Source of the DNA: Stutzerimonas stutzeri
Lineage (GTDB): Bacteria; Pseudomonadota; Gammaproteobacteria; Pseudomonadales; Pseudomonadaceae
Reading direction: 5' to 3'
Assembly: GCF_024448985.1 (NCBI RefSeq)
Contig: NZ_JAMOII010000027.1
Span: 1 to 47,668, forward strand
Length of the DNA stretch: 47,668 bases
A program made the translations under genes and the position numbers. Each line of letters begins with the position of its first letter. Positions within the stretch are counted from its first letter, which is position 1. This document shows positions 1-47,668 of this stretch, one piece after another. The notes beneath the pieces are model-generated. The model was not told where the DNA came from. It was given only the letters and a program-made list of their open reading frames with translations, and ran no database searches.

Positions 1-25
1 GGCTGTGAATTTTCAGATCTGCCAT
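1..25 (-). CDS. mtlK: Start of sugar ABC transporter ATPase (MtlK-like), partial
   Basis: Only the first eight codons lie in the window, reading M-A-D-L-K-I-H-S from an ATG at 23-25 on the minus strand. An AGAGGA ribosome-binding sequence sits about 8 bases upstream. This N-terminus fits MalK/MtlK-type ABC ATPases, and the gene follows mtlG by about 40 bases in the order known for pseudomonad mannitol operons (mtlE-F-G-K). The product would be the cytoplasmic ATP-hydrolysing subunit of the transporter. The assignment rests mainly on gene order because almost all of the gene is outside the window. Confidence 0.6.
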
Positions 26-39
26 GTTCGATTCCTCTG

Positions 40-47
40 TTGTTCTT
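40..47 (-). promoter_or_regulatory. Hfq/Crc catabolite motif in mtlK leader
   Basis: The minus strand reads AAGAACAA, a perfect AAnAAnAA motif, 14 bases before the mtlK start and just upstream of its ribosome-binding site. In pseudomonads Hfq with Crc binds such A-rich motifs and blocks translation when preferred carbon sources are present. Function here is inferred from sequence and position. Confidence 0.5.
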
Positions 48-66
48 CTCTGTTCAATCGCGACGC

Positions 67-900
67 TTATTTCACTGCGCCGAACGACAGGCCACGGACC
101 AGCTGTTTCTGGCTGATCCAGCCGAATATCAGAATGGGTGCGCAGGCCAGGGTGGATACGGCCGAAAGCTTGGCCCAGAACAGGCCCTCGGGGCTGGAGT
201 AGGAGGCGATCAGCGCCGTCAGCGGCGCGGCATTGGAGGAGGTGAGGTTGAGCGACCAGAAGGCCTCGTTCCAGCACAGGATCAGCGACAGCAGCATGGT
301 GGACGCCAGCCCGCCCTTGCTGATGGGCAGCAGCACGCGAAGCATTTCCTGCGACAGGGTGGCGCCATCCATGCGCGCCGCTTCGAGGATGTCGCGGGGG
401 ATGTCCTTGAAGTAGGTGTAGGTCATCCAGACCAGGATCGGCAGGTTGATCAGCGTGTAGATGACGATCAGCACCGTGCGGCTGTCGAGCAGGCCGAACT
501 GCTTGGCCAGCAGGTAGATCGGCACCAGCACGCCGACCGCCGGCAGCATCTTGGTAGAGAGCATCCACAGCAGCGTGCCCTTGGTCCGTTTGGTCTCGAA
601 GAAGGCCATGGAGTAGGCCGCCGGGATGGCGATCAGCATGCCCAGGATGGTGGCGCCGAAGGAGATGGTCACCGAGTTCCAGGCGTACTTGAAGTAACCG
701 CTGCGCTCCTGGATGTGCACGTAGTTGTCCAACGTCGGCGTGAAAATGAATTGCGGCGGCGTGGCGAAGGCGTCGATCTCGGTCTTGAAGCTGGTCATCA
801 GCATCCAGAAGATCGGGAAGAACAGCAGCAGCGCCACCGCCCAGGCGAGCACGCCAACCAGCAGGGTGTTGAGGCGGCGACTTTGTTTCAGCGTCAGCAT
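67..900 (-). CDS. mtlG: Mannitol/sorbitol-type ABC transporter permease, MalG family
   Basis: This 277-residue inner-membrane permease is one of two membrane subunits of a carbohydrate ABC importer. A hydrophobic segment starts near residue 13 (VGVLAWAVALLLFFPIF) and several more follow, as expected for about six spans. The cytoplasmic EAA loop that docks the ATPase is clear near residues 168-192 (DILEAARMDGATLSQEMLRV, then LLP). The gene starts 10 bases after mtlF and precedes mtlK, so it belongs to the mtlEFGK operon. The assignment to polyols (mannitol, sorbitol, arabitol) comes from the neighbouring mtlR and fructokinase genes, not from the permease itself. Confidence 0.9.
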   Translation of the reverse strand: MLTLKQSRRLNTLLVGVLAWAVALLLFFPIFWMLMTSFKTEIDAFATPPQFIFTPTLDNYVHIQERSGYFKYAWNSVTISFGATILGMLIAIPAAYSMAFFETKRTKGTLLWMLSTKMLPAVGVLVPIYLLAKQFGLLDSRTVLIVIYTLINLPILVWMTYTYFKDIPRDILEAARMDGATLSQEMLRVLLPISKGGLASTMLLSLILCWNEAFWSLNLTSSNAAPLTALIASYSSPEGLFWAKLSAVSTLACAPILIFGWISQKQLVRGLSFGAVK

Positions 901-910
901 CGGTCTGTCC

Positions 911-1855
911 TCAGTATTTCTCGGTGAGATTCTTGCCGAGCATCCGCACCAGGATGATCGCCGCGATATTGGCGATGACCACTGCTATCAACCCGCCCGC
1001 CGACGCCATGCCGACATCGAACTGCAACAGCGCCTGGTTGTAGATCAGGTAGGCGAGGTTGGTGGAGGCGTAACCGGGGCCGCCGCTGGTAGTGGTGAAG
1101 ATTTCGGCAAATATCGAGAGCAGGAAGATGGTTTCGATCATTACCACTACCGCTATCGGCCGGGCCAGGTGCGGCAGCGTCAGGTGCCAGAAGATGGCGA
1201 TGGGACCGGCGCCGTCGAGGCGCGCCGCCTCCTTCTGCTCCTGGTCCAGCGACTGCATGGCGGTCATCAGGATCAGGATGGCGAAGGGCAGCCATTGCCA
1301 GGAGACGATGATCACGATGGAGGCCAGCGGATGCTGCGCCAGCCAGTCCACGGGCTGCGCGCCGAAGAATTTCCAGACGGCGGCGAGAATGCCCGAGACC
1401 GGGTGGTAGATCAGGTTCTTCCAGACCAGGGCACTGACGGTCGGCATGATGAAGAACGGCGAAATCAACAGCACGCGGACGATGCCACGCCCGGCGAAGT
1501 CCGCGGCTTCCAGCAGTGCCGAGATCAACACGCCGAGCACCACACTGATTAGCAGCACGCTGCCGACCAGGATCAGGGTATTGGTCATGCCGGGCATGAA
1601 ACCGGCATCGGTCAGGAAGTAATGAAAGTTCTCCAGCCCGACGAAATCTTTCTCGCCTGGATAGAGCAGGTTGTAGCGGATGACGGAGAAATAGACGGTC
1701 ATCGACAGCGGCACCAGCATCCACAACAGCAGTAACGCGACGGACGGGCTGACGAGGAACCAGCTAGGACCGAGTCGCCGGCGAGCGCGCTCGGTCTGTT
1801 CGCTGTCCGTGAGAGTGTCGGGAGCCTTGGGCAAGGCAGTGGTTGTGGTAGCCAT
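911..1855 (-). CDS. mtlF: Mannitol/sorbitol-type ABC transporter permease, MalF family
   Basis: This 314-residue permease is the partner of MtlG. A polar tail of about 30 residues is followed by the first membrane span (FLVSPSVALLLLWMLVPL) and several more. The EAA loop is at about residues 205-230 (EQKEAARLDGAGPIAIFWHL, then TLP). MalF-type subunits usually precede MalG-type subunits in such operons, as here. The ATG at 1853-1855 is the only good start. About 70 bases separate it from mtlE. With the binding protein and MtlK it should form a high-affinity polyol importer. Confidence 0.9.
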   Translation of the reverse strand: MATTTTALPKAPDTLTDSEQTERARRRLGPSWFLVSPSVALLLLWMLVPLSMTVYFSVIRYNLLYPGEKDFVGLENFHYFLTDAGFMPGMTNTLILVGSVLLISVVLGVLISALLEAADFAGRGIVRVLLISPFFIMPTVSALVWKNLIYHPVSGILAAVWKFFGAQPVDWLAQHPLASIVIIVSWQWLPFAILILMTAMQSLDQEQKEAARLDGAGPIAIFWHLTLPHLARPIAVVVMIETIFLLSIFAEIFTTTSGGPGYASTNLAYLIYNQALLQFDVGMASAGGLIAVVIANIAAIILVRMLGKNLTEKY

Positions 1856-1922
1856 GGTCGTGCTCCGGATGAAGGAGGGCCGATGAGGGCTCAGCGAGCC
1901 CTCAATGGGAGGTAACGGCTGC

Positions 1923-3230
1923 CTACTTGGGATAGCCCGCGCGCTTCATCTCGCGCGTGGTCGACTGCTGCACGGCGGTGAGCATCTGTTCCACTGGCAT
2001 CTGCCCGGTGAGGGCGGCGGCGAACATCTTGCCGACCTGGGTGCCGATGGCCTGGAACTCGGGAATGGTCACCAGCTGGATGCCGACATATGGAACCGGC
2101 TTGGCCGACGGCGAAGCGGGGTCGGCCTGCTTCAGCGACTCCAAGGTGATTTCGGCGAAGGGCGCGGCGGCCATGTATTCGGCGCTGTAGGTCGATTCGC
2201 GAGTACCCGGCGGCACGTTGGCGACGCCATCGGTCTCGGCGACCAGCTTGGCGTAATCCTTGGAAGTCGCCCAGGCGGCGAAGGTCTTGGCCGCATCCTG
2301 CTTCTTCGAACTGCTGGGAATGGCCAGTGCCCAGGAATACAACCAGGCCGAGCCCTTATCGGTGTCTTCCTGCGGCGCGAAGGTGAAGCCGACTTTGTCG
2401 GCGACCCTGCTCTGCGAGGTGTCGGTTACGAAGGAGCCGGCCACCGTGGCATCGACCCACATGGCGCACTTGCCGGTGTTGAACAGCGCAAGGTTTTCGT
2501 TGAAGCCATTGCTGGACGCGCCCGGTGGCCCGTAGTTACTCAGCAAGTCCACATAGAAGGCAGCGGCCTTGGTCCATTCGGGACCGTTGAATTCAGGCTG
2601 CCATTGCTCGTCGAACCAGCGCGCGCCAAAGGCGTTGGCGACGGTGGTGACCAATGCCATGTTCTCGCCCCAGCCGGCCTTGCCGCGCAGGCACATACCG
2701 TACTGGTCCTGATCCGGCTTGTGCAGCTTCTCGGCGAATTCCGCCATCTGGGTCCAGGTTGGACGTTCCGGCATCTGCAGGCCGGCCTGCTCGAACAGGT
2801 CGGTGCGGTAGTAGGTCATCGAGCTTTCGGCGTAGAAGGGCAGCGCATAGAGCGTGCCGTCGACCGACAGGCCTTCGCGGACCGAGGGGAATACATCGTC
2901 GAGATCGTAATCGGCGGGCAGGTCGGTCATCGGTGCCAGCCAGCCCTTGTCGCCCCACAGCGAGGCTTCGTACATGCCGATGGTCAGCACGTCGAACTGC
3001 CCGCCCTGGGTGGCGATGTCGGTGGTCAGGCGCTGGCGCAGTACGTTTTCTTCAAGTACGACCCAGTTGAGATCGATCTCGGGATTCTGTTGTTCGAAGG
3101 TCTGGGAGAGGCGCTGCATGCGAATCATGTCCGCATTGTTGACGGTGGCGACCGTGAGGGTTTCGGCCGCGTGGGTCGCGCCGATCATCGCAATACAGGT
3201 GGTGCCGAGCAGCAGTTTGACGATTTTCAT
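1923..3230 (-). CDS. mtlE: Periplasmic polyol-binding protein of ABC transporter
   Basis: This 435-residue extracellular solute-binding protein (family 1, MalE/SmoE-like) begins with a signal peptide (MKIVKLLLGTTCIAMIGATHA, probable cut after THA). The mature start is typical of sorbitol/mannitol-binding proteins (TLTVATVNNADMIRMQRLS). A GTG 18 bases upstream is in frame, but the ATG at 3228-3230 is preferred: a GAGGAG ribosome-binding site lies 7 bases before it and would fall inside the longer reading frame. It is the first gene of the operon and would capture mannitol, sorbitol or arabitol in the periplasm. Its leader carries two Crc/Hfq motifs. Confidence 0.93.
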   Translation of the reverse strand: MKIVKLLLGTTCIAMIGATHAAETLTVATVNNADMIRMQRLSQTFEQQNPEIDLNWVVLEENVLRQRLTTDIATQGGQFDVLTIGMYEASLWGDKGWLAPMTDLPADYDLDDVFPSVREGLSVDGTLYALPFYAESSMTYYRTDLFEQAGLQMPERPTWTQMAEFAEKLHKPDQDQYGMCLRGKAGWGENMALVTTVANAFGARWFDEQWQPEFNGPEWTKAAAFYVDLLSNYGPPGASSNGFNENLALFNTGKCAMWVDATVAGSFVTDTSQSRVADKVGFTFAPQEDTDKGSAWLYSWALAIPSSSKKQDAAKTFAAWATSKDYAKLVAETDGVANVPPGTRESTYSAEYMAAAPFAEITLESLKQADPASPSAKPVPYVGIQLVTIPEFQAIGTQVGKMFAAALTGQMPVEQMLTAVQQSTTREMKRAGYPK

Positions 3231-3268
3231 CCTGGACTCCTCTTCCACGGCCAGGGCGGTGGAAGCGC

Positions 3269-3285
3269 TTGTTGTTTTTGTTGTT
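3269..3285 (-). promoter_or_regulatory. Two Hfq/Crc motifs in mtlE leader
   Basis: Two perfect AACAACAA motifs (3278-3285 and 3269-3276) lie one base apart on the minus strand, about 40 bases before the mtlE start. Together they form an A-rich patch of the kind bound by Hfq/Crc in pseudomonads. This predicts carbon catabolite repression of polyol uptake. Confidence 0.6.
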
Positions 3286-3317
3286 GCTCGTGTACTGCGT
3301 ACGAGCGTCTCGCGAGC

Positions 3318-3386
3318 ATTACAACGCTCGCATCGAGGTGGTTACAAAGCCCTGACCGCACTTCGTTCGATACTTTTTTGTACTTT
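3318..3386 (-). promoter_or_regulatory. Candidate mtlE promoter with AraC-type direct repeats
   Basis: Reading the minus strand, a possible -35 TTGTAA (3342-3347) and -10 TGTAAT (3318-3323) are 18 bases apart. Upstream, AAAGTA occurs twice at exactly 10-base spacing (3371-3376 and 3381-3386), the kind of in-phase direct repeat bound by AraC-family activators. MtlR, encoded just upstream, is the obvious candidate. A short inverted repeat (GCGAGC...GCTCGC, about 3312-3333) overlaps the -10 region. The boxes are weak matches and unproven. Confidence 0.3.
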
Positions 3387-3527
3387 CATCTGATCGTGCT
3401 GGGTGTAGTGATATGCGGCTCGACAACGGTGAAGAGCACGGCGCAGCGGGGTTACCTATACAGAAAGGCAGCGCAAGCGGCGCCTCGGCAGTCGGGAAGC
3501 GACACCGCGAAGCGATGACGATGCGTA

Positions 3528-4433
3528 TCAGCCGGCCAGGTTCTGCGCCGTCAGCCGCTGTTCGACCAGCCGGCGATAACACGACGGCGTCATGCCTTTG
3601 AGTTGCTGGAAGCGGCGGTTGAAATTGGAGAGGTTGTTGAAACCGGACTCGAAACAGACGTCGGTGACCGGCTTTTCGTTGTCCAGCAAAAGCTCGCAGG
3701 ATTTGCTGATGCGCAGGCTGTTGACGAACTCGACATAGCAACGTCCGGTGGCGCGCTTGAAAAAGCGCGAGAAGTAGGTGGGCTTCATGCCCAGATGGCC
3801 GGCGACTTCTTCGAGCGGCAGTTCGCGCATGTAGTTATCGAAGATGTAGTTGACCGCCATGTTGGTGCGGTCGGCATGGTTCTCATCTCCAAGCTGCACC
3901 GAGGTGGTGCCGGAGAGCAGCTGGTAGTCGTCACAGCTCGCAAGTAGCTCGAGCATGATCAGGAAATATCCGAGACGGGTGGCGCCGCGGCTGTCAGCCA
4001 CTCTCTGCATCAACCGACCGGCCTCAGTAATGGTGCGTCGGCAGCGGAACTCGATGCCATGGCGCGAGCGTTCGAGCATCGGCGCCAGGCTGCGCAGCTC
4101 TGAAAAGACGCTGTGGCCCGCTTCGAACAACTCATCGGTGAAATTGACCAGCATGTCTCGCTTGGCGACGATTTCGCCTTCATCGACTTGGCTGATCCAG
4201 TTGTGCGGCAGATGCGGGCCGGTGAGAAACAGACTGTCCGGGCCGAAGTTGCCTACGTAGTCGCCAACGAAGACCTTGCCGGTACTGGCGACGATCAGGT
4301 GCAGCTCGTACTCCTTGTGGTTATGCCAACGCACCAGATGGCAGGGGAAGCCGTGCTCCCGGTAGATCAGCGAGTTGCCGTGGTGGTCGTCCATCAGCTC
4401 GTAGGAGGGGTCGGAGATCTTCAACGCTCTCAT
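3528..4433 (-). CDS. mtlR: AraC-family regulator of polyol catabolism
   Basis: This 301-residue cytoplasmic transcription factor has an N-terminal cupin-like sensing region (HLVRWHNHKEYELHLIVAS, about residues 32-50). The C-terminal AraC/XylS domain spans about residues 195-295: first helix-turn-helix around ELPLEEVAGHLGMKPTYFSR, second around KPVTDVCFESGFNNLSNFNR. It closely fits MtlR, the activator of the pseudomonad mannitol/arabitol/sorbitol operon. It lies about 300 bases before mtlE on the same strand and about 70 bases after the fructokinase gene, so it may be co-transcribed with the latter. The effector is presumably a polyol; this is inferred from family and context. Confidence 0.88.
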   Translation of the reverse strand: MRALKISDPSYELMDDHHGNSLIYREHGFPCHLVRWHNHKEYELHLIVASTGKVFVGDYVGNFGPDSLFLTGPHLPHNWISQVDEGEIVAKRDMLVNFTDELFEAGHSVFSELRSLAPMLERSRHGIEFRCRRTITEAGRLMQRVADSRGATRLGYFLIMLELLASCDDYQLLSGTTSVQLGDENHADRTNMAVNYIFDNYMRELPLEEVAGHLGMKPTYFSRFFKRATGRCYVEFVNSLRISKSCELLLDNEKPVTDVCFESGFNNLSNFNRRFQQLKGMTPSCYRRLVEQRLTAQNLAG

Positions 4434-4501
4434 GTAGGTTCCGTCGTCCTGAAGTCGTCGAGGATGTTATAGACGCTACCGATGCAACGGCCAAACGGCG
4501 A

Positions 4502-5437
4502 TTAGTCGAGCTCGTATCGGTAGGGCAGGTCGGGGCCACGCCTCGAGCAGGTGATGGCGGCCGCCTTGGTAGCGAAGCGCAGCAACGTTTCGAGCTGGCT
4601 TGCCTCGACCCTTACCAGGTCAGTCGCAGAATCCAGACCAGACGCAGATAAATAACTGAGAAGCGCGGCTTGGAAGGTATCGCCAGCGCCGACCGTATCG
4701 CTCACCGTGACAGCTTCAGCCGGGGCTTGGAATCGACCATGGCGGCGGCTAAATAGCTGCGCACCTTCTGCGCCGCGAGTCAGCAACACCAGCTCACAGC
4801 CGCCTTGTAGCCAGCGCTGCGCGATGTCTTCGGGCGTGTGAGCGGGGTAGAGCAGCGTCAGATCCTCATTGCTGACCTTGATCAAATGCGCAAGCGCGGC
4901 GAATGCTTCGACGCGTTCGCGCCAGCGCATCAGGTCCGGTTCGACGTTGAGACGGATGTTGGGGTCGAGCGAGATCAGCCGATGCGCGCGTTCACGGCGC
5001 ACCAGCGCGAGCAGAGTGTCGGCCATCGGTGTGGTAACGAGGGAATAGGACCCGACGTGAATGCCGCGAATCGCCTCGTCAAGCGGGGCGAGGTGCTCGT
5101 CGCGTGGCAGCCGGTCGGCGCAGCCTTCACCTCGGAAGCTATAGACCGGCGAGCCGTCCGCACCAAGCGCGACCATGGCGAGCGTAGTCGGCGCATCGAA
5201 GTCGACAAGGAAGCGCAGGTCAACGCCCTCGTCCTCAAGTATCTGCCGCAACTGTCGGCCCAGGTAATCGCGGGAGATACCGGTGAACAAGGCAGAGGGC
5301 GTGCCCAACCTTGCGAGGCCGACCGCCACGTTGAACGGGGAACCGCCGGCAATGGCTTCGAGATTCAGACGATTACGCTGAGTACTTGCCGGCGCCGCGA
5401 AGACGTCGAACAAGGCTTCGCCACAAACCAGATACAT
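4502..5437 (-). CDS. mtlZ: Fructokinase, PfkB family
   Basis: This 311-residue sugar kinase of the ribokinase/PfkB fold would phosphorylate fructose, formed from mannitol or sorbitol by polyol dehydrogenase, to fructose 6-phosphate. The substrate-side signature GGSPFNVAVGLARLG is near residues 32-46. The C-terminal ATP-side signature DTVGAGDTFQAALL (about residues 247-260) contains the catalytic Asp in GAGD. The start ATG (5435-5437) has only a weak purine stretch upstream. In P. fluorescens mtlZ ends the mtlEFGKDYZ operon; here it lies upstream of mtlR instead, so the locus is rearranged. Fructokinase fits the polyol setting best. Confidence 0.85.
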   Translation of the reverse strand: MYLVCGEALFDVFAAPASTQRNRLNLEAIAGGSPFNVAVGLARLGTPSALFTGISRDYLGRQLRQILEDEGVDLRFLVDFDAPTTLAMVALGADGSPVYSFRGEGCADRLPRDEHLAPLDEAIRGIHVGSYSLVTTPMADTLLALVRRERAHRLISLDPNIRLNVEPDLMRWRERVEAFAALAHLIKVSNEDLTLLYPAHTPEDIAQRWLQGGCELVLLTRGAEGAQLFSRRHGRFQAPAEAVTVSDTVGAGDTFQAALLSYLSASGLDSATDLVRVEASQLETLLRFATKAAAITCSRRGPDLPYRYELD

Positions 5438-5546
5438 GATGGTGCCCCCGTCACAGGTGATCCATTGAGATTAACGGCGGCATGGATGGCTGGACAGTAC
5501 GCGGCAGGCAAATGACCGATACGATTTTGCTGGCGCAGGGGGCCAT

Positions 5547-6920
5547 TCAATAGACCCAAACCTCTACGCGCCTGTTCTTGACGCGACCTGAAGGTGTATC
5601 AGGGGCCACTGGAAGTTGATCACCTAACCCATTGATATCTTTCACCAAGATTCCGCCGCGCGCTAATTCGCGACGCACCGCCATCGCGCGGAGTTTGGAT
5701 AGAAGCTCGGTACGTGCCGAGTCCCCTCGTGCATCGCCGAAACCCACCAGCACTGCGGCGTTCATCTGCTTGTCAGCACGCTGGAGATAATCGATCAGGC
5801 GCCCGATATCGCGTTGAGCCTTGTTATCCAGCCGCGCGCTGCCCTCGTCGAAACGAAAGTTGACGGTCAGCCGCCGGGCATCGTTGGCCAGGTCTTGGTA
5901 AAGCTGTGGCATGTCGGGTTGGGCCGGCAGCTTTATCGCAGTGATTGCCTGTGCGACGTAGCCGGCCTTTTCGACGATGGTCTGCCCGGCGGCGCTATGG
6001 GCAAAGTCAAGATAGGCCCGTGTCCAGTCCGACTGGGCGGCAGGCTTGGCGTAGAGGAACAGACGACGCGACAGCGGATAGTCTTCTGTCGCGACCAACG
6101 CGGTGGACGGAGGCATGGGTTGTGAGTTGCCGTCGGCAATTGCCAGCGCCTTGGCGCTTCCCACCGAGGCGAGGCCCACGAAGCCGATAGCACCAGGGCG
6201 GCCGATAACCGTTTGGGAAAGCTGGTCATTGGATTCATAACGCAAGGCACTGCTGGCGAGCTTCTTGTCCTGCGTGCCGAGTACCAGTTCCTTGAAGGTG
6301 TCATAGGTGCCGGACTGATCGTCGCGTGCGTGCAGTTCGACAGCCAGATCATCGCCGCCCAGCTCGCGCCAGTTGCGAATCTCGCCAGCGAACAGGCCCG
6401 CGACTTGCGCGACGCTGAGTGAGGCGATTCGGTTGTTTGGATGGACGATGATCGCCAAACCGTCGATGGCGATGATCTGCTCGGACTGTGCGCTGCGCAG
6501 GTCACCGAGGCTGGCCAGGCTGTCGTATTCGCTGTCCTTGATGGGGCGCGATGCGGCGGCAAGATCGGCGGAACCGTCTCCGAGTCCGGCAAAGCCAGTG
6601 CCTGTGCCGTGAGCGGCAACCAGGGCGTACAGCGTGCGCCCGGTTTTGCTGTCGACTGCGTTTATCCGCTGCTCGTTTTTTCTGGTGGAAGCGATCTTTA
6701 TCGACTGCAACCCCTGCGCCTCGAACAGACCGGCGATCAACATGGGCGCCAGTTTGGCGCCGACGGTGTTCGATCCATGGATGCTCAGTACCGGCTGATC
6801 CTTTGCAGGTAACGCCGGCACGGCTCCGTTTACTGAGAGGGGAGATGCACAGAACAGGGCGAAAAACGCCAGGCATAACACCTGTTTCCGTGTGGTGCGT
6901 GCGGACGTAAAAGGTGCCAT
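5547..6920 (-). CDS. PstS-like substrate-binding domain fused to OmpA C-terminal domain
   Basis: This 457-residue exported protein has an N-terminal signal sequence (KQVLCLAFFALFCASPLSVNGA). A PstS-like phosphate-binding-type domain spans about residues 45-320, with HGSNTVGAKLAP near its start and the typical GLAIIVHPNNRIASLS and RDDQSGTYDTFKEL stretches. A linker leads to an OmpA-like peptidoglycan-binding domain (about 345-457) with NFRFDEGSARL, GFGDARGD and NRRVEVW; its Asp and Arg match the diaminopimelate-binding residues of OmpA. It would be anchored to the cell wall in the periplasm. GGGAG lies 9 bases before the ATG. No pst transporter genes are adjacent, so phosphate binding or sensing is only inferred. 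The gene stands apart from mtlZ by 109 bases. Confidence 0.8.
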   Translation of the reverse strand: MAPFTSARTTRKQVLCLAFFALFCASPLSVNGAVPALPAKDQPVLSIHGSNTVGAKLAPMLIAGLFEAQGLQSIKIASTRKNEQRINAVDSKTGRTLYALVAAHGTGTGFAGLGDGSADLAAASRPIKDSEYDSLASLGDLRSAQSEQIIAIDGLAIIVHPNNRIASLSVAQVAGLFAGEIRNWRELGGDDLAVELHARDDQSGTYDTFKELVLGTQDKKLASSALRYESNDQLSQTVIGRPGAIGFVGLASVGSAKALAIADGNSQPMPPSTALVATEDYPLSRRLFLYAKPAAQSDWTRAYLDFAHSAAGQTIVEKAGYVAQAITAIKLPAQPDMPQLYQDLANDARRLTVNFRFDEGSARLDNKAQRDIGRLIDYLQRADKQMNAAVLVGFGDARGDSARTELLSKLRAMAVRRELARGGILVKDINGLGDQLPVAPDTPSGRVKNRRVEVWVY

Positions 6921-7075
6921 GCAGCGAATCTCCCTTTCAAAGAAGCGGGGAGATTAAGACGCTTTGTTTACCGTTATGTGACGGCAAACCTGGGCGATGT
7001 CGATCTGTGTCTCAGTAGACATATCTTTGCGCAACGCGATCGCTGTACTTGGAAGATGCGAGCCGAACCGTCGGC

Positions 7076-7888
7076 TCAGTTCAGCTCAATCCAGACCGGG
7101 CAGTGATCGGAGGGCTTTTCCATGCTGCGGATATCGTAGTCGACACCACAGTCGATGACGCGCTGATGCAGGGCGGCTGTGGTCAGGATCAGGTCGATGC
7201 GCAGCCCTCGACGCGGGTCGTCTTCGAAACCACGGCTGCGGTAGTCGAACCAACTGAAGCGATCAACGACTTCTGGGTTGAGCGTACGGAAGCTGTCCTG
7301 CAAACCCCAGCTCTTCAGTCGTGCCAACCATTCGCGTTCTTCCGGCAAAAAGCTGCACTTGCCTGTACGCAGCCAGCGCTTGGCGTTCACGTCGCCGATG
7401 CCGATGTCGCAATCTTCAGGCGAGATGTTGAAGTCGCCCATGACCGCTACCGACTGATCGGGAGTGAAACGCTCTTCCAGCAAGGCTTGCAGATCCGCGT
7501 AGAACTTCGTCTTGGCGGGAAACTTGGTCGGATGGATGCGGCTTTCACCCTGTGGGAAATAGCCATTCATGACGGTCACCGGCTGGCCATTAGCATCGGC
7601 GAAGCGGCCCCAGATGAAGCGCTTCTGCGATTCTTCCCCATCGCCAGGAAAGCCTTTGTGGATTTCCAGCGGCGCCTGTCGCGACAGCAGGGCGACACCG
7701 TAATGGCCTTTCTGACCATGGAAATGCACGTGATAGCCGAGGGCTTCGATCTCAGCCTGAGGGAACTGCTCGTCCGCTACCTTGGTTTCCTGCAGACCGA
7801 TAACGTCCGGCTGATGTTTGTCGATAAGTGCAGAAACTTGATGAGGCCGTGCGCGTAAGCCGTTGATATTAAAGGAAACGAGCTTCAT
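7076..7888 (-). CDS. xthA: Exodeoxyribonuclease III
   Basis: This 270-residue protein aligns nearly end to end with E. coli XthA (268 residues). It opens [17 protein letters not shown] and holds the family blocks LQETKV (metal-binding Glu), [23 protein letters not shown] (catalytic Asp/Asn), [27 protein letters not shown] and SDHCPVW (catalytic His). It is the AP endonuclease and 3'-5' exonuclease of base-excision repair, acting in the cytoplasm. It is monocistronic, with more than 100 bases free on each side. The ribosome-binding site is modest (GGAG about 11 bases from the ATG). All key residues are present. Confidence 0.97.
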
Positions 7889-8038
7889 GGGTGCGGGCTC
7901 CGGAAAAACCGCGATTCTAATCGGTTCGGGCTTTGCGGTGCGAGTCGTATCAGCCGGTCGCCAATAAGCGGCACGACCGCGACGCGGGTGCTAACGTGAA
8001 CTCAGCGCTCTACAACATATAGAAGAAAGAGAACCGTC

Positions 8039-8677
8039 ATGCCGATGCCTACTGAAATACGAATGCTGGACAGTGGTTATGCCAGGGAGGCGCGCTCGCT
8101 TCTGTACAACGCTTACCGTCACGAACCCACCTATGCCTACCTGTTCGAATCCGACCGGCCGGGGTACGACCAGCGTGTACGCGCCACCGTCCGTGAGCTG
8201 GTCAATCAACATTTTCTGCAGGACCAGCCCGCGCTGGGGTTGCTGGGGGATGATCGGCTGATCGCCGTGGCGTTGATCGCGCCGCCGCAGCGTCGCCTGG
8301 ATGTCACCGAGAGTTGGGTCTGGCGCATGCGCATGCTGATGACCGCGGGCTTTCGCTGCACCCGGCGGTATCTCGATTACCACGCGGCAGTGCTCGGCTG
8401 CCTGCCGCCGGGCGCTTTTCATGTGTTGCCATTGATGGCTGTTCATCCGCAGTTTCAAGGGCAGCACTACGGTGAGCAGTTGCTTGAGGCGCTGCATAAC
8501 TGGTGTGCCGTGGACACGGCCTCGCAGGGGCTGGTGGTCGACACCGGCAATCCACGCTACCTGAACTTCTATGAGCGGCAGGGCTATGAGGAAATCGGTC
8601 AGGTCGCGATCGGGCCGGTGGTCGAACACGTGTTCTTCCATCCCTCGCCGCGCCAGGTCGAAGCCAGTCGAGGATAA
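8039..8677 (+). CDS. GNAT-family N-acetyltransferase
   Basis: This 212-residue protein has a GNAT fold. The acetyl-CoA-binding motif A is VHPQFQGQHYGEQLL near residue 140, with the Q-x-x-G-x-G/Q pattern slightly altered. It is followed by the C-terminal NPRYLNFYERQGYEEI segment typical of motif B. The substrate is not recognisable. The start may be the ATG at 8039 or the one two codons later (MPMP); an A/G-rich AGAAAGAGAA precedes both. It reads toward tamA but 146 bases separate them. No regulation can be read. Confidence 0.8.
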   Translation: MPMPTEIRMLDSGYAREARSLLYNAYRHEPTYAYLFESDRPGYDQRVRATVRELVNQHFLQDQPALGLLGDDRLIAVALIAPPQRRLDVTESWVWRMRMLMTAGFRCTRRYLDYHAAVLGCLPPGAFHVLPLMAVHPQFQGQHYGEQLLEALHNWCAVDTASQGLVVDTGNPRYLNFYERQGYEEIGQVAIGPVVEHVFFHPSPRQVEASRG

Positions 8678-8823
8678 CGGCGAATTTTTGCGCGTTGCGC
8701 ATAGTCCAAACCGGTGGTTTTCCAACGAAGTTTTCCGATGTTCAACCTAACGCTGTATGTGCCGTGCTACACGCATCCACGCCGAGTCGAGCATCGGTGT
8801 CTATCGTGCTAGCATCGCTCGCC

Positions 8824-10551
8824 ATGCGTATGTCCTCCATTGGCCGGCTCGTTGCCGTCGGCCTAGTCTCGTTTTTGTCCATTGGCGTTCATTCAGCGGA
8901 GCTCGATGTCAGGGTCGAGCCATCCAACCGTGCGTTACGTGAAAACGTCGAAAACTACATCGGCGACCTGGGCGACCGTAACGAGCGTGAATTGCTGCGC
9001 TACAGCCGTATCGCCCAGGAACAGGCGGAAAAGGCATTGCAGGCGCTGGGGTATTACAACGGCGAAATCGAATCCGAAGTCAGTGGTGGCGAAAATCCTC
9101 AGCTGATGCTGCGGATAGAACCCGGCGAGCCGGTTCGACTGCGCAACATCACCCTGCGCGTGGATGGGCCAGCAAGCGAGCTGCGTACCTTCCGTGTGCC
9201 CCGTAACACGCTCAGGACCGGCAACGTGCTCAACCATGGGCAGTATGAGGAGGCCAAGCAGCAGATCCTCAATCAGGCCTCGCGCTACGGATATTTCGAC
9301 GGTCGCTTCACGAGCCAACGCCTGACCATCGATCCTGCGGTGAATGCCGCGGATGTCGAGTTGGTGTTCGAAAGCGGCCCGCGTTATGTGCTGGGGAATG
9401 TCAGTTTCGAAGGCGATTCACCGTTCGACCCGGATCTTCTGGCGCGGATGGTGCCGTTCCAGGCGGGCACGCCCTATGACTCGGAGCTGGTGGCCGAACT
9501 TAACCAGGCGATGCAGTCCAGTGGGTATTTCGAAGGGGTACGGGTCGATGCCAACCCGGCTAATGCCCAACAGCAGCGCATTCCTGTCGCGGTGCAGTTG
9601 ACCACGCGCGATCCCAGAACCCTCGGGCTGGGGTTGGGATTTTCCACCGACGTGGGACCGCGCATGCGTCTGGATTTCCTCCGTCACTGGGTCAACCCCC
9701 AGGGCCACAGTTACGGCGTCGAGACCGAACTCTCGGCTCCGCGTCAGAATGTAGGGCTCTGGTACGACGTGCCGCTGGACCCGCCGCTGACCGACAAGCT
9801 GCGCTATGCGGCCGGCTACCAGTACGAGGAATTGGGTGACAACGACAGCCTGAGTGAGCTGCTGACAGTTGGCCCCGAGTGGCATCGGAAGCTGCCCAGT
9901 GGCTGGCAGCGGGTCTGGTCGCTCAAATGGCGCCATGAACAGTATGAGCTGGGCGATGATACGGGCGTCAGCACGCTGTTGATGCCGGGCATCTCCTACA
10001 GCTACCTGCGCAGCGACAACCGTATCGACCCAAGCCGTGGCTACCGCTTGGAGTTCGAGCTGGCTGCGGCGAAGGAAGGCCTGCTGTCCGACGCGGATCT
10101 GATCCATGCAAACACCACTGTGAAAGGCCTGATCACCCTCGCGGACCGCCATCGCTTCCTTGGTCGTGTGCAGGTCGGTGGCAACTGGACCAACGAATAC
10201 ACTAACGTGCCGCCGTCACTGCGCTATTTCGCTGGCGGCGATCAAAGCGTGCGCGGTTACGACTATCAAAGTCTGTCGCCGACCAACTCGGACGGCGACC
10301 GCATCGGCGGCCGTTATCAGCTGGCCGTCAGCGCTGAGTATCAATATTCGCTCACTGACAAGTGGCGCGTTGCGACCTTCATCGATCAAGGGAATGCGTT
10401 CAACTCGCTAGAGCTTCCGTCGCTGAAAAGCAGCGTAGGTCTGGGCGTGCGCTGGGTTTCGCCGGTCGGGCCGATTCGTGTCGATCTGGCCAATCCGTTG
10501 GACAGTGACGGCGGCGTGCGGCTGCATTTCTCCATGGGGCCGGAGCTTTGA
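8824..10551 (+). CDS. tamA: Outer-membrane translocation and assembly module protein TamA
   Basis: With the start at the ATG at 8824 the product is 575 residues, matching E. coli TamA (577). It begins with a signal peptide (RLVAVGLVSFLSIGVHSAE). Three POTRA domains span roughly residues 24-260 and an Omp85-type beta barrel about 270-575. The conserved barrel loop-6 motif appears as DQSVRGYDYQSLSP near residue 476. The reading frame is open 43 codons further upstream from a TTG, but that stretch has no leader character and is rejected. TamA sits in the outer membrane and works with TamB in envelope lipid transport and autotransporter assembly. Its stop overlaps the tamB start. Confidence 0.93.
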   Translation: MRMSSIGRLVAVGLVSFLSIGVHSAELDVRVEPSNRALRENVENYIGDLGDRNERELLRYSRIAQEQAEKALQALGYYNGEIESEVSGGENPQLMLRIEPGEPVRLRNITLRVDGPASELRTFRVPRNTLRTGNVLNHGQYEEAKQQILNQASRYGYFDGRFTSQRLTIDPAVNAADVELVFESGPRYVLGNVSFEGDSPFDPDLLARMVPFQAGTPYDSELVAELNQAMQSSGYFEGVRVDANPANAQQQRIPVAVQLTTRDPRTLGLGLGFSTDVGPRMRLDFLRHWVNPQGHSYGVETELSAPRQNVGLWYDVPLDPPLTDKLRYAAGYQYEELGDNDSLSELLTVGPEWHRKLPSGWQRVWSLKWRHEQYELGDDTGVSTLLMPGISYSYLRSDNRIDPSRGYRLEFELAAAKEGLLSDADLIHANTTVKGLITLADRHRFLGRVQVGGNWTNEYTNVPPSLRYFAGGDQSVRGYDYQSLSPTNSDGDRIGGRYQLAVSAEYQYSLTDKWRVATFIDQGNAFNSLELPSLKSSVGLGVRWVSPVGPIRVDLANPLDSDGGVRLHFSMGPEL

Positions 10552-13500
10552 GGCGTACCGCGAAAATTGTCGGCTGGGTAATGCTCGGCCTAGTGACTTT
10601 ACTGCTGCTGATTCTGCTGACCGTAGGTGCGGTGCTGGGTACCCACACGGGCAGTCGCTGGGTCCTGGGCAAGATTCCCGGAGTGGAAGTGGAGCAATTT
10701 CACGGACGTCTGGGTGGTGAATGGCAGGCGGAACGGCTGACATGGCAACAGGGCGCCAATCGTGCAGTGGTGGATGCGCCGCGAATGGCGTGGTCACCGC
10801 TGTGCCTGTTGCGCATGACGCTGTGCATCGAGGAGCTGGTCGTCGGCGACATCGATCTGCAATTTCCGCCAGCGCCTGAGCACGACGCGCCAAGCGAGCC
10901 GTTCAGCCTGCCGGACATCAAACTGCCGCTGGAGCTGCGGATCGAGCGCATAGAAATCGGCGAGCTTCGGCTGAATGATGTCGAACAGCTGCGAAGTCTG
11001 CAGCTGCGCGCCGATTGGCGAAAGGAAGGACTGGACATCAATGCCCTGCAGGTACGCCGCGATGACCTTTCGCTGGATCTGACCGGCCGCTTGCAACCGA
11101 ACGGTGAGTGGCCGCTGGAGTTGAGCGGCACGGCTGCAATCCGTTCACCTGACTCGCAACCCTGGGCGTTGATGCTTGCGATGAACGGCGAGCTGCGCGA
11201 CCAGTTGCATTTGAATGTCGAAAGCCAGGGTTACCTCGATGCCAGGCTCAGCGGCCAGTTAAGCCCGCTGGCGTCTGAGCTGCCGGCGCAGCTACGGGTG
11301 GTGGTGGAGCGCTTCAAGGCGAGCCCTGAACTGCCCGATGCACTGCGGCTGGACACCCTTGAGCTCAGCGCCGAGGGGGATCTGGAGCAAGGCTATCGGC
11401 TGGTTGGTGACGGACGCTTGCAAGGCGAGGGCGGTGCGGTGGGCATTGTGCTGAACGCGCTGGTCGACGCCAAACATGCCGAGGTCGAAGCGCTTCAGCT
11501 GAATGCCGGTGAAGGACAGCGGATCAGCTTGAGTGGGCAGGCCGATTGGCAGGAGGGTATGACGGGCGAAGCCGAGCTGGCGTGGCGCGATTTCCCCTGG
11601 CGCAGGCTTTATCCGGACGTCGAAGAGCCGCCCGTGGCGTTGCGCACTCTCGATGCGCAAATCCAGTACGACGACAGCAACTACCTGGGCAATTTCGATG
11701 CGGCGCTGACCGGGCCATCCGGTGACTTCACGTTGCGAAGCCCTGTCAGCGGCGACCTCGAAGTCGTGCATCTACCGCAGCTGGAATTGCAGGCCGGGCA
11801 GGGCAGAGCTGCCGGTAATCTCAGCGTGGGTTTCGCGGACGGCATCGACTGGAACACTCGCCTGGATATGAGCGAGCTCGATCCGTCCTACTGGGTGGCC
11901 GAGTTGCCGGGCCAGCTGGCCGGCACGTTGAGCAGCCGTGGCACTATGCGCGATGAGCAGCTGCAGGCGGAAGCGCGTCTGGATCTCGCTGGCGCGTTGC
12001 GTCAGCAACCCTTGAAACTACAGCTGGAGGCGAGTGGGCAGGGCGTCGCCTGGGATGTTCCGCTCGTCGACCTGCGCCTCGGCGACAATCGAATCCAGGG
12101 CAGCGGGCGCTGGGCCGAAACGCTGCAGGCGAATCTTGAACTCAACCTGACCCGACTGGCGCAACTCTGGCCTGATCTGCAGGGGCAGTTGGCCGGCGAC
12201 CTCAAGCTGGCCGGTACGCCGCAAATGCCCGAGGGCACGTTGACCCTTGAGGGCAGTCAGGTGGCATTCCAGCAAAACCGCATAGAACGTTTGGAGCTGG
12301 CTGCCCGTCTTGAACAAGGCGAACGTGGCCAACTGCGACTTGTCGCCGATGGGTTGCGGGCAGGCGATACCGAACTGGGCCAGCTACAGGTGGCAGGCGA
12401 AGGCTCTCAACAGGCGCACCAGGCCGATCTGCAACTACAGGGACCATTGCTGGACCTGTCTCTGAGGTTGGATGGCGGGCTGAACGGCGAAGACTGGCGA
12501 GGGCGCTTGCTGAGGGCTGAGCTGGATGCTCAAGGCCAGCAGTGGTCGCTTCAGCGACCCGCATCGCTGGAGCGGCTGGCCAACGGTCGGATCACCTTTG
12601 GCGAGCACTGCTTCGGTTCAGGTCCCGCCACGCTGTGCGCCGAAGATCAGCGGCTTCTGCCCGACCCGCGACTGCGGTATCGGCTACGCGACTTTCCGCT
12701 CGAATCGCTTGCCGAGCACATGCCGCACAACCTTAACTGGCAGGGCGAGGTCAACGCTGACCTGTCGCTGGACCTGCCCGCCGCCGGCCCTAGCGGCACC
12801 ATTCGCATCGACGCCGGCCCTGGCACGTTGCGCATGCGTGATGGCGACCGATGGCTTGATTTCCCTTACGCGACCCTGGCTTTGAACAGCGAACTGACGC
12901 CCAAACGTGTCAATAGCCGCTTGCGCTTCGAGGGTGGCGAGCTCGGCGAACTCGATGTGAGCCTGCAGGTCGACCCGAGTACCGCAGAGAAAGCCATCTC
13001 GGGAAGCTTCCTTCTGAGCGAATTCGATCTATCCGTAGCCAGGCCCTTCGTCGCTCAGGTCGAACGGTTGAACGGGCAACTGAACGGGCGTGGAGAGTTG
13101 TCCGGCAGCTTGCAAGCGCCGCAGGTCAACGGCGAGCTGAGCTTGAGTGACGCCGAGATTGCCGGCAGTGAGTTGCCAGTCAGTTTCGAGCAGCTGCAGA
13201 TTCACGCGCTCATCGAGGGTGAGCGCGTACGAGTCGACGGTGACTGGCGCAGCGGTGAGCAGGGAAGAGGGGAGATCGCCGGCACCCTGAATTGGACGGA
13301 TGCGCTGGATCTGGACATGCGCATCAGCGGCAGCCGGCTTCCGGTTATCGTCGAACCCTATGCCGAACTGGAAGTCGAGCCGGATCTACGGTTGGAGCTG
13401 GCCGGTGACCAATTGGCGGTAAGTGGAAAGGTCTTGGTGCCCCGTGGCGATATCCAGGTTCGTGACCTGCCTCCTTCGACGGTCAGGGTGTCCGAGGACG

Positions 13501-14240
13501 CCGTAATCGTCGGCACGGAAGCCGAGGACGCGCAGACGCCGTTGGCCATTCGCATGGATATCGATGTCGAGGTGGGCCAGGATCGTCTGCGATTCTCCGG
13601 CTTTGGTCTCACCGCGGACCTGGCGGGTTATCTGCACATCGGCGACAACCTCGACGCGCGTGGCGAGCTCAATCTCAACAACGGGCGTTATCGAGCCTAT
13701 GGTCAACGTCTGACCATTCGCCGCGCGCAGCTGCTGTTCACCGGCGTCCTGTCCCAGCCATTCCTGAATATCGAGGCGATACGGCGGATCGACTCGGACA
13801 ATGTCATCGCCGGTCTGCGCATCACCGGCAGCGCCGAGCAGCCAAGGGTCGATGTGTTCGCTGAACCGGCGATGAGCCAGGAACAGGCGTTGTCCTATTT
13901 GGTGCTGGGAAGGCCGCTGGGAACTGATGCCGGTGAAAACAATATGTTGGCGCAGGCTGCCCTTGGGCTTGGCCTGGCTGGCAGTGCATCGATCACCGGA
14001 AACGTTGCGCAACGTCTGGGCATTCAGGATTTCCAGCTCGACACCGAAGGAAGCGGCACGGAGACCAGTGTTGTCGCCAGCGGGCGCCTGACCGATCGCC
14101 TGACGCTTCGCTATGGTGTGGGCGTATTCGAGTCGGCCAACACCGTTGCCCTGCGCTATCAACTGACCAAACGCATTTTTCTCGAAGCCGCAAGCGGGTT
14201 GGCCAGCTCCCTTGACGTTTTCTACCGACGTAATTTCTAA
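10548..14240 (+). CDS. tamB: Translocation and assembly module protein TamB (AsmA-like)
   Basis: This 1230-residue protein has a basic N-terminus (RRTAK) and a single membrane anchor (about residues 8-30, LGLVTLLLLILLTVGAVLG). A very long repetitive beta-helical region follows, and then the C-terminal TamB/DUF490 domain (about 880-1230), which ends in an aromatic residue (FYRRNF). It spans the periplasm from the inner membrane to TamA and is thought to carry phospholipids. The chosen start is TTG at 10548-10550, which overlaps the tamA stop (TTGA), implying translational coupling. The first ATG, at 10581, would remove the basic residues before the anchor. Sequence composition matches its neighbours. 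Confidence 0.92.
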   Translation: MRRTAKIVGWVMLGLVTLLLLILLTVGAVLGTHTGSRWVLGKIPGVEVEQFHGRLGGEWQAERLTWQQGANRAVVDAPRMAWSPLCLLRMTLCIEELVVGDIDLQFPPAPEHDAPSEPFSLPDIKLPLELRIERIEIGELRLNDVEQLRSLQLRADWRKEGLDINALQVRRDDLSLDLTGRLQPNGEWPLELSGTAAIRSPDSQPWALMLAMNGELRDQLHLNVESQGYLDARLSGQLSPLASELPAQLRVVVERFKASPELPDALRLDTLELSAEGDLEQGYRLVGDGRLQGEGGAVGIVLNALVDAKHAEVEALQLNAGEGQRISLSGQADWQEGMTGEAELAWRDFPWRRLYPDVEEPPVALRTLDAQIQYDDSNYLGNFDAALTGPSGDFTLRSPVSGDLEVVHLPQLELQAGQGRAAGNLSVGFADGIDWNTRLDMSELDPSYWVAELPGQLAGTLSSRGTMRDEQLQAEARLDLAGALRQQPLKLQLEASGQGVAWDVPLVDLRLGDNRIQGSGRWAETLQANLELNLTRLAQLWPDLQGQLAGDLKLAGTPQMPEGTLTLEGSQVAFQQNRIERLELAARLEQGERGQLRLVADGLRAGDTELGQLQVAGEGSQQAHQADLQLQGPLLDLSLRLDGGLNGEDWRGRLLRAELDAQGQQWSLQRPASLERLANGRITFGEHCFGSGPATLCAEDQRLLPDPRLRYRLRDFPLESLAEHMPHNLNWQGEVNADLSLDLPAAGPSGTIRIDAGPGTLRMRDGDRWLDFPYATLALNSELTPKRVNSRLRFEGGELGELDVSLQVDPSTAEKAISGSFLLSEFDLSVARPFVAQVERLNGQLNGRGELSGSLQAPQVNGELSLSDAEIAGSELPVSFEQLQIHALIEGERVRVDGDWRSGEQGRGEIAGTLNWTDALDLDMRISGSRLPVIVEPYAELEVEPDLRLELAGDQLAVSGKVLVPRGDIQVRDLPPSTVRVSEDAVIVGTEAEDAQTPLAIRMDIDVEVGQDRLRFSGFGLTADLAGYLHIGDNLDARGELNLNNGRYRAYGQRLTIRRAQLLFTGVLSQPFLNIEAIRRIDSDNVIAGLRITGSAEQPRVDVFAEPAMSQEQALSYLVLGRPLGTDAGENNMLAQAALGLGLAGSASITGNVAQRLGIQDFQLDTEGSGTETSVVASGRLTDRLTLRYGVGVFESANTVALRYQLTKRIFLEAASGLASSLDVFYRRNF

Positions 14241-14662
14241 CGTCACGGTGCGGTATCCGCTTCTTGAAAAATATATTGAGTGGACTGGCGGCGGTGCCGC
14301 CTTAGGCTACTCTGGTGGGCTTATGTAACCGGCAAGTCGGCGTGACTCAACGGTCGATCTACAAGCCCTCCAGCGTCTTTTCGATGCTGCGCGAATCGCG
14401 TGCAATCGACGTCGCGCCAAGCGCTTGTGGTGGTGGTAGGATCGCTCGGTCGCTCCTTGTGTCGCAGCTATTACAGAGGCCTTGGCATGGGCCCTGCAAG
14501 TTGTCGGTAGTCACCCAGCACATGAAGTTCAGGGTCATTACCGGGTCGTTTCGGTTAGTGGTAGAAGACGGCAGTGATGCCTTCTGGCGTTGTGCTTCTA
14601 CTGCGCTCCAATGCGGGCCGCTCGGGCAAGGATGTCTAACATAATCAATAAGGGTGCTTTGA
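14241..14662 (+). other. Intergenic region tamB to AGCS symporter
   Basis: These 422 bases carry no convincing gene. A compact inverted repeat at 14287-14301 (GGCGGC, 3-base loop, GCCGCC) lies 47 bases after tamB and may help terminate it, though no T-run follows. I looked for a glycine riboswitch, common before AGCS genes, and could not recognise one. No clear promoter was found. Confidence 0.5.
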
Positions 14663-16015
14663 ATGGAATTTCTGCAAAACCTAGTCAATAGCGTCAACGG
14701 TCTCGTCTGGGGACCGCCCATGCTGGTGCTGATTCTAGGCACTGGTTTCTTCCTCATGGTCATGCTCAAGTTCATGCCTCTGGTGCGTATCGGCACCGGT
14801 TTCGCCCTGATCTGGCGCGGACGCGTCAAGGGCGATGAAGACACGGGCGAGATCAGTCCATTTCAGGCACTCATGACCTGTCTGGCGGCCACCGTCGGTA
14901 CCGGTAATATTGCTGGTGTCGCCACCGCCATCTTCCTCGGTGGGCCGGGTGCGCTGTTCTGGATGTGGTGTACGGCGCTGGTGGGCATGGCGACCAAGTA
15001 CTGTGAAGTGGTGCTGGCCGTGCATTACCGCGAGAAGGATGACCGCGGCGAGCATGTCGGTGGCCCGATGTATGCCATCAAGAATGGTCTGGGCAAGAAG
15101 TGGCTGTGGCTCGGTGGGGCATTCGCGATCTTTGGTGGGCTGGCTGGCTTCGGCATCGGCAACATGGTGCAGGTGAACAGCATGGCGCTTGCGCTCGAAA
15201 CCACCTTCTCGGTGCCGCTGTGGGTCACCGGTCTGGTCACTATGGTGGTTGTTGGTCTGGTGATTCTCGGCGGTATCAAGCGCATTGGCGCCGTGGCCGC
15301 TGCACTGGTGCCTTTCATGTGCGTTGCCTACATCATTGCCGGTATCGTCGTGTTGGTGGTCCATGCCTCCGATATCCCGGCGGCCTTCGATCTGATCTTC
15401 ACCCACGCCTTTACACCCATCGCAGCCACTGGCGGGTTCGCCGGTGCGGCGGTTATGGCCGCTATTCGCTTCGGTGTAGCGCGCGGTATCTTTTCCAATG
15501 AGGCAGGCCTGGGGACAGCAGGTATTGCCCAAGCGGCCGGCACTACTAAAAGCTCTGTGCGCTCCGGAATGATCGGCATGATGGGTACCTTCATCGATAC
15601 CATCATCATCTGCTCCATTACCGGTCTCGCGATCATCTGTTCCGGCGTCTGGACCAGCGGCGAAAGCGGCGCGGCATTGTCTGCCGCAGCCTTTGAATCG
15701 GCCATGCCTGGATTTGGCGGCGCCTTACTGACGATCGCTCTGGTGGTCTTCGCCTTTACCACCATTCTGGGCTGGAGCTACTTCGGCGAAAAATGCTGGG
15801 AATTCATGATGGGCACCAAAGCGATCTGGCCATTCCGCGTCGTCTGGGTATTGGCAGTGCCCTTCGGCGCGATCGCACAGCTCGACTTCGCCTGGCTGCT
15901 GGCAGATACCCTTAACGGTTTGATGGCGATTCCCAACCTGATCTCGCTGATTCTGCTTAGCCCTGTCGTGGTCAAGTTGACCAAGGAATACTTCGCCCGC
16001 AAGCAGACGATTTAA
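14663..16015 (+). CDS. Alanine/glycine:sodium symporter, AGCS family
   Basis: This 450-residue inner-membrane protein has about 10-11 hydrophobic spans. The AGCS hallmarks are present: FQALMTCLAATVGTGNIAGV near residues 68-87, GGPGALFWMW, GGPMYAIKNGLG, and the conserved ARGIFSNEAGLGTAGIAQAA near residue 275. It would import alanine or glycine with Na+. AAGGGTG lies about 9 bases before the ATG. It is the only gene between tamB and tpx and is likely transcribed alone or with tpx, which starts 51 bases after its stop. Which amino acid is preferred cannot be read from sequence. Confidence 0.9.
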   Translation: MEFLQNLVNSVNGLVWGPPMLVLILGTGFFLMVMLKFMPLVRIGTGFALIWRGRVKGDEDTGEISPFQALMTCLAATVGTGNIAGVATAIFLGGPGALFWMWCTALVGMATKYCEVVLAVHYREKDDRGEHVGGPMYAIKNGLGKKWLWLGGAFAIFGGLAGFGIGNMVQVNSMALALETTFSVPLWVTGLVTMVVVGLVILGGIKRIGAVAAALVPFMCVAYIIAGIVVLVVHASDIPAAFDLIFTHAFTPIAATGGFAGAAVMAAIRFGVARGIFSNEAGLGTAGIAQAAGTTKSSVRSGMIGMMGTFIDTIIICSITGLAIICSGVWTSGESGAALSAAAFESAMPGFGGALLTIALVVFAFTTILGWSYFGEKCWEFMMGTKAIWPFRVVWVLAVPFGAIAQLDFAWLLADTLNGLMAIPNLISLILLSPVVVKLTKEYFARKQTI

Positions 16016-16066
16016 GCAAACTGGACCGCAGGGCAGTCTTGCGGCCCATGACTGAGAGGAGTTCAC

Positions 16067-16567
16067 ATGACTGAAGTAACCCTGAAAGGCGCCCCGATCC
16101 AGGTCGCTGGCACATTCCCACAGGGCGGCCAGAAAGCGAGGCCATTTAGCCTGGTAAGCGGTGATCTGTCAGATATCACGCTGGAGAGCTTTGCCGGTAA
16201 GCGCAAGGTTTTGAACATTTTCCCGAGTATCGATACGCCGACTTGCGCCACATCGGTACGCAAGTTCAATGCTCAGGCCAACGAACTGGCCAACACCGTG
16301 GTGCTATGCATCTCCGCGGATTTGCCATTCGCGCAGAAGCGTTTCTGCGGTGCTGAAGGTTTGGAAAATGTAGTGAATCTGTCGACCATGCGTGGCCGCG
16401 AGTTCCTCGAAGACTACGGCGTGTTGATCGCCAGCGGCCCGCTCGCCGGGATATCCGCACGCGCGGTCGTGATCCTGGATGAGCAGGATCAGGTGCTTTA
16501 TAGCGAATTGGTGCCGGAAATCGGTAGCGAGCCGAATTACGACGCAGCTATCGCCGCACTCAAATAA
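16067..16567 (+). CDS. tpx: Thiol peroxidase, atypical 2-Cys peroxiredoxin
   Basis: This 166-residue protein is the full length of the Tpx family. The peroxidatic cysteine is C60 in [13 protein letters not shown] and the resolving cysteine is C94 in KRFCGAEG, the usual 34-residue spacing. It reduces peroxides, preferably lipid or alkyl hydroperoxides, using thioredoxin, in the cytoplasm or periplasm. A strong AGGAG lies 6 bases before the ATG. A hairpin 10 bases after the stop probably ends transcription. Confidence 0.96.
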
Positions 16568-16576
16568 AAGGTCATT

Positions 16577-16603
16577 AGAGAGGCGGTGCAACGCCGTCTC
16601 TCT
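16577..16603 (+). terminator. Hairpin after tpx
   Basis: AGAGAGGCGG and CCGTCTCTCT form a stem of about 10 pairs with one G-T pair around a short loop. It begins 10 bases after the tpx stop. No long T-run follows, so it may be a weak or Rho-assisted terminator. Confidence 0.5.
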
Positions 16604-16807
16604 AGCAACTGATTACTGGCGACAATAAACCCCACTCATCTCTTATTACTCTGCGCCAATGTCAATTGGCTGCTAGCTGTTCCTCCCCTTATTTTCCTCA
16701 TGCTGATGTGCCCGCATTGTTATCGCGATGGCGATAGGCCAGATTTTGTTTGCTTCCCTCAAAATCTTTCTATGCCGTTGTGGTCTTAGTTTTCATTGCC
16801 AAACTGA

Positions 16808-18040
16808 ATGGATTCGCTCATGCCACTTTCTCCTCCTAAAAAGATCGGTATTTCGGGCACAGGAATGATCGCCCACTGCCTCATCCGCCTACTCGACCGG
16901 CACTATCAGGACATGCATGTCTCTCGCGTGCTGACGCGGCGGCCGTTGAGTTCGTTCACCGACTTTCCGCTTACTGAGCGGCTCACCAATTCCATCGATC
17001 AGCTTATCGACGAGGCTGACCTGATCATCGAATGCAGCGGTGATGTTTTCCACGGTACGGAAGTCATCGAGCGTGCGTTCGAAGCAGGGTTGCCAGTCGT
17101 TACGGTAAACGCCGAGCTACAGGTGACGACAGGTTCTTATCTGGCTGGGAAGGGCTTGCTCACAGAGGCAGAAGGCGACCAGCCGGGCTCGCTGGCGGCG
17201 TTGCATGAAGAAGCCTTGATGATGGGTTTCAAGCCGCTGGTATACGGCAACATGAAGGGCTATCTGAATCACAATCCGACACTGGAAGACATGATGTTCT
17301 GGTCGAAGCGCCAAGGCATCAGCATCGACCAGACGACGTCCTTTACCGATGGCACCAAGGTACAGATCGAACAGGTGATCGTCGGGAACGGCTTGGGCGC
17401 AAGCATTACCAAACAGGGCCTGGGCGGGATGGCTTCGACCAACCTGACCGAAACCGGCAACGTGCTGGGCATGATGGCTGATCGTCTCGGCCAACCCTTC
17501 GTTGACTACGTGATTCCTTCCGGATACTCGGCCGGGGGTGTGTTTCTGGTCTGCCGACATGACGATAACCAACAGGCTGCCCTCGAATACTTCAAGCTCG
17601 GGCCGGGTCCTTATTACACCTTGGTGCGCCCGTTCCACCTGTGCTCACTCGAGGTTGGCAAAACCGTACGCCGTGTGCTCAATGGCGGTGGCGCGCTGCT
17701 GAACAATTCAACTACACCGACGCTCGGTGTGGCTGCAATTGCCAAGCGCACGATGCGCCCGGGTGAGCTGATCGAGCGCGGCATTGGCGGTTTCCAGTTC
17801 CGTGGCGAGGCGGTGAAGCTCGACGAGAATCCCCATCACGTGCCGATTGGACTATTGCGCAAGACAGTGCTCAAGCGTGCAATCGAGCCGGGCCAGTTGA
17901 TCACGTTCGATGATGTCGACATTCTGCCGAGCCGTGCGCTGGATATCGTCATGCGGCAGCGTGCAGAACGCATCGCCAGGACCAAGCAAACATCAGGAGC
18001 GAGCCGGGAACCAGGCGGGATGGTAGCGACAGGCAGCTGA
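16808..18040 (+). CDS. Homoserine-dehydrogenase-like NAD(P) oxidoreductase with SAF domain, function unknown
   Basis: This 410-residue protein opens with a Rossmann fold (KIGISGTGMIAHCLIRLL, about residues 12-29), and the DLIIECSGDVFHGTEVIERA stretch continues it. The middle region resembles the homoserine dehydrogenase catalytic domain. The C-terminal part (about 310-395; RPGELIERGIGGF, then LKRAIEPGQLITFDDVDIL) looks like an SAF domain, a fold also found in aldarate dehydratases and sialic-acid synthase. It is probably not biosynthetic homoserine dehydrogenase: it lacks an ACT domain and stands alone. ATGs at 16808 and 16820 are both possible and neither has a clear ribosome-binding site. 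Its substrate is not known; proximity to the uronate genes is suggestive only. Confidence 0.65.
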   Translation: MDSLMPLSPPKKIGISGTGMIAHCLIRLLDRHYQDMHVSRVLTRRPLSSFTDFPLTERLTNSIDQLIDEADLIIECSGDVFHGTEVIERAFEAGLPVVTVNAELQVTTGSYLAGKGLLTEAEGDQPGSLAALHEEALMMGFKPLVYGNMKGYLNHNPTLEDMMFWSKRQGISIDQTTSFTDGTKVQIEQVIVGNGLGASITKQGLGGMASTNLTETGNVLGMMADRLGQPFVDYVIPSGYSAGGVFLVCRHDDNQQAALEYFKLGPGPYYTLVRPFHLCSLEVGKTVRRVLNGGGALLNNSTTPTLGVAAIAKRTMRPGELIERGIGGFQFRGEAVKLDENPHHVPIGLLRKTVLKRAIEPGQLITFDDVDILPSRALDIVMRQRAERIARTKQTSGASREPGGMVATGS

Positions 18041-18054
18041 ACGCTGCAGTAAGA

Positions 18055-18083
18055 AGAGAAGGCCGCGAATGCGGCCTTCTTTA
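18055..18083. terminator. Bidirectional Rho-independent terminator
   Basis: GAAGGCCGC (18058-18066) and GCGGCCTTC (18071-18079) form a perfect 9-pair stem with a GAAT loop, followed by TTT and extended by A/T pairs. It lies 18 bases after the SAF-protein gene and 28 bases past the end of the convergent EamA gene, and could serve both. Confidence 0.85.
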
Positions 18084-18110
18084 TATAAAAGAAAAGGGAT
18101 TATTGCTGGA

Positions 18111-19037
18111 TCAATCCTTGCGGTAAGTCAGCATGACGATGCCGAAGATGACGATGGCGCCACCGAGAATCTGACCCGCCGCGAGCATCTGATCGAGCAC
18201 CAGCCAGCCCATGATCAAGGTCGCCAAGGGTTCGATGTTCATCACCGGTGCGTTGCGCGACATGTTGAGTCTTGGCACGGAAACGAACAGCGTAATGAAT
18301 GCCGCGCCATAGAGCCCGACCAGCACTGCCAGCGCTGTCCAGCCGGTGCCACTCTGCGGCAACGACAGCCCGCCAGGCAGCAGGCCGCTGGCCCCGGCAA
18401 GGTTGGCGCTGCTGAATACGATCAGCATGGTCAACAGGCTGCGCACCGATCCGCGTACCTGCGACAGCTTGTGGTCGGTGATCCAGAGCGCTAGAGCGAA
18501 AACGCTGGCGGCACAGAATGCGAGCGCGACCCCGAGAATCCATTCTGGTCCTGCGTCTTCGCTGGAAGAGAGGCGTGCCGGCACTTCCAGGACGAATATC
18601 AGGCCGACCAGTATCAAGCCCATCAGCAACGCAGTGCGCGCTGTGGGGCGCGCCCCTCCCAAGGCCCATGTCAGCAAGGCCAGCAGGATCGGGAACACAT
18701 TGGCCACCAGTAGCGCCAATGCCACAGGAACCCGCGCCACGGCTGAATACAGACAGATGCTTTGAGTGGCGATCAACAAGCCCAACAGCAACTGCCAGCG
18801 CCAGGCACCGGGCGCCAGGCGGATGCTCTGTCGCTGCCAGAAAACCAGCCCGGCCAGAACAATGAGCGTACCGCCCGAACGCAACAGGATTGCCAACAAC
18901 ACGCCCGCGCCGTCATCGAAGGCAACCCGCGCCGCGACATGGTTACCGGCGAACCCGCAGCCGAGGCAGACGAGTATCAACACTGCGATATGGCGCGGAA
19001 AAGTTACGGGTACGTCGGGAGTAGCTATAGCAGTCAT
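18111..19037 (-). CDS. EamA-family (DMT superfamily) permease
   Basis: This 308-residue inner-membrane protein consists of two EamA repeats with about ten hydrophobic spans. The first repeat starts near IAVLILVCLGCGFAGNHVAARVAF, the second near GPEWILGVALAFCAASVFALALWI. The end, PLATLIMGWLVLDQMLAAGQILGGAIVI, is the usual family signature. Members export or import small metabolites and amino acids; the substrate cannot be read. It is separated from the upstream TRAP genes by two hairpins and so probably has its own promoter. The ATG at 19035-19037 has only a weak ribosome-binding site. Confidence 0.85.
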   Translation of the reverse strand: MTAIATPDVPVTFPRHIAVLILVCLGCGFAGNHVAARVAFDDGAGVLLAILLRSGGTLIVLAGLVFWQRQSIRLAPGAWRWQLLLGLLIATQSICLYSAVARVPVALALLVANVFPILLALLTWALGGARPTARTALLMGLILVGLIFVLEVPARLSSSEDAGPEWILGVALAFCAASVFALALWITDHKLSQVRGSVRSLLTMLIVFSSANLAGASGLLPGGLSLPQSGTGWTALAVLVGLYGAAFITLFVSVPRLNMSRNAPVMNIEPLATLIMGWLVLDQMLAAGQILGGAIVIFGIVMLTYRKD

Positions 19038-19049
19038 GTCGAGTTCCGA

Positions 19050-19085
19050 TCCTAATAATCAAACGCCAGCCCTATAGGCTGGCGT
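19050..19085 (-). terminator. Terminator after TRAP/uronate operon
   Basis: On the minus strand a perfect 9-pair stem (19063-19071 with 19077-19085, loop of 5) is followed by TTTGATTATT. It ends the transcript that comes through dctM and lies just before the EamA start. Confidence 0.75.
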
Positions 19086-19107
19086 AGGTGAACATTGAGC
19101 GGTGAGA

Positions 19108-19136
19108 CCGCCCGGCCCTGCGAACAGGGCGGGCGG
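19108..19136 (-). terminator. GC-rich hairpin directly after dctM
   Basis: Twelve G-C-rich pairs with one bulged G and a 4-base loop (stem arms 19108-19120 and 19125-19136) lie 8 bases past the dctM stop. There is no T-run. It probably protects the 3' end or acts with the following terminator. Confidence 0.5.
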
Positions 19137-19143
19137 CGTCGCG

Positions 19144-20424
19144 TTACAGCACTACACTCGGCAGCCACAGGGAGATTGCCGGAATGTAGGTGACGGCCAT
19201 CAGCACCAGGAACAGCGCGGCATAGAAGGGTAACAGCGCCTTGATGGTGTTTTCGATGGTGACCTTGCCAATGGCGGCACCGACGAACAGCACCGCTCCC
19301 ACCGGCGGGGTGATCAGCCCGATACCGAGGTTGACCAGCATGATCATGCCGAAATGCACCGGATCGACCCCGATATCGGTGATCACGGGCATCAGGATCG
19401 GTGTGAGGATGAGAATAAGCGGAGCCATATCCATCAGCGTACCGAGTGCCAGCAGCATGAAGTTGATGCACATGAGGATCACGTAGCGGTTGTCCGACAG
19501 GGTCAGGAACATCGATGTGATTTTCGAGGGGATCTGCATCAACGTCATGATGTAGCCGAAGGCACCTGCGAAGGCGATCAGGATCATCACTATCGACAAG
19601 GTCCGCACTGTGCGATGCAACAGCTTGGGCAGTTCGCGCCATTTGTAATCGCGGTAGATGAACATGGTCACGAAGAATGCCCAGAGCACTGCGATCGCCG
19701 CGGACTCGGTCGCGGTGAAAACACCGCTGAGAATGCCGCCCAGGATGATCACCATGGTGAACAGTCCCCAGAGCGCATCGACGCAGATTTTCAGTGCCTG
19801 GCGTAGTGGAATGACTTCGCCCTTGGGGTAGTTACGCTTTTTGGCGAATATCAGGCAAAGCCCCATCATCACCGCGCTGAGCAGCAAGCCTGGGCCGATA
19901 CCGGCGATGAACAGTGAGGCGATGGAAACGGTGCCACCAGCGGCCAGCGAGTAGAGCACCGAGTTGTGACTTGGTGGCGTCAACAGCGCCTGGACCGAAC
20001 CGCTCACGGTCACGGCGGTGGAAAACTCACGGGGATAGCCCTTGCGTTCCATTTCTGGAATGAGGACAGAGCCGACCGAGGCCGTATCGGCCAGCGAAGA
20101 GCCCGAGATAGCGCCGAAGAAGGTCGAGGCCATGATATTGACCAGCGACAACCCGCCTCGGACAAAGCCAACCAGCACGCTGGCGAAGGCCACCAGGCGC
20201 CGAGACATGCCGCCTTCGGCCATGATGGCGCCAGCAAGCACAAAGAACGGAATAGCCAGCAAGGAGAATTTGTTGATGCCGCCAGCAATCTGAATCATCA
20301 CTGCGTGCAAGGGAATATCGATCCACCAGGCGCCTGCCAGCGCAGCCAGGCCCAGCGAATAAGCGACCGGGACGCGCAGGAAAATCAAGACGATGAAGCT
20401 GCCTACCAGTATGAGCGCATCCAT
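19144..20424 (-). CDS. dctM: TRAP transporter large permease (DctM family)
   Basis: This 426-residue inner-membrane protein has about 12 spans. Conserved TRAP-L features include FFVLAGAIMAEGGMSRRLVAF, TFFGAISGSSLADTASVGSVLIPEM (about residues 97-125) and LGIGLITPPVGAVLFVGAAIG near the C-terminus. It is the cation-coupled transport subunit that works with DctQ and the periplasmic DctP. It starts immediately after the dctQ stop, with no gap, so the two are translationally linked. Substrate is inferred as a hexuronate or aldarate from the lactonase and uronate dehydrogenase genes in the same operon. Confidence 0.92.
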   Translation of the reverse strand: MDALILVGSFIVLIFLRVPVAYSLGLAALAGAWWIDIPLHAVMIQIAGGINKFSLLAIPFFVLAGAIMAEGGMSRRLVAFASVLVGFVRGGLSLVNIMASTFFGAISGSSLADTASVGSVLIPEMERKGYPREFSTAVTVSGSVQALLTPPSHNSVLYSLAAGGTVSIASLFIAGIGPGLLLSAVMMGLCLIFAKKRNYPKGEVIPLRQALKICVDALWGLFTMVIILGGILSGVFTATESAAIAVLWAFFVTMFIYRDYKWRELPKLLHRTVRTLSIVMILIAFAGAFGYIMTLMQIPSKITSMFLTLSDNRYVILMCINFMLLALGTLMDMAPLILILTPILMPVITDIGVDPVHFGMIMLVNLGIGLITPPVGAVLFVGAAIGKVTIENTIKALLPFYAALFLVLMAVTYIPAISLWLPSVVL

Positions 20425-20952
20425 TTAGAGTGTTTCCTTGCTGTCTTCGAAAAGCTCGAAATTGACCGAGCGACGATGGCGTTGATCGCCGAAGCAGAGC
20501 TTCTCAACGATGAAGATCAGACTCAGGAAGCCGCCGATGGCAATGGGTGAGTAAGCGATGCCCACGCGTAGCGTTGGCAAGGTGCTCATATATTGATTCC
20601 AGGTGGCGACGCACAGTTTGATGCCCCAGATCAGCATGAACAGGCAGATTGCGGCCATCAGGAACTGAACCAGAAGATCAATGTAACGCTGCCAGGAAGC
20701 GGGCATGCGATCCGTCAAAGTGGTGACCGCCATGTGCGCACCGGCACGATAGCTGGCCGCCGCGCCGACGAAGGTAAAGATGGCCATTAGCAGTATCGCC
20801 ACTGGTTCGGGCCAGCCGGCACCAGTGCGCAGTACATAGCGGGCAAAAATGCCCCATGGAATGATCAGGGCCATGGCCATAATGGACAAACCGGCAACCC
20901 AGATACAGCTGAGGTAGATCACGTCATTGACGCGTAGTAAGGAATTTTTCAT
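20425..20952 (-). CDS. dctQ: TRAP transporter small permease (DctQ family)
   Basis: This 175-residue inner-membrane protein has four hydrophobic segments, beginning with VIYLSCIWVAGLSIMAMALIIPWGIFARYV. The RTGAGWPEPVAILLMAIFTFVGAAASYRAGAHM stretch is the DctQ core. It pairs with DctM. It is separated from dctP by 65 bases that hold a strong hairpin, an arrangement that usually leaves the binding protein expressed above the membrane subunits. Confidence 0.9.
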   Translation of the reverse strand: MKNSLLRVNDVIYLSCIWVAGLSIMAMALIIPWGIFARYVLRTGAGWPEPVAILLMAIFTFVGAAASYRAGAHMAVTTLTDRMPASWQRYIDLLVQFLMAAICLFMLIWGIKLCVATWNQYMSTLPTLRVGIAYSPIAIGGFLSLIFIVEKLCFGDQRHRRSVNFELFEDSKETL

Positions 20953-20970
20953 GAGGCTTCACCGCGAGCA

Positions 20971-20995
20971 CGACGCCGGCTGCGGGCCGGCGTCG
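20971..20995 (-). terminator. Intercistronic hairpin between dctP and dctQ
   Basis: A perfect 10-pair stem (CGACGCCGGC at 20971-20980 with GCCGGCGTCG at 20986-20995) with a 5-base loop lies between the two genes. No T-run follows. Such hairpins stabilise the upstream message, so DctP would be made in excess over DctQM. This role is inferred. Confidence 0.55.
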
Positions 20996-21017
20996 CGAGG
21001 TTCTTCTGAACGACCTA

Positions 21018-21992
21018 TTACTGGACGGCTTCGATACGCTTGATCAGATCGGTGTAGGCGGCGCCGTACTTTTCGCGTACCGGGGCGGTGGCATCGTAGA
21101 AGGGCTTCTTATCGACTTCGATGAATTCCACGCCTGCGGCTTTGAGCTTTTCTTCGCTGCTGGCGGATTTTTCATCCCAGAGCTTGCGCTCTTCCTGCTG
21201 CGCTTCCTTAGCGTACGTCTTCACCAGTTCCTGTTGCTCCGGGGTGAGCTTGTTCCAGGCCGTCTTGGACATGACGATAGGCTCGGGAAGAATCAGGTGA
21301 CCGGTCAGGGTGTAATGCTTGGCTGTGCGGTAATGGTTGTGCTCGAGCAGCGTCGGCGGGTTGTTTTCGGCACCGTCGACGACGCCGGTCTGCAGTGCGC
21401 TGAAGATTTCCGCGGTATCCATCGCCACGCCCTGAGCGCCCATGGCATTCAGCGTATCGATGAACAGCGGGTTGCCAATCACCCGGATCTTCATGCCCTT
21501 GAGATCTTCGATGCTGCGTACCGGCTCCTTGGTGTAGATGTTGCGGACGCCGCCATCCATCCATGCCAGACCGACCATGTTGAATTCGGATTCAGTGATC
21601 TTGTCGAGAAGCTCCTGCCCGATTTCGCCATCAATGACCTTTCGCATGTGTTCGTGATCGCGGAACACGAACGGCATGTTGAAGGCGTTGACGTCGGACA
21701 CCACCGGACCGAGCGTGCCGAGGCTGACGCGCGTCATCTGGACGGCGCCGATTTGGAGCTGTTCGACCACTTCTTTTTCCGAGCCCAGTACGCCGCCGGA
21801 GAACATCCGGTATTTCAGCTCGCCATCGGTGGCGTCTTCGAGTTTCTTGCCCAGATTCTCCATGGCCACGACGGTCGGATAGCCTGCTGGATGGACCTCG
21901 GCCATTTTCAAGGTGGTCGCGGCTTGTGCGAGGCCCGGCAGACACAGGGCGAAGGGAAGCGCGGCGATGAGCAACTTGCGTTTGAAGTTCAT
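21018..21992 (-). CDS. dctP: TRAP transporter periplasmic binding protein (DctP family), probably uronate-specific
   Basis: This 324-residue protein begins with a signal peptide (MNFKRKLLIAALPFALCLPGLAQA). The family core is present, including DLKGMKIRVIGNPLF with the conserved carboxylate-binding R170, and EIFSALQTGVVDGAENNPP (about 195-213). An in-frame ATG four codons upstream is less likely: GGAGA lies inside that stretch, 6 bases before the ATG at 21990-21992. Perfect AACAACAA motifs lie just before it. DctP proteins next to uronate dehydrogenase and SMP-30 genes bind galacturonate or glucuronate in characterised systems; specificity here is inferred. Confidence 0.9.
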   Translation of the reverse strand: MNFKRKLLIAALPFALCLPGLAQAATTLKMAEVHPAGYPTVVAMENLGKKLEDATDGELKYRMFSGGVLGSEKEVVEQLQIGAVQMTRVSLGTLGPVVSDVNAFNMPFVFRDHEHMRKVIDGEIGQELLDKITESEFNMVGLAWMDGGVRNIYTKEPVRSIEDLKGMKIRVIGNPLFIDTLNAMGAQGVAMDTAEIFSALQTGVVDGAENNPPTLLEHNHYRTAKHYTLTGHLILPEPIVMSKTAWNKLTPEQQELVKTYAKEAQQEERKLWDEKSASSEEKLKAAGVEFIEVDKKPFYDATAPVREKYGAAYTDLIKRIEAVQ

Positions 21993-22005
21993 TTGAATCT
22001 CCATC

Positions 22006-22016
22006 TTGTTGTTGTT
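22006..22016 (-). promoter_or_regulatory. Hfq/Crc motif in dctP leader
   Basis: The minus strand reads AACAACAACAA, two overlapping perfect AAnAAnAA motifs, ending 13 bases before the dctP start and next to its ribosome-binding site. This predicts catabolite repression of uptake. Confidence 0.6.
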
Positions 22017-22079
22017 GATGTTGCAGCGTTGCGAGCGACAAGGTCGGGCGACTGCGGCCTGTCCTTGGTGGGTGAAGCG

Positions 22080-22979
22080 TTAGCGGAAGCGGGGTTCCTC
22101 CAGTCCGGCGACGCCGGGTTGCAGCGCGAATACGCCGCCAGCCAGTGGCTGGTCGGAGAGGTCACCGTTTGGGCGAATGGATGTGACGAACAGGGTGTCC
22201 AGGCCAGGACCGCCAAAGGCGCACATGGCAGGTTTCTTCACCGGCACTTCGAGCGAGCGGTCGAGACGACCGTCCGGTGTGAAGCGATGAACCAGGCCTG
22301 CGTCGTTGCCGCAGATCCAGTAGCAACCGTCGATGTCGACGGCTGCGCCATCCGGACGGCCGGGATACTGATTCATGTCCACGAACAGCCGGCGGTTGCT
22401 CGGCGTACCGCTTTCGATGTCGTAATCGAAAGCCCAGATGCTCTGAACGCTGAGGTGAGAATCCGACAGATACATGGTGCAGCCATCCGGACTGAAGCCG
22501 AGTCCGTTGGGTACGATGAAATCGTTCAGACGTGCACTGAGCGGATCACTGTCGACGGCACCGTCGAGCCGATACAGCGCGCCGGCGGAAATGCCGGCGG
22601 CCATATCCATGACCATGGTTCCCGCCCAGAAGCGCCCCTGGCGGTCGCAGCGGCCATCATTGAAACGCATATTGCCGTGACCATGCTGCACTCCGGCCAG
22701 GCGCGTGGCGTGAAGGGAGCCGTCGTCCTGCGGAGTAACATCGAAGTAGCCGTTCTCCATGCCGGCGACCCAGCGATTGCCTTCACCCTCACGGCGAGCG
22801 ATACAGGCGATCATCTGGTCGGCTGTCCAACGGGTTACCTTGGCATCCGCCGCCTTCCAGCGCAGCAGTTGGCGGTTAGGAATATCGACCCAGTAGAGCG
22901 CTTGTTCATGCGGGACCCAGACCGGACTTTCCCCGGTGGCGTTCTGCGCATCGACTATCAGTTCTGCTTGGTTTGCCAT
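22080..22979 (-). CDS. uxuL: SMP-30/gluconolactonase-family aldarolactonase
   Basis: This 299-residue six-bladed beta-propeller lactonase has the family metal-site blocks: GESPVWVPHEQALYWVDI (Glu ligand near residue 15), RFNDGRCDRQGRFWAGTM (substrate and metal Asn/Asp) and NGLGFSPDGCTMYLSDS (Asn and Asp ligands). Sitting between uronate dehydrogenase and the TRAP genes, it most likely hydrolyses galactaro- or glucarolactone to the open aldarate, as described for UxuL of pseudomonads. A gluconolactonase role is the alternative. The gene is 40 bases downstream of udh. Its leader has a 7-of-8 Crc/Hfq motif (GAGAACAA, 22996-23003). Confidence 0.82.
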   Translation of the reverse strand: MANQAELIVDAQNATGESPVWVPHEQALYWVDIPNRQLLRWKAADAKVTRWTADQMIACIARREGEGNRWVAGMENGYFDVTPQDDGSLHATRLAGVQHGHGNMRFNDGRCDRQGRFWAGTMVMDMAAGISAGALYRLDGAVDSDPLSARLNDFIVPNGLGFSPDGCTMYLSDSHLSVQSIWAFDYDIESGTPSNRRLFVDMNQYPGRPDGAAVDIDGCYWICGNDAGLVHRFTPDGRLDRSLEVPVKKPAMCAFGGPGLDTLFVTSIRPNGDLSDQPLAGGVFALQPGVAGLEEPRFR

Positions 22980-23019
22980 GGCGATTCTCTTGTCGTTGTT
23001 CTCGGCGTGGCGGGAAGAA

Positions 23020-23844
23020 TCAATCGTCGAACGGGCCTGCTTCGCAGAAGGCGCCGCCCTGGTAAATCAAGGCAGGATCATTGGCAGCGTAGGGTGGTTG
23101 CGCTTCGATCTTTTCGCGGAACACCTCGGACGTGTCCTTGGGCTCGAAGCCCAGATGCGCCGCCATGTGGTTGTCCCACCAGACGTCACGGTTCGCCGAT
23201 GCGCCGTAGACCACGGTGTGCCCTACGTTCGGGGTGAACAGCGAACGCTCGATCAGGTCGGTCAGATCGCGGTAGCTCAGATAGGTGGCCATCATTCGGC
23301 GGTTGAGTGGCTCGGGGAAGGAAGACCCGATGCGGATGCTGACGGTCTCGATGCCGTAGCGATCGAAATAGAAACTGGCCATGTCTTCGCCGTAGGATTT
23401 CGACAAGCCGTAATAGCTGTCCGGACGGCGCGCCACGCTAGCGTCGATCTTCTCGGTCTGCTTGTAGAATCCGATCACATGGTTGGAGCTGGCAAAGACG
23501 ACACGCTTGATGCCGTGCTTGCGTGCGGCTTCGTAGATATGAAACACGCCTCGGATGTTGCCTTCGAGAACTTCCTCGAAAGGCCGCTCGACCGATACCC
23601 CACCAAAATGCGCAATGGCGTCGACGCCTTCGCAGAGAGCATGTACGGCGGCTTTGTCGGCGAGGTTACAGGTCACCACCTCTTCGTGAGGTCCGGCAGC
23701 GGGTTCCATCGAGGCGATATCGGAGAGGCGAATGATATTGGCGTAAGGGCGAAGCGTTTCGCGTAACACCTTGCCTAAACCTCCTGCCGCTCCCGTTAGC
23801 AGGAGGCGATTGAAGGGTGTGGCAGTAGTTGTCTTGCTTGTCAT
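23020..23844 (-). CDS. udh: NAD-dependent uronate dehydrogenase
   Basis: This 274-residue extended short-chain dehydrogenase matches Udh of Pseudomonas in length and motifs. The Rossmann glycine pattern is TGAAGGLGKVLR (about residues 17-28). FASSNHVIGFY (117-127) supplies the catalytic Ser, and SYYGLSKSYGE supplies the Y145-x-x-x-K149 pair. It oxidises D-galacturonate or D-glucuronate to the aldaro-lactone in the cytoplasm. It is the first gene of the operon udh-uxuL-dctPQM. A strong TTGACA promoter with a palindromic operator lies about 40-90 bases upstream, and a Crc/Hfq motif lies in the leader. Confidence 0.93.
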   Translation of the reverse strand: MTSKTTTATPFNRLLLTGAAGGLGKVLRETLRPYANIIRLSDIASMEPAAGPHEEVVTCNLADKAAVHALCEGVDAIAHFGGVSVERPFEEVLEGNIRGVFHIYEAARKHGIKRVVFASSNHVIGFYKQTEKIDASVARRPDSYYGLSKSYGEDMASFYFDRYGIETVSIRIGSSFPEPLNRRMMATYLSYRDLTDLIERSLFTPNVGHTVVYGASANRDVWWDNHMAAHLGFEPKDTSEVFREKIEAQPPYAANDPALIYQGGAFCEAGPFDD

Positions 23845-23861
23845 GATGGTCTGCCTGTCGC

Positions 23862-23869
23862 TTATTGTT
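23862..23869 (-). promoter_or_regulatory. Hfq/Crc motif in udh leader
   Basis: Minus strand AACAATAA is a perfect AAnAAnAA motif 17 bases before the udh start, within the transcript expected from the promoter just upstream. Confidence 0.55.
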
Positions 23870-23882
23870 TTGATGTCATCGG

Positions 23883-23933
23883 TTGTCAGATGACTTGTGC
23901 TCGATTATTTGCGGCGCCGTAGGCGTTTGTCAA
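23883..23933 (-). promoter_or_regulatory. udh promoter with palindromic operator
   Basis: On the minus strand a perfect -35 TTGACA (23928-23933), an 18-base spacer and a -10 AATAAT (23904-23909) are followed 7 bases later by AAGTCATCTGACAA (23883-23896). The last element covers the expected start of transcription, a position suited to repression. The same order and spacing recur before the second glucarate dehydratase gene and oprD. The palindrome resembles GntR-family operators; the protein is not in the window. Confidence 0.7.
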
Positions 23934-24227
23934 CCCGCTGTGCCAATAACGCCTCTGCAAACGATCTATGAAATATTCTTCCGACGATTTAGTGCCGAAG
24001 CTCGCGAAATATCCATTCTGTGCGCACTTGCGAGCAATCCGCCTATGGCGCCGGCCACCACGCTAACTATCCGTACGGCGTTTTCACATCCCACCAAAGT
24101 CGTGTTAGCCAGCCCATCGGTGTGCAGCGGAAAAGTTCCGACACGCCACTTAAGTTGTATGACGACGAGAGCTGCTCACTTGACGTGCCCACCTGACCGA
24201 GCATCGGCAAATCATAGTCGGCAGTCA
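23934..24227. other. Intergenic region upstream of the udh promoter
   Basis: Nearly 300 bases between the udh promoter and the terminator of the next operon. Open frames exist on both strands but none has a ribosome-binding site or a recognisable product. I see no repeat or further regulatory site. Confidence 0.4.
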
Positions 24228-24259
24228 CCAAACGAAAGACCGCGCCAGAGGGCGCGGTC
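24228..24259 (-). terminator. Terminator of the gudD-like/tctA-remnant transcript
   Basis: A perfect 9-pair stem (GACCGCGCC at 24238-24246 with GGCGCGGTC at 24251-24259, loop AGAG) is followed on the minus strand by TTTCGTTTGG. It lies 43 bases past the end of the tctA remnant. Confidence 0.75.
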
Positions 24260-24301
24260 GGTGGTCGAGCCCTGTGTCTCGGCAGCACCAGGAGTTTGTT
24301 T

Positions 24302-24490
24302 TCAGGCGCTCTGCAACTTTGTTACGGCACTAGTTTGGCGGCGCAGTGCGGTCACCAGATGCCATAGCACCGACGCAAGCGCCAACAACAGAAAACTGGC
24401 TGAAACCGGATTCGTTAAAAAGCCCATGAAGTCGCCATCCGACAGCATCAGCCCACGGCGCAGATTGGTCTCGGCTCGCGTTGGGGTCAT
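24302..24490 (-). pseudogene. 3' remnant of a tctA-type permease gene
   Basis: The 62-codon reading frame ends like TctA, the large permease of tripartite tricarboxylate transporters. ETNLRRGLMLSDGDFMGFLT followed by NPVSASFLLLALASVLW matches the family's last cytoplasmic loop and final membrane span (E-x-NLRR-x-L...GD...F-x-x-P-x-SA). A complete TctA has about 500 residues, so nearly 90 percent is missing. No TctB, TctC or upstream TctA coding sequence is nearby. The frame starts with an ATG that overlaps the stop of the upstream dehydratase gene (ATGA), so it may still be translated. It is best read as the scar of a deletion that removed an older transporter. Confidence 0.75.
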
Positions 24491-25890
24491 GAACGGCCCA
24501 GGCTGGGTCGCTTGGGATCGTATTTCCAGCCTGGCGCCAGATACTGCATAGCCATGGCGTCGTCACGGGCGCCAGTGGCGACCTTGTTGTAAAGCTCGTG
24601 CGCGGCCATGATCCGATCCATGTCCGGCTCGATGCCAAGGCCCGGCTTGTCCGGCACTTGCACTTCGCCACCGACGATTTGCAGGGGCTCGCGAGTCAGA
24701 CGCTCCTGGCCTTCCTGCCAAATCCAATGGGTGTCGATCGCAGTGATCTTTCCGGGAGCGGCTGCGGCGGCGTGGGTGAACATCGCCAGGGAAACATCGA
24801 AGTGATTGTTGGAGTGCGAACCCCAGGTCAGGCCGAACTGCTCGCATAGCTGAGCGAGGCGAACCGAACCTTGCATGGTCCAGAAGTGCGGATCGGCCAG
24901 CGGAATGTCGACGGCATCCAGGCGGAACGAATGCCCCATCTGTCGCCAATCGGTCGCCACCATATTGGTGGCGGTCGGAATACCGGTCGCACGCTTGAAT
25001 TCCGCCATGATTTCACGACCGGAATAACCATTTTCCGGGCCGCAAGGGTCTTCGGCATACGCGAGGATATGGGCCTGGCCCTTGCACAGTTCGATGGCCT
25101 CAGCCAGGGACCATGCGCCATTGGGGTCCAACGTGACACGTGCGTCGGGGAAGCGCGTCTTGATGCCGGCGATTGCCTGCATTTCCTCGCTGCCGCGCAT
25201 CACTCCGCCCTTGAGTTTAAAATCCTTGAAGCCGTAACGCGCCGCGGCGGCCTCGGCCAGCCGAACGATGGACTCGGGAGTGACTGCCTCTTGATGACGG
25301 ATGTGATACCAGTCATCGGCCGAACCGGTGCCAGCGAGATAGGGCAAATCGGTGCGATTACGGTCACCTATATAGAAGAGGTACGCCAGCATCGGCACTC
25401 TGTCGCGTTGCTGCCCACTGCCGAGCAAGTCTGCCACAGGCACTTCGAGGTGTTGGCCGAGCAGGTCGAGGAGGGCGGCTTCGACCGCAGTGATGACGTT
25501 GTCCAGCCGCAAATTAATCTCGTGTGGCTGCTTCAAAACGGCGGCTTCCGCCTCAGAGGACACCTGATGCTGAGTGGTCTGCGGGCCACCCGCCGAGCCG
25601 CCGGCGATGGCATGGCGCAACATATTCAGCACCCGGTTGTAGCGACCGATCTGCTGACCAATCACCATCGCTTTGGTACGTTCGAGCGCCTGTCGGATAC
25701 CTTCGCCTCCCGGCACTTCACCGATACCGGTGCGGCCGGCGCTGTCTTTGAGGATCACCAGATTGCGGGTGAAGTACGGAGAGTGCGCGCCGCAGAGGTT
25801 GAGCAGCATGCTGTCGTAACCTGCCACCGGAATGACCTGCATTTCAGTGACAGCTGGGGTCGCCGTCTTTGCGTCTAGCATCTGCTGCAT
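24487..25890 (-). CDS. Glucarate dehydratase paralogue (enolase superfamily)
   Basis: This 467-residue protein is a mandelate-racemase-type glucarate dehydratase. The catalytic set is complete: FKDFKLKGG with K225 and K227, metal ligands D255 (TLDPNGAW), E280 (YAEDPCG) and N309 (TATNM), and general base H359 (GSHSNNHF). Compared with the canonical GudD at 28991-30334 it carries about 16 extra residues near positions 98-123 (around [20 protein letters not shown]) and ends in KRPSLGRS rather than KRPCMVR, a little like E. coli GudX. It may dehydrate glucarate, idarate or a related aldarate. AAGGAG lies 2 bases before the first ATG and 11 before the second (25881), so the start is uncertain. Confidence 0.88.
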
Positions 25891-26140
25891 AGCTCCTTGA
25901 TTGTTGTTGTGAGCGAGGGTTGATCAGTTGTGTATCGCGAGGGCCGAGCGTCTCCGTGCCAGCTTTGCAGCAGCGGGGCAGCACGGACTGACAGTGAGGT
26001 CGATTTGATCTGTAACGTGAGAAGCGAACAGTGCAGAGCTCATCGATCCCGCAAACGGAACTCGACGCGTAAGAGACAGCTTGATCGCTAGAGGAGGGTG
26101 GGAGTGATTCATGGCTCTTGAGCTCAGTTTTTGTTATACG
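25891..26140 (-). other. Long leader of the gudD-like gene
   Basis: If transcription starts at the promoter near 26155, the message has a leader of about 265 bases. It contains a 62-codon reading frame (25924-26112, minus) with only a weak ribosome-binding site and no recognisable product. Near its 3' end is a Crc/Hfq motif. No riboswitch fold was recognised. Confidence 0.35.
25901..25908 (-). promoter_or_regulatory. Hfq/Crc motif before gudD-like gene
   Basis: Minus strand AACAACAA, a perfect AAnAAnAA motif, ends 10 bases before the start codon and abuts the AAGGAG ribosome-binding site. Binding there would block ribosome entry. Confidence 0.6.
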
Positions 26141-26190
26141 TTGTCGTATGACTTGATTGGTTTTTTAGCAGCGCTCTGGGTGGATGTCAA
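26141..26190 (-). promoter_or_regulatory. Promoter and operator for the gudD-like gene
   Basis: Minus strand: -35 TTGACA (26185-26190), a 17-base spacer, -10 TAAAAA (26162-26167), then 7 bases later AAGTCATACGACAA (26141-26154). The design is the same as at udh, and the operator differs from the udh one at only two of 14 positions. It lies about 250 bases before the coding start. Confidence 0.65.
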
Positions 26191-26362
26191 ACAATTGAAA
26201 CGTCCCAAACAGGATCTTTGCGATTCATCGGTTAAGCAGCCTTTATTGCGTTTTGGTACTGCTTTGCCATCGAAGCATCATCGGACGTGTACCGGTCGCT
26301 CCATGTCGTTCAGAGGCGCTGCCATGAGCCGCTCGAGAAACTTTCTATAAACGGCTAGCATT

Positions 26363-26384
26363 CATAATAGTTGTACGATAACCT
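26363..26384 (+). promoter_or_regulatory. Weaker operator-like site before kdgD
   Basis: A possible -10 CATAAT (26363-26368) is followed by TTGTACGATAACCT (26371-26384). This resembles the TTGTCnnATGAC sites at udh, the gudD-like gene and oprD but matches less well. No good -35 was found. It is 56 bases before kdgD, the first gene of the plus-strand operon. Confidence 0.35.
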
Positions 26385-26440
26385 ATCTCCAAGGCTGCGG
26401 CCCCACTCATACCGATTAGTTTCATTAGGATGCTCGAACA

Positions 26441-27352
26441 ATGAATCCACAAGAACTGAAGGCCATCCTCTCTTCTGGTCTGCTGTCCTTCCCGCTCACC
26501 GATTTCGACCAGCAGGGCGACTTCAACCGTGCCGGTTATATCAAGCGCCTGGAATGGCTGGCGCCTTATGGTGCGACGGCGCTTTTCGCTGCGGGTGGCA
26601 CTGGCGAATTCTTCTCGCTGACACCTCAGGAATATCCGGACATCATCAAGACCGCTGTCGATACTTGCGCCGGGCAGGTGCCGATCCTCGCTGGTGTCGG
26701 CGGCCCGACTCGTCAGGCCATCGCCTATGCCCAGGAAGCGGAGCGTCTGGGGGCGAAAGGTCTGCTGTTGCTGCCTCACTACTTGACTGAAGCCAGCCAG
26801 GAAGGTGTCGCCAGACACGTCGAGGAGGTGTGCAAGTCGGTCAATATCGGTGTGGTGGTCTACAACCGCAACGTTTGCCGGCTGACTGCGCCGCTGCTCG
26901 AGCAACTGGCCGACCGCTGCCCCAACCTGATCGGTTACAAGGACGGCCTGGGCGATATCGAGCTGATGGTGTCCATCCGTCGTCGTCTCGGCGAGCGTCT
27001 GACCTATCTGGGTGGCCTGCCGACTGCCGAAGTCTATGCCGCGGCATACAAGGCGCTCGGCGTTCCGGTCTATTCATCTGCGGTGTTCAACTTCGTTCCG
27101 AAGATGGCGATGGAGTTCTACCATGCCGTCGCCCGCGAGGATCACGAAACCGTCGGTAAGCTGATCGATGATTTCTTCCTGCCGTATCTCGACATCCGCA
27201 ACCGTTGCAAGGGCTACGCGGTCAGCATCGTCAAGGCCGGCGCGCGTATATCTGGTTACGATGCCGGCCCGGTTCGCGCACCCTTGACCGAGCTGCGACC
27301 TGAAGAATACGAAGCGCTCGCCGCTTTGGTCGAAAAGCAGGGCGCTCAATAA
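26441..27352 (+). CDS. kdgD: 5-dehydro-4-deoxyglucarate dehydratase
   Basis: This 303-residue protein belongs to the DHDPS/NAL aldolase family and has the full length of KdgD. The substrate loop [10 protein letters not shown] is at residues 52-61, the catalytic Tyr is Y141 (VVVYNRN), and the Schiff-base lysine is K167 ([10 protein letters not shown]). It removes water and CO2 from 5-dehydro-4-deoxyglucarate to give 2-oxoglutarate semialdehyde, the common step for glucarate and galactarate. It is the first gene of the operon kdgD-KGSADH-gudD-garD. The start overlaps AACAATGA, a 7-of-8 Crc/Hfq motif. AGGA lies about 10 bases upstream. Confidence 0.95.
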
Positions 27353-27448
27353 CGGTCCAGCCCGATCTATCACTCGCCCCACCCGCCGCCGGCGCCCGCC
27401 ATCCATTGGCATGGCGCGGTCGGCGGACCTCACGCAGGAGAGAGCTCC

Positions 27449-28891
27449 GTGGCAGACGTAAAACGTTACGACAACTACATCGATGGCCAGTGGGTAACCG
27501 GCAAGAACTATCAGGCCAACATCAATCCATCCGATCTCTCGGACGTCATCGGCGAATACGCCCAGGCGGACGCTACACAGGTCGAGGCCGCCGTCACAGC
27601 AGCACGCAAGGCATTCCCGGCGTGGTCTACGTCGGGCATCCAGGCACGCGCTGATGCGCTTGAGAAAGTCGGTCTGGAAATCCTTGCCCGCCGCGAAGAG
27701 CTGGGCGCGCTCCTGGCCCGCGAAGAGGGCAAGACATTGCCCGAAGCCATCGGCGAAGTGGCTCGCGCCGGTAACATCTTCAAGTTCTTCGCTGGCGAAT
27801 GCCTGCGTCAGGCCGGCGAAACCCTGCAATCGGTCCGTCCGGGCGTGAGCGTCGAGGTGACCCGTGAGCCACTGGGCGTGATCGGCCTGATCACCCCTTG
27901 GAACTTCCCCATCGCCATTCCGGCCTGGAAGATCGCTCCGGCGCTGGCTTACGGCAACTGCGTGGTCATCAAGCCGGCTGATCTGGTCCCTGGCTGCGCC
28001 TGGGCCATCGCCGAAATCATTTCCCGCGCAGGCTTTCCGGCAGGCGTGTTCAATCTGGTGATGGGCAAGGGCCGTGAAGTCGGCGAAGCCATCGTCAACG
28101 ACAAACGCGTCGATGGCGTCAGCTTCACCGGCTCGGTTGGTGTCGGACGTGGCATCGCCGCGACCTGTGTAGGCCGTCATGCCAAGGTTCAGCTGGAGAT
28201 GGGCGGCAAGAATCCGCAGATCATCCTCGATGACGCCGACCTCAACACCGCCGTCGAGCTGGCCACCCAGAGCGCCTTCTATTCGACCGGCCAGCGCTGC
28301 ACCGCGTCCAGCCGCATTATCGTCACCGAAGGCATCTACGACCGTTTCGTCGAAGCCATGATCGAGCGCATCAAGAAGATCAAGGTCGGCTCGGCCCTGG
28401 AGCAGGGCGTGGACGTCGGTCCGGTGGTTTCCGAGGCCCAGCTGGAACAAGACCTGCGGTACATCGAAATCGGCAAGGAAGAGGGCGCACGCCTGGCCTG
28501 TGGTGGAGAACGCGTCAAGTGCGGCACCGAAGGTTACTTCCTCGCGCCGACACTGTTCGTCGACAGCACCGCCGACATGCGCATCAGCCGTGAAGAGATC
28601 TTCGGACCGGTGGCCAACGTGGTCCGCGTGAAGGATTACGACGAAGCCCTGGCGATGGCCAACGACACCGAGTTCGGGCTGTCTGCCGGTATCTGCACCA
28701 CCTCGCTGAAGTACGCCAATCACTTCAAGCGTCATTCCCAGGCCGGGATGGTGATGATCAACCTGCCGACTGCCGGCGTGGATTACCACGTGCCGTTCGG
28801 TGGCCGCAAAGGCTCGTCCTACGGCCCGCGTGAGCAAGGGCGCTATGCCCAGGAGTTCTACACGACGGTGAAGACCACCTACATCGGCTGA
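27449..28891 (+). CDS. 2-oxoglutarate semialdehyde dehydrogenase
   Basis: This 480-residue NAD(P)-dependent aldehyde dehydrogenase has catalytic C284 (YSTGQRCTASSR), general base E250 (VQLEMGGKNPQ) and the cofactor block SFTGSVGVGRGIA (about 225-237). Placed 96 bases after kdgD, it should oxidise 2-oxoglutarate (2,5-dioxopentanoate) semialdehyde to 2-oxoglutarate, delivering the pathway carbon to the TCA cycle. The start is GTG at 27449, with AGGAG 8 bases before it. Specificity is inferred from operon context. Confidence 0.92.
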   Translation: MADVKRYDNYIDGQWVTGKNYQANINPSDLSDVIGEYAQADATQVEAAVTAARKAFPAWSTSGIQARADALEKVGLEILARREELGALLAREEGKTLPEAIGEVARAGNIFKFFAGECLRQAGETLQSVRPGVSVEVTREPLGVIGLITPWNFPIAIPAWKIAPALAYGNCVVIKPADLVPGCAWAIAEIISRAGFPAGVFNLVMGKGREVGEAIVNDKRVDGVSFTGSVGVGRGIAATCVGRHAKVQLEMGGKNPQIILDDADLNTAVELATQSAFYSTGQRCTASSRIIVTEGIYDRFVEAMIERIKKIKVGSALEQGVDVGPVVSEAQLEQDLRYIEIGKEEGARLACGGERVKCGTEGYFLAPTLFVDSTADMRISREEIFGPVANVVRVKDYDEALAMANDTEFGLSAGICTTSLKYANHFKRHSQAGMVMINLPTAGVDYHVPFGGRKGSSYGPREQGRYAQEFYTTVKTTYIG

Positions 28892-28969
28892 TCAGCCGTG
28901 CCGCTTCATGTGATGCAACTTGGCGAGTTGCATCCATGGCGGCAGATTCGTTTTCGCGCAGCGGACCAT

Positions 28970-28977
28970 AAGAACAA
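28970..28977 (+). promoter_or_regulatory. Hfq/Crc motif before gudD
   Basis: AAGAACAA is a perfect AAnAAnAA motif ending 13 bases before the gudD start, next to its purine-rich ribosome-binding site. Confidence 0.5.
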
Positions 28978-28990
28978 TAGAGAGAAGCGT

Positions 28991-30334
28991 ATGAACAACT
29001 CTGCGAATCGAGGCGCTCCGGTCGTCACCGAACTTCAGGTGGTTCCGGTCGCCGGTCAGGACAGCATGCTGCTCAATCTGAGCGGCGCACATGGTCCGTA
29101 TTTCACCCGCAACATCCTCATTCTCAAAGACAGCGCCGGCAACACCGGAGTCGGTGAAGTCCCCGGTGGCGAGGCGATTCGCCAGACCCTGGAAGATGCA
29201 CGTGCCATCCTTGTCGGTCAGTCGGTCGGCAATTTCAATGGTCTGCTCAATCAGGCCCGTAAGGCGTTCGCCGACCGCGACGTCGCGGGCCGCGGCCTGC
29301 AGACTTTCGATCTGCGTATCGCCATTCATGCCATTACCGCAATCGAGTCGGCATTGCTGGACCTGCTCGGCCAGCATCTCAACGTGCCGGTTGCGGCCTT
29401 GCTCGGTGATGGGCAACAGCGCGACGAAGTCGAGATGCTCGGTTATTTGTTCTTCATTGCCGATCGCAACAAGACTGACCTCGGCTACCGCGACGAATCG
29501 GATGCCAGCGACGCCTGGTTCCGGGTGCGCAATGAAGAAGCATTGACCCCCGAGACGGTCGTACGTCAGGCCGAAGCGGCCTACGAGCGTTACGGCTTCA
29601 AGGATTTCAAACTCAAGGGCGGCGTGCTGCCGGGCAGCGAAGAGGTCAAGGCGATCCGTGCGCTGGCTGAGCGTTTCCCCGATGCCCGCATTACGCTGGA
29701 CCCCAACGGGGCCTGGTCGCTGGCCGAGGCCATCGATTTGTGCAAAGACCTGCACGGCGTGCTGGCATATGCCGAAGACCCGAGTGGCGCCGAGAACGGT
29801 TATTCCGGTCGTGAAGTCATGGCTGAATTCCGTCGTGCCACTGGCCTGCCAACCGCGACCAATATGATCGCGACCGATTGGCGACAGATGGGTCACACCG
29901 TTCAGCTGCAATCGGTGGACATCCCGCTGGCAGATCCGCACTTCTGGACCATGAGCGGTTCGGTGCGTGTGGCGCAGATGTGTAATGACTGGGGCCTGAC
30001 CTGGGGCTCGCATTCCAACAATCATTTCGACATTTCGCTGGCGATGTTCACCCACGTGGCCGCTGCGGCGCCGGGCAAGATCACCGCGATCGACACCCAT
30101 TGGATCTGGCAGGACGGCCAATACCTGACCCGTGAACCGTTGCAGATCGTTGGTGGCAAGGTCGCCGTGCCGGCCAAGGCAGGGCTGGGGATCGAGCTGG
30201 ACATGGATGCGCTGCAGAAAGCCCATGAGCTGTATCTGGAGAAAGGACTTGGCGCACGCGACGATGCCATCGCCATGCAGTTCCTGATTTCGGATTGGAC
30301 CTTCAACAACAAGCGACCGTGCATGGTGCGCTGA
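28991..30334 (+). CDS. gudD: Glucarate dehydratase
   Basis: This 447-residue enzyme aligns along its whole length with E. coli GudD (446), including the end NKRPCMVR. K207 and K209 (FKLKGG) and H341 (SHSNNHF) form the active site, with metal ligands in [15 protein letters not shown] and TATNM. It converts D-glucarate (and L-idarate) to 5-dehydro-4-deoxyglucarate. The frame is open 31 codons upstream, but the ATG at 28991 is chosen because homologues start there and a purine run (AGAGAAG) precedes it. It lies in an operon with kdgD, KGSADH and garD. A second, more divergent copy is at 24487-25890. Confidence 0.95.
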
Positions 30335-30354
30335 TTCGAGCCCATGCAGGCCGC

Positions 30355-30418
30355 TTCGCGAGCAAGCTCGCTCCTACAAGAACGGCACTGCAACCGTAGG
30401 AGCGAGCTTGCTCGCGAA
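30355..30418. repeat. Paired pseudomonad REP element
   Basis: Two 23-base arms (30355-30377 and 30396-30418) are perfect inverted copies 18 bases apart, each holding the palindromic core GAGCGAGCTTGCTCGCGA common in pseudomonad genomes. The element lies between gudD and garD and would form a long hairpin in the message. Its core differs from the other REP family in this window. Confidence 0.9.
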
Positions 30419-30439
30419 CGCCTCCGCAACGCGACCGAA

Positions 30440-30447
30440 AACAATAA
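30440..30447 (+). promoter_or_regulatory. Hfq/Crc motif before garD
   Basis: AACAATAA, a perfect AAnAAnAA motif, ends 23 bases before the garD start. Confidence 0.45.
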
Positions 30448-30470
30448 CCGGGGCCATACCGGAGACTTAA

Positions 30471-32036
30471 ATGAACGAAACCGCCGAACTAATTCAACAC
30501 CAAGATTCACCTCGTTATATTCGTCTGAACGAGGCGGATAACGTGGCCGTGGTGGTCAACGATGGTGGCGTACCGACCGGAGCTCGCTTCTCAGATGGGT
30601 TGGTCACGGTCGAATCGGTGCCGCAAAGCCACAAGGTCGCGCTGGTGGACATCGCCCCTGACCAGCCGGTATGCCGTTACGGGCAGATCATCGGTTACGC
30701 GCTCGAACCTATCGCCTGCGGATCATGGGTCAAGGAAACCCAGCTGCGCATGCCCTCGGCGCCGCCCCTCGACAGCTTGCCAATGTCAGACGCCGTGCCA
30801 CAACGGCTCGAGCCGCTCGAAGGCTTCACCTTCGAGGGTTACCGTAACGCCGATGGCACCGTAGGCACGCGCAACGTGCTCGGCATTACCACCACTGTGC
30901 AATGCGTGACCGGCGTGCTCGATCATGCGGTCGCGCGCATCCGCAAGGAGCTGCTGCCCAAATACCCCAACGTCGACGACGTCGTCGCGCTGACGCACAG
31001 CTATGGTTGTGGCGTGGCGATCAACGCCAAGGACGCCTACATCCCGATCCGCACCGTGCGCAATCTGGCGCGCAATCCGAATCTTGGCGGCGAAGCCCTG
31101 GTTATCAGCCTCGGCTGCGAGAAGCTGCAGGCCGAGCAGGTGATGCACGAGGGCGACGCCTCGGTCGATCTCAGCGAGCCCTGGCTCTACCGCCTGCAGG
31201 AGTCCACCACCGGCTTTGGGGAGATGATCGAACAGATCATGGCCCTGGCCGAAACGCGGCTGCAAAAGCTGAATCGCCGCCAGCGCGAAACCGTACCGGC
31301 CTCCGAGCTGATCCTCGGCATGCAATGCGGTGGCAGCGACGCCTTTTCCGGTATCACCGCCAATCCGGCGCTGGGCTACGCCTCGGATCTGCTGATCCGC
31401 GCGGGCGCCACGGTGATGTTTTCCGAAGTGACCGAAGTGCGCGACGCCATCTACATGCTCACCTCACGCGCCGAAACGCCGGAAGTGGCCGAAGCGCTGG
31501 TGCGTGAAATGGACTGGTACGACCAATATCTGGAGCGCGGCGCGGCGGATCGCAGCGCCAACACCACGCCGGGCAACAAGAAGGGCGGCCTGTCCAATAT
31601 CGTTGAGAAATCTCTGGGCTCCATCGTCAAGTCCGGCAGCAGCGCCATTAATGGCGTACTCGGCCCAGGCGAACGCTTCAGCGGTAAGGGCCTGATCTAT
31701 TGCGCGACACCGGCCAGTGACTTCGTCTGCGGCACGCTTCAGTTGGCAGCTGGGATGAATCTGCACGTGTTCACCACCGGGCGCGGTACGCCTTATGGCT
31801 TGGCCATGGCGCCGGTGGTCAAGGTCTCGACCCGTACCGAGCTGGCCGAGCGCTGGCCAGACCTGATCGACGTGGACGCTGGGCGCATCGCCACTGGGCG
31901 TTCCAGCATCGAGGAGCTGGGCTGGGAGCTGTTCCACTACTATCTGGATGTCGCCAGCGGCCGGAAGAAGACCTGGGCCGAGCGGCACAGGATTCACAAC
32001 GACATCACCTTGTTCAACCCGGCACCAATCACCTGA
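30471..32036 (+). CDS. garD: Galactarate dehydratase, UxaA/GarD family
   Basis: This 521-residue enzyme has an N-terminal SAF-like domain (about residues 15-100) and a UxaA-type dehydratase body. Conserved blocks are [20 protein letters not shown] (about 119-138), [48 protein letters not shown], and [17 protein letters not shown] near the C-terminus; their Cys and His residues probably hold the metal. It converts galactarate (meso-galactaric acid) to 5-dehydro-4-deoxyglucarate, feeding KdgD. GGAG precedes the ATG by 6 bases. The REP pair upstream may uncouple its expression from gudD. All key blocks are intact. Confidence 0.92.
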
Positions 32037-32060
32037 CTCCCGCACTTAGCATACGTTGAT

Positions 32061-32202
32061 GTAGGGCCGAACTCGTTCGGCCAAGAGCTTCGCGGAGGGA
32101 GCGAGGCTCGCCCCTACAGGCAACATTTGCACGGCCTATGTAGGGTTGAACTTGTTCAACCAAAGCTCGGCACTGGATCAGGGCGAATAAATTCGCCCCT
32201 AC
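32061..32202. repeat. Cluster of four REP palindromes
   Basis: Four short palindromes occur within 142 bases after garD: GTAGGGCCGAACTCGTTCGG.. (32061-32082), an imperfect GGGAGCGAGGCTCGCCCC copy ending CTAC (about 32097-32117), GTAGGGTTGAACTTGTTC.. (32140-32161), and GGGCGAATAAATTCGCCCCT.. (32181-32202). Orientation alternates (GTAGGG...CTAC), as in REP pairs mobilised by RAYT proteins. They may also stabilise the 3' end of the operon transcript. Confidence 0.85.
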
Positions 32203-32315
32203 GGTGACCTAGGCGGAAGATACGTACACTGCCGAATGCTCTTATTTCGCAAGATCGAAGCGGCCATAGGTGTCGCAGATATCGTGCGAGCCACCGCTCA
32301 CTATCGAGGTAGCCC

Positions 32316-33243
32316 GTGACCTGCATTCTCCAGCTTGGCCCCCTTACCGAACGTTTCAACCGCAGCCTGGCTGCCGAGCATGAGGTACTGCGCATCTGGG
32401 AGCAGGACGCTGATGCGTTGCTCGATCGTCAGGGTCACCGCATCGAGGTCGTGGTGACCTCCGCGTTTCGGGTGCTCGGCGGCTCTGATCGAACGCTTGC
32501 CCAACCTGCAGGCGATCATCAGCTTCGGGGTCGGCTATGACTCCATCGACGTGGCGGCGGCGCGGGTACGCGGCATTCCTGTGAGCAATACGCCGGACGT
32601 GCTCAACGATTGCGTGGCGGATCTGGCGTTCGGGCTAATCATCGACTGTGCGCGGCAGATGTCGCGTGCCGACCGCTTTGTCCGCGCAAGCGAATGGCTT
32701 TCCGGCGGTTTGCCGCTGGCGACCAGTGTCAGCGGCAAACGGCTCGGTATCGTCGGCCTTGGCCGCATCGGCGAGGCGGTAGCCAAGCGTTCCAGTGGTT
32801 TCGACATGCAGGTGCGTTACCACAATCGTCGACCGGTCGATGGCAGCGCTTACGGTTATGAGCCGAGTCTGAACGAGCTGGCGCGCTGGAGTGATTTTCT
32901 CGTGCTGACTTGCCCGGGCGGGGCGAGCACACGCAACCTGATCGATCGGGACGTATTGGACGCGCTTGGCCCGAACGGCATCCTGATCAACGTGTCCCGC
33001 GGCTCGGTCGTGGACGAACCGGCGCTGGTCGAGGCGCTAGTTGAGGGACGGCTCGGCGGCGCGGGGCTCGATGTTTACGCTGAAGAGCCCAAGGTGCCGC
33101 CGGTTTTGTTCGAGCTACCCAATGTCGTCCTGCTCCCGCATATCGGTAGTGCCACTGCGGAAACGCGATTAGCGATGGAAGAACTGTTATTCGCTAATCT
33201 GCATGCGTTTATCGAACGTGGAGAGTTGGTAACGGCTGTGTGA
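32316..33243 (+). pseudogene. D-2-hydroxyacid dehydrogenase gene broken by a frameshift
   Basis: The gene starts at GTG 32316 with GAGG upstream. It reads TCILQLGPLTERFNRSLAAE... to about 32465, then continues one frame over as GCSAALIERLPNLQAIISFG (from about 32470) and on to 33243. One inserted or two missing bases near 32462-32470 explain the break. The rest is a complete glyoxylate/hydroxypyruvate-reductase-type NAD(P) enzyme: substrate loop SFGVGYDSIDVAAA, Rossmann block GLGRIGEAVAKR, catalytic Arg in NVSRGSVVDE, and His in LLPHIGSATAETR. The repaired length, about 309 residues, is normal. A truncated product could start internally at 32497 but lacks the N-terminal half of the substrate domain. 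A sequencing error is possible. Confidence 0.8.
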
Positions 33244-33308
33244 GCGCGCGCAACCGGTGCGTTCGGATCTTCGTCGCGACGGGGTTGAAGGACGGGATTC
33301 GGGAATCT

Positions 33309-33365
33309 GTAGGGCCGAACTTGTTCGGCCTTTGCACCTCTGCGGCCGAATGAATTCGGCCCTAC
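33309..33365. repeat. REP pair (copy 1)
   Basis: GTAGGGCCGAACTTGTTCGG.. and the inverted GGCCGAATGAATTCGGCC.. ending CCTAC are separated by 13 bases. Copy 2, 125 bases downstream, shares both palindromes, the spacer CACCTCTGC, and the following CCGTTCCAT, so the two arose by tandem duplication. Confidence 0.9.
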
Positions 33366-33433
33366 GGACCTGGGCCGTTCCATAATTATTTGTCTTTTAT
33401 ATTAATGGCTTAGTCTTAATAAGAAATTCGGAA

Positions 33434-33492
33434 GTGCAGGGCCGAACTTGTTCGGCCCTGCACCTCTGCGGCCGAATGAATTCGGCCCTGCA
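33434..33492. repeat. REP pair (copy 2)
   Basis: Near-identical to copy 1 but with GCAGGG replacing GTAGGG at both outer ends, a matched pair of changes that keeps the stem complementary. It overlaps the open frame upstream of the epimerase gene and explains the spurious N-terminal extension there. Confidence 0.9.
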
Positions 33493-33531
33493 GACTTGAA
33501 CCGTTCCATGACAAATCCCAGGAGCCTCAGC

Positions 33532-34440
33532 ATGCAAAGCCCGCCGCCCGATCTGTTCGAAACGCACCTGCAACGAGGGCCGCTACGATTGTCGATCTGC
33601 CCGCCGCTGGGCGGGGCGATTACGCGCCTGGCCTACGACGGGATCGATCTGCTGCGCCCCTGGGACGGTACCAATAACGTGCGCCGCACCGGCTGCTTCG
33701 TGCTGGCACCTTTTTCCAATCGGATCGGTGACGCTGCCTTCGAGCACGAAGGCCAACGCTATCCACTGCGCAGCCTGTCTGCCGAACACCCATTGCCGAT
33801 TCATGGCGTTGCCTGGAAGCGCGCCTGGAGCGTGACCGAACAGGGCGGCGCCAACCTGAACCTGCATTTCACCCATCGACCCGACGGCGAAGCGGCGCTG
33901 GACTGGCCGTTCGCCTTTGAGCTCGAACATGAGCTGCGCCTGGACGAGCAGGGCGTCGATTTACGCCTGAGCCTGCGCAACATCGACACGCGATCGATGC
34001 CGGCTGGCCTCGGCTGGCACCCGTATTTCGCCCGCCATGACACGTGCATGCTGCAATTCTCCGCGCAGTCGGTTTGGCTGAGCGATGAGCGAAACTTGCC
34101 AGCTGAGTTGAAGGAAGTGCCGGCCCAGTGGGATTTTCAGCAGCCACGGCGCCTGGAGTCACAGAACCTGGACAACTGCTTCGTCGGTTGGAATGGGCCG
34201 GCGCGGATCGGTTGGCCGGGCAAAGGTATCGAGCTAACAATGACGAGCGAAATGAGGCATCTGGTGGTGTTCACCCCGCCTGCGGAAATGGGTTTTTTCG
34301 CGATGGAACCGGTTTCCCACGCCAACAACGCGCTCGGCATGAGCGATCCGATGGCGAACGGAATGCGCACCCTGGCACCCGGCGAAGTCATGCGAATCGG
34401 TTGCCGGATCAGCGTCGAAAGGACGAGCCGCTCGCGATAG
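33532..34440 (+). CDS. Aldose 1-epimerase (GalM) family protein
   Basis: With the start at 33532 the protein has 302 residues and the GalM fold. Motifs are APFSNRIGDA (conserved Arg), LPIHGVAW (catalytic His), GLGWHPYF (second His) and FFAMEPVSHANNA (catalytic Glu). The start is set by AGGAG 7 bases upstream; longer in-frame starts at 33448 and 33508 run into the REP repeat. The enzyme interconverts alpha and beta anomers of a sugar in the cytoplasm. Between the garD operon and oprD it may mutarotate uronates to the beta form used by uronate dehydrogenase; that role is inference. Confidence 0.85.
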   Translation: MQSPPPDLFETHLQRGPLRLSICPPLGGAITRLAYDGIDLLRPWDGTNNVRRTGCFVLAPFSNRIGDAAFEHEGQRYPLRSLSAEHPLPIHGVAWKRAWSVTEQGGANLNLHFTHRPDGEAALDWPFAFELEHELRLDEQGVDLRLSLRNIDTRSMPAGLGWHPYFARHDTCMLQFSAQSVWLSDERNLPAELKEVPAQWDFQQPRRLESQNLDNCFVGWNGPARIGWPGKGIELTMTSEMRHLVVFTPPAEMGFFAMEPVSHANNALGMSDPMANGMRTLAPGEVMRIGCRISVERTSRSR

Positions 34441-34600
34441 TAGAAGCGGGCTGCTTATCGTCTCGGCCGAAGCGTAAGCCCTGCGCCATATGCAGGCGGC
34501 AAAGATCATCGGCGGGATTCAGCCGCCCGGCGCCACGCCTCAGCGAAAGGTGCAGCCGCTCCAACAAGACTTCCCACCCGTTTCTCCGTCCACCTGGACG

Positions 34601-34625
34601 AAAAAAGCCCGTCACAAGGACGGGC
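34601..34625 (-). terminator. Rho-independent terminator of oprD
   Basis: On the minus strand a 7-pair stem (34619-34625 with 34607-34613, loop of 5) is followed by six T residues (34601-34606), 54 bases past the oprD stop. Confidence 0.88.
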
Positions 34626-34678
34626 AAAGTTTCCGCAACAGGAGCGAGGAGTGTTGCGTCCAGCGTGGTGAATGCTGC

Positions 34679-35965
34679 TTACAGGATCGAAATCGGATAG
34701 TTGAAGATCAGACGATTCTCGTCGAACTCGTTGGTGCTGAACGAGCTGTCCCGACGCATGCTGGAGTTACGCCACTTGATGTTCAGGTTCTTGAGCGCAC
34801 CACTCTGCACGGTGTAAGCCAGTTCGGACTCGCGACCCCATTCCTTGCCTTCGTCACCGCTTGTGGTAGTGATGTTGTCGCCGCTGATGTAGCGGTTCAT
34901 CAGAGTTAGCCCAGGAATGCCAACACCTGCGAAGTTGTAGTCATGGCGCAGCTGCCAGGAACGCTCATCGGCAGCGTCGTAGGCGGAGTTGAAGCTGTCG
35001 TTGGCCAGCGAAGCGCCGCTGGTACCGTTGACGCGCATCCACTGATCACCGCTGACTTTCTGCAGGCCGACGTAGAAGGTATGGGCACCGGTTTGCAGGC
35101 CGAACAGACCGGAATAGGTCTTGTTGTCCAGGTCACCGGCCAGCGCGCTACCTTCATCCTTGCCGGTGAAGTAGCCGAGATTCGCCGTGAAGGCGAGGTT
35201 GTCACCGATGGGCTGGGTGTGCAGCAGCTGGACGTAGCTCTGCTGGTAGATGTCTTCGAGGCGGGCATGCCACAGGCCGACCTTGGTCTGATCGGTGAAG
35301 GCGTATTCGCCACCAGCGAAGTTGAAGCGATCCGACTCTGCAGTGATGCCGTTCAGTCCGTCGCGATATGTCATGTCGTCCATGCTGCCATTATCACGGG
35401 TGCTGTTCTGGCGCATCTGGCCGCCGTACAGCGTCAGGTTGCTGATCTCCTTGGAAGTGATCATGCCGCCCTCGAAAGTCTGCGGCAGCGAACGCCCGTC
35501 ATCTGCGCGCAATACCGGTACGACTACCTGCCATTCACCGACACGGATTTCGGTTTCCGAGAGTTTGGCTTTCGCAGCTACGGCGATGCGGCCGAAATCA
35601 TCGGCGGGGTGACGATCATCGCCTGTGCCGTGCGTCGGGAGCAGTGCGGTTCCGTAAGTGCCACCACCACCGTCCAACTTCACCGACAGCATGGCCAGCG
35701 CATCGACGCCAAAGCCGATCGGACCGGGCGTATAACCGGATTGAACGTTGAGAATGAAGCTCTGCGTCCATTCTTCGGCCTTATTCTGACCACCGTTATA
35801 GGCCGGATCGACGAAGTTGCGGTTGATGTAGAAATTACGTGCGTTCAAGGTGACTTTGCTGCCTTCGACAAAGCCTTCCGCTGCGTGAGCAGCAGCGGGT
35901 ATGCCAAGTGCCAGCGACAGCGTGCCCGCGAAGACGGCGGCGGACAGTGGATTGCGTGGGGTCAT
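34679..35965 (-). CDS. OprD-family outer-membrane porin
   Basis: This 428-residue porin has a signal peptide (SAAVFAGTLSLALGIPAAAHA) and the OprD mature start (FVEGSKVTLNARNFYINRNF). The family's repeated barrel strands follow (RIAVAAKAKLSETEIRVGEW, SWQLRHDYNFAGVGIPGLTL), and the last strand ends ENRLIFNYPISIL. OprD proteins are 18-strand channels for small carboxylates. The frame is open to 36091, but the ATG at 35965 with GGGAG upstream and a proper signal peptide is correct. An operator shared with udh sits at its promoter, so it probably admits uronates or aldarates. Perfect AACAACAA touches the start codon. Confidence 0.92.
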   Translation of the reverse strand: MTPRNPLSAAVFAGTLSLALGIPAAAHAAEGFVEGSKVTLNARNFYINRNFVDPAYNGGQNKAEEWTQSFILNVQSGYTPGPIGFGVDALAMLSVKLDGGGGTYGTALLPTHGTGDDRHPADDFGRIAVAAKAKLSETEIRVGEWQVVVPVLRADDGRSLPQTFEGGMITSKEISNLTLYGGQMRQNSTRDNGSMDDMTYRDGLNGITAESDRFNFAGGEYAFTDQTKVGLWHARLEDIYQQSYVQLLHTQPIGDNLAFTANLGYFTGKDEGSALAGDLDNKTYSGLFGLQTGAHTFYVGLQKVSGDQWMRVNGTSGASLANDSFNSAYDAADERSWQLRHDYNFAGVGIPGLTLMNRYISGDNITTTSGDEGKEWGRESELAYTVQSGALKNLNIKWRNSSMRRDSSFSTNEFDENRLIFNYPISIL

Positions 35966-35972
35966 TGTTGTT
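35965..35972 (-). promoter_or_regulatory. Hfq/Crc motif at the oprD start codon
   Basis: Minus strand AACAACAA, a perfect AAnAAnAA motif, ends on the A of the ATG, between ribosome-binding site and start. Confidence 0.6.
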
Positions 35973-36084
35973 GTGCTCCCTTTTTTGATGTATCCGCCCC
36001 GCTTAGCCGTACGGCGATAGGCGAGACGGGATGTAGCGCGACCGCACGCAGGCGGCGCATGTCTTGACGCATATCTGTTATCAG

Positions 36085-36131
36085 TCGTCATATGACATTT
36101 CGGATTATGGCGACAGCCGAATGCTTGTCAA
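36085..36131 (-). promoter_or_regulatory. oprD promoter with palindromic operator
   Basis: Minus strand: -35 TTGACA (36126-36131), a 16-base spacer, -10 CATAAT (36104-36109), then 5 bases later ATGTCATATGACGA (36085-36098). This is the most symmetric of the three sites (two mismatches to TTGTCATATGACAA). It covers the expected transcription start, about 130 bases before the coding start. Confidence 0.72.
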
Positions 36132-36258
36132 TGCAATCTGTAAAGAAATGTAAGGCGTGAGACTTTTGTCTAACGGAGGTTTTTTAAGCTGCAAGGGCGG
36201 GCGCAGCGCTGTCCTTGCGGCCCAGACGCGCTGTGAAGGGATCTAAATCTAAAGGGCA

Positions 36259-38517
36259 TCAAGAAATAGCGTTCCACCAAGCGGGCAGAAGTTGTCTGAC
36301 GTTTGGACGTGCAAAGCGGTCATCAATTAGATGGACGACGCCCTGGTCATCGGTAGTACGGATGACTCGGCCCGCAGCTTGTACGACCTTTTGCAAGCCG
36401 GGGTAGAGGTAGGTGTAGTCGTAGCCGGCGCCAAACAGTTCATTCATTCGAGCCTTCATCTGCTCATTCACCGGATTGATCTGCGGCAGACCTAGCGTCG
36501 CGATGAAGGCGCCAATCAACCTGCTCCCAGGCAGATCAATGCCCTCGGCGAAGGCGCCGCCCAGAACCGCAAAACCGATCCCGCAACTCTCCTCGGTGAA
36601 GCGCTCAAGAAAGGCGCTGCGAGCCGTTTCGGGCATGCCGCGCGTCTGCTCCCAGAACGGCAGATCCGGATGCTGCGCCGCGAGCAGCCTGGTCACCTGT
36701 TGCAGGTAATCGAAACTGCTGAAGAACGCCAGGTAGTTGCCGGGGCGCTGGTGATACTGCTGCGCGAGCAGATCGACGATGGCCTGCAGCGAGGCGGCGC
36801 GGTCCAGAAAGCGAGTGGAGATATGGCGCGCCAGACGCACCTCTAGCTGCTCGGCTCGAAAGGGCGATTCGACATCGATCCAGACATGATTCGGCGGCAG
36901 CCCCAGGGTGTCGGAATAGAACGGCCTCGGGTTGAGCGTGGCCGAAAACAGCACGCAGGATCGTGCCTCTCGAAAACGCGGGCCGAGAAAAGGCGCCGGT
37001 AATAGGTTGCGAATACAGAGAATCGAGCTACGACCGCCATGAACGCTGCGTTGTGGCAGCAACGTGCAGTCGAAAAGCGAATGTGGCCCGAACGACTCGG
37101 CTAAACGACAGAAGTGCATCGCGTCGAAATACGCGCTTTGCAAGGCGGGATCGATGCCGGCCGGCTGTTCCCCGAGGTAATCCGTGATTGTACTGATAGC
37201 CTGTTGCAGCGCGCCGATGAGTTTTTGCGGCAGTTCCGGCTGAACCTCGTAAGTAGCGATTTGCGGGCGATGTAGGTCGCCCCAGCTGCGTAGGATTCGC
37301 TCGATCGGTGTCTTGAGCACGGCAGGCGCTGTTTTTTTCAAGCCCTTGAAGTGCCTGATATCGAGCTCTGCGGTGTACATGCTCCGGCCGCGCTCCAACA
37401 GATTGTGAGCCTCGTCCACCAGCACGCTGATGCGCCATTGATTGACCAGCGTCAGGCTGTGGAGCAGGGCGCTCATGTCGAAGTAATAGTTGTAATCGCC
37501 CACCACCACATCGGCCCAGCGGGCCAACTCCTGGCTGAGGTAGTAAGGGCAGACTTGGTGGCGCAGCGCTGTCTCGCGCAGTGCGTTCTGATCGAGCATC
37601 GGACGCGTCACCGCCTCGGCACGCGCCGCCGGGAGACGGTCATAGAATTCGCGAGCGAGCGGGCAGGACTCGCCGTGACAAGCCTTGTCCGGGTGCTCGC
37701 AGGCCTTATCGCGTGCGATCAGTTCCAATACACGCAGCGATGACGCATCTTTCGTCAGGCTGCTCAGCGCATCCAGCGCCAATTGCCGTCCTGAAGTCTT
37801 CGCCGCAAGAAAGAACAGCTTGTCCAACTGCTGACCGGGGAACGCCTTGAGTTGCGGAAACAGCGTGGCGAGCGTCTTGCCGATGCCCGTCGGCGCCTGC
37901 GCCATGAGATGCGTGCCGGTGCACGCCGCCTTGTATACCGCTTCGGCCAGTTGCCGTTGACCGCTGCGAAACTCGATATATGGGAACTTCAGTTCGCTCA
38001 GTACCTGGTCCCGTTCATGCCGATGAGCCAGCTCCTGTTCGGCCCAGGCGATGAAGCTATGGCACTGGGATTCGAAGAACGTCTGGAGCTGCGTCGCGCT
38101 GTAGGTTTCGACCAGCAGCGTTTCCTTCTGGCTCACCACATCGAAGTACACCAGCGCTACATTCAGCGAGGTCAGCTCCCGTGATACACACAACAACCAG
38201 CCGTAGATTTTGGCCTGAGCCCAGTGCAACTGGCGATGGTTGGCGGGCTGGCGCGAGAGGTCGCCGCGGTAGGTCTTGATTTCCTCGAGCTGATTCTTCA
38301 CCGGGTCGTATCCATCGGCGCGGCCTCGAACCAGCAAATCCAGGTACGTCCCTTCCAACGCCACCTCGCGCTCGTATCCTTCTGCTCGGCGAGCGGTGAC
38401 CGTGGCGTGCCCGGCCATCCCTTCCAGCGCAGTGGGAGAGGGCGTGAAGCGTAGGTCCAGATCGCCCGTCTTGGCGGTGAATTCACACAGCGCGCGGACC
38501 GCGACTCGATAGCTCAA
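36259..38517 (-). CDS. PD-(D/E)XK nuclease fused to DinG/XPD-family helicase
   Basis: The product has 752 residues if translation starts at TTG 38515-38517, which overlaps the stop of the upstream gene (TTGA) and matches the usual SYRVAVRALCEFTAK start. Residues 1-110 resemble a RecB/Cas4-type nuclease: GRADGY with D68, EEIKTY with E79 and K81, then HWAQAKIYGWLL. The helicase follows: Walker A APTGIGKT (208-215), four cysteines C273, C280, C285 and C323 suited to a 4Fe-4S cluster, DEAH (368-371), and motif VI QAAGRVIRT near the end. It should unwind DNA 5'-3' and may cut it. Coupling to the FAN1 gene and a shared LexA-like promoter point to damage repair. Confidence 0.85.
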   Translation of the reverse strand: MSYRVAVRALCEFTAKTGDLDLRFTPSPTALEGMAGHATVTARRAEGYEREVALEGTYLDLLVRGRADGYDPVKNQLEEIKTYRGDLSRQPANHRQLHWAQAKIYGWLLCVSRELTSLNVALVYFDVVSQKETLLVETYSATQLQTFFESQCHSFIAWAEQELAHRHERDQVLSELKFPYIEFRSGQRQLAEAVYKAACTGTHLMAQAPTGIGKTLATLFPQLKAFPGQQLDKLFFLAAKTSGRQLALDALSSLTKDASSLRVLELIARDKACEHPDKACHGESCPLAREFYDRLPAARAEAVTRPMLDQNALRETALRHQVCPYYLSQELARWADVVVGDYNYYFDMSALLHSLTLVNQWRISVLVDEAHNLLERGRSMYTAELDIRHFKGLKKTAPAVLKTPIERILRSWGDLHRPQIATYEVQPELPQKLIGALQQAISTITDYLGEQPAGIDPALQSAYFDAMHFCRLAESFGPHSLFDCTLLPQRSVHGGRSSILCIRNLLPAPFLGPRFREARSCVLFSATLNPRPFYSDTLGLPPNHVWIDVESPFRAEQLEVRLARHISTRFLDRAASLQAIVDLLAQQYHQRPGNYLAFFSSFDYLQQVTRLLAAQHPDLPFWEQTRGMPETARSAFLERFTEESCGIGFAVLGGAFAEGIDLPGSRLIGAFIATLGLPQINPVNEQMKARMNELFGAGYDYTYLYPGLQKVVQAAGRVIRTTDDQGVVHLIDDRFARPNVRQLLPAWWNAIS

Positions 38518-40154
38518 CGGTCGCCCTCGGCCCATTGCACATAGCAGACGGCAATCGGCACGGCGTGACGCAACGCAAAATCGATCCAGCGTTTCTGGTT
38601 GTCCTGCAGGCGATCGCCGGGACCTTTTACTTCTATCAGCCGGTAGCGTCGCTCGCTGGGCCAGAACTGAACGAGATCCGGCAGCCCGCTGCGGTGATTG
38701 GGCACGTCCTGCAGGATGCGCTGGAAAAAGGCGCGCAAATGCTCGGCGGGGATGCAATCGAGTGCCACGTCCAGCAGCGTGTCGTCGAACAGCCCCCAGC
38801 TGACGAATTGCGACTGCAGGCCGAACTTCTGCTGATACACCCGGCGTATGCAGTCGCGGTATTCGTCCGTGCCGAGCTTACTCAAGCATTCACTGAACAA
38901 CTCGGCGCGGCGGGCATGAAAATCGGGCCGAGCGAGGTCTGCCGGCCCGGCGTGGAAGGGGTGAAAGAAAGCCCCGGGCACGGGCGCGAAAATCGCTTCC
39001 CAGCAGAGCAGGCCCAGCAGCGAATTGATCAGCGCGTTTTCCACGTAGTAGACGGGTGCATCGTCGTGTGTCAGGTGTTCGCGCACCGCGTGCTCGACAC
39101 TCATTCCGTCTGGCCTGGGCAAGATCAGGTCTATTCGCTCCGGCTGGGCAATGCTGGCGCGGCGCGCAGCGGGTTCACCCAGGGTCCGCCGCAGGCGCGG
39201 CAGAATGCGTTGCAGTTGCTGGGCTTCGTGCTCGCTTTCAGGCGCGGCCTGAGCGGCCAGAGCCAGTTGCAACGCGGCTTCCGGCTGATCGCAGCGTTCC
39301 AGCACGCGGATCGTTCGCTCGCGTGCTCCGGGGTAACGGTTGGCGGCGTGCAGCTGTAACGCCAGGGACAAATCACCGTTGCGCTCGCATTGCCGGGCCA
39401 GGCTCAGCAGCAGCTTGCCGCGGCGGTTTTCCAGCCAGTCGTTGGCGTATGGCGTCGCCGGGATATCCAGCAGCACGGTTTCGACCGCTTCACCTGAATC
39501 GAAACGTTCGCGGCAACGGTGCAGATGCAAGTAGGCATCTACGTCGGCGCGCGCGTGGAACGCACGAGAAGCGGGGGAGAAGGCGACCTGCTCATAACGG
39601 AAGATCCCCAGATCGGCAAGCACGAACTCGGACCAGTCCTGATGAATATTGCCGAAGAACATCAGTCGCAACCGGTCGCACAGGTCACTGATGGTCAGAC
39701 CGAAAGCGGCATCACCGAGCATGTCGCACCAGCTGGCGAAGGGTTTTGCCTGCTCATGTTCAGCCAGCAAGGCTTGGAGCAAATCGCTCTTGCGCTGTCC
39801 GTTGACGGTGCCGCCGAACACGCGAAGCAGCTCGTCTTTCTTCAGCAGACCGAACAGCTGGACGAGATCCAGCACTGGGTCGACCTCGATCCAGCCGTGT
39901 TCGATCAAGACGGTCGAAGCTTGCAACGGACAACCGATCTCCTCATAGCGCAACTTGCTGGCACGAAACAGCGTGCCTTTACGCATCACCATGCGCACCA
40001 GCAGGGCTTGCGAGGTCTGAGGTATCTGTGGGAAACGATCGAGGAACGCGCGTTCGTCGTCGTCCAGCAGGTCGCCGTGACGCTCGCCGACCCAGGCGAG
40101 TACCTGGCAGAAGTTGTCGAGGTAATAGAAGGGGTTTTCCAGGGCCTGGCGCAT
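38514..40154 (-). CDS. FAN1-type structure-specific nuclease with VRR-NUC domain
   Basis: This 546-residue protein is laid out like Pseudomonas FAN1. An N-terminal DNA-binding region (about 1-200) includes a winged-helix-like part, and a helical TPR-like middle contains repeated LARQCERNGDLSLALQLHAA patterns. The C-terminal VRR-NUC domain carries SGLPDLVQF (D493) and YRLIEVKGPGDRLQDNQKRW (E509, K511). FAN1 enzymes cut 5' flaps and unhook interstrand crosslinks. Its stop overlaps the start of the helicase gene. The ATG at 40152-40154 follows a GC-rich leader of about 50 bases from a promoter overlapped by a LexA-like box. Confidence 0.88.
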   Translation of the reverse strand: MRQALENPFYYLDNFCQVLAWVGERHGDLLDDDERAFLDRFPQIPQTSQALLVRMVMRKGTLFRASKLRYEEIGCPLQASTVLIEHGWIEVDPVLDLVQLFGLLKKDELLRVFGGTVNGQRKSDLLQALLAEHEQAKPFASWCDMLGDAAFGLTISDLCDRLRLMFFGNIHQDWSEFVLADLGIFRYEQVAFSPASRAFHARADVDAYLHLHRCRERFDSGEAVETVLLDIPATPYANDWLENRRGKLLLSLARQCERNGDLSLALQLHAANRYPGARERTIRVLERCDQPEAALQLALAAQAAPESEHEAQQLQRILPRLRRTLGEPAARRASIAQPERIDLILPRPDGMSVEHAVREHLTHDDAPVYYVENALINSLLGLLCWEAIFAPVPGAFFHPFHAGPADLARPDFHARRAELFSECLSKLGTDEYRDCIRRVYQQKFGLQSQFVSWGLFDDTLLDVALDCIPAEHLRAFFQRILQDVPNHRSGLPDLVQFWPSERRYRLIEVKGPGDRLQDNQKRWIDFALRHAVPIAVCYVQWAEGDR

Positions 40155-40197
40155 CGAACGTCCGGTTCGGTAAGCGCGGGCAACATCGCCCGTCGAG

Positions 40198-40232
40198 CTG
40201 GGTATTTATACAGTTGCCGCCGAATTTGGCAA
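40198..40232 (-). promoter_or_regulatory. LexA-like box overlapping promoter of FAN1-helicase operon
   Basis: On the minus strand -35 TTGCCA (40227-40232), a 16-base spacer and -10 TATAAA (40205-40210) form a good promoter. CTGTATAAATACCCAG (40198-40213) covers the -10 and matches the LexA pattern CTGT-N8-ACAG at 7 of 8 fixed positions, with an A/T-rich centre. It lies 44 bases before the FAN1 start. SOS control fits the encoded repair enzymes. Confidence 0.62.
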
Positions 40233-40298
40233 CGCCGGGACGATCAGTGGTTCGATCATGGTGAGCATGGACAGCGCGAGGGGTTCGCGCGGGTGGGC

Positions 40299-40321
40299 GC
40301 GCCTCCTGACGCAGGAGGCGC
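40299..40321 (-). terminator. Strong hairpin after hemN
   Basis: GCGCCTCCTG (40299-40308) and CAGGAGGCGC (40312-40321) form a perfect 10-pair stem with a 3-base loop 13 bases past the hemN stop. There is no T-run, so termination may need Rho, or the hairpin may protect the 3' end. Confidence 0.55.
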
Positions 40322-40333
40322 AGGCAGGATTCG

Positions 40334-41722
40334 TCAGACGGTACGCGAGAATCGTCCCCGCTGTTCGCCGCCTAGGTAGGCATCGAAGGCCATGGCGACG
40401 TTGCGCATCATCAGCTGGCCCTGGGGCAACAGCACCACGGCATCGTCACGGATTTCGACCAGACCGTCGGCGACGTGCTCAGCGAGTTTGGCCAGCGAGT
40501 CGGCGAAATAATCGTGGAAGACAATGCCGTAGCGCTTTTCCATTTCGGCGAAGTCGATATGGCCGTGACACATCAGCGAGATGATCACGTCGCGGCGCAG
40601 ACGGTCGTCTTCGCTCAGTTTGTAGCCGCGATGCACCGGGAGCAGCCCTTCGTTCAAACGTGCGTAGTACTGCGACAGCTCTTTCACGTTCTGGCTGTAG
40701 CTGTCGCCGACCTTGCCAATGGACGAAATGCCGAGGCCGATCAGGTCGCAATCGGCATGAGTCGAGTAACCCTGAAAGTTGCGCTGTAGCGTGCCGTTGG
40801 CACGGGCGAGGGTCAGCTCGTCTTCTGGCAGTGAGAAATGATCCATGCCGATGTAGACGTACCCGGCATCGGTCAGACGCTTGATGGTCAGCTCCAGCAA
40901 CTCCAGCTTGCGTTCCGGCGGCGGCATATCTTCAGGGCGAATGAGCTTCTGTGCGCGAACCAGATCAGGCAAATGCGCGTAGCTGTATGCGGCGATCCGG
41001 TCGGGGCGGATGTCGATGATCTTGTTCAGGGTGGTGTTGAAGCTGTCCACGGTCTGCAACGGCAGGCCGTAGATCAGGTCGACGCTGATCGACTTGAAAT
41101 TCGCGTCACGGGCAGCCTGGACCAACTCGCGGGTCTGCTCTTCGGTCTGGATACGGTTGACGGCGATCTGCACCTGCTCATCGAAGTCCTGCACGCCGAA
41201 GCTGAGGCGGTTGAAGCCCAGCGCGCGCAGCTGATGGATCTGCGCTGGCGTGACGGTGCGCGGATCAACTTCCAGCGAAAACTCATGATCGTCGCTGTCG
41301 TCCATGTTGAAAGCGTCGTGCAGCGCGGCCATCAGGTCGGCCAGCTGTTCGCTGGTGAGGTAGGTCGGCGTGCCACCGCCCAGATGCAGCTGGGTCAGTT
41401 TGCGCGAGCGATCGAACAGCGCGGCCTGCATCTTTATTTCACGCTTGAGGTATTCCAGATACTCGACCGCGCGATCGGTCTTGTGGGTGATGATTTTATT
41501 GCAGGCGCAGTAGTAGCAAAGACTCTTGCAGAACGGGATATGGATATACACCGACAACGGCTTGGGCGTCGCGGCCTCGTTGGTTGCCTTCGCGGCGCTG
41601 CGATAGTCGTCCATGGCGAAAGCCTGATGAAACTGCGGCGCGGTGGGGTAGGAGGTATAGCGAGGACCCGGACGGTCATACTTCTCGACCAGGGCGCGGT
41701 TAAAGCTCGGCGTTTGGTCCAT
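40334..41722 (-). CDS. hemN: Oxygen-independent coproporphyrinogen III dehydrogenase
   Basis: This 462-residue radical-SAM enzyme has the family start (RYTSYPTAPQFH) and the CxxxCxxC cluster motif at C65, C69 and C72 (PFCKSLCYYCACNK; the extra C74 is also typical). GGGTPTYL and the C-terminal HemN domain follow. It decarboxylates coproporphyrinogen III to protoporphyrinogen IX without oxygen. The frame is open 23 codons further, but the ATG at 41722 matches homologues. In pseudomonads hemN is induced by Anr at low oxygen; only a half-match is seen upstream (41825-41838). Confidence 0.95.
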   Translation of the reverse strand: MDQTPSFNRALVEKYDRPGPRYTSYPTAPQFHQAFAMDDYRSAAKATNEAATPKPLSVYIHIPFCKSLCYYCACNKIITHKTDRAVEYLEYLKREIKMQAALFDRSRKLTQLHLGGGTPTYLTSEQLADLMAALHDAFNMDDSDDHEFSLEVDPRTVTPAQIHQLRALGFNRLSFGVQDFDEQVQIAVNRIQTEEQTRELVQAARDANFKSISVDLIYGLPLQTVDSFNTTLNKIIDIRPDRIAAYSYAHLPDLVRAQKLIRPEDMPPPERKLELLELTIKRLTDAGYVYIGMDHFSLPEDELTLARANGTLQRNFQGYSTHADCDLIGLGISSIGKVGDSYSQNVKELSQYYARLNEGLLPVHRGYKLSEDDRLRRDVIISLMCHGHIDFAEMEKRYGIVFHDYFADSLAKLAEHVADGLVEIRDDAVVLLPQGQLMMRNVAMAFDAYLGGEQRGRFSRTV

Positions 41723-42208
41723 GTCTGGTTTCACCTTGCGGTTGATAGGGGGAGATAGCCGGTGGGGCGTCGTCAACGGCTGCGACCTCATGGCGCGATT
41801 ATCCCGATTCTAGTCCGCGAGCAGGCTGTCCTAGATCAAGAAGGCAGCACGGCGTGCCGAGGTACGGTTCAACCAGGTGACGTCACGGACGATTTCCATG
41901 ACGGCGTCGCATTGGCTTCATCAAGTTGTGCAACAACTCGAACGTGAAACGCGGTTAATACCGGTCTCGTTCGCCTACTTGGCAAGCGACTCGTCACCGA
42001 TCAAGCTATGGCGGTGCGCAAGTCAATAACCGCTGGTCGTTTGGTTGCAGACCTTGGGCTCGAACTGGCCCAGTAAAAACGTGCGAACCCCTCGCCGTTT
42101 CGGTGGTCGTAGCCTCTAGTCAGCCGCTGGCGGCAGGACGTGCAGGGTATGGCTGTTGACCGATCCAGGCGCAGTGCATCAACCGGAACAATCTTCTCAA
42201 GGACTCAC
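41723..42208. other. Divergent intergenic region hemN-galU
   Basis: These 486 bases carry no convincing gene. On the hemN side TTGATCTAGGACAG (41825-41838, minus) has a perfect left half of the Anr/FNR box TTGATnnnnATCAA but a poor right half. No clear promoter for galU was identified. Confidence 0.35.
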
Positions 42209-43048
42209 ATGATCAAGAAATGCCTTTTTCCTGCGGCCGGATATGGCACGCGCTTCCTTCCTGCGACCAAAGCCATGCCCAAGGAGATGTTGCCGGTAGT
42301 GAACAAACCCCTGATTCAGTACGGGGTAGAAGAGGCACTGGCAGCCGGGCTCAGCCAGATCGCGATCGTTACCGGCCGTGGCAAACGCTCCCTGGAAGAT
42401 CACTTCGATATCAGCTACGAACTCGAGCATCAGATCCGCAACACCGACAAGGAAAAATACCTGGTCGGCATTCGTAAACTGATCGACGAATGCAGCTTTT
42501 CATACACCCGTCAGGTGGAAATGAAGGGGCTTGGCCACGCCATTCTCAGCGGTCGCCCGCTGATCGGCGACGAGCCCTTCGCAGTGGTCCTCGCGGACGA
42601 CCTGTGCATCAACCTCGATGGCGATCCGGTGCTGGCGCAGATGGTTAAGCTGTACAACCAGTTCCGCTGCTCGATCGTTGCCATTCAGGAAGTGCCGCCG
42701 GAAGAAACCAGCAAGTACGGCGTGATCGCCGGCGAGATGATCCGCGACGACATCTACCGTGTCAGCCACATGGTCGAGAAACCCAAGCCGGAAGACGCGC
42801 CGTCTAATCTGGCGATCATCGGCCGTTACATCCTGACGCCGGACATCTTCAACCTGATCGAGCAGACCGAGCCGGGCAAGGGCGGAGAAATCCAGATCAC
42901 CGACGCCTTGATGCGTCAGGCTCAGGATGGCTGCGTGCTGGCATACAAGTTCAAGGGTCAGCGTTTCGATTGCGGTAGCGCCGAAGGCTATATTGCCGCG
43001 ACCAACTTCTGTTACGAGAACTTCTACCTCACTGGCAAGGCGTTCTGA
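42209..43048 (+). CDS. galU: UTP-glucose-1-phosphate uridylyltransferase
   Basis: This 279-residue protein has exactly the length of P. aeruginosa GalU. It starts MIKKCLFPAAGYGTRFLPAT with the nucleotide-binding GYGTR and the ATKAMPKEMLP block, and contains VLADDLCINLDG (metal Asp) and VEKPKPEDAPSNLAIIGRYIL. It makes UDP-glucose for lipopolysaccharide core and exopolysaccharide. The open frame begins 23 codons earlier, but AAGGA lies 5 bases before the ATG at 42209. A strong terminator follows 14 bases after the stop. Confidence 0.97.
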   Translation: MIKKCLFPAAGYGTRFLPATKAMPKEMLPVVNKPLIQYGVEEALAAGLSQIAIVTGRGKRSLEDHFDISYELEHQIRNTDKEKYLVGIRKLIDECSFSYTRQVEMKGLGHAILSGRPLIGDEPFAVVLADDLCINLDGDPVLAQMVKLYNQFRCSIVAIQEVPPEETSKYGVIAGEMIRDDIYRVSHMVEKPKPEDAPSNLAIIGRYILTPDIFNLIEQTEPGKGGEIQITDALMRQAQDGCVLAYKFKGQRFDCGSAEGYIAATNFCYENFYLTGKAF

Positions 43049-43062
43049 TCTACGCCATGCCA

Positions 43063-43086
43063 AAAGGCCACCTTCGGGTGGCCTTT
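43063..43086. terminator. Bidirectional terminator between galU and VOC gene
   Basis: AAAGGCCACC and GGTGGCCTTT form a perfect 10-pair stem capped by a TTCG tetraloop, followed by GCGTTTT. The A-run on the left gives a T-run on the minus strand, so it can end both convergent genes. Confidence 0.9.
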
Positions 43087-43091
43087 GCGTT

Positions 43092-43514
43092 TTACGGTGC
43101 TGGCATATCCTCGGCGCCCGGACCCAACGGCTGGCCGTAGCTGAATTCGACGTAGTTGCCAGCCGGATCACGAACACCGCAGTAATAACCGACCGGATAG
43201 GGCTCGTCACGTGGCTCCCAGATCAGGCAGCCGGCCTGCCTGGCGCATGCCGCAATCGCATCGACGTCGGCGCGACTCGCCAGTGCAAAGCCAAAATGGT
43301 TGTAATCATTTTCAGCCAGCTTACGGTTCTGGCCTCCCGGCATGATTACGAAGATGAATTCGCGCTCCTTTCCAGGCTCAGCCATCCAGACGATGCGCGA
43401 CCCTTTTCCGGCGCGCTCGTGAAACACATGCATTCCGCAGAACTGCTCATAAAAAGCGATGCAGGAATCCAGATCGGGAACGTGCAGTGCGAGATGGGTC
43501 AGGGTAGGGGGCAT
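43092..43514 (-). CDS. VOC (glyoxalase/bleomycin-resistance fold) family protein
   Basis: This 140-residue protein consists of two beta-alpha-beta-beta-beta units. Metal-ligand candidates are the early His in LTHLALHVPDLD, the His in NHFGFAL and the late Glu in GNYVEFSY. It resembles glyoxalase I and related lyases, but members vary widely, so the substrate is unknown. It lies divergent to gor, 72 bases away, so a thiol-linked detoxification role is possible but unproven. Its 3' end abuts the galU terminator. Confidence 0.8.
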   Translation of the reverse strand: MPPTLTHLALHVPDLDSCIAFYEQFCGMHVFHERAGKGSRIVWMAEPGKEREFIFVIMPGGQNRKLAENDYNHFGFALASRADVDAIAACARQAGCLIWEPRDEPYPVGYYCGVRDPAGNYVEFSYGQPLGPGAEDMPAP

Positions 43515-43586
43515 GCGGCAGTCCTCCGGTGAATCAGGCCAACGGCCTGGGTTATGCTGTCCGTTCTACAAGGGAGACAACAGTTC

Positions 43587-44945
43587 ATGGCTTACGACTT
43601 CGATCTTTTCGTCATCGGCGCAGGGTCCGGCGGCGTCCGCGCGGCACGTTTCGCTGCCAGCTACGGTGCCCGCGTCGCGGTCGCCGAAAGCCGTTATCTG
43701 GGCGGCACCTGCGTAAACGTCGGCTGCGTACCGAAGAAATTGCTGGTCTACGGAGCCCACTATGCCGAAGACATCGGCCAGGCCCAAGGCTATGGCTGGA
43801 CGATCGATGGTGCGACCTTCGACTGGAAAACCCTGATCGCCAACAAGGACCATGAAATCCAGCGACTCAATGGCATTTACAAGAACCTGCTGACCGACAG
43901 TGGCGTCACCTTGCTGCAAGCGCACGCACGCTTGATCGACGCCCATACGGTTGAAGTCGAAGGCCGGCACTACAGCGCCGAACATATCCTCGTCGCGACT
44001 GGCGGCTGGCCCTTCGTGCCGGAGATTCCAGGTCGCGAGCACGCCATCACCTCCAACGAAGCCTTCTACCTCGACGCACTGCCGCGCCGCGCGCTGGTGG
44101 TAGGCGGCGGCTACATTGCCGTCGAGTTCGCATCGATCTTCCATGGCTGTGGTGCCGATACCAAGTTGCTGTACCGGGGCGAGCTGTTCCTGCGTGGTTT
44201 CGATGGCTCGCTGCGTGATCACCTGAAGGACGAGATGATCAAGAAGGACATCGACCTGCAGTTCAACGCCGACATCGCGCGCATCGAGAAACAGGCCGAT
44301 GGCAGCCTGCTCGCCACGCTGAAAGATGGGCGCACTCTTGAGGCGGACTGCATCCTGTACGCCACGGGACGGCGGCCGATGCTCGAAGGACTGGGGTTGG
44401 AGAACGTCGACGTCGCGCTTGATGAGCGGGGGTTCATCGCGGTTGACGAGCAGTTCCGAACGTCCACGCCTTCGATCCTGGCGATTGGCGATGTAATCGG
44501 GCGAATCCAACTGACCCCCGTCGCGCTGGCCGAAGGCATGGCGGTGGCGCGTCAACTGTTCAAGCCCGATGAATACCGGCCGGTCAACTACAACACCATC
44601 GCCACGGCGGTCTTCAGCCTGCCGAACATGGCAACGGTCGGGCTGACAGAAGAAGAGGCCCGCGAACAGGGCCATAAGGTCGTGTTATTCGAAAGTCGCT
44701 TCCGTCCAATGAAGCTGACGATGACCGGCAGCCTCGAGCGCAGCTTGATGAAGCTGGTGGTCGATGCCGACACCGACAAGGTACTGGGCTGCCACATGGC
44801 CGGGCCGGACGCGGGCGAAATCATGCAAGGCATGGCTGTAGCGCTGAAGGCGGGCGCCACCAAGCGCATCTTTGACGATACCGTCGGCATTCACCCGACG
44901 GCAGCCGAAGAGTTCGTCACCATGCGTACGCCAACGGGTTTCTGA
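43587..44945 (+). CDS. gor: Glutathione-disulfide reductase
   Basis: This 452-residue FAD flavoenzyme has the FAD fingerprint [16 protein letters not shown] (about 9-24) and the redox disulfide C42/C47 ([13 protein letters not shown]). NADPH-site [15 protein letters not shown] follows, and the C-terminal GIHPTAAEE supplies catalytic H436 and E441. It keeps glutathione reduced in the cytoplasm. The frame opens 11 codons earlier; the ATG at 43587 matches homologues and has AAGGGAG upstream. It is monocistronic, with a possible shared promoter region with the divergent VOC gene. Confidence 0.95.
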
Positions 44946-45064
44946 TCGGGATGCTGCGTCGTCCGCAATCAACTTCAGCCGATTTCTAACGGACAAAGAG
45001 AAGAGGGTGGTTCTATCGACGGACGCGGCAGGACCGAAACCCGCCGCGCCGATTCGCCAAGGCT

Positions 45065-45556
45065 TTAGTGATGCATGTGCCCGTTGTCGTTCGACTCCGG
45101 GGCCTGGTGCTGAATGCTAACCTCGACGGCCACCTCACCAGCGTTTTCGAATATCAGCGTAAGAGGAAACTGCTCGCCAGCTACCAGCGGTTCGCTCAGC
45201 TTGAACAGCATGACGTGATTGCCGCCCGGCTTGAACTCAACTTCGCCGTCGGCAGGTACGTCTACCGCGTCGATACGCTCCATACGCATGACCTCGCCTT
45301 TATGGACATGGGTATGCAATTCGGCTTTCTCCGCACGGGGGGTCTGCACGCCGATGAGCCGATCCGGCTTATCGCCCGGATTGCGCAACGTGAAATACAC
45401 GGCGCCAGTTGGCGCGCTCGGCGGCATGGCGCGGGACCATGCTTGCGTAACGGCAGGCGCACCGGTCATTGCATGGTGGGTGTGGGCATGGTCGTTTGCC
45501 ATGGCGGGCAGGGCGGCGGTGCCGAGTACGAAAGCGGTGACCAGACGAAGCAGCAT
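45065..45556 (-). CDS. Periplasmic PCuAC-type copper chaperone
   Basis: This 163-residue protein has a signal peptide (MLLRLVTAFVLGTAALPAMA) and a DUF461/PCuAC beta domain. Copper ligands follow the family pattern: AELHTHVHKGEVMRME and GGNHVMLF (His...Met...His-x-Met). Both ends of the mature protein are His-rich (NDHAHTHH and GHMHH), which may add metal sites. PCuAC proteins deliver Cu(I) to the CuA site of cytochrome oxidase. The ATG at 45554-45556, with GGAG 6 bases upstream, is preferred over a TTG four codons earlier. The gene stands alone and is divergent from the DUF202 pair. Confidence 0.85.
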   Translation of the reverse strand: MLLRLVTAFVLGTAALPAMANDHAHTHHAMTGAPAVTQAWSRAMPPSAPTGAVYFTLRNPGDKPDRLIGVQTPRAEKAELHTHVHKGEVMRMERIDAVDVPADGEVEFKPGGNHVMLFKLSEPLVAGEQFPLTLIFENAGEVAVEVSIQHQAPESNDNGHMHH

Positions 45557-45724
45557 GAATCTCTCCAAGGCGGTTTTCGATGGCGCACAGTAGCATGAGA
45601 ACTCGCGCCTTCGCTGTGACTGGATGTGGCTGGCACGTTGTTCAAATCACCACAATTGAACCTGCAGGGCGGTAACGTTTCTGTTTGAATGAGCCTGGTC
45701 CAAATCCCATGGGAGACACATCAC

Positions 45725-46096
45725 TTGACGGAACGAAGTCGCTGGAGCCACCGGTTGCTATCTGGCGGAAGGGAGCCCGATCCCCGGTTCACCCTGGCAA
45801 ACGAGCGAACCTTTCTCGCCTGGATCCGCACATCGCTGGCGCTACTGGCTGGCGGTGTGGCAGTCGAGGCCTTTACCGGCGACGTCTTTTCCCTTGAGAT
45901 ACGCAAGCTCCTGTCGATCTCGCTGTTGCTGCTGGCCATGTTCATCAGCTCAACGGCTTGCATCCGCTGGCTGAGCATCGAGCGCGCCATGCGCCACAAC
46001 AAGCCTTTGCCGTTTCCGCTGCTGATTCCGATACTGTCGATTGGCGGCACGCTCGTCACGTTGACGCTGATCAGTTTCATCGCGCTTCGCGGCTGA
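45725..46096 (+). CDS. DUF202 (YidH-family) membrane protein
   Basis: This small inner-membrane protein has about 123 residues from TTG 45725 and three hydrophobic spans. It carries the DUF202 signature PDPRFTLANERTFLAWIRTS near residue 20. TTG is favoured as start because GGGAG lies 9 bases before it and homologues begin close to this point; an ATG at 45689 lacks a ribosome-binding site. Its stop is 2 bases before the next DUF202 gene, so the two are surely co-expressed. Function is not known. Confidence 0.75.
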   Translation: MTERSRWSHRLLSGGREPDPRFTLANERTFLAWIRTSLALLAGGVAVEAFTGDVFSLEIRKLLSISLLLLAMFISSTACIRWLSIERAMRHNKPLPFPLLIPILSIGGTLVTLTLISFIALRG

Positions 46097-46098
46097 AC

Positions 46099-46473
46099 AT
46101 GTACATATCCGTTCGTCGACGCCTGAAGCCCAAACTGCCACGTCCGCCACTGCACGAAGACCCCGGCCTGCAGCCGGAACGCACATCGTTGGCATGGGGG
46201 CGGACCTTGCTCACCATGCTCGCCGTCAGCGCGCTTTTCTTGCGCTGGATGCCCTATCACGGAGCCTTCGTCGGCATGCTGTTAGCGGTATCGCTGATTA
46301 CGGCACTGTACATCTGGGCCACTCAGCAACGTCGCTACACACGTAGTGCCAGCGGGCTGAAGAGTGGGCGCATTCATGCCGATGCGGCCTCGATTCTGTG
46401 GCTGGGCGCTTCGGTTTTTATGCTTGGCGTTCTGGGGCTTTACACCATTATTTTCTTGCCGATCACTCGCTGA
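46099..46473 (+). CDS. Second DUF202 (YidG-like) membrane protein
   Basis: This 124-residue inner-membrane protein has about three spans and the DUF202 motif GLQPERTSLAWGRTLLTMLA near residue 23. The arrangement of two adjacent small DUF202 genes recalls yidH-yidG of E. coli. The ATG at 46099 follows the upstream stop almost directly, implying coupled translation. The open frame upstream overlaps the first gene and is not used. Function is unknown; the two proteins may form a hetero-oligomer. Confidence 0.78.
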   Translation: MYISVRRRLKPKLPRPPLHEDPGLQPERTSLAWGRTLLTMLAVSALFLRWMPYHGAFVGMLLAVSLITALYIWATQQRRYTRSASGLKSGRIHADAASILWLGASVFMLGVLGLYTIIFLPITR

Positions 46474-46497
46474 GGCAGCAACCCAAAAGAGGCTTAA

Positions 46498-47544
46498 ATG
46501 ACCACCGCCAATCAGCAATTCGCCAGCGACAACTATTCGGGGATCTGTCCTGAGGCTTGGGATGCCATGGCCCGGGCGAACCAAGGGCACGACCGGGCTT
46601 ACGGCGATGATCAGTGGACGGCGCGTGCCGCTGATCATTTCCGCCAGCTGTTCGAAACCGATTGCGAAGTGTTCTTCGCATTCAACGGCACGGCGGCTAA
46701 TTCCCTGGCGCTGTCATCCTTGTGCCAGAGCTATCACAGCGTTATCTGCGGGGACATTGCACACATCGAAACCGACGAATGCGGCGCGCCGGAGTTCTTC
46801 TCCAACGGCTCCAAATTGCTGGTGGCGCGGACCGAGGAGGGCAAGCTGACCCCGGCGGCGATTCGAGAAGTCGCACTCAAGCGAAAGGACATCCATTACC
46901 CCAAGCCGCGTGTGGTCAGCATTACGCAAGCCACCGAAATCGGCACCGTTTACCGGCCCGACGAACTCCGTGCGATCAGCGATACCTGCAAAGAGCTTGG
47001 GCTGCATCTGCATATCGATGGTGCACGGTTCGCTAATGCCTGTGCGTTTCTCGGCCTGTCGCCGGCCGACTTGAGCTGGAAATCGGGCGTAGACGTGCTC
47101 TGTTTCGGTGGTACCAAGAATGGTATGGCCGTGGGCGAAGCGATCCTGTTCTTCAACCGGGACCTGGCCGAAGACTTCGAATACCGTTGCAAGCAAGCCG
47201 GCCAGCTGGCGTCCAAGATGCGCTTTCTGTCCGCACCATGGGTTGGGTTATTGGAGAGCAACGCCTGGATCAAATATGCCGAGCACGCCAATCACAGCGC
47301 GCAACTGCTCGCAAAACTGATCAGCGACGTGCCGGGCGTAGAACTGATGTTTCCCGTTGAAGCGAACGGCGTCTTCGTAAGCATTCCGCCCTTGGCGCTA
47401 GAAGCGTTGAGGAACCGCGGCTGGATGTTCTACACATTCATCGGTGTCGGCGGCGCACGCTTCATGTGCTCTTGGGATACCAGCGAAGAGCGGGTACGCC
47501 AGCTGGCCGTCGACATCCGTAGTGTGGTGCTACAAAACAAATAG
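46498..47544 (+). CDS. ltaE: Low-specificity L-threonine aldolase
   Basis: This 348-residue PLP enzyme of the threonine/allo-threonine aldolase family contains FFAFNGTAANSLALSSLCQ (phosphate-side loop), the LHIDGARFANA block with the cofactor-binding Asp, and the Schiff-base Lys in CFGGTKNGMAVGEA. It cleaves L-threonine or L-allo-threonine to glycine and acetaldehyde. AGAGG lies 7 bases before the ATG. It is 24 bases after the DUF202 pair and may be co-transcribed. A hairpin follows the stop. Confidence 0.92.
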   Translation: MTTANQQFASDNYSGICPEAWDAMARANQGHDRAYGDDQWTARAADHFRQLFETDCEVFFAFNGTAANSLALSSLCQSYHSVICGDIAHIETDECGAPEFFSNGSKLLVARTEEGKLTPAAIREVALKRKDIHYPKPRVVSITQATEIGTVYRPDELRAISDTCKELGLHLHIDGARFANACAFLGLSPADLSWKSGVDVLCFGGTKNGMAVGEAILFFNRDLAEDFEYRCKQAGQLASKMRFLSAPWVGLLESNAWIKYAEHANHSAQLLAKLISDVPGVELMFPVEANGVFVSIPPLALEALRNRGWMFYTFIGVGGARFMCSWDTSEERVRQLAVDIRSVVLQNK

Positions 47545-47558
47545 CCAGCGGAAAAGAA

Positions 47559-47586
47559 GCCGCGTTGTCGAGATAGACAGCGCGGC
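47559..47586 (+). terminator. Hairpin after ltaE
   Basis: GCCGCGTTGTC and GACAGCGCGGC form an 11-pair stem (one G-T pair) with a 6-base loop 14 bases after the stop. No T-run follows directly, so it is a possible rather than certain terminator. Confidence 0.5.
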
Positions 47587-47668
47587 GGAGGAGCAGCATG
47601 AAATCAGCAAACCTCAAGGCTAGGCTTCTTTCCAGATAATTGATTTAACATAATATAGATTATGCGAA

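Follow-up and report, generated by a model that had tools for sequence, protein, structure and literature searches.

Within the 47,668-nucleotide stretch of Stutzerimonas stutzeri DNA analysed here (contig NZ_JAMOII010000027.1; the window), the promoters of udh, gudD2 and oprD are built to one design, which raises the question of whether they answer to one regulator and, if so, to which. We found that the genes for uptake and catabolism of plant sugar acids share one DNA switch, which is very probably worked by a GguR-type repressor encoded elsewhere in the genome. The GguR-type hexuronate/aldarate regulon is an already described type of control system, the less ordinary parts of this one being a three-half-site operator and an additional dyad upstream of udh.

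Promoters and operators of the sugar-acid genes

The genes, promoters and sites are listed in Table 1. The name uronate dehydrogenase, taken from the preliminary description, fits the context of udh, with no NCBIfam equivalog behind it. The porin can be aligned along almost all of its length with OccK2 of Pseudomonas aeruginosa (3SZD), its third best solved relative, for which the available part of PMC3260308 gives the highest glucuronate transport among the Occ channels tested; the BenF-like porin 3JTY scores higher, and so the substrate is not settled by sequence.

Table 1. Positions of the genes, promoters and operator sites (window coordinates unless a contig is given).
Feature	Position	Strand	Remarks
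Rest of probable udh operon: SMP-30/gluconolactonase-like, dctP, dctQ, dctM, EamA permease	18111..22979	-	
udh, NAD-dependent sugar/uronate dehydrogenase-like	23020..23844	-	best NCBIfam match Azf, 125.7 bits vs cut-off 400
udh operator, class A	23875..23894	-	three half-sites, GTCAT CTG ACAAC CG ATGAC
udh promoter	23904..23933	-	TTGACA-18-AATAAT; promoter scan; similar layout upstream of udh in relatives
Upstream dyad GTCGTCATACAAC	24154..24166	-	272 bp upstream of udh operator
gudD2, second glucarate dehydratase-like copy	24487..25890	-	749 bits, below 828.7-bit cut-off of TIGR03247
gudD2 operator, class A	26133..26152	-	GTCAT ACG ACAAC GT ATAAC
gudD2 promoter	26162..26190	-	TTGACA-17-TAAAAA
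kdgD operator, class B	26370..26382	+	GTTGT ACG ATAAC; 10 named relatives have the identical 13-mer before kdgD
Probable kdgD operon: kdgD, alpha-ketoglutaric semialdehyde dehydrogenase-like, gudD1 (about 29003-30334), garD	26441..32036	+	
oprD-family porin	34679..35965	-	start ATG 35965 by reading
oprD operator, class A	36077..36096	-	GTCAT ATG ACGAC TG ATAAC
oprD promoter	36104..36131	-	TTGACA-16-CATAAT
GntR/FCD regulator gene	G000:C15:18427-19173	-	other contig than targets

The TTGACA promoters with spacers of 18, 17 and 16 bp, each with a near-palindrome 5-7 bp after the -10 box, are as the preliminary description had them, the distance being 7 bp to AAGTCATCTGACAA at udh, 7 bp to AAGTCATACGACAA at gudD2 and 5 bp to ATGTCATATGACGA at oprD. 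A simple promoter scan of the stretch returned 5 promoter-like sites against 3.6 in shuffles, listing the udh and oprD promoters (11/12 each) and missing that of gudD2. Across the 61 fetched sites, 57 have TTGAC at most 60 bp upstream, and in 56 of these the end of the hexamer lies 25-36 bp from the operator. The near-palindrome is real at all three promoters, but conservation continues for about 7 bp downstream of what had been written. Its core element is a 13-bp dyad, GTYRTNNNAYRAC, common to the udh, gudD2, oprD and kdgD sites, and at udh, gudD2 and oprD (class A) a third half-site, AYRAC, follows 2 bp downstream. The kdgD copy, earlier called weaker, is a complete dyad and not a weak one.

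The dyad is a palindrome of the FadR-subfamily kind with a core of the GT-N3-AC type, the rule that operators of this subfamily follow according to the available part of PMC4494728. In class A sites two symmetry centres compete, the 14-mer centre (2.68 over 7 pairs) and the 13-bp dyad (2.35 over 6); in kdgD-type (class B) sites the dyad centre is best (2.25 over 6 pairs vs 1.65 over 7). The third half-site is present in 12/12 of the Pseudomonadaceae gudD2 promoters retrieved with the 13-mer alone, compared with 0/9 kdgD sites of the same list on the corresponding side, and it therefore marks one promoter class. The porin reading frame begins within the operator, but translation probably starts at ATG 35965, preceded by GGGAG, which would place the operator in the promoter or leader.

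Genome-wide placement of the sites

The 14-mer alone, at up to 2 mismatches, has 8 matches in the window against 9.6 expected, which is not above chance, so the signal is carried by the extended form only. When up to 2 mismatches are allowed, the 4.23-Mb genome has three matches to the 21-bp form GTCATNNGACNACNNATNACA, and these are the udh, gudD2 and oprD promoters, each with 0 mismatches (reversed control pattern, 5 matches). The promoter-operators at these three genes are real, far beyond chance. The 15-bp kdgD sequence GTTATCGTACAACTA, again at up to 2 mismatches, occurs in 2 places only, at kdgD and in the promoter of a GntR/FCD regulator gene, with 9 for the reversed control.

Counted by number alone, the dyad pattern shows no enrichment: the narrower form GTYATNNNACRAC has 12 matches vs 30 for its reversed control, and the exact dyad has 28 vs 107, 22 of the 28 lying elsewhere than at the five window sites or the regulator promoter. 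Its signal is placement, not number. The preliminary description had proposed a genome scan to see whether matches fall on sugar-acid genes and on a GntR/FCD regulator gene. Of the only 12 GTYATNNNACRAC places, 5 are udh, gudD2, kdgD, oprD and the regulator promoter; of the other 7, 4 lie inside open frames of at least 150 aa and 3 do not. Separately, TGTCATNNGACA occurs at two places in the genome away from these promoters (C1 and C11), where a matrix built partly from the window sites themselves scores at most 10.2, compared with 30.6-34.2 at the window sites; we took both as chance.

The upstream dyad and the direction of control

The dyad GTCGTCATACAAC is a fifth window site, beyond the four of the preliminary description. 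We observe a dyad at most 300 bp upstream in 12/14 fetched udh sites without divergent kdgD, from genomes that are related and not independent. No divergent open frame of at least 100 aa lies beside the dyad within the window. Upon examining relatives, a divergent L-talarate/galactarate dehydratase equivalog adjoins the upstream udh dyad in L011, and several further udh stretches among those fetched (e.g. L185, L202, L204) also have divergent open frames on the far side of the dyad; in L035 no divergent open frame was seen beside it by reading of open frames, and in L012 a LysR-type frame lies in between. In a close relative the transporter genes tctCBA lie between gudD2 and udh; these genes are missing here and the dyad persists. 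In relatives the upstream udh dyad may serve a divergent gene as its operator; the copy in this genome may be a relict.

Upstream positions of this kind are places from which activators often act, and a second dyad is found 58-272 bp upstream at 25/40 class A sites without divergent kdgD. The regulator could accordingly be the right one and yet activate some promoters, or have both roles there, which we consider improbable: class A sites come directly after a TTGACA-type promoter, where a bound protein would hinder the polymerase. That they sit over the presumed transcription start is in keeping with repression. We make no claim of helical phasing among the upstream dyads, a pattern that would speak for DNA looping (Rayleigh test at 10.5 bp, p = 0.37, 21 distances); among five periods tried only 11.0 fell below 0.05 (p = 0.036; distinct distances, p = 0.08).

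The regulator gene and its co-occurrence with the site

The GntR-type regulator that the preliminary description had predicted outside the window has a counterpart on contig C15, where a GntR/FCD gene carries a kdgD-type site in its promoter and its presence tracks the site. Both PF00392 (GntR) and PF07729 (FCD) are over cut-off in the protein, placing it in the FCD/FadR subfamily of the GntR family. The genome search turned up 5 FCD genes, of which only this one, by reading of the neighbours, has no obvious different pathway next to it. In 30/30 same-genus regulator promoters (the 30 best matches, own genome included) the dyad stands 54-58 bp before the start in otherwise diverging sequence, upstream of a conserved TATGAT; the regulator probably represses itself. 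Further afield, a protein at least 48% identical to it is encoded in 27/79 loci fetched around gudD relatives, and the dyad lies upstream of the regulator relative in 5/7 named loci outside the Pseudomonas set L055-L088 (L012, L016, L027, L050 and L051), L021 and L024 having no dyad there.

When 248 Pseudomonadaceae genomes were divided by the presence of the regulator, the 20-bp form was found in 90/122 with it vs 0/126 without it, the genomes being counted as they stand with shared ancestry uncorrected; within the genus alone the counts were 40/40 vs 0/15. The reversed control pattern was unrelated to regulator presence (p = 0.28). Every gudD-positive genome has the regulator, so that co-occurrence is confounded with pathway presence and inseparable from it there; regulator and site are both kept in 5 genomes in which no gudD2 match reached E <= 1e-200. 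Of the 32 regulator-bearing genomes without the 20-bp form, 12 belong to one genus (g6), with regulators 64-68% identical. The sites, their conservation, the copy at the regulator promoter and the co-occurrence are direct observations on these genomes.

It is likewise improbable that another transcription factor binds the sites and the C15 FCD gene is just one of its targets. Genomes mostly have both regulator and pathway or neither, so that co-occurrence by itself does not prove which protein is the binder, and 20 Pseudomonas loci (within L055-L088) have an FCD gene of 48-55% identity about 2 kb upstream of gudD but no exact dyad between the two, which indicates that at least some regulator relatives use other sites. 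Against another factor stand the site at the regulator's own promoter in all 30 of the same-genus genomes examined, the five genomes that have regulator and site but no such gudD2 match, the lack of the site from every regulator-less genome, and the fit of the dyad both to the FadR-subfamily rule and to the printed GguR site.

Relation to GguR and other known systems

In the part of PMC5507952 available, the Halomonas GguR regulon comprises udh, lactone enzymes, a hexuronate TRAP transporter and galactarate/glucarate genes, and the target genes here have the same profile, udh being named from context. The Polaromonas GguR site printed in PMC8376909, also available in part, contains GTCATCAGACAAC, which fits GTYRTNNNAYRAC, the pattern that the window sites fit as well; the comparison is with this one printed site. 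Two Caballeronia loci have this same 13-mer next to an FCD gene that shares 55% identity with the C15 regulator, and through this relative the C15 protein itself would be linked to GguR indirectly. The regulator family is the one of the known systems, the target gene set resembles that of Halomonas, and the dyad fits the Polaromonas site. Unlike in the described regulon, to the extent that the excerpts cover it, the regulator gene and its targets lie on separate contigs, an OprD/Occ porin promoter has a site, and there are a third half-site and upstream dyads; these differences may already be in print.

The available text of PMC4494728 describes a weaker adjacent half-site 7-12 nt from the site centre for 13 FadR-subfamily groups; an extra half-site is present here too, and it marks one promoter class. 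Escherichia coli NanR, which is among the solved sequence relatives of the C15 regulator, is a GntR-type repressor with a (GGTATA)3 operator, its repeats lying downstream of the polymerase site and several dimers binding cooperatively (PMC8012715, in the part available). Both systems are GntR-type with three half-sites, but the NanR operator consists of direct repeats, whereas here an inverted pair is joined by one extra half-site and multi-dimer binding is only putative.

Proposed mechanism

We propose, with a probability of roughly 0.9, that a GguR-type GntR/FCD repressor, whose gene is on another contig, has its operators at these sites, with an aldarate most likely releasing it; binding, repression, the inducer and a second dimer are what we infer from sequence. 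Without inducer, a dimer on the 13-bp dyad over the transcription start would block initiation at udh (with the lactonase and TRAP genes), gudD2, kdgD (with the aldehyde dehydrogenase, gudD1 and garD), oprD and the regulator's own promoter. A hexuronate-derived aldarate, galactarate or glucarate, would most likely release the repressor and turn on the route in its entirety, from the porin in the outer membrane through to 2-oxoglutarate. The third half-site at udh, gudD2 and oprD may let a second dimer bind beside the first. That the shared sequence is instead an RNA element of 5' leaders, or mere shared promoter-start sequence, is very improbable, since the dyad also occurs farther upstream at udh, away from the leader, and upstream of TATGAT at the regulator promoter, even though class A sites start close to or at the presumed transcription start, so that part of each would be transcribed.

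The repressor reading could extend to a graded operator code, in which two-half-site operators (kdgD, regulator) and three-half-site operators (the TTGACA promoters of udh, gudD2 and oprD) would be complemented by the distant dyad at udh (in relatives at oprD too), this dyad making a repression loop or shared multi-dimer assembly, so that the scattered regulon would turn on in a set order; we regard this extension as speculative and rather unlikely.

The earlier proposal of one regulon of porin, TRAP transporter, dehydrogenase and dehydratases is supported, relatives having the site at udh, gudD2, oprD and kdgD. A similarity of promoters thereby becomes a testable regulon with a named regulator gene, and the arrangement suggests an unlinked repressor governing the whole galacturonate/glucuronate route, outer-membrane porin included. 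The operator pattern offers a means of finding further regulon members in Pseudomonadaceae. Genes of MFS and tripartite tricarboxylate transporters follow the site in some relatives, and a pectate lyase gene follows it in one.

A shared, probable operator at sugar-acid promoters

The source genome spans 4.23 Mb in 52 contigs, of which the window is C27, and the nearest named loci belong to Stutzerimonas stutzeri (gudD2 protein identity 97% and 91%). The preliminary description had proposed TTGACA promoters with spacers of 18, 17 and 16 bases, followed after 5-7 bp by a 14-bp near-palindrome, at udh, gudD2 (the second glucarate dehydratase gene) and oprD, and we find all three on the minus strand. 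In a simple promoter scan, the top two matches (11/12 each) were the promoters of udh and oprD, and that of gudD2 was absent from the output. Among 61 operator sites of the 20-bp form in relatives' stretches, 57 have TTGAC within 60 bp upstream, with a gap of 25-36 bp from the end of the TTGAC hexamer to the operator in 56 of them.

With 2 mismatches allowed, the 14-mer shows no enrichment within the window (8 found versus 9.6 expected). Comparison of the three sites revealed a longer common element, GTCATNNGACNACNNATNACA. When up to 2 mismatches are allowed, the genome holds this element at three places, the udh, gudD2 and oprD promoters, with 0 mismatches each; its reversed control has 5 matches. 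The three promoters do share a site, but the conserved element is longer than the 14-mer. The core of the element is the 13-bp dyad GTYRTNNNAYRAC, which in class A sites (udh, gudD2, oprD) is followed 2 bases downstream by a third half-site, AYRAC. The class B site before kdgD, previously regarded as a weaker copy, has the same dyad and differs in lacking a good third half-site. Symmetry scores, which are biased since their sites were gathered with patterns, were 2.68 over 7 pairs at the 14-mer centre and 2.35 over 6 at the 13-bp centre in class A, whereas in class B the 13-bp centre was best (2.25 over 6 versus 1.65 over 7). Because patterns demanding the third half-site cannot judge its presence, it was tallied in the gudD upstream regions of the named loci, at sites retrieved by the 13-mer alone: it was present in 12/12 Pseudomonadaceae gudD2 sites and on the gudD2-type side in 0/9 kdgD sites. 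One kdgD site (locus L016) and one MAG site (L027) carry it on the opposite side, and a Caballeronia site (L051) has ATCAC in its place.

Genome-wide, GTYATNNNACRAC has 12 matches, five of them at the udh, gudD2, kdgD, oprD and C15 regulator promoters, compared with 30 for its reversed control. The looser GTYRTNNNAYRAC occurs at 28 places versus 107 for its reversed control, and thus the pattern is not enriched in number and its placement is what counts. A genome scan, suggested earlier as a check, places sites at sugar-acid genes and at a GntR/FCD gene promoter, but 21 of the 28 loose-dyad places lie elsewhere; the others are one at the regulator and six in the window, namely the four promoters, a dyad upstream of udh and GTTGTGCAACAAC, which has a different centre and probably arose by chance.

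Positions and strands of the promoters and other features
Feature	Sequence	Position	Strand	Description
udh promoter	window		minus	TTGACA-18-AATAAT, 14-mer after 7 bp
gudD2 promoter	window		minus	TTGACA-17-TAAAAA, 14-mer after 7 bp
oprD promoter	window		minus	TTGACA-16-CATAAT, 14-mer after 5 bp
Fifth full dyad	window	24154-24166		272 bp upstream of udh operator
tctA remnant	window	24305-24493	minus	63 codons, 86% identity
tctCBA junction	window	24474/24475		site of missing stretch
Dyad-like site	window	41925-41937		fits loose dyad
Regulator gene	C15	18427-19173	minus	GntR/FCD
tctCBA stretch	L035	11417-14351		2.9 kb, behind gudD2
garD	L035	3837-5398		tblastn pieces 3837-4832, 4832-5398
Dehydratase	L011	14584-15771		divergent from udh
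Pectate lyase	L197 (genome G203)	832-1599		TTGACA and class A operator

Candidate regulator

The source genome yielded five FCD-domain genes. By our reading of neighbouring open frames, four sit with 2-methylisocitrate lyase, glycolate oxidase, a purine gene and lactate permease. The fifth, on contig C15, encodes GntR and FCD domains, and its promoter carries GTTATCGTACAACTA, which at up to 2 mismatches recurs at a single other genomic place, the kdgD promoter (reversed control, 9 matches). The GntR-type regulator predicted outside the window thus has a candidate whose own promoter bears a kdgD-type site. In 30/30 regulator promoters (the best 30 matches, all of one genus and including the source genome), the dyad lies 54-58 bp before the start, with surrounding sequence otherwise diverging.

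Across 248 genomes of the family, with the regulator called at E ≤ 1e-60 and counts that ignore kinship, the 20-bp form GTYRTNYGACRACNNAYRAC was found in 90/122 genomes with the regulator versus 0/126 without, and within the genus in 40/40 versus 0/15. The reversed pattern was unlinked to the regulator (9/122 versus 5/126, p = 0.28). All gudD-positive genomes bear the regulator, so the two effects are inseparable among them; where no gudD2 match reaches E ≤ 1e-200, the site occurs in 5/19 genomes with the regulator and 0/126 without. Against the association count 32 regulator-bearing genomes without the 20-bp form, 12 of them in genus g6 (regulators 64-68% identical), and 20 Pseudomonas loci from the set L055-L088, in which an FCD gene 48-55% identical to the regulator lies approximately 2 kb upstream of gudD and the interval separating them contains no exact dyad.

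Most likely, a dimer of the C15 protein would bind the dyad over the transcription start and block polymerase, and an aldarate from galacturonate or glucuronate would release it. Site position and protein family favour such repression, in agreement with the earlier suggestion. With operons drawn from gene order and spacing, the regulated set most likely forms a complete route: a porin related to OccK2, TRAP transporter, Udh, lactonase, dehydratases (two glucarate dehydratase-like enzymes and galactarate dehydratase), KdgD and semialdehyde dehydrogenase. A known counterpart is the GguR regulon of Halomonas, which according to PMC5507952 comprises udh, lactone enzymes, a hexuronate TRAP transporter and galactarate/glucarate genes. 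A Polaromonas GguR binding site, printed as negative-control DNA in PMC8376909, contains GTCATCAGACAAC, which fits the window dyad. Two Caballeronia loci have sites identical to GTCATCAGACAAC, and both hold an FCD gene 55% identical to the C15 regulator.

Conservation in related genomes

An identical 13-mer precedes kdgD in 10 named loci, and the dyad also lies upstream of gudD2, udh and oprD in named relatives. Upstream of the regulator relative, it is present in L012, L016, L027, L050 and L051, but not in L021 and L024. Sixty stretches around 20-bp-form matches, picked by us among the matches listed, hold 61 sites, whose downstream genes, assigned by similarity to window proteins, are udh (21), gudD2 (15), oprD (13), dctP (1) and none of these (11). 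Among the 11, Pfam identifies one pectate lyase, three MFS transporters, two TctC transporter proteins (one in L193, which holds two sites) and one DUF4440 protein; neither approach assigned a gene to the L203 and L223 sites, nor was one assigned to the L232 site, which is flanked by kdgD on one side and the regulator gene's 3' end on the other. The pectate lyase site would link pectin breakdown to the regulon.

Among class A sites without divergent kdgD, in genomes that are related to one another, 25/40 are preceded by a second dyad no more than 300 bp away (udh 12/14, oprD 8/13, dctP 1/1, gudD2 0/2, unassigned genes 4/10), with a chance of 0.4% per site by mononucleotide shuffling. Several of these stretches contain further divergent open frames, so that the second dyad could belong to a different gene in them. 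No helical phasing of upstream dyads was found, and the window's own oprD has no second dyad within 500 bp. Relatives' udh dyads lie at a similar distance to that of the window, with a divergent open frame in some and not in others. In L011, an L-talarate/galactarate dehydratase equivalog diverges from udh; the window has no such gene between gudD2 and udh.

The tctCBA stretch of the close relative L035, whose frames by our interpretation encode TctC, TctB and the greater part of TctA (Pfam backing for TctC is limited to L193 and L215), is missing from the window. Beyond the tctA remnant, the sole other match to L035 TctA in the source genome is 37% identical. With this stretch missing and no divergent open frame of at least 100 aa at the upstream udh dyad in the window, the dyad that survives here is therefore an auxiliary operator or else a relict. 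The garD gene of L035 appears in two tblastn pieces, which may reflect a broken frame or an error in the sequencing.
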